This document shows positions 1-36,232 of a DNA stretch of 36,232 nt, piece after piece. Position numbers and translations under genes: made by a program. Source of the stretch: Streptomyces afghaniensis 772 (lineage in GTDB: Bacteria > Actinomycetota > Actinomycetes > Streptomycetales > Streptomycetaceae). Every line of letters starts with the position of its first letter. Positions within the stretch are counted from its first letter, which is position 1. The stretch lies in assembly GCA_000415505.1 (NCBI GenBank), contig KE354498.1, positions 1 through 36,232 on the forward strand, written 5' to 3'. The notes under the pieces were generated by a model, which saw nothing but the letters and a program-made list of their open reading frames with translations, did no database searches and was not told where the DNA came from.

Positions 1-1
1 C

Positions 2-2230
<2,229 letters not shown>

Positions 2231-2263
2231 GTTCTCATCCCTCCCCTGTCACCTTCTCCGACC

Positions 2264-2320
2264 TCTCCGAGACTCCCTCCCTGTCGTCTCCGCCGAGTTC
2301 TCCGAGACTCCCTCCCCGTC
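2264..2320. repeat. Imperfect 22-bp direct repeat between lacZ-like gene and metallophosphoesterase gene
   Basis: Two 22-base copies occur at 2264-2285 and 2299-2320. Both begin TCTCCGAGACTCCCTCCC and end GTC, with one C/T difference. The whole 2231-2338 gap is pyrimidine-rich on the + strand. I see no convincing terminator hairpin in it. The role is unknown; it could be an operator or a slippage product. Confidence 0.5.
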
Positions 2321-2338
2321 ACCCTTCATGGAGCCCCT

Positions 2339-4174
2339 GTGTGCACTTCGCATGATCACGACCTGGGCGAGGCCCCCCAGGCCGGTGCCGGAAGACGCGG
2401 TTTCCTGCGCGCCACCGCCCTGCTCGGCGCGACCGCCACGGCGGTGGCAGCGCTGCCGGCCGTCACCGCCCGGGCGGCACCGGCGAGTTGGCGCCCCGAC
2501 CCGCGCAGCCGCCGCTTCACGCTCGCCGTGATGCCGGACACGCAGTACCTCTTCGACGGGCCGAGCATCGACAAGGCGCCGGTCGAGGCGTCGCTGCGCT
2601 ATCTGCTGGAGCACGGCAGGGAGGAGAACCTCGTCTTCCTGTCCCACCTGGGGGACCTCACCCAGAACGGCGCGCAGGAGGAGTTCGCGGCGATCGGCGA
2701 GGCGTTCTCGCTGCTGGACCGGCGGGGCGTCGGCTACAGCGTCCTGGCCGGCAACCACGACGTGAAGTCGTCGACGACCGACCAGCGCGGTGCGACGCCG
2801 TATCTGGACGCCTTCGGGCCCGAGCGGTTCAAGGGGCAGCGGACGTTCGGCGGTGCCTCCCCGGACGGCTACAACACCTTCCACCTGTTCACCGCGGGCG
2901 GCCGGGAGTGGCTGGTGCTCGCGCTGGACTGGCGGCTGTCGCCGCAGGGCTACGCGTGGGCGAAGGAGGTCATGGCGCGGCATCCGAAGACGCCCGTGAT
3001 CCTCACGACGCACGAACTGGTCGTCGAGGACGACTCGTTGTCGGACTACGGGCAGCAGCTGTGGGACCAGCTGATCGAGGACCACGACCAGATCTTCCTC
3101 ACGCTCAACGGGCACTACTGGCCCGCCGCCCGCGCGACGCGCAAGAACGCGGCCGGGCACGATGTCCATCTGCATCTGACGAACTACCAGAACCGCTACT
3201 TCGGCGGCGCGGCGATGATCCGCCTCTACCGGTTCGACCTGGACCGGAACGTCATCGACGTGGAGACCGTCTCGCCGTGGATCCTGGGCCGGGCGGGGAA
3301 GGGGCTCAACGAGCTGGAGCGGCAGGAGATGGAGCTGAGCGGCGACGCCGACCGGTTCTCCGTCGAGATCGACTTCGAGGAGCGCTTCTCCGGCTTCGCG
3401 CCCGTGCCCGCCCGTCCCGCGCGGCCCGTCTCGAAGATGCTGGTCCCTGGCACCGCGGCGTACTGGCGATTCGAGAAACCCGTCGACGGCACGGCCGGCA
3501 CGGTCCGGGACCTGTCGGGGCGGGGCAACGACCTCTCGCTCGTCACGGTGGGCGGCGGTGCGCTGGGCTGGTCGGCGGACCATCACCCCGACCAGCCGGG
3601 GCACGGCAGCCTGGAGTTCCAGGGCTTCAAGTCCCCGCTGAAGGGCGCCTACCTGCGCACGGTCGACGGTGCCCCGCTCAACTCGGCCACGTTCGAGGAC
3701 GGTTACACCATCGAGGCGTTCTACCGGCTGCCCGCCGACTGGGACCCGGACCACAATGCCTGGTCGGGCCTGGTCGGCCGCACGGGCACGGGCGGCACCG
3801 CCGGGAAGACCGCCGACGACCCCGACGAGCCGCTGGCCACGCTGTCGCTGTCCAACGACCGTGAGCCGCAGTGGGCGATGCGGCCGCTCAATCAGCAGGG
3901 CATCGCCACCAACTGGGGCCAGGAGACCCCGCTGGAGACCTGGTGGCACCTCGCGGTCGTCAACGACGGCAGGCACACCACGCTGTACGTCGAGGGCTGC
4001 CCGGTCGTCCGCAACCCCAAGGCGTCGTCCGTCGGCATCACCTCCGTCGGCCTGCCGTGGCTGCTCGGCGGCTACGAGTACGCCGGCAAGATCGACCAGA
4101 TCTTCCACGGCCGGCTCGGCGACGTCCGGATCGTCGCCCGGGCGCTTCCCGTCACCTCCTTCATGAACCACTGA
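2339..4174 (+). CDS. Tat-exported metallophosphoesterase with C-terminal LamG-like domain
   Basis: A 611-residue protein starting at GTG, with GGAG five bases upstream (2330-2333). The N-terminus carries a twin-arginine signal (GRRGFLRATALLG, then an Ala-rich stretch to ARAAP), so export of a folded, metal-loaded enzyme is expected. Residues about 60-300 form a calcineurin-like phosphoesterase with VMPDTQY, HLGDLTQNG, AGNHD and TTHE. The last motif reads NGHYW where many relatives have GHxH. From about residue 373, AYWRFEK, DLSGRGNDL and WWHLAVVNDGRHTTLYVEG mark a LamG/concanavalin-like jelly roll, probably for binding carbohydrate or surface polymer. The substrate is unknown; phosphodiester or phosphomonoester hydrolysis outside the cell is inferred. 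The PHP gene follows after 17 bases, suggesting one operon. Confidence 0.88.
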   Translation: MCTSHDHDLGEAPQAGAGRRGFLRATALLGATATAVAALPAVTARAAPASWRPDPRSRRFTLAVMPDTQYLFDGPSIDKAPVEASLRYLLEHGREENLVFLSHLGDLTQNGAQEEFAAIGEAFSLLDRRGVGYSVLAGNHDVKSSTTDQRGATPYLDAFGPERFKGQRTFGGASPDGYNTFHLFTAGGREWLVLALDWRLSPQGYAWAKEVMARHPKTPVILTTHELVVEDDSLSDYGQQLWDQLIEDHDQIFLTLNGHYWPAARATRKNAAGHDVHLHLTNYQNRYFGGAAMIRLYRFDLDRNVIDVETVSPWILGRAGKGLNELERQEMELSGDADRFSVEIDFEERFSGFAPVPARPARPVSKMLVPGTAAYWRFEKPVDGTAGTVRDLSGRGNDLSLVTVGGGALGWSADHHPDQPGHGSLEFQGFKSPLKGAYLRTVDGAPLNSATFEDGYTIEAFYRLPADWDPDHNAWSGLVGRTGTGGTAGKTADDPDEPLATLSLSNDREPQWAMRPLNQQGIATNWGQETPLETWWHLAVVNDGRHTTLYVEGCPVVRNPKASSVGITSVGLPWLLGGYEYAGKIDQIFHGRLGDVRIVARALPVTSFMNH

Positions 4175-4191
4175 CCTCCCAGGGAACTCTC

Positions 4192-5865
4192 ATGACAGAG
4201 CAGCAGCTGCCCGCCTGGGCCGACCCGTCCGTCTCCCCCGCGGCCCTCGATGCGCAGGGCGTCTCCCGCCGCGGGCTCCTGCGCCGCGCGGGCCTGTTCG
4301 GCGCCGCGTTCGCCCTGGGCTCGGCGGCGACCCCGGCCCTGGCCGCCGACGGCGACAGACAGCCGGGCGGCGATGACCCCCGACTCGCCTACCTCGTCGG
4401 CGACCACCACATCCACTCCGTCTACAGCCACGACGCCAAGTACACCTTCTCCCAACTGGCCGCCGCAGGGGCGAAGTACGGCCTGGACTGGATGGTGTTC
4501 ACCGAGCACTCCAACTTCGGGCACGCCGACTTCGGGGCCGCCCTGGAGCACCAGGAGATCCTGGACGCCCGGGCGGAGAACCCGCGTCAGCTGATCTTCC
4601 AGGGGCTGGAGTGGTACATCCCGGCGGCCGAGCACTGCACGGTCTTCACCCCGCCCGGCCGGAACGAGGTGGATCTGCTCACCCGGTTCGAGCGCGCCTA
4701 CGACGGCAAGCTCCTCGGCTACGACAAGGGCGGCCCCGCCGACGCGGACACCGCCCGCAACGAGGCACACGCCGTCAAGGCCCTCAAGTGGCTGGCCGAG
4801 CAGCGCCGTTCGGGCTACGTCGACGACGTTCTGGTCCTCGCCAACCACCCCATGCGCCTGGGCATCGACTCCCCGCACGAGATGCGCGCCTGGCGGGACG
4901 CGGCGCCCGGGATCATGATCGGCATGGAGGGCGCGCCGGGCGCCCAGGGCGCCGCCATCCCCGGCTGGCGTGGCGCCGCCTCGATCCGCGGCGAGTACGA
5001 GAACAAGCCGTCCGCGCAGTCCTGGCCCGGCTACCCGGCGGACGCCTATGTGACGTACGGCGGTTTCGACTGGGCGACCGCCACCGTCGGCGGCCTGTGG
5101 GACTCGATGCTCGCCGAGGGGCGGCTGTTCTCGGTCACCACCAACTCCGACGCCCACCGGATCGTCTTCGACACCTGGAAGAACGGCGACTGGCAGCCCG
5201 GCCAGACCTTCGACAGCACCGGGAAGCTGCCCGACCCGGTGAACACGGACACCCCGCAGCCGGGCAGCGACTTCTGGCCCGGGCAGTTCAGCCGTACGCA
5301 CGTGGGCGTGACCCGCTACGGCTACCGTGCGGTCATGGCGGGCCTGCGCGCGGGCCGGGTCTGGCTCGACCACGGGCATCTGCTCGACGGGCTCGACGTC
5401 CGGCTGAAGCGGGACGGCGACCGGGGCCGGGGCGTGACGCTGGGCGGCCGGCTGCGGGTCCGCAAGGGCGAGAAGCTCACCCTGAACATCACCGTGACGA
5501 CCGCCTCACGGCCCAACCCGCAGGGGATCCTGCCGGAGTTGGCGCACGTGGACGTCATCCGCGGCGCGGTGCGCGGCCCGGTCGCCGACCGTGACACCTG
5601 GAAGGCCCCCGACACCCGCGTCGTCCGCTCGCAGGACGTCTCCGGCCGCACGGGCACCTACACGCTGCGCATCCCGCTGACCGCGGGTGAGGAGTCCTTC
5701 TACGTCCGGCTGCGCGGCAGCGACGGCAACCGGCACGGCACCGGCTACCTCGGCGCCTCGGTCGACCCGCACGGACCGGTTCCGCACGCGCCCGGGGACG
5801 GTGACCCGTGGGCGGATACGTGGTTCTATGCGAACCCGGTATTCGTCGACGTGGAAGGTGCCTGA
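4192..5865 (+). CDS. Tat-exported PHP-domain protein (putative phosphoesterase)
   Basis: A 557-residue protein; ATG is preceded by CAGGGA. A twin-arginine signal (SRRGLLRRAGLFGAAFALG ending ALAADG) occupies about residues 24-52. The PHP (polymerase and histidinol phosphatase) fold starts near residue 68 with GDHHIHSVYSHD and runs through WMVFTEHSNF, LANHPMRLG and TNSDAHR, which supply the His/Asp/Glu ligands of a multinuclear metal site. The C-terminal 130 or so residues (TLNITVTTAS, YTLRIPLTAGEESFYVRLRGSD) look like a beta-sandwich. PHP enzymes commonly hydrolyse phosphomonoesters, but the substrate here cannot be read from sequence. It lies 17 bases after another Tat phosphoesterase and 4 bases before a small secreted protein, so the three probably act together outside the membrane. 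Confidence 0.87.
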   Translation: MTEQQLPAWADPSVSPAALDAQGVSRRGLLRRAGLFGAAFALGSAATPALAADGDRQPGGDDPRLAYLVGDHHIHSVYSHDAKYTFSQLAAAGAKYGLDWMVFTEHSNFGHADFGAALEHQEILDARAENPRQLIFQGLEWYIPAAEHCTVFTPPGRNEVDLLTRFERAYDGKLLGYDKGGPADADTARNEAHAVKALKWLAEQRRSGYVDDVLVLANHPMRLGIDSPHEMRAWRDAAPGIMIGMEGAPGAQGAAIPGWRGAASIRGEYENKPSAQSWPGYPADAYVTYGGFDWATATVGGLWDSMLAEGRLFSVTTNSDAHRIVFDTWKNGDWQPGQTFDSTGKLPDPVNTDTPQPGSDFWPGQFSRTHVGVTRYGYRAVMAGLRAGRVWLDHGHLLDGLDVRLKRDGDRGRGVTLGGRLRVRKGEKLTLNITVTTASRPNPQGILPELAHVDVIRGAVRGPVADRDTWKAPDTRVVRSQDVSGRTGTYTLRIPLTAGEESFYVRLRGSDGNRHGTGYLGASVDPHGPVPHAPGDGDPWADTWFYANPVFVDVEGA

Positions 5866-5869
5866 CCTG

Positions 5870-6718
5870 ATGGGACGTCAACTGCTCGCCGCCACCGCCT
5901 TATTAGGTGCCCTCACGCTGGGTGCCGGCACGGCCTCGGCCGCCGGTGCCCCGCAGTGGGCCGAGACCGGCACGTCGTACACCGACACCCTCGGCGGCGG
6001 GCAGGGCCTGGCCAGCCGCGCGGACGGCTCCCTGCTGTACCGCGGGCTGGCCTCCATCCCGCTGGGCCTGCGGGTCAAGGGCTGGAACCACATAGGCGAC
6101 CCGGACATCGCGCGCGGCCATGTCTTCGACGCCTACCAGGGATCGGACACGGCCACGTCGAAGATGTTCGCGGTCACCACCCCGGCCGGGAAGCGCTACG
6201 AGTACGTCCACCCGCTGAACCCGGGCGAGAAGCTGAACAACTCCTTCGCCGCCGTCTCGCCCGACGGTCAATGGCTGGTCTCGGGCGAGTGGGGCGCGCA
6301 GAACCGGCTCCAGGTGTTCCCGGCACCCCTGCTCAACCCCTCCACACCGCCCACCGGCGGCGAGCTGAGGGAGGCCGGGCAGATCACCCTGGACAAGCCG
6401 GTGCGTGACATCCAGGGCTGTGACTTCGTCACCGAGACCCGCCTGCTGTGCGCCTCGAACGACGCCTCGGGCACCCTCTTCCCGGAGATCCGGCCGCTGC
6501 TCCAGATCGATCTGCCCCACAAGCCGGACGGGCAGCCGGTCACCGGCACGGTGACGAGCCTCTTCGCGCTGCCGCAGCGCAGCGTGTGCACGGGCACCTT
6601 CGAGACGGAGGGCGTCGACTACGACGCGAACAGCGGCACCCTGCGGGCGCAGGTGATCCCGCCGGGCGTGTGCGCGGTGTCGACGGCCGTCCACGCGTAC
6701 CAGCAGGTCACGGACTGA
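5870..6718 (+). CDS. Secreted protein of unknown function with tandem TTA codons
   Basis: A 282-residue protein beginning MGRQLLAATALLGALTLGAG with a Sec signal peptide that is likely cleaved after ASA (about residue 26). The start ATG lies 4 bases after the PHP gene stop; GGAAGG is 12 bases upstream. The mature part is rich in beta-like segments and contains SPDGQWLVSGEW, a motif seen in beta-propeller blades. It has four cysteines (in IQGCDFV, RLLCAS, RSVCTG and PGVCAV), compatible with two disulfides. I do not recognise the family. Codons 11 and 12 (5900-5905) are both TTA, the rare leucine codon read by the bldA tRNA in Streptomyces, so translation may be restricted to late growth. Context suggests a partner of the two upstream exported phosphoesterase-like proteins. 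Confidence 0.75.
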   Translation: MGRQLLAATALLGALTLGAGTASAAGAPQWAETGTSYTDTLGGGQGLASRADGSLLYRGLASIPLGLRVKGWNHIGDPDIARGHVFDAYQGSDTATSKMFAVTTPAGKRYEYVHPLNPGEKLNNSFAAVSPDGQWLVSGEWGAQNRLQVFPAPLLNPSTPPTGGELREAGQITLDKPVRDIQGCDFVTETRLLCASNDASGTLFPEIRPLLQIDLPHKPDGQPVTGTVTSLFALPQRSVCTGTFETEGVDYDANSGTLRAQVIPPGVCAVSTAVHAYQQVTD

Positions 6719-6724
6719 TCGAGC

Positions 6725-6737
6725 GGAGGTACGGAGG
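6725..6737 (+). promoter_or_regulatory. Duplicated Shine-Dalgarno sequence before the PaaX gene
   Basis: GGAGGTAC occurs twice, at 6725-6732 and 6733-6740, giving two GGAGG sites 8 bases apart. The second is correctly spaced (4 bases) for the GTG at 6742 and rather far (13 bases) from the GTG at 6751. The pair may reflect a small tandem duplication. Confidence 0.6.
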
Positions 6738-6741
6738 TACG

Positions 6742-7578
6742 GTGGGCCGCGTGACCGGTGAAGAGTCGCTGCGGCCCCAGTCCCTCATGCTGACGTTCCT
6801 GGGCGACCAGGTGCTCGGGCGCGATGTGTGCGTGTACTCGGGCAGTGTCATCGACGTGTTCGCCCGCGCCGGGATCGGCGAGCAGGCGACCCGCTCGACG
6901 CTGACCCGGATGGTCAACCGTGACCTGCTGCGCCGCCAGCGCGAGGGCCGCCGGATGTACTTCGGGCTGACCGAGCGCTCGGAGGCCGTGCTGCGCGACG
7001 GCGAGCGGCGCATCTGGCAGACCGGCGCCGTCAACCGGCACTGGGACGGCACCTGGACCCTGCTCGGTTTCTCCCTGCCCGAGTCCTGGCAGCGCCAGCG
7101 CCACGACCTGCGCTCCCAGCTGACCTGGAGCGGCTTCGGCCCGCTGTTCAACGGCCTGTGGATCGCGCCGGGCGAGGTCGACGTGTCGGCGCTGGTCGCC
7201 GAGCTCGGCCTGTCCGCCCATGTGAAGGTCTTCCGCGCGCACGCCGACGCCGGGACGGACATCGGGCAGATGATCGAGGAGACGTGGGAGCTGTCCGATC
7301 TCGCCGGGCGCTACGAGGCGTTCGTACGGCGCTGGCAGCCCTGGGAGGACGAGCTGCCGGACGCCGACGACGCTCTCGTGCTGCGGCTGCGGCTGCAGAC
7401 CGAGTGGCTCCGCATCGTCCGGCGCGATCCGCGCCTGCCGGTCAAGCACCTGCCGGACGACTGGCCGGCGGAACAGGCCGAGAAGACGTTCCGGGCCGTG
7501 CACGACCGGCTCTCACCGCTCGCGCGTGACGCCTCGGAACGTCTTCTCGACCTGGTGCCCGCGCGGCCTCAGGCGTAG
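6742..7578 (+). CDS. PaaX family transcriptional regulator
   Basis: A 278-residue protein matching the PaaX layout. An N-terminal winged helix (about residues 10-80: QSLMLTFLGDQVL, VFARAGIGEQATRSTLTRMVNRDLLRRQREGRRMYFGLTE) is followed by the PaaX middle and C-terminal domain (WDGTWTLLGFSLPES, FNGLWIAPG, and the helical tail RYEAFVRRWQPWEDE). PaaX proteins repress aromatic catabolism genes and respond to aryl-CoA thioesters. The GTG at 6742 has GGAGG four bases upstream; a second GTG at 6751 is an alternative start. It follows the secreted-protein gene by 23 bases and faces the cou-like operon, overlapping the MaoC gene end by 10 bases. Sensing of a CoA thioester made by that operon is an inference. 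Confidence 0.9.
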   Translation: MGRVTGEESLRPQSLMLTFLGDQVLGRDVCVYSGSVIDVFARAGIGEQATRSTLTRMVNRDLLRRQREGRRMYFGLTERSEAVLRDGERRIWQTGAVNRHWDGTWTLLGFSLPESWQRQRHDLRSQLTWSGFGPLFNGLWIAPGEVDVSALVAELGLSAHVKVFRAHADAGTDIGQMIEETWELSDLAGRYEAFVRRWQPWEDELPDADDALVLRLRLQTEWLRIVRRDPRLPVKHLPDDWPAEQAEKTFRAVHDRLSPLARDASERLLDLVPARPQA

Positions 7579-8024
7579 AACCGCGACAGGCTCTGGAGCA
7601 CCGCGGCCGGCTTGCCGCCGCCCTCGATCTCGATGGCGCCGTCGACCGTGATCTGCACGCCGCCCGGCACCTCCTCGACCTCGGCGAGCTTCGCCGTCAG
7701 CCGGATGCGGGAGCCGACCTTCACCGGGGAGGGGAAACGCACCTTGTTGAGGCCGTAGTTGACCTTCGTCGTCACGCCCTGGACGTCCAGGAGCTCGGTG
7801 AACAGCGGGATGAAGAGGGAGAGCGTGAGGTAGCCGTGCGCGATGGGGGCGCCGAAGGGTCCCTGCTTGGCCTTCTCGGGGTCCACGTGGATCCACTGGT
7901 GGTCCCCGGTCGCGTCGGCGAAGGTGTCGATCCGTTCCTGCGTGACCTCGATCCACTCGCTGGTGCCGAGGTCGCTGCCCGCGAGCTTCTTCAGTTCGTC
8001 GAGGCCGTTGACGGTGATGCTCAT
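7569..8024 (-). CDS. MaoC family (hot-dog) enoyl-CoA hydratase, CouM-like
   Basis: A 151-residue single hot-dog domain. The hydratase-2 motif FADATGDHQWIHVDPEKA (about residues 34-51) contains the catalytic Asp and His, followed by FGAPIAHGYLTLSL. MaoC proteins add water across enoyl-CoA double bonds. As the last gene of an SDR-amidohydrolase-CoA ligase-MaoC operon, it probably hydrates a hydroxycinnamoyl-CoA, matching CouM of the Rhodococcus cou pathway. The ATG is preceded by AAGGA on the minus strand and lies 11 bases after the ligase stop. Its 3' end overlaps the convergent PaaX gene by 10 bases. A fatty enoyl-CoA substrate is the main alternative. Confidence 0.9.
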   Translation of the reverse strand: MSITVNGLDELKKLAGSDLGTSEWIEVTQERIDTFADATGDHQWIHVDPEKAKQGPFGAPIAHGYLTLSLFIPLFTELLDVQGVTTKVNYGLNKVRFPSPVKVGSRIRLTAKLAEVEEVPGGVQITVDGAIEIEGGGKPAAVLQSLSRFYA

Positions 8025-8035
8025 GGAGCCGTCCT

Positions 8036-9544
8036 TCACTGGGAGTCGGTGCCGTAGCGCTTGCGCACACGGGATTTGAGGAGCTTCCCGGAGGCGGTGC
8101 GGGGCAGTTCGTCCGCCACCACGACCGACTTCGGGATCTTGTACTTGGCGAGGCGGCCGGCGAGCGACGCGAGGACCTCGTCGGGGTCGAGTGCGGCGCC
8201 TTCGCGGGGGACGACGACCGCGCGGGGCACCTCGCCCCACTTGTCGTCCGCCACCCCGATCACCGCGCACTCCACGATGTCGGGGTGGGCGAGGAGCTGG
8301 TCCTCGATCTCGGCGGGGTAGATGTTCTCGCCACCGGAGATGATCATGTCCTTGATGCGGTCGACGATGTAGACGTAGCCGTCCTCGTCGATCTGGGCGG
8401 CGTCGCCGCTGCGGAACCAGCCGTCCGCGAAGGACGCGGCCGTCTCCTCGGGCAGCCCCCAGTAGCCGGGCATGACGTGCGGCCCGCGCACCACGACCTC
8501 GCCCACTTCGCCGACATCGACCGGCGCGAGGTCGGGCCGTACGACGCGTACGTCGCTGAAGAAGTGCGGCACACCCGCGGAACCCGCCTTGCCGACGGCG
8601 TGCTCGGCGTCCAGGAACAGCGTGCCGGGGGCGGCCTCGGTCATGCCGTAGCCCTGGAGGAAGGTCAGGCCGCGCCTCTGGTACGCCGCGATCAGCGGGG
8701 TCGGGACCGGGGAGCCGCCGCAGGTCAGGATGCGCAGCGACGTCAGGTCGGCGTCCGGCCAGCGCGGGTGCCGCGCCACCTGGTCGAACATCGTGGGCAC
8801 CCCGAACATGAAGGTGATCCGGTGCCGTTCGATCAGATCGAAGGTGGCGTCCGGGTCGAAGGCCTCGACCAGGACGCAGGTGCCGCCCTTCAGCAGGACC
8901 GGGAGGGTCAGCATGTTCAGCCCTGCGGTGTGGAACAGCGGGGCGGAGACCAGCGCGCGTTCGTCGGCGACCAGGTCGTGGTCGATGAGGACGTTGATCG
9001 CGTTCCACGTGAGGTTGCCGTGGGTGAGCATCGCGCCCTTGGGACGGCCGGTCGTCCCAGAGGTGTACATGATGATGCAGGTGTCGTCGGGGGCGACGGG
9101 CGTGTCGATGGGCTCCCGGGAGGCCGAGGCCAGCGCCTCCTCGTACTCGGCGCCCACTTCGACGTACGTACGGACGTCCGTGCTGCCCGGGAGTCCCGCG
9201 ACGAGACCGGCGTGCGAGGGACCGTAGACGAGGGCCTTGGCGCCGGAGTCGGCGAGTTGGTAGGCGATCTCGGGGCCGGCCAGGCGGGTGTTGAGGGGGA
9301 CGAAGACCGCGCCGAGCGTGCCGGCTGCGAACAGGGTCTCCAGGTAGGAGGGGTGGTTCGGGCCGAGGTAGGCGATGCGGTCGCCGCGGCGCACGCCCCT
9401 CTCGCGCAGGGCGTGGGCGAGGCGGGTGGTGCGGTCGTACAGGCCGGCGTAGGTGCGGGTGGTGTCGCCGTGGATCAGGGCGGTGCGGTGCGGGGTCTTG
9501 CGGGCCCGGCGTGCGGGCCATGACCCCAGTCCCTCGTTGCGCAT
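8036..9544 (-). CDS. AMP-forming acyl-CoA synthetase, CouL-like
   Basis: A 502-residue member of the ANL adenylating family. Visible motifs in order are the P-loop YTSGTTGRPKGAM, QGYGMTEAAPG (A5), WFRSGDAAQIDEDGYVYIVDR (A7 and hinge), KDMIISGGENIYPAEIE (A8), and the catalytic lysine in RTASGKLLKSRVRKRYG at the C-terminus. It converts a carboxylic acid, ATP and CoA to acyl-CoA, AMP and PPi. Generic annotation would be a FadD-like fatty acid ligase. Co-transcription with SDR, amidohydrolase and MaoC genes under a MarR regulator makes an aryl acid such as p-coumarate or ferulate more likely. It starts 10 bases after the amidohydrolase stop and its own stop is 11 bases before the MaoC start. Confidence 0.93.
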   Translation of the reverse strand: MRNEGLGSWPARRARKTPHRTALIHGDTTRTYAGLYDRTTRLAHALRERGVRRGDRIAYLGPNHPSYLETLFAAGTLGAVFVPLNTRLAGPEIAYQLADSGAKALVYGPSHAGLVAGLPGSTDVRTYVEVGAEYEEALASASREPIDTPVAPDDTCIIMYTSGTTGRPKGAMLTHGNLTWNAINVLIDHDLVADERALVSAPLFHTAGLNMLTLPVLLKGGTCVLVEAFDPDATFDLIERHRITFMFGVPTMFDQVARHPRWPDADLTSLRILTCGGSPVPTPLIAAYQRRGLTFLQGYGMTEAAPGTLFLDAEHAVGKAGSAGVPHFFSDVRVVRPDLAPVDVGEVGEVVVRGPHVMPGYWGLPEETAASFADGWFRSGDAAQIDEDGYVYIVDRIKDMIISGGENIYPAEIEDQLLAHPDIVECAVIGVADDKWGEVPRAVVVPREGAALDPDEVLASLAGRLAKYKIPKSVVVADELPRTASGKLLKSRVRKRYGTDSQ

Positions 9545-9554
9545 GTCACGCCCC

Positions 9555-10430
9555 TTACGGTTTCGTCAGCCCGAGCAGACGGGCGGCGTTCTCCTTGAGG
9601 ATCTTCGGCCGGACCTCTTCCTTGATCGTCAGCTTGTCGAAGTCGGCGAGCCAGCGGTCGGGGGTGAGGACGGGGAAGTCGGAGCCGAAGAGCACCTTGT
9701 CCTTCAGCAGCGTGTTCGCGTACTGCACGAGCTGCGGCGGGAAGTACTTCGGCGACCAGCCGGACAGGTCGATGTGCACGCCCGGCTTGTGCGTGGCGAC
9801 GGCCAGGGCCTCGTCCTGCCAGGGGAACGACGGGTGCGCCAGGATGATCTTCAGGTGCGGGAAGTCGGCGGCGACGTCGTCGACGTGCAGCGGGTTGGAG
9901 TACTTGAGCCGGATGCCGCCCCCGCCGGGCACGCCGGCGCCGATGCCGGTCTGGCCGGTGTGGAACAGGGCGATGGTGCCGGTCTCCTCGATCACCTCGT
10001 AGAGGTCGTAGGCCACCGAGCGGTCGTTGGGGAAGAAGCCCTGGATGCTGGGGTGGAACTTGAAGCCCTTCACCCCGTACTCCTCGACCAGGCGGCGGGC
10101 CTGCTTCACCCCCGCCTTCCCGCGGAAGGGGTCGATGGAGGCGAAGGGGATGAGGACGTCGGCGTTGGCGGCGGCGGCCTCGGCGACCTCCTCGTTCGGG
10201 ACGGGCGCCGTGCCGGTGGCTGACTCGGCGTCGACCGTGAAGATCACGGCGGCCATCCTCCGCTCGCGGTAGTACGCGGCGGTCTCCTCCAGGGTCGGCT
10301 TCCGCTTGCCCTCGACCTTGAAGTAGGCCGAGGAGGCGTCGTGCAGGTCGTCGTCCAGGGAGGAGTGGCCCTTGGAGGACACCTCGGCGTGGGTGTGGAC
10401 GTCGATCGCGACGAGGTCGTTCAGGTCCAT
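9555..10430 (-). CDS. Amidohydrolase-2 family metal-dependent hydrolase, CouO-like
   Basis: A 291-residue TIM-barrel protein with the usual metal ligands of the family: HxH at residues 12-14 (DVHTHAE), His in GFKFHPS, His in ILAHPSFPW and Asp in FGSDFPVL. Relatives include decarboxylases and C-C hydrolases acting on aromatic or keto acids. In the Rhodococcus cou pathway an amidohydrolase (CouO) performs the deacetylation step after beta-oxidation of the side chain, yielding a hydroxybenzoate; the same role is inferred here from neighbours. The ATG overlaps the SDR stop codon by one base (TGATG) with GGAGG just upstream, so translation is probably coupled. Substrate assignment rests on context, not on residues. 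Confidence 0.9.
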   Translation of the reverse strand: MDLNDLVAIDVHTHAEVSSKGHSSLDDDLHDASSAYFKVEGKRKPTLEETAAYYRERRMAAVIFTVDAESATGTAPVPNEEVAEAAAANADVLIPFASIDPFRGKAGVKQARRLVEEYGVKGFKFHPSIQGFFPNDRSVAYDLYEVIEETGTIALFHTGQTGIGAGVPGGGGIRLKYSNPLHVDDVAADFPHLKIILAHPSFPWQDEALAVATHKPGVHIDLSGWSPKYFPPQLVQYANTLLKDKVLFGSDFPVLTPDRWLADFDKLTIKEEVRPKILKENAARLLGLTKP

Positions 10431-11347
10431 CACGCCTCCGGGAACTTCGGTGCCGGGATGCCGACCGACTGCAGTTCGGCACCGACCGAGGTGGGCCAGG
10501 CGTCCGCGAGGGTGCCGGGGGTCCAGCCGCCGTCGGCGTAGGCCGCCCTGATCTCCTGCGGATGCGACCAGAGTGCCACCTTGTCGCCGCCGATGCCGAT
10601 GGCCTGCCCGGTGATGCCGCGCGCGGCCTCGGAGGCCAGGAACGGGACCAGGGCGGCGCAGTCCTCGGGGGTGCCGAAGCCCTCGCCCTTGCGCAGGAAG
10701 TCCGGCAGCGGCTCGCCGTTCCTCATGGCCTCGATGTACGGGGCGAAGGCCGGGATCGTCTCGGTCATCGCGGTCGCGGCGACCGGCACGATCGCGTTGA
10801 CGGTGATGTTCGCGCGGCCCAGCTCCATGGACCAGGTGCGGGCCATGGCCGCGATGCCGGCCTTGGCGGCGGCGTAGTTCGTCTGGCCGAAGTTGCCGCG
10901 CTGGCCGGCCGGGGAGCCGACCAGGATCAGCGAGCCGCCCTCGCCCTGCTCGCGCATCCGGACGGCGGCGGCGCGGGCGCAGGTGAAGGTGCCCTTGAGA
11001 TGGGTGGTGATCACCGCGTCGAAGTCGTCGTCGGTCATCTTCCACAGCACCTTGTCGCGGAGGATGCCCGCGTTGGTGACGAGGACGTCCAACCGGCCGA
11101 ACTCCTCGACCGCGCGGTTCACCAGCCGCTCGGCGGCCTCGGAGGTGCCGACCGGGACCACCTCCGCCACTGCCTTGCCGCCCGCCTCGGTGATGGACTT
11201 CACGGCCGCCTCGGCCACGGCCTCGTCGACGTCGTTGACGACGACGGATGCGCCGTGGGCGGCCAGGGCGTGCGCGTAGGCGAGGCCGAGGCCCCGGCCG
11301 CTGCCGGTGACGACGGCGACCTTGCCGGAGAGATCGATGCTGGGCAC
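10430..11347 (-). CDS. SDR family oxidoreductase, MFE-2-like 3-hydroxyacyl-CoA dehydrogenase (CouN-like)
   Basis: A 305-residue short-chain dehydrogenase with the Rossmann motif TGSGRGLG, NAG, and catalytic Ser plus YAAAK. The stretches VTNAGILRDK, GNFGQTNYAAAKAG and the acidic residue after the second strand (VVNDVDE) closely resemble the (3R)-hydroxyacyl-CoA dehydrogenase of multifunctional enzyme type 2, and the Asp suggests NAD+ use. It should oxidise a 3-hydroxyacyl-CoA to 3-oxoacyl-CoA; with MaoC hydratase and CoA ligase in the same operon, the aryl side chain of hydroxycinnamates is the likely substrate. It starts at GTG with AAGGGA eight bases upstream, first gene of a four-gene leftward operon behind a good promoter at 11385-11413. 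Confidence 0.92.
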   Translation of the reverse strand: MPSIDLSGKVAVVTGSGRGLGLAYAHALAAHGASVVVNDVDEAVAEAAVKSITEAGGKAVAEVVPVGTSEAAERLVNRAVEEFGRLDVLVTNAGILRDKVLWKMTDDDFDAVITTHLKGTFTCARAAAVRMREQGEGGSLILVGSPAGQRGNFGQTNYAAAKAGIAAMARTWSMELGRANITVNAIVPVAATAMTETIPAFAPYIEAMRNGEPLPDFLRKGEGFGTPEDCAALVPFLASEAARGITGQAIGIGGDKVALWSHPQEIRAAYADGGWTPGTLADAWPTSVGAELQSVGIPAPKFPEA

Positions 11348-11384
11348 GGGTGGGTCCCTTCACACGGGTTCGACTTCGAGATCG

Positions 11385-11413
11385 AAGCTAAGAGCAATAA
11401 TTGTTGACGTCAA
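11385..11413 (-). promoter_or_regulatory. Promoter of the SDR (cou-like) operon
   Basis: On the minus strand, TTGACG (complement of 11408-11413) and TAGCTT (complement of 11385-11390) are separated by exactly 17 bases, matching a housekeeping sigma consensus well. The first codon of the SDR gene is about 38 bases below the -10 element. The -35 hexamer is embedded in the palindrome described separately. Confidence 0.65.
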
Positions 11414-11421
11414 TAGTTGTT
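11396..11421. promoter_or_regulatory. Candidate MarR operator between SDR and marR genes
   Basis: The centre is a perfect 10-bp palindrome TTGACGTCAA (11404-11413). The symmetry continues imperfectly ten bases either side of the GACGTC core (13 of 16 half-site positions pair). It covers the -35 element of the leftward operon and lies just upstream of the rightward MarR gene, the usual arrangement for an autoregulated MarR repressor whose ligand is a catabolic intermediate. Confidence 0.6.
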
Positions 11422-11433
11422 GGCGACCCAAAG

Positions 11434-11958
11434 GTGCGAGATGCTGGGATCCCAGGAAGCGCCGAGCACAGGGAGCCCGTCATCACACGCCAGAACGTCA
11501 CCCCGAAGCCCATCGACGCGCACGAGCCGTGGATGCGCGGGCTGCACGCCGACACGGGGTACCTGCTGTACCGCCTGGGCCTGCGCTCGGGACAGCTCTT
11601 CAACTCCTGCCTCCAGGAGTCGGGCCTGCGCCTGCGCCACTACGCGGTACTGCGCTTCCTCGCCACCTCCGAGGGCGCCCTCCAGCGCGAGCTGAGCACC
11701 CGGCTCGGCTACGACCCGAGCGCGATCGTCGGCCTGGTCGACGACCTGGAGAAGCAGGGCTTCGCCGAGCGCCGCCCCTCCCCCGACGACCGCCGCAGCC
11801 GGATCGTCGCGCTGACCGAGAAGGGCCGCGCGTTCCTGCGCGACACCGACGAGGCGGGCCAGCGGGTGACGAACGAGCTCCTGGGCCCGCTGGACCCGGC
11901 CGAGCGGGACGCGCTGCACGGGCTGCTGCTGCGGATCGCCGAGGACGGACTCAACTGA
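11434..11958 (+). CDS. MarR family transcriptional regulator, CouR-like
   Basis: A winged-helix MarR protein, about 174 residues from GTG 11434. The conserved core starts near 11533 (ATG; MRGLHADTGYLLYRLG) and contains the recognition region ALQRELSTRLGYDPSAIVGLVDDLEKQGFAERRPSPDDRRSRIVALTEKG, with the typical beta-hairpin wing DRRSR. It is divergent from the SDR operon with a shared palindrome, so repression of that operon and of itself, relieved by an aryl-CoA thioester as for CouR, is inferred. The start is uncertain: TTG 11401/11404 lie inside the operator, GTG 11434 has no clear ribosome site, and the only good one (AGGGAG, 11470-11475) sits six bases before an ATC codon at 11482. Confidence 0.88.
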   Translation: MRDAGIPGSAEHREPVITRQNVTPKPIDAHEPWMRGLHADTGYLLYRLGLRSGQLFNSCLQESGLRLRHYAVLRFLATSEGALQRELSTRLGYDPSAIVGLVDDLEKQGFAERRPSPDDRRSRIVALTEKGRAFLRDTDEAGQRVTNELLGPLDPAERDALHGLLLRIAEDGLN

Positions 11959-11972
11959 TGTTGTGCAAATGA

Positions 11973-12001
11973 TTGACGGCTGCACGATGGATGCATAACT
12001 T
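11973..12001 (+). promoter_or_regulatory. Promoter of the MHS transporter-esterase-IclR operon
   Basis: TTGACG (11973-11978), a 17-base spacer and TAACTT (11996-12001) match a housekeeping sigma promoter. It starts 14 bases after the MarR stop and 37 bases before the transporter start. TGCA occurs three times around it, possibly half-sites for the IclR or MarR regulator. Confidence 0.65.
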
Positions 12002-12037
12002 CATCGGCCAACCGAGACCCGTCCCCAGGGAGCTCCC

Positions 12038-13387
12038 GTGCAGCCATCCCCTTCTGCCGCTCAACCTGCCCCCGATTCGCGGCAGTTGCGCCGCGTGGCC
12101 GTCTCCGGCCTGCTCGGAACGGCCGTCGAGTTCTACGACTTCCTCGTCTACGGCACGGTCGCCGCGCTCGTCTTCGGAGAGCTGTTCTTCCCCCGGGCCG
12201 ACCCGGCGGTCGGCACCATCGCGGCGTTCGGCACCTTCGCCGCCGGCTATCTCGCCCGCCCGCTCGGCGGCATCGTCTTCGGCCACTTCGGCGACCGGAT
12301 CGGCCGCAAGTCGATGATGCTGCTGACCATGGTCCTGATGGGCTCGGGCAGCTTCCTCATCGGCCTGCTGCCGACGTACGACGCGATCGGCGTCTGGGCC
12401 CCCATCCTGCTGGTCGCCCTGCGCGTGGTGCAGGGCATCGCGATCGGCGGCGAGTGGGGCGGCGCGATGCTCATGGTCGTCGAGCACGCCGAGCACGCGC
12501 AGGGTTCCCGGCGCGGTCTGTGGTCCAGCTTCACCCAGCTCGGCGCCCCGCTCGGTTCCGTGCTGTCGGCCGGTGTGGTCACCATCGTCGCCGGGCTGCC
12601 CGACGACGAGTTCCGCTCCTGGGGCTGGCGGGTGCCGTTCCTGCTGAGCATCGTGCTGCTGGCCGTCGGGCTGTTCGTGCGCCTCAAGGTCGCCGAGAGC
12701 CCGCTGTTCGCCCAGGTCAAGCGGCAACCGGTGGACAAGCCGCCGATCGTGGAGGTGCTGCGCCGTCCGAAGCCCGTACTGCTGGCCGCGTGCGTCGGCA
12801 TCGGCGCGTTCACCGCCCAGTCGCTGCTGACGAGCTTCATGATCTCCTACGCCGTCGACGAGGGGTACACCCGCCCGCAGGTGCTGACCGCGGTGACCGT
12901 CGCCTCCTGCGTGGCCCTCGTCGTCCTGCCCGCCGCGTCCGCGCTGTCGGACCGGGTCGGCCGCCGGCCCGTCGTGCTCGCCGGAGCGGTCGCCTCGGCC
13001 GCGCTCGCCTTCCCCGTGCTGGCGCTGGTCGACTCCGGCTCGCCCGGACTGCTGATCCTCGCCCTCGCCCTCGGTCACGGTGTCGCCCAGTCCACGATGT
13101 ACGGGCCGCTCGGCGCCCTGCTCACCGAGATGTTCGGCACCCGCGTCCGCTACACCGGTGCCTCCCTCGGCTACCAGGCGGCCACGCTGATCGGCGCCGG
13201 GTTCTCCCCGCTCATCGCCGGCAGCCTCCTCGCCTCGTACGGGGGCGGAAGCACGCCCGTCTCGCTGCTGCTGTGCGCGGGCGCGGCGATCACCGCCGTC
13301 ACCGTGTGGCGCCTGCGCGAGACGCACACCGACGCCCTCGACTCCCCCGCGCCCACCGCCCCCACCCTGGAAGGGACCCCGCGTTGA
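12038..13387 (+). CDS. MHS-type major facilitator transporter (aromatic acid/H+ symport)
   Basis: A 449-residue membrane protein with about 12 hydrophobic segments. Motifs typical of the metabolite:H+ symporter (MHS) branch are visible: TAVEFYDFLVYGTVAALVFGELFF at the first helix, FGHFGDRIGRKSMM in the loop between helices 2 and 3, RVVQGIAIGGEWGGA in helix 4, WGWRVPFLLS and a second DRVGRRP. It starts at GTG with GGGAG upstream. Its place next to the cou-like enzymes and regulator suggests uptake of hydroxycinnamates (CouT role). It overlaps the esterase start by 4 bases (TTGA), so the two are translationally linked. A resembling transporter lies in the quinate/shikimate cluster of this window. 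Confidence 0.92.
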   Translation: MQPSPSAAQPAPDSRQLRRVAVSGLLGTAVEFYDFLVYGTVAALVFGELFFPRADPAVGTIAAFGTFAAGYLARPLGGIVFGHFGDRIGRKSMMLLTMVLMGSGSFLIGLLPTYDAIGVWAPILLVALRVVQGIAIGGEWGGAMLMVVEHAEHAQGSRRGLWSSFTQLGAPLGSVLSAGVVTIVAGLPDDEFRSWGWRVPFLLSIVLLAVGLFVRLKVAESPLFAQVKRQPVDKPPIVEVLRRPKPVLLAACVGIGAFTAQSLLTSFMISYAVDEGYTRPQVLTAVTVASCVALVVLPAASALSDRVGRRPVVLAGAVASAALAFPVLALVDSGSPGLLILALALGHGVAQSTMYGPLGALLTEMFGTRVRYTGASLGYQAATLIGAGFSPLIAGSLLASYGGGSTPVSLLLCAGAAITAVTVWRLRETHTDALDSPAPTAPTLEGTPR

Positions 13388-14751
13388 GGATCCGCCTCGC
13401 TTTACTGACCGCCTGCCTGTCCCTCGCGACCGCGCTGCCGGCGCAGGCCGCCGCCACGGACAGCCACCTGGAGGGCCGGCTCCCCTCCGGTGCCGCGTAC
13501 GTGATGGACGTCCCCGCGTCCTGGAACGGCACGGTGCTGCTGTACAGCCACGGCTACTCCCCGGCCGGAGCCCCCAACCCGGCCCAGAACACTCCGGGTG
13601 CGGCCGCCCGGGACAAGCTGCTGGCCGAGGGCTACGCCCTGATCGGCTCCTCGTACGCGACGAACGGCTGGGCCGTCACCGAGGCGGTGCCGGACCAGCT
13701 CGCCACGCTGGATCTGTTCACCGAGAAGTTCGGGGCGGCCCGGCGGACGCTCGCCTGGGGCACCTCGTACGGCGGGTTCGTCACGACGATGCTCGCCGAG
13801 CGGCACGCCGGCCGGTTCGACGGCTCGCTGTCGATGTGCGGGCTGGTGCAGGGCGGCGTCGCCAACTGGAACAGCACCCTGGACCCGGTGTTCGCGCTGC
13901 GCACGCTCCTCGCACCGGACTCCGGGATCCGGCTCACGGGCTTCGCCGGCCAGCCGGAGGCGGTCGCCGCCGGGAAGGCGTTCACCTCGAAGGTCGACGC
14001 CGCCCAGCAGACCCCCGAGGGCCGGGCCCGGATCGCCCTCGCCGCCGCCCTGCACAACATCCCCGGCTACAACGACGCCTCGCAGACCGAGCCGGGGCCC
14101 ACGGACTGGGAAACCCAGCAGGCCAACCAGTACACCGCCGTCCGGGGCCTGCTCCAGATGCCCGCGTTCAGCTGGCGGCAGGAGGCCGAGAGCCGGGCGG
14201 GCGGCAACCCGTCGTGGAACACCGGTGTCGACTACACCGCCATGCTCACCCGGTCCCCGCTGTACAAAGAGGTGAAGGAGCTCTACAAGGAGGCAGGACT
14301 GTCCTTGCGTACCGACCTCTCGGCCCTGGGCCGGGCACCCCGGATCTCCGCCGATCAGCCGGCCGTACGGTGGATGCGGAACACCAGTGTGCTCTCCGGC
14401 CGACTGGCCGACCCGCAGCTGAACATCCACACGACCGGTGACGCGCTGATACCGGTGCAGTCGGAGAGCGCCTACCGGCGGGCGGCCGGCGCGGCCGGCT
14501 CCGGACCGCTGTTCCGTCAGGCCTACGTCGACGCCCCCGGCCACTGCACGTTCACCCCCGGCGAGACCCTGGCCGCCCTGCACGCCCTGGAACACCGCCT
14601 GGACACGGGCCGCTGGGACACCTCGCCCGCCGCCCTCAACTCCCGCGCCACAGCGGCGGATCCGACGGCGGATCCCCGCTACGTCCCGTACCGCCCGGCC
14701 GCCTACCCCCGCCCCTACGACCTCGCCCACCCGGGAGACACCCGGCCATGA
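13384..14751 (+). CDS. Secreted alpha/beta hydrolase, candidate hydroxycinnamoyl (feruloyl-type) esterase, TTA codon
   Basis: A 455-residue exported hydrolase starting at TTG that overlaps the transporter stop, with GGAAGGGA upstream. The Sec signal peptide covers about residues 1-22 (LALLTACLSLATALPAQAAA). The fold is alpha/beta hydrolase: LLYSHGYSP near the oxyanion strand, nucleophile elbow GTSYGG (Ser128), probable acid Asp353 in TTGDALIPVQSE, and His387 in APGHCTF. Codon 7 (13402-13404) is TTA, so translation probably depends on the bldA tRNA. The operon (aromatic acid transporter, IclR regulator, divergent cou-like pathway) suggests that it releases hydroxycinnamic acids from plant esters outside the cell. 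This is inference; a general esterase or peptidase-like activity is possible. Confidence 0.82.
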   Translation: MRIRLALLTACLSLATALPAQAAATDSHLEGRLPSGAAYVMDVPASWNGTVLLYSHGYSPAGAPNPAQNTPGAAARDKLLAEGYALIGSSYATNGWAVTEAVPDQLATLDLFTEKFGAARRTLAWGTSYGGFVTTMLAERHAGRFDGSLSMCGLVQGGVANWNSTLDPVFALRTLLAPDSGIRLTGFAGQPEAVAAGKAFTSKVDAAQQTPEGRARIALAAALHNIPGYNDASQTEPGPTDWETQQANQYTAVRGLLQMPAFSWRQEAESRAGGNPSWNTGVDYTAMLTRSPLYKEVKELYKEAGLSLRTDLSALGRAPRISADQPAVRWMRNTSVLSGRLADPQLNIHTTGDALIPVQSESAYRRAAGAAGSGPLFRQAYVDAPGHCTFTPGETLAALHALEHRLDTGRWDTSPAALNSRATAADPTADPRYVPYRPAAYPRPYDLAHPGDTRP

Positions 14752-15542
14752 CCGCACTGCCCCGAGTCCTCGGCTCCGCTCACGCGGGCGGCGCCGCCCC
14801 GACCGCGACCGACCGGCTGCTGTCCGTCCTCGCGGCCTTCGACCACGAGCACCCGGCCCTGTGCCTGACGGACATCAGCCGACGGGCCGGACTGAGCCTG
14901 ACCACCGCGCACCGGCTGGTGGGCGCGCTCACCGAGTGGGGAGCCCTGGAACGGGACGAGTCCGGCGTCTACCACGTCGGGCTGCGACTGTGGGAGATCG
15001 CCGCACTGGCGCCGCGCGGCCTCGCCCTGCGGCAGATCGCGCTGCCGTACCTGGAGGACCTGTACGAGGCGACGCACGAGAACGTGCAGCTGGCGGTGCG
15101 GGACGGCACGGACGTCGTCTACATCGAGTGGCTGTCGGGGCGGTCGGCGGTCGGTGTGCACATCCGCGTCGGCGCGCGCTGGCCGCTGCACGCCACCGGG
15201 GTCGGGCTCGCCCTGCTGGCGCACGGGGACCCGGAGTTCCAGGAGGAGTACTGCGCGGGCGCACTCGCGTCCTTCACGCCGTACACGATCACCGACCCCG
15301 CACGGCTGCGGCGGGAGCTCGCCGGAGTGCGCCGGACCGGCGTGGCGGTGAGCGACCGCCAGGTCACGGAGGACGCCCTGTCGGTGGCCGCGCCGGTGCG
15401 CACGGCGGACGGCTCGGTGGCCGCCGCCGTGTCCGTCGTGGTACCGCACGCCGACGCCCAGGTGCCGGTGCTGGTCCCGGCGGTACGGGTGGCGGCGCGC
15501 GGGATCTCCCGGGCCCTGGGGTGGCAGCCGGAGCGGGCCTGA
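14748..15542 (+). CDS. IclR family transcriptional regulator
   Basis: A 264-residue regulator. An N-terminal winged helix-turn-helix (about residues 22-80: TDRLLSVLAAFDHEHPALCLTDISRRAGLSLTTAHRLVGAL) is followed by the IclR effector domain (LRQIALPYLEDLYEATHENVQLAV, HIRVGARWPLHATGVGLALLA, VAVSDRQVTEDALSVAAPV). The ATG overlaps the esterase stop (ATGA), so it is the third gene of the transporter-esterase operon. IclR proteins commonly control aromatic acid catabolism, as activators or repressors; here the likely targets are its own operon and perhaps the cou-like genes, with a hydroxycinnamate or hydroxybenzoate ligand. The ligand is not readable from sequence. Confidence 0.93.
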   Translation: MTALPRVLGSAHAGGAAPTATDRLLSVLAAFDHEHPALCLTDISRRAGLSLTTAHRLVGALTEWGALERDESGVYHVGLRLWEIAALAPRGLALRQIALPYLEDLYEATHENVQLAVRDGTDVVYIEWLSGRSAVGVHIRVGARWPLHATGVGLALLAHGDPEFQEEYCAGALASFTPYTITDPARLRRELAGVRRTGVAVSDRQVTEDALSVAAPVRTADGSVAAAVSVVVPHADAQVPVLVPAVRVAARGISRALGWQPERA

Positions 15543-15599
15543 ACCGGCGCGTTCAGCAGTTACCCGGCATCGGCTTTCCGGCGAAGCGGTCGGTGCCGC

Positions 15600-16055
15600 T
15601 CAGGCCACGCAGAATTCATTGCCCTCCGGGTCCCGCAGCACGACGCCGTAGTACTCCATGTCCGGCTCGTCCATGACCCGCAGCACCGTCGCGCCGGCCG
15701 CGGTCAGCCGGTCCACCTTCGCCGTGATTCTCCGGGTGCGCTCCGGCAGGGGAACGCCTCTGCCGCCGCCGACCTTCAGGTCGAGATGCACCCGGTTCTT
15801 GACGGTCTTGCCCTCCGGCACCCGCTGGAACCAGACGCGGGGCCCCTGCCCGTCCGGGTCGACAATCGACTCGGGGGTCTCTCCCACTCCCTCGGCCAGT
15901 TCCTCCGCGGGCACCCCCGTGTCCGCCCAGTAGGCCCGCCAGGTGGGGTGCCCGCCCGGGGGCGGTTCGGGCACGTATCCGAGGGCCTCGGTCCAGAAGG
16001 TGACGAGCTTCGCCGGGTCGGCGCAGTCGATGGTCAGCTGCAAGGTGACATCCAT
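15600..16055 (-). CDS. VOC/glyoxalase-like protein
   Basis: A 151-residue protein with the paired beta-alpha-beta-beta-beta modules of the vicinal oxygen chelate superfamily: LTIDCADPAKLVTFWTEALGY at the N-terminus, VWFQRVPEGKTVKNRVHLDLKV in the middle, and VVLRDPEGNEFCVA at the end. The arrangement fits the glyoxalase-6-like subgroup common in actinomycetes, whose members include resistance proteins and uncharacterised enzymes. No clear ribosome-binding site precedes the ATG. It stands alone, convergent with the IclR operon (57-base gap) and divergent from the GH16 gene. Function is unknown beyond family. Confidence 0.85.
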   Translation of the reverse strand: MDVTLQLTIDCADPAKLVTFWTEALGYVPEPPPGGHPTWRAYWADTGVPAEELAEGVGETPESIVDPDGQGPRVWFQRVPEGKTVKNRVHLDLKVGGGRGVPLPERTRRITAKVDRLTAAGATVLRVMDEPDMEYYGVVLRDPEGNEFCVA

Positions 16056-16165
16056 ACCGTGAGCATCGCAGCAAGGTCTGACAACGGCCCCCAACAACCC
16101 GGTCGACAGAGCCCGTTCAGGACGTGCACTCATCGGCCGCCCCGCACTTTTCCCGGCTTCACCTC

Positions 16166-16194
16166 TTGACGACCCGGGTGACGTGGAGCACATT
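16166..16194 (+). promoter_or_regulatory. Putative promoter of the GH16 glucanase gene
   Basis: TTGACG (16166-16171), 17 bases, then CACATT (16189-16194), a partial -10 match. Transcription would begin close to the palindrome at 16205. A second TTGACG at 16193-16198 lacks a good -10. The remainder of the 16056-16253 gap shows nothing else that I can name. Confidence 0.4.
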
Positions 16195-16204
16195 GACGAC
16201 ACTC

Positions 16205-16218
16205 TGAGAGCGCTCTCA
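16205..16218. promoter_or_regulatory. LacI-family operator (CebR/CelR-like box) before GH16 gene
   Basis: TGAGAGCGCTCTCA is a perfect 14-bp palindrome, differing at one position per half-site from the TGGGAGCGCTCCCA box bound by CebR/CelR-type LacI regulators of cellulase genes in actinomycetes. It lies 35 bases before the glucanase start codon and just downstream of the putative promoter, a position suited to repression. Confidence 0.8.
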
Positions 16219-16253
16219 ACCTCCCCGCACCCGTACCCGAGAGGCATCCCCAC

Positions 16254-17648
16254 ATGCGTGACACCTCCGGCAGACCCCGCACCCGGCGCCCCTTCCGGCG
16301 GGCGCTCGTCGCCGTCGTCAGCACACTCGGCCTCGCCGCGGTCGCCGCCACCGCCGCGACTCCCTCCGCCAGCGCCTCCGCGCCGCCGCCCCCGTCGGGC
16401 TGGAACCAGGTCTTCCTCGACGACTTCAACGGCCCGGCCGGCAGCGGCGTCAACACGTCCAACTGGCAGTACGCGACCGGCAAGGGCTACCCGGGCGGCC
16501 CCGCCAACTGGGGCACCGGCGAGATCGAGACGATGACGAGCAGCACCGACAACGTCTCGCTCGACGGCAACGGCAACCTCCGCATCACCCCCCGGCGGGA
16601 CGGCGCCGGCAACTGGACCTCCGGCCGCATCGAGACCAACCGCACCGACTTCCAGCCTCCGGCCGGCGGCAAGCTCCGCGTGGAGTCGCGCATCCAGGTG
16701 CCGAACGTCACCGGGGCCGCGGCCAAGGGCTACTGGCCCGCGTTCTGGATGCTGGGCGCCCCCTACCGCGGCAACTACTGGAACTGGCCGGCCGTCGGCG
16801 AGCTGGACATCATGGAGAACACCCAGGGCCAGAACACGGTGTTCGCGACGATGCACTGCGGCACCTCCCCGGGCGGCCCCTGCAACGAGACCAGCGGCAT
16901 CGGCAGTTCGACGGCCTGCCAGGGCACCACCTGCCAGGCCGGCTTCCACACCTACCGGATGGAGTGGGACCGCTCGACGAGCGTCGAGGAGATCCGCTTC
17001 TACCTCGACGGCGTCAACTTCCACACGGTGCGCGCCAACCAGGTCGATGCCACGACGTGGCGCAATGCCACGGACCACGGCTTCTTCATCATCCTGAACG
17101 TCGCGATGGGCGGCGGCTTCCCGGACGCGTTCGGCGGCGGCCCGGACGCGGGGACGCAGCCCGGCCACCCGATGGTCGTCGACTACGTCCAGGTGCTGTC
17201 GTCCGGTGGCGGCACCACGCCTCCCCCGACCGGCAACCGCGACGCCTACTCCGCCATCCAGGCCGAGTCCTACGACGGCCAGTCCGGCGTGACGACCGAG
17301 ACGACGTCCGACTCCGGCGGCGGCCAGAACGTCGGCTCGCTGGCCAACGGCGACTGGCTGCACTTCAAGGGCGTGAACTTCGGCTCCAGCGCGGCCCGGC
17401 AGTTCAGCGCCCGGGTCGCGAGCGGTGCGGCGGGCGGCGTCAGCGGACTGGTGGAAGTGCGGCTGGACAGCCGGAGCAACGCGCCCGTCGGGAGTTTCGC
17501 CGTGGGCAGCACCGGCGGCTGGCAGTCGTGGCGGACCGTTCCGGCGAACATCAACTCCGTGACGGGCACACACGATGTGTATCTGACCTTCACCAGCGGA
17601 CAGCCGGCGGACTTCGTGAACGTCAACTGGTTCGCCTTCGGACACTGA
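16254..17648 (+). CDS. Secreted GH16 beta-glucanase (laminarinase-like) with CBM6 domain
   Basis: A 464-residue exported enzyme. A long, Arg-rich N-terminus leads into a signal peptide (LVAVVSTLGLAAVAATAATPSASASA, about residues 18-43). The GH16 catalytic domain spans about residues 48-325 with the active-site motif GELDIMEN (Glu183 nucleophile, Asp185, Glu188 acid/base), preceded by GYWPAFWMLG. After a short Gly/Thr/Pro linker, residues about 338-464 form a CBM6 carbohydrate-binding module (YSAIQAESYDGQSG, GDWLHFKGVNFG, VNVNWFAFGH). It should cleave beta-1,3 (or mixed beta-1,3/1,4) glucans from fungi, algae or plants. The LacI-type operator upstream implies induction by glucan-derived oligosaccharides. 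Confidence 0.95.
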   Translation: MRDTSGRPRTRRPFRRALVAVVSTLGLAAVAATAATPSASASAPPPPSGWNQVFLDDFNGPAGSGVNTSNWQYATGKGYPGGPANWGTGEIETMTSSTDNVSLDGNGNLRITPRRDGAGNWTSGRIETNRTDFQPPAGGKLRVESRIQVPNVTGAAAKGYWPAFWMLGAPYRGNYWNWPAVGELDIMENTQGQNTVFATMHCGTSPGGPCNETSGIGSSTACQGTTCQAGFHTYRMEWDRSTSVEEIRFYLDGVNFHTVRANQVDATTWRNATDHGFFIILNVAMGGGFPDAFGGGPDAGTQPGHPMVVDYVQVLSSGGGTTPPPTGNRDAYSAIQAESYDGQSGVTTETTSDSGGGQNVGSLANGDWLHFKGVNFGSSAARQFSARVASGAAGGVSGLVEVRLDSRSNAPVGSFAVGSTGGWQSWRTVPANINSVTGTHDVYLTFTSGQPADFVNVNWFAFGH

Positions 17649-17659
17649 CGATCCTCGGC

Positions 17660-17689
17660 AGGGGGCTCCACGCGCGCGTGGGGCCCTCT
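17660..17689. terminator. Bidirectional terminator between GH16 and AraC genes
   Basis: A near-perfect inverted repeat, arms 17660-17674 and 17675-17689 (AGGGGGCTCCACGCG against CGCGTGGGGCCCTCT), allows a stem of about 13 pairs with a tight loop and two wobble or mismatch positions. It is followed by TTTC. It lies 11 bases after the glucanase stop and 23 bases from the AraC stop, serving both convergent genes. Confidence 0.8.
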
Positions 17690-17712
17690 TTCGCTGCCCG
17701 GCCTCCGTAACC

Positions 17713-18639
17713 TCAGCGCAGTTCCGCCCGGAACGCCGCCGGCGTCTGGTCCGTGTGCTGGTGGAAGAACTTGGAGAAGTTCGCGGCGTCGGGGAAGCCG
17801 ACCGCCGCGCCGACCCGGCCGATCGGCAGGTCGGTGTGGGCGAGGAGGCGTTTGGCCTCCAGGACCACGCGCTTGTCGATGAAGGCCTTGGGGGTGTCCC
17901 CGGTCGCGCCGCGGACCGCGCGGACCAGGGTGCGGCGGGAGTAGCCGAGCGCATCGGCGTAGGCGCTGACGCTGTGGTTGGTGGCGAAGTCCTTCTCCAC
18001 GGCGTCCCGGAAGAGGGTGAAGGTGGAGTCGGACGTCTGTCGTACCGACTCCGCCGTACTGGCGGCGAGATGGGCGAGCCGCAGCAGGAACGCCGTCAGC
18101 GAATGGCGCAGGACGGCGGTGTGCAGGCTCAGCGGCAGCGTGTCCGTGTCCTCGTACTCGCGGCGGAGCTGGCCGAGCGAGTCGCGCAGACCGGCGAGTT
18201 GGGCCGCGTCGGGACGCAAGTGCGGCGGCAGGTCGTAGCGGTACAGGCCGGTGGCCTCGACGGTCGCGCGGGGCAGGAAGCCCGGCTGCATGGTCAGCAC
18301 CGTTCCGCGGTACTCGCTCGTGCGGGAGAAGCGGTGGACCTGCCCCGGGCGGATCCACAGCAGGTCCCCGGCCGTGGCCTCGTACTCGGTGAAGTCGACC
18401 ATGTGCCGGACCGGGCCCTCGCCGAACAGCAGCACGACGTGGAAGTCGATGCGGTGCACGCGCTCCAGGGGCGCGTCGGCGTGCCAGGTGCGGCCGGTGC
18501 CCATCGGGCCGACCTGCATGCCGACGCCGCCGACACTCAGCTCGACCGGGAAGGGGAACGTTCTGATCCCGTCGCCGCCTTGGATGCCTCTGTCTGCCAT
18601 ATCTGCCATATCCGCCATGTCCGCCTCGTGCCGCCCCAT
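17713..18639 (-). CDS. AraC family transcriptional regulator
   Basis: Up to 308 residues. The N-terminal half is a cupin-like sensing domain (FHVVLLFGEGPVRHMVDFTEYEATAGDLLWIRPGQVHRFS). The C-terminal 100 residues hold two helix-turn-helix motifs (VSAYADALGYSRRTLVRAVRGATGDTPKAFIDKRVVLEAKRLLAHTDLPIGRVGAAVGFPDAANFSKFFHQHTDQTPAAFR). The first ATG (18639) lacks a ribosome site. The ATG at 18618 has GAGGCGG just upstream and is a good alternative, giving 301 residues. Three Met codons recur in a 9-base tandem repeat there. It is divergent from the pentose-phosphate operon and convergent with the glucanase gene. Its target is unknown; regulation of the adjacent tkt operon is plausible but unproven. 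Confidence 0.9.
   Translation of the reverse strand: MGRHEADMADMADMADRGIQGGDGIRTFPFPVELSVGGVGMQVGPMGTGRTWHADAPLERVHRIDFHVVLLFGEGPVRHMVDFTEYEATAGDLLWIRPGQVHRFSRTSEYRGTVLTMQPGFLPRATVEATGLYRYDLPPHLRPDAAQLAGLRDSLGQLRREYEDTDTLPLSLHTAVLRHSLTAFLLRLAHLAASTAESVRQTSDSTFTLFRDAVEKDFATNHSVSAYADALGYSRRTLVRAVRGATGDTPKAFIDKRVVLEAKRLLAHTDLPIGRVGAAVGFPDAANFSKFFHQHTDQTPAAFRAELR
18592..18627 (-). repeat. Four 9-bp tandem repeats at the AraC start region
   Basis: Read on the minus strand, four 9-base units follow each other: GAGGCGGAC, ATGGCGGAT, ATGGCAGAT, ATGGCAGAC, encoding Glu-Ala-Asp then Met-Ala-Asp three times. The first unit supplies a ribosome-binding-like GAGG and the next three each carry an in-frame ATG. 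Confidence 0.85.
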
Positions 18640-18707
18640 TCGCGCGCCGCGCTGCCTTGGGGTGTCCCACTTTCACCACAGGCTGGCACACGGCGACCTT
18701 CCGTCGA

Positions 18708-18722
18708 AAAAGTCAGACTTTT
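18708..18722. promoter_or_regulatory. Palindrome in the AraC-tkt intergenic region (candidate operator)
   Basis: AAAAGTCAGACTTTT is a perfect inverted repeat, seven bases each side of a central A, in an A/T-rich patch that contrasts with the surroundings. GTCAGAC occurs again at 18735-18741. A possible -10 (TAGTTT, 18722-18727) for tkt overlaps it, but no good -35 is seen. It is a likely binding site for a regulator of the pentose-phosphate operon. Confidence 0.5.
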
Positions 18723-18775
18723 AGTTTTGAAGACGTCAGACCAGCCACTTCGCTCCTATCGAGGACTTCTTGAAG

Positions 18776-20851
18776 ATGAGCACGCAGACAGCGGACAGCT
18801 TCGAATGGACCGAACTCGACCGGCGTGCCGTCGACACCGCCCGTCTGCTGGCGGCCGATGCCGTCCAGCGGGTCGGAAACGGCCATCCCGGCACGGCGAT
18901 GAGCCTGGCGCCGGCCGCCTACACGATCTTTCAGAAGGTGATGCGGCACGATCCGGCCGACCCGGAGTGGACCGGCCGTGACCGATTCGTCCTCTCCCCT
19001 GGCCACACGTCGCTGACCCTCTACACGCAGCTGTACCTCGCGGGCTACGAGCTGGAGCTTGACGACCTGAAGGCGTTCCGCACGCACGGCTCGAAGACGC
19101 CCGGCCACCCCGAGTACGGACACACCGCGGGCGTGGAGACCACGACCGGCCCGCTCGGCCAGGGCGTCGCGAACGCGGTCGGCATGGCGATGGCCGCCCG
19201 TTACGAGCGTGGCCTGTTCGACCCCGACGCCCCCGAGGGCGAGTCCCCCTTCGACCACACCGTCTGGGCCATCGTCTCCGACGGCGACCTCCAGGAGGGC
19301 GTCTCCGCCGAGGCCTCCTCGCTGGCCGGCCACCAGAAGCTCGGCAACCTGGTCTTCCTCTACGACGACAACCACATCTCCATCGAGGGCGACACCGCGA
19401 CCGCGTTCTCCGAGGACGTGCTGAAGCGGTACGAGGCGTACGGCTGGCACGTGCAGCGGATCGAGCCGCACGAGGACGGCGACGTCGACGTGCACGCGCT
19501 GTACGCGGCGCTGAAGGAGGCTCAGGCCGAGACCGGGCGCCCCTCCATCATCGCGATGCGCACCATCATCGCCTGGCCGGCGCCGAACGCGCGCAACACC
19601 GAGGCCTCCCACGGCTCGGCGCTCGGCGAGGACGAGGTCGCCGCCACCAAGCGCCTCCTCGGCTTCGACCCGGAGAAGACCTTCGAGGTCGCCGACGAGG
19701 TGCTGGCGCACACCCGCCGGGCCCTGGACCGGGGCGCCGAGGCGCACGCCGCCTGGGACAAGCGGATCGCCGCCTGGCGCGGTGAGAACCCGGAGCGCGC
19801 CGCCACCTTCGACCGGGTCAGCAAGGGTGAGCTGCCCGCCGGCTGGGAGGACGCCCTGCCGGTGTTCGAGCCGGGCAAGGCGGTCGCCACCCGTGCCGCG
19901 TCCGGCAAGGTGCTCCAGTCCCTCGGCGCGGTCGTCCCCGAGCTGTGGGGCGGCTCGGCCGACCTGGCCGGCTCGAACAACACCACCATCGACAAGACGT
20001 CGTCCTTCCTGCCGCAGGGCAACCCGCTGCCGGAGGCCGACCCGTACGGCCGGACGATCCACTTCGGCATCCGCGAGTTCTCCATGGCCGCGGAGATGAA
20101 CGGCATCGCGCTGCACGGCAACACGCGCGTCTACGGCGGCACCTTCCTGGTGTTCTCCGACTACATGCGCAACGCCGTCCGGATGTCGGCCCTGATGCAG
20201 CTGCCGGTGACGTACGTGTGGACGCACGACTCCGTCGGCCTGGGCGAGGACGGCCCGACCCACCAGCCCGTCGAGCACCTGGCGTCGCTGCGGGCCATCC
20301 CGGGCCTGAACGTCGTACGCCCGGCCGACGCCAACGAGACCGCGCTCGCCTGGGCCGAGATCCTCCGGCGGCACACCACCGACCCGGCCCCGCACGGTCT
20401 CGCGCTCACCCGCCAGGGCGTGCCCACGTACGAGCCGAACCCGGACGTGGCACGCGGCGGTTACGTGCGGGCCGAGGCGGAGGGCGGCGAGCCGCAGGTG
20501 ATCCTGATCGCCACCGGTTCCGAGGTGCACCTCGCCGTCGAGGCCCGTGAGCGGCTCGAGGCGGCGGGTGTGCCCACCCGGGTGGTGTCGATGCCGTCCG
20601 TGGAGTGGTTCGAGGAGCAGCCCCGCGCGTACCGGGACAGCGTCCTGCCGCCGTCCGTGAAGGCCCGGGTCGCGGTCGAGGCCGGTATCGGCCTGACCTG
20701 GCACCGGTTCACGGGGGACGCGGGACGCATCGTCTCCCTGGAGCACTTCGGCGCCTCCGCAGACGCCAGGACCCTGTTCGCCGAGTACGGCTTCACCCCC
20801 GAGAACGTCGTCGCCGCAGCCCGGGAATCCCTGGCCGCTGTGCGCGGTTGA
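18776..20851 (+). CDS. tkt: Transketolase
   Basis: A 691-residue thiamine-diphosphate enzyme that moves two-carbon units between ketoses and aldoses in the non-oxidative pentose phosphate pathway. Visible features are the N-terminal ThDP-binding region ([65 protein letters not shown]), the pyrimidine-binding domain ([49 protein letters not shown]) and the C-terminal domain ([22 protein letters not shown]). The ATG at 18776 has GAGGA ten bases upstream; an upstream TTG at 18770 is less likely. First gene of a seven-gene operon; tal starts 19 bases after its stop. Confidence 0.97.
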
Positions 20852-20870
20852 TCCGACCGCCCGAAAGAAG

Positions 20871-22016
20871 ATGATCACTGTGACCGAAGCGACCGCGAGC
20901 GCGGGAGCACTCAAGCGCCTGTCCGACGAGGGCGTGTCGATCTGGCTGGACGACCTGTCCCGCCGGCGGATCGAGTCCGGCAGCCTGGCCGGGCTCGTGG
21001 CGACGGGGAACGTCGTCGGCGTCACCACCAACCCGTCCATCTTCCAGGCCGCCATCGGCTCCGGCGAGGGCTACGAGGAGCAGCTCGCCGACCTGGCGGT
21101 GCGGGGCGTCACCGTCGACGAAGCCGTCCGGATGATGACGACGGCCGACGTCCGGGCCGCCGCCGACGTCCTGCAGCCGGTGTACGACGCCACCGGCGGG
21201 CGGGACGGCCGGGTGTCCATCGAGGTCGACCCGCGGCTGGCCCACGACACGGCGGCGACCGTCGCCGAGGCCCGGCAGCTGGCCTGGCTGGTGGACCGCC
21301 CCAACGTGATGATCAAGATCCCCGCGACGAAGGCCGGCCTGCCGGCGATCACCGAGGTGATCGGCGCGGGCATCAGCGTGAACGTGACGCTGATCTTCTC
21401 ACTGGAGCGCTACCGCGAGGTGATGGACGCCTACCTCGCCGGCCTGGAGCAGGCACAGGCGGCCGGTCTCGACCTGGCGGCCATCTACTCGGTCGCGTCC
21501 TTCTTCGTCTCCCGCGTCGACTCCGAGATCGACAAGCGGCTGACGCTGCTGGGCACGGACGAGGCCCTCGCCCTGAAGGGCAGGGCGGCCCTGGCCAACG
21601 CCCGGCTCGCCTACGAGGCCTACGAACAGGTGTTCGCCGGGCCGCGCTGGCAGGCCCTGGGCGGCGCCCGTGCGAACCGGCAGCGCCCCCTTTGGGCCTC
21701 CACCGGTGTGAAGGACCCCGCTTACAAGGACACCCTGTACGTGGACGAACTGGTCGCCCCCGGCACGGTCAACACCATGCCGGAGGCCACGCTGAACGCC
21801 GTCGCCGACCACGGTGACGTCCAGGGCGACACCGTCACCGGCGGTTACGCCCAGGCGCGTGCCGACCTGGCGGCCGTCGAGCGGCTCGGCATTTCCTACG
21901 ACGAGGTGGTGCGGCAACTGGAGGACGAAGGCGTCGCCAAGTTCGAGGTGGCCTGGCAGGACCTGCTGGACGCGGTCACCAAGTCCTTGAACAGCAAGGG
22001 AGTTGACGCGGAATGA
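20871..22016 (+). CDS. tal: Transaldolase
   Basis: Up to 381 residues, the long actinobacterial/cyanobacterial-type transaldolase. It transfers a dihydroxyacetone unit between sugar phosphates via a Schiff base. Motifs are [14 protein letters not shown] near the N-terminus, the reactive lysine in [15 protein letters not shown], and [23 protein letters not shown], with [35 protein letters not shown] towards the end. ATG 20871 has AAAGAAG almost touching it, so GTG 20880 three codons later, with better spacing to the same purines, may be the true start. The stop overlaps the zwf start (ATGA). Confidence 0.96.
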
Positions 22017-23680
22017 CCGAGGGCATCCCCCAGACGGCCGAGCAGGAGACCATCGGAACCAAGGAGGACAAGGAGGCCCGGGCGGCGCAGGAGGCCGCCG
22101 GGGTCGAGCAGACCGGGGTGAGCGGCCGGGCCGCACCGCGCCCGCAGTACGCCGGCACCGACTTCGACAATCCCCTGCGCGACCCGCGCGACCGCCGTCT
22201 GCCCAGGATCGCGGGCCCGTCCGGGCTCGTCATCTTCGGTGTGACCGGCGACCTGTCCCGCAAGAAGCTGATGCCGGCCGTGTACGACCTGGCCAACCGC
22301 GGCCTGCTGCCGCCGGGCTTCTCGCTGGTGGGTTTCGCCCGCCGGGACTGGGAGGACCAGGACTTCGCGCAGGTGGTGCACGACGCGGTCCGTGAGCACG
22401 CGCGAACCCCCTTCCGCGAGGAGGTCTGGCAGCAGCTCGCCGAGGGCATGCGGTTCATCCCGGGTGACTTCGACGACGACACGGCGTTCAAGCAGCTGCG
22501 CTCCGCCGTCGAGGAGCTGGACGCCTCCCGGGGCACCAGCGGCAACTACGCCTTCTACCTCTCGGTGCCGCCGAAGTTCTTCCCGAAGGTCGTCCAGCAG
22601 CTGAAGAAGCACAAGCTGGCCGACGCCCAGGAGGGTTCCTGGCGCCGCGCGGTCATCGAAAAGCCGTTCGGGCACGACCTCGACAGCGCCTGTGAGCTGA
22701 ACGCGATCGTGCACGACGTGTTCGACCCGGAGCAGGTCTTCCGTATCGACCACTACCTGGGCAAGGAGACCGTCCAGAACATCCTGGCGCTGCGCTTCGC
22801 CAACCAGATGTTCGAACCGATCTGGAACCGGTCGTACGTCGACCATGTGCAGATCACCATGGCCGAGGACATCGGCATCGGCGGTCGCGCGGGGTACTAC
22901 GACGGCATCGGCGCCGCCCGTGACGTCATCCAGAACCACCTCCTGCAGCTGATGGCGCTCACCGCGATGGAGGAGCCCGCCGCCTTCGACGCGGCGTCGC
23001 TGCTCACCGAGAAGCTGAAGGTGCTGCGGGCCGTACGGCTGCCGGAGGACCTGGGCCGGCACACCGTGCGCGGGCAGTACGCGGCGGCCTGGCAGGGCGG
23101 CACCAAGGTCCGCGGCTATCTGGAGGAGGAGGGCATCGACCAGGCCTCCTCGACCGACACCTACGCCGCGATCAAGCTCCAGGTGGACAACCGCCGCTGG
23201 GCGGGCGTGCCCTTCTACCTGCGCACCGGCAAGCGGCTGGGCCGCCGGGTGACGGAGATCGCGGTGGTGTTCCAGCGGGCCCCGCACTCCCCCTTCGACT
23301 CCACGGCGACCGAGGAACTGGGGCAGAACGCGATCGTCATCCGCGTCCAGCCGGACGAGGGCATGACGGTGCGGTTCGGCTCCAAGGTGCCGGGTACGTC
23401 GATGGAGATCCGCGACGTGACGATGGACTTCGCCTACGGCGAGTCGTTCACCGAATCGAGCCCCGAGGCGTACGAACGGCTGATCCTGGACGTCCTCCTG
23501 GGCGACGCCAACCTGTTCCCCCGTCACCAGGAAGTGGAAGAGTCCTGGAAGATCCTCGACCCGATCGAGCAGTACTGGGCCACGCACGGCCGGCCCGCGC
23601 AGTACGTCTCGGGCAGTTGGGGACCCGCGGAAGCCGACGAGATGCTCGCACGAGACGGACGGAGCTGGCGCAGGCCATGA
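22013..23680 (+). CDS. zwf: Glucose-6-phosphate dehydrogenase
   Basis: A 555-residue enzyme oxidising glucose 6-phosphate to 6-phosphogluconolactone, entry step of the oxidative branch. The coenzyme-binding motif [19 protein letters not shown] starts near residue 75, and the substrate-binding [14 protein letters not shown] near 244 contains the conserved His. The first 70 residues are a hydrophilic, acidic/Gln-rich extension before the Rossmann fold, longer than in many Zwf proteins. The ATG overlaps the tal stop by 4 bases with GGAG upstream, and its stop overlaps opcA by 4 bases, so translation through tal-zwf-opcA looks coupled. Confidence 0.97.
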
Positions 23681-24612
23681 AGATCGACCTGACCGACACC
23701 ACGGCAAGCAAGATCAACAAGGCGCTGGTGCAGGGCCGCCGCGCCATCGGCACCCCGGCCGTGGGCATGGTCCTGACGATGGTGATCGTCACGGACGAGG
23801 AGAACGCCTACGACGCGATCAAGGCAGCCGAGGAGGCCTCGCACGAGCACCCCTCGCGCACCCTGGTCGTCATCAAGCGGCACGCCCGCACCCCGCGCGA
23901 CCGCACCCAGTCCCGGCTGGACGCCGAGGTCCGGGTCGGCGCCGACGCGGGCACCGGCGAGACCGTGGTGCTGCGGACCTACGGCGAGGTGTCCGAGCAC
24001 GCCGACTCGGTGGTGCTGCCGCTGCTGCTGCCGGACGCGCCGGTGGTGGTGTGGTGGCCGATGGAGGCGCCGGAGGTGCCCTCGAAGGACCCGCTCGGGG
24101 CGCTGGCCCAGCGGCGCATCACCGACCTGTACGCGGTGGAGAACCCGCTGGAGATGCTGGAGACCCGGGTCCGCTCCTACGCGCCCGGTGACACGGACCT
24201 CGCCTGGACCCGGCTGACGCCCTGGCGTTCGATGCTGGCGGCGGCGCTGGACCAGGCCCGGGCGAAGGTGATCGTCGGCGGCCGTGGAGGCCGAGGCCGA
24301 GAACCCGGCGCCGAGCTGCTGGCCCGCTGGCTGGAGGCCCGGCTGCACGTCCGGGTCGACCGGGTGGTCACCGCCGGGCCGGTCGTGACGGCGGTCCGCC
24401 TGGGCACGGAGAGCGGTGAGATCGTCATCGACCGCCCCGAGGGACCGCTGGCCACACTGACCCTGCCGGGCCAGCCCTCCCGCACCCTCGCGCTGAAGGT
24501 CCGTGCCACCTCCGAACTCATCGCCGAGGAGCTGCGGCGCCTCGACGCGGACGAGATGTACGCCATCGCCCTGAACGGCGAGGCAACCGAGGAGACCCCT
24601 GCTCATGTCTGA
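23677..24612 (+). CDS. opcA: Glucose-6-phosphate dehydrogenase assembly protein OpcA
   Basis: A 311-residue OpcA protein, recognised by the N-terminal [37 protein letters not shown], the segment [26 protein letters not shown], and [24 protein letters not shown]. OpcA helps assembly and redox-linked activation of G6PDH in cyanobacteria and is routinely encoded next to zwf in actinomycetes. The ATG overlaps the zwf stop (ATGA); the last 8 bases overlap pgi. There is no catalytic motif; it is an accessory factor. Confidence 0.95.
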
Positions 24613-26269
24613 CTCCCCCTCCGGCTCCCCCAGGCTCACGCGGCGGCCCGAGTGGACCGCCCTGGAGGACCACCGCAAGGACGCCCTGCCGCAGCCGGAC
24701 CTGCGTGAGCTGTTCACGGCGGACCCGGGGCGCGCCGAGCGCTACGTCGTGCACGTGGGCGACCTGCGCATCGACTACTCCAAGCACCTGATCACCGACG
24801 AGACGCTGGCCCTGCTCCAGGAGCTGGCCACCGCCACCGACGTGTTCGGGCTGCGGGACGCCATGTTCCGCGGCGAGAAGATCAACGTCACCGAGAACCG
24901 GGCCGTGCTGCACACCGCGCTGCGCGCCCCGCGGGACGCGGTGATCGAGGTCGACGGCGAGAACGTCGTCCCCGGTGTGCACGCCGTGCTCGACAAGATG
25001 GCCGCCTTCGCGGACCGGGTGCGCTCGGGCGAGTGGACCGGCCACACCGGCAGGCGGATCCGCAACGTCGTCAACATCGGCATCGGCGGCTCCGACCTCG
25101 GCCCGGCGATGGCCTACGAGGCGCTGCGGCCGTTCACCGCCCGGGAACTGACATTCCGCTTCGTGTCGAACGTGGACGGCGCCGACCTCCACGAGGCCAC
25201 CCGCGACCTGGACCCGGCGGAGACGCTGTTCATCGTCGCGTCCAAGACCTTCACCACGATCGAGACCATCACGAACGCGACCTCGGCGCGCTCCTGGCTG
25301 CTGGACGGCCTCGGGGGCGACGAGAAGGCGGTCGCCAAGCACTTCGTGGCGCTGTCCACGAACGCCGGGAAGGTCGCCGACTTCGGCATCGACGTCGACA
25401 ACATGTTCGAGTTCTGGGACTGGGTCGGCGGCCGCTACTCGTACGACTCCGCGATCGGCCTGTCCCTGATGATCGCGATCGGCCCGGACCGCTTCCGGGA
25501 GATGCTCGACGGCTTCCGCATCGTCGACGAGCACTTCCGCAACGCCCCCGCCGAGGCCAACGCCCCGCTCCTCATGGGCCTGCTCGGCATCTGGTACGGC
25601 AACTTCCACGACGCCCAGTCGCACGCCGTCCTGCCCTACAGCCACTACCTGTCCAAGTTCACCGCCTACCTCCAGCAGCTCGACATGGAGTCCAACGGCA
25701 AGTCGGTGGACCGCGACGGGCGTCCGGTGGAGTGGCAGACGGGGCCGGTGGTGTGGGGCACGCCCGGCACCAACGGGCAGCACGCCTACTACCAGTTGAT
25801 CCACCAGGGCACCAAGCTCATCCCCGCCGACCTGATCGGCTTCGCGCGGCCGGTCGCCGAGCTGGGCGACGAACTGAAGGCGCAGCACGACCTGCTGATG
25901 GCCAACCTGTTCGCCCAGGGGCAGGCGCTCGCCTTCGGCAAGACCGCCGAGGAGGTGCGGGCCGAGGGCGTGCCCGAGGAGCAGGTGCCGCACCGCACGT
26001 TCCGGGGCAACCACCCCACCACGACGATCCTGGCCACCGAACTCACCCCGTCGGTCCTCGGCCAGCTGGTCGCCCTCTACGAGCACAAGGTGTTCGTGCA
26101 GGGCGCGGTCTGGAACATCGACTCCTTCGACCAGTGGGGCGTCGAGCTCGGCAAGGTCCTCGCCAAGCGCGTCGAGCCCGCCCTGACCGAGGGCGCCGAC
26201 GTCCCCGGTCTCGATCCGTCCACGGCCGCGCTGGTGGCCGCCTACCGCAATCTTCGGGAAGTGAACTGA
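24605..26269 (+). CDS. pgi: Glucose-6-phosphate isomerase
   Basis: A 554-residue enzyme interconverting glucose 6-phosphate and fructose 6-phosphate. Signature segments are [33 protein letters not shown], the catalytic-region [18 protein letters not shown], and [27 protein letters not shown]. Length is normal for the family. GGAG lies upstream of the ATG, inside the end of opcA. In this operon it can recycle fructose 6-phosphate made by transketolase and transaldolase back to glucose 6-phosphate, allowing repeated passes through the oxidative branch for NADPH. Confidence 0.97.
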
Positions 26270-26270
26270 C

Positions 26271-27155
26271 ATGCAGATCGGTCTTGTGGGCCTCGGCAAG
26301 ATGGGCGGCAACATGCGCGAGCGCCTGCGCAACGCCGGCCACACCGTCATCGGCTACGACACCAACCCGGACAAGTCCGACGTCGCCAGCCTGGCCGACC
26401 TCGTCAACCAGCTGGAGGCGCCGCGCACGGTCTGGGTCATGGTCCCGGCCGGCGACCCCACCCAGCACGTCATCGACCGTCTGGCGGACCTCCTCAAGCC
26501 GTACGACACGGTGGTCGACGGCGGCAACTCCCGCTGGACGGACGACGAGAAGCACGCCGAGGAGCTGAGCAAGCGCGGCATCGGCTTCGTCGACGCGGGC
26601 GTCTCGGGCGGTGTGTGGGGCCTGAAGAACGGCTACGCCCTGATGGTCGGCGGCGAGAAGGAGTACGTCGACCGGCTCCGGCCGATCTTCGAGGCGCTCA
26701 AGCCGGAGGGCCCGTACGGCTTCGTCCACGCGGGCAGCGTGGGTGCCGGGCACTTCGCGAAGATGGTCCACAACGGCATCGAGTACGCGATGATGCAGGC
26801 CTACGCCGAGGGCTGGGAGCTGCTGGAGGCCGTGGACTCCGTGGACAACGTCCGCGAGGTGTTCCGCTCCTGGCAGGACGGCACCGTCATCCGCTCCTGG
26901 CTGCTGGACCTCGCGGTCAACGCGCTCGACGAGGACGAGCACCTGGAGGGCCTGCGGGGCTATGCCCAGGACTCCGGCGAGGGACGCTGGACCGTGGAGG
27001 CCGCGATCGACAACTCCGTGCCGCTGCCCGCGATCACCGCCTCCCTGTTCTCCCGGTTCGCCTCCCGGCAGGACGACTCGCCGCAGATGAAGATGATCGC
27101 GGCGCTGCGCAACCAGTTCGGCGGCCACGCCGTCGAGTCCGCGAAGAAGGCGTAG
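26271..27155 (+). CDS. gnd: 6-phosphogluconate dehydrogenase, short decarboxylating type, probably NAD+-dependent
   Basis: A 294-residue enzyme, much shorter than the 470-residue Gnd of enteric bacteria, and matching the short GntZ/YqeC-like subfamily. It converts 6-phosphogluconate to ribulose 5-phosphate and CO2. The Rossmann motif is GLVGLGKMGGNM; the second strand ends YDTN with Asp30, where NADP enzymes usually have an Asn-Arg pair, so NAD+ preference is predicted. DGGNSRWTDD, DAGVSGGVWGL and GHFAKMVHNGIEYAMMQAYAEG (catalytic Lys, substrate-binding His-Asn) are present. It begins one base after the pgi stop. Confidence 0.95.
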   Translation: MQIGLVGLGKMGGNMRERLRNAGHTVIGYDTNPDKSDVASLADLVNQLEAPRTVWVMVPAGDPTQHVIDRLADLLKPYDTVVDGGNSRWTDDEKHAEELSKRGIGFVDAGVSGGVWGLKNGYALMVGGEKEYVDRLRPIFEALKPEGPYGFVHAGSVGAGHFAKMVHNGIEYAMMQAYAEGWELLEAVDSVDNVREVFRSWQDGTVIRSWLLDLAVNALDEDEHLEGLRGYAQDSGEGRWTVEAAIDNSVPLPAITASLFSRFASRQDDSPQMKMIAALRNQFGGHAVESAKKA

Positions 27156-27158
27156 GAC

Positions 27159-27746
27159 GTGGGCGATCTGCTGCTGGTCCGCCACGGCGAGACCGAGTGG
27201 AGCCGGAGCGGACAGCACACCAGCTTCACCGACCTGCCCCTCACCCCGAACGGCGAGGGGCAGGCCAAGTCGCTGGCTCCGCTGCTGGCGGGCCGCTCCT
27301 TCGCACTGGTCCTCACCAGCCCGCTCGGCCGCGCGGTGCGCACCGCCGAACTCGCGGGCCTGACGGGAACCGTGCGGGACGCGGACCTGCACGAGTGGTA
27401 CTACGGCGCCTACGAGGGCGTCACCACCGAGGAGATACACCGCACCCGTCCCGACTGGGACCTGTGGACCGACGGGGGCCCGCCCGGACCCGACGGCGAG
27501 CCGGGCGAGTCCCCCGAGGAGGTCGGCGAGCGCGCCGACCGGGTGCTGTCCCGGGTGGCCGACGCGCTGCCCGAGGGCGATGTGCTGCTGGTGGCGCACG
27601 GCCACTTCCTCCGCGTCCTGACGGCCCGCCGGCTGGGCCTGCCGCCGTCACAGGGGCGGCTGTTCCGGCTGGAGACGGGCACGGTCAGCCGGCTCTCGAC
27701 CGAGCACGGGCGTCCCGTGATCGCGGAGTGGAACACCAGGGCGTAA
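27159..27746 (+). CDS. Histidine phosphatase family protein, SHB17-like (candidate sedoheptulose-bisphosphatase)
   Basis: A 195-residue phosphoglycerate-mutase-fold phosphatase. The RHG motif at residues 8-10 (LLVRHGETEWS) holds the phosphorylated His9; Glu79 in DLHEWYYGAYEG is the likely acid and His147 in VAHGHFLR completes the site. The N-terminal segment ETEWSRSGQHT then FTDLPLTPNGEGQ resembles the yeast sedoheptulose-1,7-bisphosphatase SHB17, and also mycobacterial acid phosphatases such as Rv3214. It starts at GTG three bases after the gnd stop, so it is the last gene of the pentose-phosphate operon, which favours a sugar-bisphosphate substrate. Family is sure; the substrate is inferred. 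Confidence 0.9.
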   Translation: MGDLLLVRHGETEWSRSGQHTSFTDLPLTPNGEGQAKSLAPLLAGRSFALVLTSPLGRAVRTAELAGLTGTVRDADLHEWYYGAYEGVTTEEIHRTRPDWDLWTDGGPPGPDGEPGESPEEVGERADRVLSRVADALPEGDVLLVAHGHFLRVLTARRLGLPPSQGRLFRLETGTVSRLSTEHGRPVIAEWNTRA

Positions 27747-27751
27747 CAGAC

Positions 27752-27785
27752 CCCGGCGGAGGTGAGTTGACAGCCTCCGGCCGGG
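27752..27785 (+). terminator. Hairpin after the pentose-phosphate operon (putative terminator)
   Basis: CCCGGCGGAGG (27752-27762) pairs with CCTCCGGCCGGG (27774-27785) with one bulged base, giving an 11-bp GC-rich stem and an 11-base loop. No T-tract follows, as is common in Streptomyces. The loop contains the start of a TTGACA (27767-27772), a candidate -35 for the next gene. Confidence 0.5.
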
Positions 27786-27796
27786 CGCGTCAGAGT
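27767..27796 (+). promoter_or_regulatory. Putative promoter of the membrane-anchored repeat protein gene
   Basis: TTGACA (27767-27772), 18 bases, then CAGAGT (27791-27796). A start site 6-8 bases further falls at or within two bases of the ATG at 27805, so the transcript may be leaderless. The second ATG at 27820 has GGAG eight bases upstream. Confidence 0.4.
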
Positions 27797-27804
27797 CCCC
27801 GCTG

Positions 27805-29271
27805 ATGGAGATCGAGGACATGACACCCGCCGAGGAGCGGGTGTGGCGCGCGTTTCCGCGTGGGGACGACGTGGACTTCCGGGGGCCGGCGGACGAGGAC
27901 CCGGCGCGGGGCGCCGACTGGGGACCCGAACGGACCGTACGGGCAGCCGTGCTGCGGGCCCTGCTGCTGAGCGCCCCGCAGGAGGACGGGGAGACGGCCG
28001 CCCTCCGGCTGGCGGGCGCGCGGATCACGGGCGCGCTGGACCTCAAGTACGCAGAGGTCGACCACGCCGTGCGCCTCAGCGGCTGCTCCTTCGAGGACGT
28101 CCCCGTCCTGTACGGGGCGCGGCTGCGGCAGCTGAACCTGCGCGACTCCGTCCTGCCCGGGCTGGACGCAGCCACCCTCCGCGTGGACGGCGTGCTGCGC
28201 ATGTCGGACTGCCTGTTCGAGGGGCCCGTCCGGCTCGGCGGGGCGCAGATCTCCGGCGCGCTGTTCATGGACAGGGCCGGGATCGACGAACGGCCCACCG
28301 ATCAGCCCGCGCTCCAGCTCAACCACGTGACCATCGGCGACGGCCTGTCGGCGCAGGGACTGCGCACCCGCGGCGAGCTGCGCCTGACAGGTGCCTCGGT
28401 CGCCGGGACGATCGACCTCAACGGGGCGCGGCTGGAGGCCGGTACCGGTGAGGCCGCCCTCGACGCGGAGACGCTCACGGTGGAGGGCGACGTGCTGCTG
28501 CGCGACGTCGACGTCCTCGGCTGGATCGGCCTGCGCGGCACCCGGATCGCGGGCCGCCTCGACCTCTCCCACGCGCGGCTGGCGAACCCCGGTGACACGG
28601 CGCTGCGCGCCAGCAGCTGCACCGTCGGGGAACTCTGGCTGCGCAGGAGCCCTCCCATGACGGGCGCCCTCAACCTGCGCCGCGCCCAGCTGGACGTCCT
28701 GTTCCTCGAACCGGACGTGGTCCCCGAGGAGGTCCTGCTCAACAGCCTCGTCTACACCTCCCTCACCCCGCACGAACCCGCCGAGCGGCGCCTGGCGATG
28801 CTGGAGCGGGACCGCGAGGGCTATGTCCCGCACGCCTACGAGCAGTTGACCGCTGCCTACCGCCGGATCGGCGACGACGACGCCGCCCGCGTCGTCCAGC
28901 TCGCCAAGCAGCGCCGCCGTCGCGGCACCCTGCCGTGGTACGGCCGGTTGTGGGGCCACGTCCAGGACGCGGCCGTCGGCTACGGCTTCCGGCCCCTGCG
29001 CGCCGCCGGCTGGCTGGTGTCGCTGCTGGTGATCGGCTCTGTGGTCTTCGCGCTGCACCACCCGCAGCCGCTGAAGGCCGACGAGGCCCCGCAGTTCAAC
29101 CCGGTCTTCTACACGCTCGACCTGCTGCTGCCGGTGATCTCCTTCGGGCAGGAGGGCGCGTTCGGCCCCACCGACGGGTACCAGTGGCTCTCCTACACGC
29201 TGGTGCTCACGGGCTGGATCCTGGCCACGACGGTCGTCACCGGCATCACCCGCTCGGTCAGCCGCCAGTGA
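27805..29271 (+). CDS. Membrane-anchored beta-helix-like protein (family often called membrane-associated oxidoreductase)
   Basis: A 488-residue protein. Residues about 60-310 are a long run of alternating short motifs (LRLAGARITGALDLKYAEV, LNLRDSVLPGLDAATLRVDGVLRMSDC, LRLTGASVAGTIDLNGARLEA, IAGRLDLSHARLAN) that look like a right-handed beta-helix or pentapeptide-like solenoid. A charged helical stretch follows, then hydrophobic segments at about 400-420 (WLVSLLVIGSVVFAL), about 431-447 (FYTLDLLLPVISFG, perhaps re-entrant) and about 457-480. I see no nucleotide- or metal-binding motif that supports an oxidoreductase, so I regard that name as unproven. A scaffold or channel-like role is possible. 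The start could be ATG 27805 or 27820. The end overlaps the convergent qsuB-like gene by 14 bases. Confidence 0.8.
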   Translation: MEIEDMTPAEERVWRAFPRGDDVDFRGPADEDPARGADWGPERTVRAAVLRALLLSAPQEDGETAALRLAGARITGALDLKYAEVDHAVRLSGCSFEDVPVLYGARLRQLNLRDSVLPGLDAATLRVDGVLRMSDCLFEGPVRLGGAQISGALFMDRAGIDERPTDQPALQLNHVTIGDGLSAQGLRTRGELRLTGASVAGTIDLNGARLEAGTGEAALDAETLTVEGDVLLRDVDVLGWIGLRGTRIAGRLDLSHARLANPGDTALRASSCTVGELWLRRSPPMTGALNLRRAQLDVLFLEPDVVPEEVLLNSLVYTSLTPHEPAERRLAMLERDREGYVPHAYEQLTAAYRRIGDDDAARVVQLAKQRRRRGTLPWYGRLWGHVQDAAVGYGFRPLRAAGWLVSLLVIGSVVFALHHPQPLKADEAPQFNPVFYTLDLLLPVISFGQEGAFGPTDGYQWLSYTLVLTGWILATTVVTGITRSVSRQ

Positions 29272-31054
29272 GCGCCCGTGCCGTGTGCTGTGCCGCCAGC
29301 CGGACCGGGGCGTTCGGGGCGCCGTAGCCCCGGTAGCCGGCGTCGCGCTGGACCAGTTCGAAGAAGACGCGGCCGACGGTGCGGGTGTAGCAGTGGCGGA
29401 AGACGCCGTGGGCGTCGCGGTCGTAGAGGATGCCGAGGTCGCGGTAGGTCTCCAGCTCGCCGTCGGCGAAATCGAAGCGGGCGGCGAGATCGTCGTAGTA
29501 GTTCGCCGGGACGGGCAGCAGACCGCCGCCGGCCTCCCGGAAGCGGCGGGCCGAGGCGACCACGTCGTCGGTGGCCAGGGCGATGTGCTGGGCGTGGACG
29601 GTGTCGTCCGTGGGCGCGGCGCCGACGGTGAGGGCGATCCGGACGCTGCCGTCGGCGTTGGTCACGGCACGGCTGCGCAGCAGACCGTAGGGGTCGGCGA
29701 CGTCCACGCTCTCCTGGGCGTGCAGGCCGAGCACGCCCCGGTGGAAGAGGGCCGCCTCGTCGAAGTGGTGCCAGGGCTGGACAAGGGCGAGATGGTCGAT
29801 GCGTCGGACGGTCGCGGGGACGGCTGCCGGGCCGGTGTCCTCGAAGTCGGCCCGCCAGTCGGGCAGGCCCGGACGGCCGGTGGCGCAGAAGAAGAGCTCC
29901 GTGCCGTCGGGGGCGGCGACCGCGTCGAGCGGGGCGTCCCCGGGTGCCCGGCGCCGCGGCAGGACGGGCGCCAGCAGCGCCTCCGCACGCCGGGCCGCCG
30001 CGGCCGGATCCGGTGACTCCAGCCCGATCGCAGCGAGCTGGGTGCCGTCCCGGCGAACCATCGGCCCCGTGTTGACGAGGATCCGGGCGTCCCCCTGCTC
30101 CCACAGGGCGACGGGCTTGCCGCGATGGCGGGCGGTGCGGGTGAAGCCGAGGGCGCCGAGCAGGGCGGTGAGGGGTTCGGCGTCGGGCGTGACCAGCTCG
30201 GCGAAGGCGACGCCGGTGGGGACGACGGGCTCGGGCAGGGCGGCCCGGCCCACCGTCTCCTGGAGGACCAGCAGGGAACGCCGGGCGTCGACGGCGGTCG
30301 GGCCGGCCTCGGCTTGGCGGAAGACGTCGTTGAAGACCTCCAGGGAGAGCGGGCCGTCGTAGCCGGTGCGCAGCACGTGCCGCAGCAGGCCGGCGACGTC
30401 GAAGCCGCCCTGGCCGGGGAAGCAGCGGTAGTGGCGGCTCCACTGGAGGACGTCCATGGCGAGCAGCGGGGCGTCGGCGAGCTGGAGGAAGAAGATCTTC
30501 TCACCGGGGATGTCCTCGATGCCCTTGGGGTCCGAGCCGCGCGAGAGGATGTGGAAGCTGTCCAGGCAGGTGCCGAGGGCGGGATGGGCGGCCGACTCCA
30601 CGATGCGCCAGGCGTGGTCGTACGTGCTGACGTGCCGCCCCCAGGCGAGCGCCTCGTAGGCCACCCGGATGCCGAACTCCTGGGCCATGGCGGCGAGCCG
30701 GCTCAGCTGTTCGGCGGCGAGGGCGTCGTCGTCCACCGCCCGCGGGGAGACGCTGGAGCAGACGAGGACGGTGTCGGCGCCGAGCCTGCGCATCAGCTCG
30801 AACTTGTGGCGGGCCCGCCGCAGGTTGCGGGCGAACTCGTCCTCGGGGACGGCCTCGATGTCCCGCATCGGCTGGTACAGGTCGATGGAGAGGCCGAGGT
30901 CGGCGCAGCGGGCGCGGATCTCCTCGGGGGTGAGGGGGCTGGCCAGCAGGTCGTTCTCGAAGATCTCCACCCCGTCGAAGCCGGCCCGGGCGGCGGCCGT
31001 GAGCTTCTCGGTGAGGGATCCGCTGAGGGAGACGGTGGCGATGGACGTACGCAC
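29258..31054 (-). CDS. qsuB: 3-dehydroshikimate dehydratase, QsuB/QuiC type (TIM barrel fused to HPPD-like domain)
   Basis: A 598-residue two-domain protein. Residues 1-280 form a sugar-phosphate isomerase-like TIM barrel opening MRTSIATVSLSG; the metal ligands fall at Glu134 (AYEALAWG), Asp165 (TCLDSFHI), Gln191 (FLQLADAP) and Glu239 (LSLEVFND), the positions I recall for Corynebacterium QsuB. Residues about 295-598 resemble 4-hydroxyphenylpyruvate dioxygenase (IDHLALVQPWHHFDEA, HIALATDDVVASAR, FFELVQRDAGYRGYGAPNAP). It dehydrates 3-dehydroshikimate to protocatechuate. The GTG start has GAGAGG eight bases upstream. It follows the dehydrogenase gene by 14 bases. Automatic pipelines may call it a bifunctional isomerase/HPPD; dioxygenase activity is doubtful. 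Confidence 0.93.
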   Translation of the reverse strand: MRTSIATVSLSGSLTEKLTAAARAGFDGVEIFENDLLASPLTPEEIRARCADLGLSIDLYQPMRDIEAVPEDEFARNLRRARHKFELMRRLGADTVLVCSSVSPRAVDDDALAAEQLSRLAAMAQEFGIRVAYEALAWGRHVSTYDHAWRIVESAAHPALGTCLDSFHILSRGSDPKGIEDIPGEKIFFLQLADAPLLAMDVLQWSRHYRCFPGQGGFDVAGLLRHVLRTGYDGPLSLEVFNDVFRQAEAGPTAVDARRSLLVLQETVGRAALPEPVVPTGVAFAELVTPDAEPLTALLGALGFTRTARHRGKPVALWEQGDARILVNTGPMVRRDGTQLAAIGLESPDPAAAARRAEALLAPVLPRRRAPGDAPLDAVAAPDGTELFFCATGRPGLPDWRADFEDTGPAAVPATVRRIDHLALVQPWHHFDEAALFHRGVLGLHAQESVDVADPYGLLRSRAVTNADGSVRIALTVGAAPTDDTVHAQHIALATDDVVASARRFREAGGGLLPVPANYYDDLAARFDFADGELETYRDLGILYDRDAHGVFRHCYTRTVGRVFFELVQRDAGYRGYGAPNAPVRLAAQHTARALTGG

Positions 31055-31068
31055 GTCGATACCTCTCT

Positions 31069-31944
31069 TCAGTTCGATGCCCCTACGGCTCCGGCCAGTT
31101 CGGTCAGGTCCGCCAGCATCCGCGCGGCGTCGGGTTCCCGTCCGGTGAACAGGCGGAACGCGTCGGCGGCCTGGAACGCGGCCATGCCGCCGCCGTCGAG
31201 GGTGGCGCAGCCCAGCGCGCGGGCGGTGCGCAGCAGTTCGGTCTCCAGCGGGCGGTAGACCACCTCGGCGACCCACAGCCCGGGGTGGAGCAGTTCGGCG
31301 GGCAGGGGCAGGCCGGGGTGGGCCGCCATGCCGGTGGGCGTGGCGTGGACGATGCCGTCGGCCTGTGCGAGCAGCCGCGCCTGCCGGTCCGGGGTCGCGG
31401 CGCCGGCACGGCCCTGGCCGAAGGCGTGGTTCAGGGCCTCGGCCAGGGCGGCGGCCCGTTCGGGCAGGGCGTCGACGACGGTGACCCGCTCGGCGCCGAG
31501 GGTGAGCATGGCGTGCGCGACGGCCGCGCCCGCGCCGCCGGCACCCAGCTGCACGACCCGCTCCAGCGGCGCGTCGGGCAGCCCGCGCGCGAAGGACGCG
31601 GCGAAGCCGGTGACGTCGGTGTTGTGGCCGACCGCGCGGCCGGCCTCGAAGACGACGGTGTTGACCGCGCCCAGCGCCTCCGCCTGCGGGGCGAGCGCGT
31701 CCAGGTGCTCGATGACGAGTTGCTTGCACGGGTGCGTGATGTTGAGCCCGTCGAACCCGAGGTCGCGGGCGGCCCGCACCAGATCGCCCACCGCCTCGGG
31801 CGGCACCCCGAGCGGGTCGATGTCGATCAACCGGTACAGCAGGCGCAGGCCCTGCCGGTCGCCCTCCCGCTCGTGCAGCGCCGGGCTGAGCGACGGGCCG
31901 ATGCCGGAACCGATCAGTCCGACGAGATACGAGTCCTTGGGCAC
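31069..31944 (-). CDS. qsuD: Quinate/shikimate dehydrogenase, NAD+-type, QsuD-like
   Basis: A 291-residue AroE-fold protein with the substrate motif SLSPALHE (Ser18, Ser20), catalytic Lys74 in GLNITHPCKQ and Asp110 in GHNTDVTGF. GAGGAG is followed by VVDALPERA with Asp158 where biosynthetic AroE has an NADP-binding Asn-Arg-Thr, so NAD+ use is predicted. It strongly resembles Corynebacterium QsuD, which oxidises quinate or shikimate. It lies 14 bases before the dehydratase gene. I choose GTG 31944 (GGGAGG five bases upstream); the earlier GTG 31965 overlaps the TetR-type operator. This is a catabolic rather than biosynthetic shikimate dehydrogenase. Confidence 0.93.
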   Translation of the reverse strand: MPKDSYLVGLIGSGIGPSLSPALHEREGDRQGLRLLYRLIDIDPLGVPPEAVGDLVRAARDLGFDGLNITHPCKQLVIEHLDALAPQAEALGAVNTVVFEAGRAVGHNTDVTGFAASFARGLPDAPLERVVQLGAGGAGAAVAHAMLTLGAERVTVVDALPERAAALAEALNHAFGQGRAGAATPDRQARLLAQADGIVHATPTGMAAHPGLPLPAELLHPGLWVAEVVYRPLETELLRTARALGCATLDGGGMAAFQAADAFRLFTGREPDAARMLADLTELAGAVGASN

Positions 31945-31964
31945 ACGGGCCTCCCGAGCGGTCA

Positions 31965-31988
31965 CTAATGTACGAACTAGTACGTTAG
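31965..31988. promoter_or_regulatory. TetR-type operator between qsuD and tetR genes
   Basis: A 24-bp inverted repeat with outer arms CTAATGTAC and GTACGTTAG; 9 of 12 half-site positions are symmetric. On the minus strand it follows a TATAGC (31988-31993) that could be the -10 of the qsuD-qsuB operon, so a bound repressor would cover the transcription start. Confidence 0.65.
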
Positions 31989-32044
31989 CTATATCAGCCG
32001 AGCTCGACCACGGGAAGCCCCCGGTGGGATCCGGCCGCTGCTCC

Positions 32045-32050
32045 TAGAAT
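32045..32050 (+). promoter_or_regulatory. Putative -10 element of the TetR gene
   Basis: TAGAAT fits the TAnnnT pattern and lies 34 bases before the TetR start codon. No convincing -35 is seen 16-18 bases upstream, so it may need an activator or be weak. Confidence 0.35.
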
Positions 32051-32084
32051 CACCGGCACCGGCCCCTCCGCCCGAAGGAACCTG

Positions 32085-32756
32085 ATGACCAGCGTCGAAG
32101 AACCGGCACGTCCTGGCGAGCGCGAGCGCGTCCGTGACGCCGTCCGCACCCAGGCCGAGATCCTCGACGTGGCCACCCAGGAGTTCGCCCGGGCCGGCTA
32201 CGACGGGGCCAGGGTCGACGAGATCGCCGCCCGCACCCGCACCACGAAACGGATGATCTACTACTACTTCGGCGGCAAGGAACAGCTGTTCACGGCCGTG
32301 CTGGAGCGGGCCTACGGCGTGATCCGGGAGGCCGAGCAGCAGCTCGACGTCGAGCACCTGGACCCGGTGGCGGCCATCCGGCGCCTGGCCGAGGTGACCT
32401 TCGACCACCACGAGCAGCACCCGGACTTCATCCGCCTGGTCAGCATCGAGAACATCCACGAGGCACAGCACATCGCCGCCTCCGAGAAGCTCGGGAGGAT
32501 CGGCTCCCCCGCCCTGGACGTGATCCGCCGCATCCTGGAGGAAGGCCGCAGGTCAGGGCTGTTCACGGCGCAGGTCGACGCCGTCGACCTGCACGCGATG
32601 ATCTCCTCCTTCTGCTTCTTCCGGGTTTCCAACCGGCACACCTTCGGCGCGCTGTTCGGCCGCGACCTGGTCGACCCGGCGCAGCGCGCGCACTACCGCA
32701 CCATGCTGGGCGACATGGTGATCGCGTATCTGACGGCGGAGCGCGCGGCGGACTGA
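32085..32756 (+). CDS. TetR family transcriptional regulator
   Basis: A 223-residue regulator. The N-terminal DNA-binding domain (about residues 20-70) reads QAEILDVATQEFARAGYDGARVDEIAARTRTTKRMIYYYFGGKEQLFTAVLE, a textbook TetR helix-turn-helix. The remaining 150 residues form the ligand-binding helical domain. GAAGGAA precedes the ATG by 4 bases. It is divergent from the quinate/shikimate genes with a palindrome between them and upstream of a transporter on its own strand, so repression of both, relieved by quinate, shikimate or a product, is likely. Corynebacterium uses a LysR protein (QsuR) for the same job, so this is a different control solution. Confidence 0.93.
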   Translation: MTSVEEPARPGERERVRDAVRTQAEILDVATQEFARAGYDGARVDEIAARTRTTKRMIYYYFGGKEQLFTAVLERAYGVIREAEQQLDVEHLDPVAAIRRLAEVTFDHHEQHPDFIRLVSIENIHEAQHIAASEKLGRIGSPALDVIRRILEEGRRSGLFTAQVDAVDLHAMISSFCFFRVSNRHTFGALFGRDLVDPAQRAHYRTMLGDMVIAYLTAERAAD

Positions 32757-32766
32757 CCGTCTGTTT

Positions 32767-32794
32767 CGTCGAACGTCCGGCGTCGAACGTCCGG
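32767..32794. repeat. Two perfect 14-bp tandem repeats downstream of the TetR gene
   Basis: CGTCGAACGTCCGG occurs at 32767-32780 and immediately again at 32781-32794. It lies 10 bases after the TetR stop and just upstream of the transporter promoter. Each unit contains CGTCGAACG, a short self-complementary-like stretch. Confidence 0.75.
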
Positions 32795-32805
32795 CGCACG
32801 ACCCC

Positions 32806-32834
32806 TTGACACCGGCGGCACACGGGCGCAGCAT
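32806..32834 (+). promoter_or_regulatory. Putative promoter of the second MHS transporter gene
   Basis: TTGACA (32806-32811), a 17-base spacer and CAGCAT (32829-32834). The perfect palindrome ACCCAGTGGGT at 32857-32867 lies a little downstream in an A/T-richer patch and may be an operator. The leader to the GTG at 32949 is about 108 bases. Confidence 0.45.
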
Positions 32835-32856
32835 CCCTAGCCATCCCCTAGTAACT

Positions 32857-32867
32857 ACCCAGTGGGT
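32857..32867. promoter_or_regulatory. Short palindrome in the transporter leader
   Basis: ACCCAGTGGGT is a perfect 11-bp palindrome around a central G, flanked by GTAACT and TAATTAG. Its sequence differs from the TetR-type site at 31965-31988, so it may serve another regulator. Confidence 0.35.
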
Positions 32868-32948
32868 TAATTAGCCGCGATCCGGCACGTCCCCTTCGCT
32901 CTCCCTTCTGTTCACTCCGCCTATGGTGGAGCCCCCAAAGGAGCCGCC

Positions 32949-34307
32949 GTGTCCGTCCCCGCCACGCCCCGAGGGGCCGCAGCCCCGCCCGGTCAGCCCA
33001 GGAAAGCCGCGACCGCCGCCTGGATCGGCAGCGCGCTGGAGTACTACGACTTCTTCATCTACGGCAGCGCCGCCGCGCTGATCTTCCCCGAGGTGTTCTT
33101 CGACGAGTCCGACCCGGCCACCGCGACCCTGCTGTCGCTGGCCACGTTCGGCGTCGCGTACGCCGCCCGCCCGGTAGGCGCGCTGATTCTCGGGCACTTC
33201 GGCGACAAGCTCGGCCGCAAGAAGATCATGGTCTTCACGCTGATGCTGATGGGCCTGTCGACGTTCCTGATCGGCTGTCTGCCGACCCGGGACCAGGTCG
33301 GCACGCTCGCCCCGGTCCTGCTCGTGCTGTGCCGGGTGCTCCAGGGCATCTCGGCGGCGGGCGAACAGGCCAGCGCCAACTCCATGACACTGGAACACGC
33401 GCCGCCGGGCCGGCGCGGCTTCTTCACCAGCTTCACCCTCAGCGGCACACAGGGCGGCCAGTTGCTGGCCACGCTGGTGTTCATCCCGGTCGCTGCCATG
33501 CCCGAGGACCAGTTGCTGTCCTGGGGCTGGCGGGTGCCGTTCTGGCTGAGCGTCGCGGTCGCCGTCGTCGGCTGGGTCATCCGGCGCAGGCTGGACGAGA
33601 CCCCGGCCTTCGCCCAGCAGGCCGCCGAGGAGGGCGTCGTCAAGCTGCCGCTGGTGGTGCTGCTGCGCGAGCACTGGGCGGACGTGCTGCGGGTGATCGC
33701 GGGCGCGCTCATCGCCTCGGTCAGCACCATCTTCACGGTGTGGGCTCTGGCGTACGCCACGAGCGACGCGGTCGGCATGTCGCGCACTGCCATGCTGTGG
33801 GTGGGTGCCCTGGCCAACCTCGTGGCACTCGCCGCGATCCCGCTCTGGGCCATGCTGTCCGACCGGATCGGCCGCCGCCCGGTGTACCTGATCGGCGCGG
33901 CCGGCAGCGCGGTGACGATGTTCCTGTACCTGTGGGCCGTCTCCACGGGCTCGTACCCGCTGACGTTCCTGCTGGGCATCCTCTGCTTCGGTGTGGTCTA
34001 CAGCGCAGCGAACGGTGTGTGGCCCGCCTTCTACAGCGAGATGTTCACGACCCGGGTCCGGCTGTCCGGCGTGGCCATCGGCACGCAGATCGGCTTCGCG
34101 GCGGCCGGCTTCGCGGTGACGTTCGCCGCGCGGATCGCGGGGCCGGGCGGCGACGACTGGTCGGCGGTGGCCCTGTTCACGGCGGCCCTGTGCGTGCCGC
34201 CGGTCATCGCCGCGCTGTCGGCCCGCGAGACGCACCGGGTTCCGACGGAGGCGCTGGGTGTACGCCCGGCCCGGGCGACGACGGAGCCGGAGAAGGTGAC
34301 GGCCTGA
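32949..34307 (+). CDS. MHS-type major facilitator transporter (quinate/shikimate uptake candidate)
   Basis: A 452-residue membrane protein of the metabolite:H+ symporter group: SALEYYDFFIYGSAAALIFPEVFF in helix 1, FGHFGDKLGRKKIM between helices 2 and 3, RVLQGISAAGEQASANSM in helix 4, WGWRVPFWLS, and DRIGRRPVYLIGAAGSA. AAAGGAG precedes the GTG by 6 bases. The position beside qsuB/qsuD homologues mirrors Corynebacterium, where the transporter QsuA belongs to the same cluster, so quinate or shikimate uptake is the best guess. It is clearly related to the transporter at 12038-13387, with matching motif order and spacing. Confidence 0.92.
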   Translation: MSVPATPRGAAAPPGQPRKAATAAWIGSALEYYDFFIYGSAAALIFPEVFFDESDPATATLLSLATFGVAYAARPVGALILGHFGDKLGRKKIMVFTLMLMGLSTFLIGCLPTRDQVGTLAPVLLVLCRVLQGISAAGEQASANSMTLEHAPPGRRGFFTSFTLSGTQGGQLLATLVFIPVAAMPEDQLLSWGWRVPFWLSVAVAVVGWVIRRRLDETPAFAQQAAEEGVVKLPLVVLLREHWADVLRVIAGALIASVSTIFTVWALAYATSDAVGMSRTAMLWVGALANLVALAAIPLWAMLSDRIGRRPVYLIGAAGSAVTMFLYLWAVSTGSYPLTFLLGILCFGVVYSAANGVWPAFYSEMFTTRVRLSGVAIGTQIGFAAAGFAVTFAARIAGPGGDDWSAVALFTAALCVPPVIAALSARETHRVPTEALGVRPARATTEPEKVTA

Positions 34308-34321
34308 GCCTGGGCCGCTCC

Positions 34322-34349
34322 CCCGCCGGGTCCTCGTGGACCCGGCGGG
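34322..34349. terminator. Bidirectional terminator between transporter and VOC genes
   Basis: CCCGCCGGGTCC and GGACCCGGCGGG form a perfect 12-bp stem around a TCGT loop, followed by TT. It lies 14 bases after the transporter stop and 6 bases before the stop of the opposing VOC gene, serving both. Confidence 0.88.
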
Positions 34350-34355
34350 TTCCCG

Positions 34356-34766
34356 TCAGCTGTTGGACCAGGCCCGGCGGCACAGCACCAGGCGATAGCC
34401 GTCGGGGTCCTCGACGGTGACGCCCCATTCGTTCCAGTAGGGGTTGGGGGATTGGACCCGCTTGCCGCCGTGCCGCTCCAAGCGGGCGATCAGGTCCTCC
34501 GGAATCGGGTCGTCGGCGTAGACGACCAGCAGGTCCTCCTCGGTGGGGCGGGGCTCCACCGGCCGGGCCGCCTCGTGCACGAGCTCCAGATGCCAGTCGG
34601 CGTCGGGCCAGCCGAGCATCAGCAGGTCGTGGTGGCCCGGTTCGGATCCGCCCTCGGACCGCCACACGACACTGAGCCCGAGCCCCTCGCGCCAGAACCG
34701 CTCGGCCGCCGCGAGGTCGCGGGAGGGACGGGCGATCCGGATGTGGCTGCGACCGTTCACGGGCAT
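34356..34766 (-). CDS. VOC family protein (glyoxalase/bleomycin-resistance fold)
   Basis: A 136-residue protein with two VOC half-modules: HIRIARPSRDLAAAERFWREGLGLSVVW at the N-terminus and WNEWGVTVEDPDGYRLVLCRRAW at the C-terminus, with HHDLLMLGWPDADWHLELVHEA and EEDLLVVYADDP between. His, Glu and Asp residues in these strands could bind a metal. The ATG 34766 has AGAGG upstream; longer readings to 34844 use an N-terminus that looks non-coding. It is isolated between a terminator and a divergent gene. The substrate is unknown. Confidence 0.87.
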   Translation of the reverse strand: MPVNGRSHIRIARPSRDLAAAERFWREGLGLSVVWRSEGGSEPGHHDLLMLGWPDADWHLELVHEAARPVEPRPTEEDLLVVYADDPIPEDLIARLERHGGKRVQSPNPYWNEWGVTVEDPDGYRLVLCRRAWSNS

Positions 34767-34900
34767 GGCGACCTCTTCTCGTGGCGTCCTGGTCTGCGGC
34801 GGCGATCCGCCTCGCAGCCTAGGAGGCCGGCCGCCGCCTGACATCGGCCATCGGTCCTGCGACCCGGAACCTAGGACGTGTCGTGCACGAGTCGGATCAA

Positions 34901-34935
34901 GTTGCCGTTCCTACGTGTGTTGCCGTTCCTACGTG
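34901..34935. repeat. Two perfect 17-bp direct repeats upstream of the beta-lactamase-family gene
   Basis: GTTGCCGTTCCTACGTG occurs at 34901-34917 and 34919-34935, one base apart. A perfect palindrome TCGTGCACGA (34881-34890) lies just upstream and TGCACGAG recurs at 34951-34958. The 34767-35028 gap otherwise shows no coding sequence and no clear consensus promoter. Confidence 0.75.
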
Positions 34936-35028
34936 ATCATGAATGGTTCCTGCACGAGGATGAGGTCTGAGGCGGTCCGGTCGGGGTATGCCGGAACTCA
35001 CCTCGACGAGCGCGACGGAGGACGATCG

Positions 35029-36232
35029 ATGGCACAGCTGCGACAAGAGGTCGACCCGGGTGAGGCCGGGCTGGATCCGGAGGCGCTAAGCCGCCTGGAC
35101 CGGCACTTCGCCTCTCTCGTCGAGGAGGGCCGGCTGCCGGGATTCCTCGTGTCCGTCGCCCGTGCCGGACGCGTCGCCCACCTCACGACACACGGCCTGC
35201 GTGACATCGCGGCCGGGCAGCCCGTCGAGCCGGACACGCTGTGGCGGGTCTACTCCATGACGAAACCGGTCACCGCGGTCGCCGCGCTGCTGCTGGTCGA
35301 GGAGGGCCGGCTGTCGCTGGACGACCCGGTCGCCGACCACCTGCCGGCGTTCGCCGACCCCCGGGTCTACGTCGCCGGCTCCGGGGCCGACGTCAGAACC
35401 CGCCCGGCCGCCGGCCCGATACTCGTCCGGCACCTGATGACCCACACCTCGGGCCTGACCTTCGGCTTCTACCACACCCACCCGGTGGACACCCTGTACC
35501 GCGAGGCCGGTCTGGAGTCGTCGGTACGGCCGGGCGCGGACCTGGCCGAGACCATCGAGGAGTACGCGCGCCTGCCGTTGCAGTTCGAGCCGGGCACGCA
35601 GTGGAACTACTCGGTGGCGAGCAACGTCCTGGGCCGGATCATCGAGGTCGTGTCGGGGCAGCCGCTCGACGTGTTCTGCGCCGAGCGGATCTTCGGGCCG
35701 CTCGGCATGACGGACGCGGGGTTCCACGTCACGGACGAGCAGGCGCCCAGGCTGTCCGAGATGTACGGCGAGAAGGAGGGCGGCGGCATCGAGCGGATCG
35801 CCGGGCTGCCGCTGCGCGGCGGCCGGCCGCGGTTCCTGTCCGGCAGTGGCGGCATGGTGGCCTCCGCCCACGACTACCACCGCTTCATGGAGTTGCTGCG
35901 CCGCCGGGGCGAACTCGACGGCGTCCGGCTGCTCGCCCCGGAGACGGTGGACCTGATGACCCGCAACCATCTGCCCGGCGGTGCCGACCTGCGTGCCTTC
36001 GGCAGCCGCCCGGCCCACGACGAGCCCGGCAACGAGGGGGTCGGCTTCGGACTCAACGTCTCCGTGGTGATCGACCCGTCCCGCACGCAGGCGCCCTCCG
36101 GGCTCGGCGCGTACGGCTGGAGCGGGGTGGCCACGACGACGTTCTGGGTCGACCCGGGCCGCGACCTGACGGTGCAGTTCATGACGCAGGTGCGGCCCAG
36201 GTCCTCCCACACGGTGTTCCGCGACCTCAAGA
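35029..36232 (+). CDS. Serine hydrolase, beta-lactamase (class C-like) family, 3'-truncated by window edge
   Basis: 401 codons are visible and the frame runs off the window. ATG is preceded by GGAGGA seven bases upstream. There is no signal peptide (MAQLRQEVDPGEAGLDPEAL), so it is probably cytoplasmic. The nucleophile motif SMTK falls at residues 76-79 (WRVYSMTKPVTAV). MTHTSGLTFGFYH and FEPGTQWNYSV (Tyr194) follow, and GAYGWSGVATTTFWVDP replaces the Lys-Thr-Gly of true beta-lactamases. Tyr-Ser-Val stands where penicillin-recognising enzymes have Tyr-x-Asn. These changes fit the esterase/transacylase branch (EstB- or LovD-like) rather than an antibiotic-resistance enzyme. The substrate is unknown. 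Confidence 0.92.
   Translation, partial: MAQLRQEVDPGEAGLDPEALSRLDRHFASLVEEGRLPGFLVSVARAGRVAHLTTHGLRDIAAGQPVEPDTLWRVYSMTKPVTAVAALLLVEEGRLSLDDPVADHLPAFADPRVYVAGSGADVRTRPAAGPILVRHLMTHTSGLTFGFYHTHPVDTLYREAGLESSVRPGADLAETIEEYARLPLQFEPGTQWNYSVASNVLGRIIEVVSGQPLDVFCAERIFGPLGMTDAGFHVTDEQAPRLSEMYGEKEGGGIERIAGLPLRGGRPRFLSGSGGMVASAHDYHRFMELLRRRGELDGVRLLAPETVDLMTRNHLPGGADLRAFGSRPAHDEPGNEGVGFGLNVSVVIDPSRTQAPSGLGAYGWSGVATTTFWVDPGRDLTVQFMTQVRPRSSHTVFRDLK

Follow-up and report, generated by a model that had tools for sequence, protein, structure and literature searches.

A probable Rhodococcus-like cou locus for p-hydroxycinnamate catabolism in Streptomyces afghaniensis 772, with a candidate PaaX-type site at its transporter promoter

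The window analyzed here is the whole stretch of 36,232 nucleotides from Streptomyces afghaniensis 772. Between positions 7569 and 11347, its minus strand carries genes for an SDR dehydrogenase, an amidohydrolase, a CoA ligase and a MaoC-type hydratase (Table 1). A preliminary description of this DNA had called them one tight operon, and the gene spacing agrees: the SDR and amidohydrolase genes overlap by one base, and the next gaps are 10 and 11 bases. The divergent MarR gene and the MHS transporter gene that it claimed are present, and the PaaX-type regulator gene said to face the operon is indeed convergent to the MaoC gene, with an overlap of 10 bases. The hydrolase and IclR genes, absent from that description, each overlap the preceding gene by 4 bases and therefore continue the transporter unit. 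It was also silent on two operator-like inverted repeats, at 11400-11414 and 11960-11999. Further along the window, positions 29258-34307 hold a candidate quinate/shikimate module.

Table 1. Genes and other features of the locus, with their positions in the window
Feature	Position	Strand	Characteristics
PaaX-like regulator gene, 278 aa, proposed second regulator	6742..7578	+	Pfam PaaX, PaaX_M and PaaX_C, all over cut-off
MaoC-type enoyl-CoA hydratase, CouM-like, 151 aa	7569..8024	-	PF01575, 97 bits
Hydroxycinnamate/feruloyl-CoA ligase, CouL/Fcs-like, 502 aa	8036..9544	-	PF00501 and PF13193; PDB 8weu/8wev
Amidohydrolase, CouO-like, 291 aa	9555..10430	-	PF04909 (Amidohydro_2), 186 bits; HxH motif
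SDR dehydrogenase, CouN-like, 305 aa, first gene of the operon	10430..11347	-	PF13561/PF00106
Promoter-like sequence of the SDR operon	11385..11413	-	-35 TTGACG (11408-11413), 17 bp, -10 TAGCTT (11385-11390)
Putative CouR-type operator, ATTGT-TGACG-TCAAT	11400..11414	.	one mismatch to ATTGA-N5-TCAAT; overlaps the -35 of the SDR promoter
MarR regulator, CouR-like, 141 aa	11533..11958	+	top PDB matches 5cyv and 3fm5; start not certain
Proposed PaaX-type operator, GTTGTGCA-N24-TGCATAAC	11960..11999	+	exact repeat; same place in relatives
MHS-family (MHS/MFS) transporter, CouT-like, 449 aa	12038..13387	+	TIGR00883, 413 bits, under its cut-off of 443
Putative secreted alpha/beta serine hydrolase	13384..14751	+	PF19878, 27.4 bits (cut-off 22.4); PF00326, 25.7 (cut-off 22.6)
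IclR-family regulator, last gene of the transporter unit	14748..15542	+	PF01614/PF09339

The order SDR, amidohydrolase, ligase, MaoC was kept in all 62 Streptomyces neighbourhoods compared, and is therefore not due to chance. Placement of the ligase and hydratase in one operon, to which the preliminary description had drawn attention, was confirmed but is not peculiar to this locus, since Nocardia, R. yunnanensis and Microbacterium loci likewise have the two genes side by side in the same orientation, after those for SDR and amidohydrolase. The MaoC protein contains the GD-x4-H motif, and the SDR protein contains both YxxxK and TGxxxGxG. The CouO-type amidohydrolase, proposed to perform the beta-ketoacyl-CoA cleaving step, was found in 160 of 392 sampled Streptomyces genomes (about 41%). 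The promoter-like pattern ahead of the SDR gene is present in 54 of the 62 Streptomyces loci, in both clades (A and B).

The Rhodococcus cou gene content announced in the preliminary description was borne out: the products match those of the R. jostii locus (L091; strain NBRC 16295, with a MarR 98% identical to the CouR sequence used) at 42-64% identity, with 46% for the ligase, 63% for MaoC, 64% for the SDR, 61% for the amidohydrolase, 42% for MarR and 48% for the MHS transporter encoded beside the cou ligase. Like CouNOLMRT of R. jostii RHA1 (PMC4737184), the window combines SDR, amidohydrolase, ligase, MaoC, a divergent MarR and an MHS transporter, with a CouR-type box over the -35 of the SDR promoter. 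The two structures matched best by the MarR protein, 5CYV and 3FM5, are CouR of RHA1 (PMC4737184, Table 1), and equivalents of CouR Arg36 and Arg38 are kept. This gene might also begin further upstream, with a GTG at 11434. Its putative operator resembles the published CouR box (PMC4737184) and is the sole one in the window at up to one mismatch, against 0.06 expected; in clade A Streptomyces loci, a box with at most one mismatch occurs in 38 of 47, and with at most two in all 47. Unlike the RHA1 cou genes, the window has the ligase, scoring nearer to Fcs, inside the operon with MaoC at its end, a transporter unit extended by genes for a secreted hydrolase and an IclR regulator, and a PaaX gene. 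Furthermore, scanning the window at up to one mismatch gave no CouR-type box at the transporter promoter, where RHA1 has one; a PaaX-type repeat takes its place.

Genes SCAB_15591-15621 of S. scabies (locus L152; PMC6904314) have the identical four-gene order, 88-95% identity (90% for MaoC) and a CouR-type box with two mismatches. The identity of this genome was deduced from primers: 10 of 10 published primers match, and one primer pair matches 1 of the 392 genomes. In the available parts of PMC6904314, SCAB_15591, 15601, 15611 and 15621 are all listed as detected only with ferulate, with qPCR for the first two, and induction of the ligase and MaoC orthologues is given as more than 100-fold by ferulate and more than 300-fold by p-coumarate. 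This induction, together with the Cou/Fcs homology, supports the hydroxycinnamate reading of the preliminary description. The locus is thus of a known kind, and its link to hydroxycinnamate substrates in Streptomyces is already published. In the same parts of that paper, the pathway uses two of the four ferulate-detected proteins, and SCAB_15611 and SCAB_15621 are listed under other functions; these two are probably the enzymes that the published ferulate proteome was missing. A further likeness is the phd operon of Corynebacterium glutamicum, a phenylpropanoid operon whose MarR repressor PhdR is released by p-coumaroyl-CoA, according to the available part of PMC7593625. Elsewhere in the window's own genome, aromatic-acid enzymes include a full-length PobA-like protein (510 bits, under the cut-off of 538.7), an adjacent PcaGH-type pair and VanA (92%).

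In the transporter unit, the hydrolase gene begins with a TTG start that overlaps the transporter stop, and the N terminus of its product, read by eye from the sequence, is signal-peptide-like. The matches to DUF6351 (tannase-like) and Peptidase_S9 are both weak, a PDB search gave one marginal match (dipeptidyl peptidase 4, E 0.0088), and a single-sequence structure model was unusable (mean pLDDT 37). Putative Ser, Asp and His positions are kept in 17 of 17 aligned relatives, and the protein may act as an esterase. The IclR protein scored 145 bits with the PcaR/PobR subfamily model TIGR02431, under its cut-off of 285; in many clade A loci an IclR gene directly follows the MarR gene.

The tree placed the window PaaX in a cou-linked clade. 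Outside this main clade lie 5 of the 29 PaaX proteins linked to cou; inside it there are also two PaaX genes that have no cou enzymes next to them. Genes of the clade accompany cou loci, replace MarR in some Streptomyces, or sit elsewhere by the same transporter and hydrolase. Most other PaaX paralogues, from seven genomes, are 28-35% identical to the window protein and mostly form a separate clade. Among related, hence non-independent, genomes, PaaX was found in 53 of 59 that are CouO-positive (six lack it) and in 1 of 21 that are CouO-negative. Near the clade A loci, transporter/hydrolase and PaaX genes occurred together in 11 cases, transporter/hydrolase only in 7, PaaX only in 2, and neither in 27. 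In four of those 7 (L208, L210, L212, L214) the transporter and hydrolase genes lie downstream of the MaoC gene and the box is missing there; L236 has the box, with PaaX about 13 kb away, beyond the stretch read; and L167 and L213 show no more than a partial hydrolase or a transporter match of 46%. In clade B, neither a PaaX gene within 9 kb nor a gene for a CouR-like MarR was seen at 6 of 15 loci (the nearest to it in L043 is a MarR homologue of 30%), and the sole PaaX of L222 is distant (32%); another regulator must therefore act at these loci. Unlike the window, the 20 kb read around the S. scabies locus lack homologues of the transporter, the hydrolase and PaaX; 4.3 Mb off on the same contig lie a transporter (79% identical), a PaaX (63% identical) and a box with two mismatches.

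The transporter promoter contains a long-gapped repeat, GTTNNGCA-N24-YGCNNAAC around TTGAC. In the window the -35 TTGACG (11973-11978) lies between the two arms and the -10 TAACTT (11996-12001) overlaps the second arm. This is the sole exact match in the window and, with the TTGAC core, in its own genome. A scan of the 392 genomes, whose relatedness makes the counts non-independent, gave 28 sites in 28 genomes, against 2 for a reversed control pattern. Twenty-seven precede a transporter, hydrolase, SDR or ligase gene: 19 an MHS gene (one a remnant), 4 a hydrolase, 2 an SDR, 1 an Fcs-like ligase, and 1 an ABC-transporter-plus-cou gene run; the last is at a contig end. We then considered 20 further PaaX loci held out, chosen by us from genomes without a strict site, allowing up to three mismatches in the box. 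An MHS and/or hydrolase gene was adjacent in 20/20 and a box stood ahead of one in 16, with none at MHS or hydrolase in the other 4; three weak sites occurred elsewhere, and the reversed sequence gave 0. A weight-matrix scan placed 9 of 10 distinct sites scoring at least 16 at paaX, transporter or hydrolase promoters (L231 being the exception), in a tally that leaves out training sites and reverse-strand mates; unrelated sites mix in at lower scores. The window's own site falls outside the 40 best, with a score of 1.9 on its forward strand, and is a candidate operator by its exact repeat pattern and its conservation in near relatives. The search for a box upstream of the window's own paaX gene was negative, and no persuasive one turned up at PaaX loci that are phylogenetically distant (L044-L047).

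Could the operon be a fatty-acid or steroid side-chain beta-oxidation module with a generic resemblance to cou? Its NCBIfam names are generic, and the ligase passes only the cut-off of a long-chain-fatty-acid ligase subfamily among the best 25 of 107 models; with the steroid-24-oyl-CoA synthetase model it reached 312 against a cut-off of 750. The preliminary description had held that best matches to fatty-acid or steroid pathways would speak against a cou assignment, but of 161 ligase matches in the R. jostii genome (NBRC 16295, not RHA1; 150 of 225 first-look candidates scored) the cou-cluster ligase came first, with 464 bits against 366 for the runner-up. The best solved structures, near full length, are 8weu and 8wev (675 and 673 bits with phmmer; FadD13, 350), and 8wev was deposited as a feruloyl-CoA synthetase. 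The conserved CouR box and MarR, and the induction of the orthologues by ferulate and p-coumarate in the available parts of PMC6904314, also argue against such a module. It is very improbable, and was set aside on structure matches, model scores and the R. jostii ligase ranking. Fcs is known from the Fcs/Ech vanillin route. A ligase feeding this non-beta-oxidative route, the other operon genes serving another purpose, would be in line with its higher score with 8wev than with the R. jostii cou ligase; however, the operon, where it was looked for, contains no crotonase-type Ech gene, and none of the 62 Streptomyces loci separates the four enzyme genes. We set a pure Fcs/Ech route aside as improbable, the operon having no Ech. 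A vanA mutant of S. scabies accumulates vanillate from ferulate, in the available parts of PMC6904314, which is compatible with the beta-oxidative and the Fcs/Ech routes alike. The Streptomyces locus very probably degrades plant-derived coumaric and ferulic acid by the pathway known from Rhodococcus.

The partner of the long-gapped repeat might instead be MarR, IclR or a general factor, PaaX being merely a neighbour, as the site lies between MarR and IclR genes in the window and the repeat brackets a normal promoter. Yet the site accompanies PaaX in clade B, where the CouR-like MarR is absent, it occurs at detached PaaX-transporter-hydrolase loci at which no MarR or IclR homologue was detected, and all 28 box-positive genomes contain a cou-type PaaX, so that another binder is rather unlikely. 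A slightly larger chance, though still a doubtful one, goes to a PaaX-transporter-hydrolase module whose substrate is another, related plant compound (quinate/chlorogenate or phenylpropionate), co-selection being its only tie to cou. Besides the general MHS model, the best equivalog of the transporter is the shikimate transporter (364 bits, below cut-off), the quinate/shikimate module candidate lies in the same window, and the box of L302, whose genome has no CouO, is followed by a ligase gene and next by an acyl-CoA dehydrogenase gene; against this, in clade B and in L216 a similar box stands ahead of the genes for cou catabolism itself, and the transporter is similar to the MHS linked to cou in R. 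jostii. A chance position of the PaaX gene was rejected on neighbourhoods, tree, site distribution, co-occurrence with CouO and held-out loci. The PaaX regulator is probably a working part of the locus, not merely a neighbour.

We consider it likely that the locus serves p-hydroxycinnamate catabolism in the manner of Rhodococcus Cou and is governed by two circuits. The MHS transporter would import p-coumarate or ferulate, the ligase would form the CoA thioester, and MaoC would then hydrate the double bond. After oxidation of the beta-hydroxyl by the SDR, the amidohydrolase would convert the beta-ketoacyl-CoA to 4-hydroxybenzoate or vanillate and acetyl-CoA, and the PobA-, VanA- and PcaGH-like enzymes could complete degradation. 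The sequences themselves show gene content, homology, conserved sites and genomic associations; we infer the substrates and reactions, as well as DNA binding by either regulator, their ligands, the direction of PaaX control and the esterase role. In one circuit, the CouR-like MarR would repress the four-gene operon at 11400-11414 until removed by hydroxycinnamoyl-CoA. In the other, new circuit, the PaaX-like protein is proposed as a second regulator that binds the repeat 11960-11999 and controls the transporter and the secreted hydrolase, placing uptake and the release of substrate from plant esters under their own aryl-CoA-type sensor. In other Streptomyces a similar site lies on the catabolic operon, where PaaX would take the place of MarR. 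With fair confidence, we propose for Streptomyces a second, PaaX-type regulator of hydroxycinnamate use that acts through the arms GTTNNGCA and YGCNNAAC of its operator on a mobile module, the transporter together with the secreted esterase-like hydrolase, and that in some species displaced the CouR-type MarR at the catabolic operon, a natural exchange of CoA-thioester-sensing regulator families. What is new is the proposed role of the PaaX gene and its site; control by PaaX through this site appears to be a new layer, if experiments confirm it. The site would link plant-phenolic release, uptake and degradation, makes a candidate regulator and a putative secreted hydrolase directly testable, and the locus offers two CoA-thioester sensor candidates for lignin-monomer biosensors.

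The window protein shares its domain make-up with the PaaX of phenylacetate catabolism. Unlike the latter, it scores 155 bits against a PaaX equivalog cut-off of 264.6, so that it is filed only as PaaX-like, and it differs in the arm sequence of its proposed operator and in its linkage to cou genes. A true phenylacetate PaaX was rejected on this score and because no paa genes were found among the window genes scanned. The phenylacetate PaaX operator and the one proposed here both have two arms about three helical turns apart: the half-sites are 33 bp apart in the E. coli PaaX site, TGATTC-N27-GAATCA (PMC9493321), and 32 bp apart in the long-gapped repeat.

The gene calls, made from reading frame, codon-position G+C and Pfam matches, confirmed the arrangement in the preliminary description: an operon of SDR, amidohydrolase, ligase and MaoC genes, accompanied by MarR, MHS transporter and PaaX genes. 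The four enzyme genes show the spacing of a single operon, all on the minus strand. Two genes absent from that description were added, encoding a secreted hydrolase and an IclR regulator; the run from the transporter gene to the IclR gene, in which each gene overlaps the next, resembles a second transcription unit. A putative Ser/Asp/His set of the hydrolase is kept in the alignment of 17/17 relatives, and its link to tannases is one weak Pfam match, equalled by a weak match to Peptidase_S9. The ORFs upstream of paaX are poorly assigned: of the four scanned, one gave a weak match to a PHP domain and three gave nothing.

Features of the window (coordinates 5′ to 3′ on the forward strand)
Feature	Position	Strand
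Poorly assigned ORFs	3871-6718	+
PaaX-like gene	6742-7578	+
MaoC gene	7569-8024	-
AMP-binding ligase gene	8036-9544	-
Amidohydro_2 protein gene	9555-10430	-
SDR gene	10430-11347	-
Candidate CouR box	11400-11414	
MarR gene	11533-11958	+
Repeat at transporter promoter	11960-11999	
MHS transporter gene	12038-13387	+
Secreted alpha/beta hydrolase gene	13384-14751	+
IclR regulator gene	14748-15542	+
Pentose-phosphate/glycolysis cluster	17713-27746	
Quinate/shikimate-type module	29258-34307	

The cou enzymes were reportedly first described by Otani and co-workers in 2014. For comparison, 64 loci were fetched by scanning named genomes with the CouR letters of a PDB alignment. They include cou loci from Rhodococcus, Saccharopolyspora, Nocardia and other genera, and more distant loci that were left out of use. 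RHA1 is absent from this set, and R. jostii NBRC 16295 (L091) served as reference, its MarR sharing 98% identity with the CouR query. Identities to the window proteins were 64% for the SDR, 61% for the amidohydrolase, 63% for MaoC, 46% for the ligase, 42% for MarR and 48% for the MHS transporter. The ligase, expected in the preliminary description to resemble Cou proteins rather than fatty-acid or steroid enzymes, did so: among its 161 matches in the whole NBRC 16295 genome (150 of 225 first-look candidates scored), the cou-locus ligase, assigned by position relative to L091, came top with 464 bits, the next reaching 366. Its best PDB matches were 8weu (675 bits) and 8wev (673 bits), the latter deposited as feruloyl-CoA synthetase, followed by FadD13 (350). 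The top two PDB chains for the MarR protein were 5cyv and 3fm5, listed in a table of PMC4737184 as CouR with and without p-coumaroyl-CoA. Equivalents of Arg36 and Arg38, alanine substitution of which eliminates DNA binding by CouR (PMC4737184), are retained in the PDB alignment counted by hand; of the three base-recognition residues named in that paper, Asp65 and Ser67 are kept and Gln68 is replaced by alanine.

The CouR box, which the same paper writes as cATTGA-N5-TCAATg, lies over the -35 in cou promoters. The candidate box ATTGT-TGACG-TCAAT, in the SDR-MarR gap, is the window's sole match at a limit of one mismatch (0.06 expected in 36 kb); in the SDR sense it overlaps the -35 TTGACG, with 17 bp to the -10 TAGCTT. 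In clade A (Streptomyces loci with an amidohydrolase at least 85% identical; n=47), the best site near SDR had 0-1 mismatch in 38 loci and 2 in 9; among the 17 named loci L087-L103 there were 0 mismatches in 11, 1 in 5 and 2 in 1. For clade B (n=15) the counts were 2 mismatches in 1, 3 in 6 and 4 in 8. A MarR more than 60% identical was found in 47/47 clade A and 0/15 clade B loci, the clade B locus L043 having a homologue at 30% identity. The CouR-type MarR would thus be predicted to repress the catabolic operon.

Expression data exist for the S. scabies orthologues. SCAB_15601 (ligase) and SCAB_15591 (MaoC) rise more than 100-fold with ferulate and more than 300-fold with p-coumarate (PMC6904314). 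Table 3 of that paper, which collects the ferulate-only proteins, includes both, together with SCAB_15611, classed with amino acid metabolism as 'Amidohydrolase', and SCAB_15621, a 'Dehydrogenase/reductase' in the general-function class; in the available text the authors' pathway draws on no enzymes other than ligase and hydratase. Of 392 Streptomyces genomes, G583 alone is matched by the primer pair for SCAB_15591, and it carries exact matches to 10/10 primers tested from five genes; we infer that G583 is S. scabies. Its locus has the gene order of the window, with enzymes 88-95% identical. For each of the four enzyme genes there is therefore an orthologue with a product seen on ferulate, so that the system is of a known kind, MarR circuit included, and the Cou-type pathway first proposed, operating as in Rhodococcus, is well supported. 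The S. afghaniensis genome also encodes a PobA-like protein of full length, which at 510 bits falls just short of the 538.7 cut-off, a VanA with 92% identity to SCAB_15301 and, side by side, two PcaGH-type intradiol dioxygenases; judging by these families, 4-hydroxybenzoate and vanillate would have a route to protocatechuate and onward. A second Fcs-like ligase of S. scabies, 60% identical to the window ligase, lies outside the cou operon (L303:9598-11097).

A PaaX homologue was found nearby in 22 of 62 Streptomyces neighbourhoods, hand-picked from 160 CouO-positive genomes and an earlier search, and in 7 of 32 non-Streptomyces loci. In Streptomyces it is placed convergently after MaoC, as in the window, beside MarR, or divergently upstream of the catabolic genes, the last seen in clade B, where no CouR-like MarR is present. 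A tree of 46 PaaX proteins placed 24 of the 29 cou-linked ones in one group of 26 (support 98/100), which includes two genes away from cou enzymes, one from S. scabies; those of L044-L047 and L222 fall outside. In 80 hand-picked, related genomes (28 with the strict box described below, 32 CouO-positive without it, 20 CouO-negative), PaaX at E 1e-50 or better was present in 53/59 CouO-positive versus 1/21 CouO-negative genomes, the exception, G588, having the box and no CouO at E 1e-40; given the relatedness of the genomes, the Fisher p-value for these counts is indicative only. Judged by this distribution, the PaaX gene is probably not a mere neighbour of the cou locus. Neither a PaaX homologue nor a CouR-like MarR was found in the sequence read around the clade B operons L043, L170, L218, L219, L220 and L224; L218 nevertheless carries a PaaX-type box.

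An inverted repeat, ATTCGGCA-N24-TGCCTAGC with variations, is common to eight clade B SDR promoters and brackets the promoter. A weight matrix was built from these sites, masking the core promoter, and run over 2,471,276 positions. Excluding training sites and their mates, 9 of 10 distinct sites scoring at least 16 lie at paaX, transporter or hydrolase promoters; below 16, unrelated noise mixes in. The window transporter promoter has a related repeat, GTTGTGCA-N24-TGCATAAC, in the clade B register; its matrix score is low (1.9), and it is kept in near relatives and fits exactly the strict pattern GTTNNGCA-N5-TTGAC-N14-YGCNNAAC, formulated after seeing these sites. This pattern occurs once each in 28 of 392 Streptomyces genomes (reversed pattern, 2). 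Nineteen sites are upstream of an MHS gene (one a remnant), four of a hydrolase and two of an SDR gene; one precedes an Fcs-like ligase gene with an acyl-CoA dehydrogenase gene after it, one is at a contig end, and one precedes a branched-chain-type ABC transporter. The latter genes (L216:4308-9769, genome G492) lead straight to the SDR-amidohydrolase-ligase-MaoC genes, as though a different uptake system had been substituted while the PaaX-type control stayed the same; p-coumarate ABC transporters exist in Rhodopseudomonas. In G588 (L302:8814-12820), PaaX and box are grouped with an acyl-CoA dehydrogenase and a ligase of 61% identity, which may represent a phenylpropionate-type variant.

The box was also sought at 20 held-out PaaX loci, taken from genomes that lack a strict site; 19 of the 20 are not part of cou loci. 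Every one (20/20) has a transporter and/or hydrolase gene as neighbour, with hydrolase identities as low as 43%, and a box with at most 3 mismatches precedes one of these genes in 16/20 and neither in 4/20; three further 3-mismatch sites are located elsewhere, and the reversed sequence gave 0 sites in 385 kb. The S. scabies genome carries its cou-type PaaX (63% identity) 4.3 Mb away from the cou operon; the gene immediately follows an MHS gene of 79% identity, which is preceded by a box with two mismatches. No box was found upstream of the window's own paaX, and L208, L210, L212 and L214, with transporter and hydrolase behind MaoC, have neither PaaX nor box at that gene. The half-site distance is similar to that of the E. 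coli PaaX site, quoted as TGATTC-N27-GAATCA in a review (PMC9493321). The long-gapped repeat is a candidate PaaX operator, through which the PaaX-type regulator would act on the supply side, transporter and secreted hydrolase. As PaaX senses phenylacetyl-CoA and CouR senses p-coumaroyl-CoA, an aryl-CoA suggests itself by analogy as the candidate ligand. The literature searched, which covers few subscription journals and makes this a weak absence, gave no link of PaaX to hydroxycinnamate use.

Fourteen kb past the IclR gene is what looks like a module leading from quinate/shikimate to protocatechuate. Its members are a 3-dehydroshikimate dehydratase/HPPD fusion of QuiC-like type (578 bits, cut-off 1200; match from ORF residue 227), a shikimate dehydrogenase that scores above cut-off, a TetR gene and a further MHS transporter. 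Together with the cou operon, this set could deal with each of the two halves of chlorogenic acid. The pentose-phosphate/glycolysis cluster comprises transketolase, transaldolase, G6PD, OpcA, PGI, 6PGD-like and histidine phosphatase genes and adjoins a divergent AraC-type regulator.
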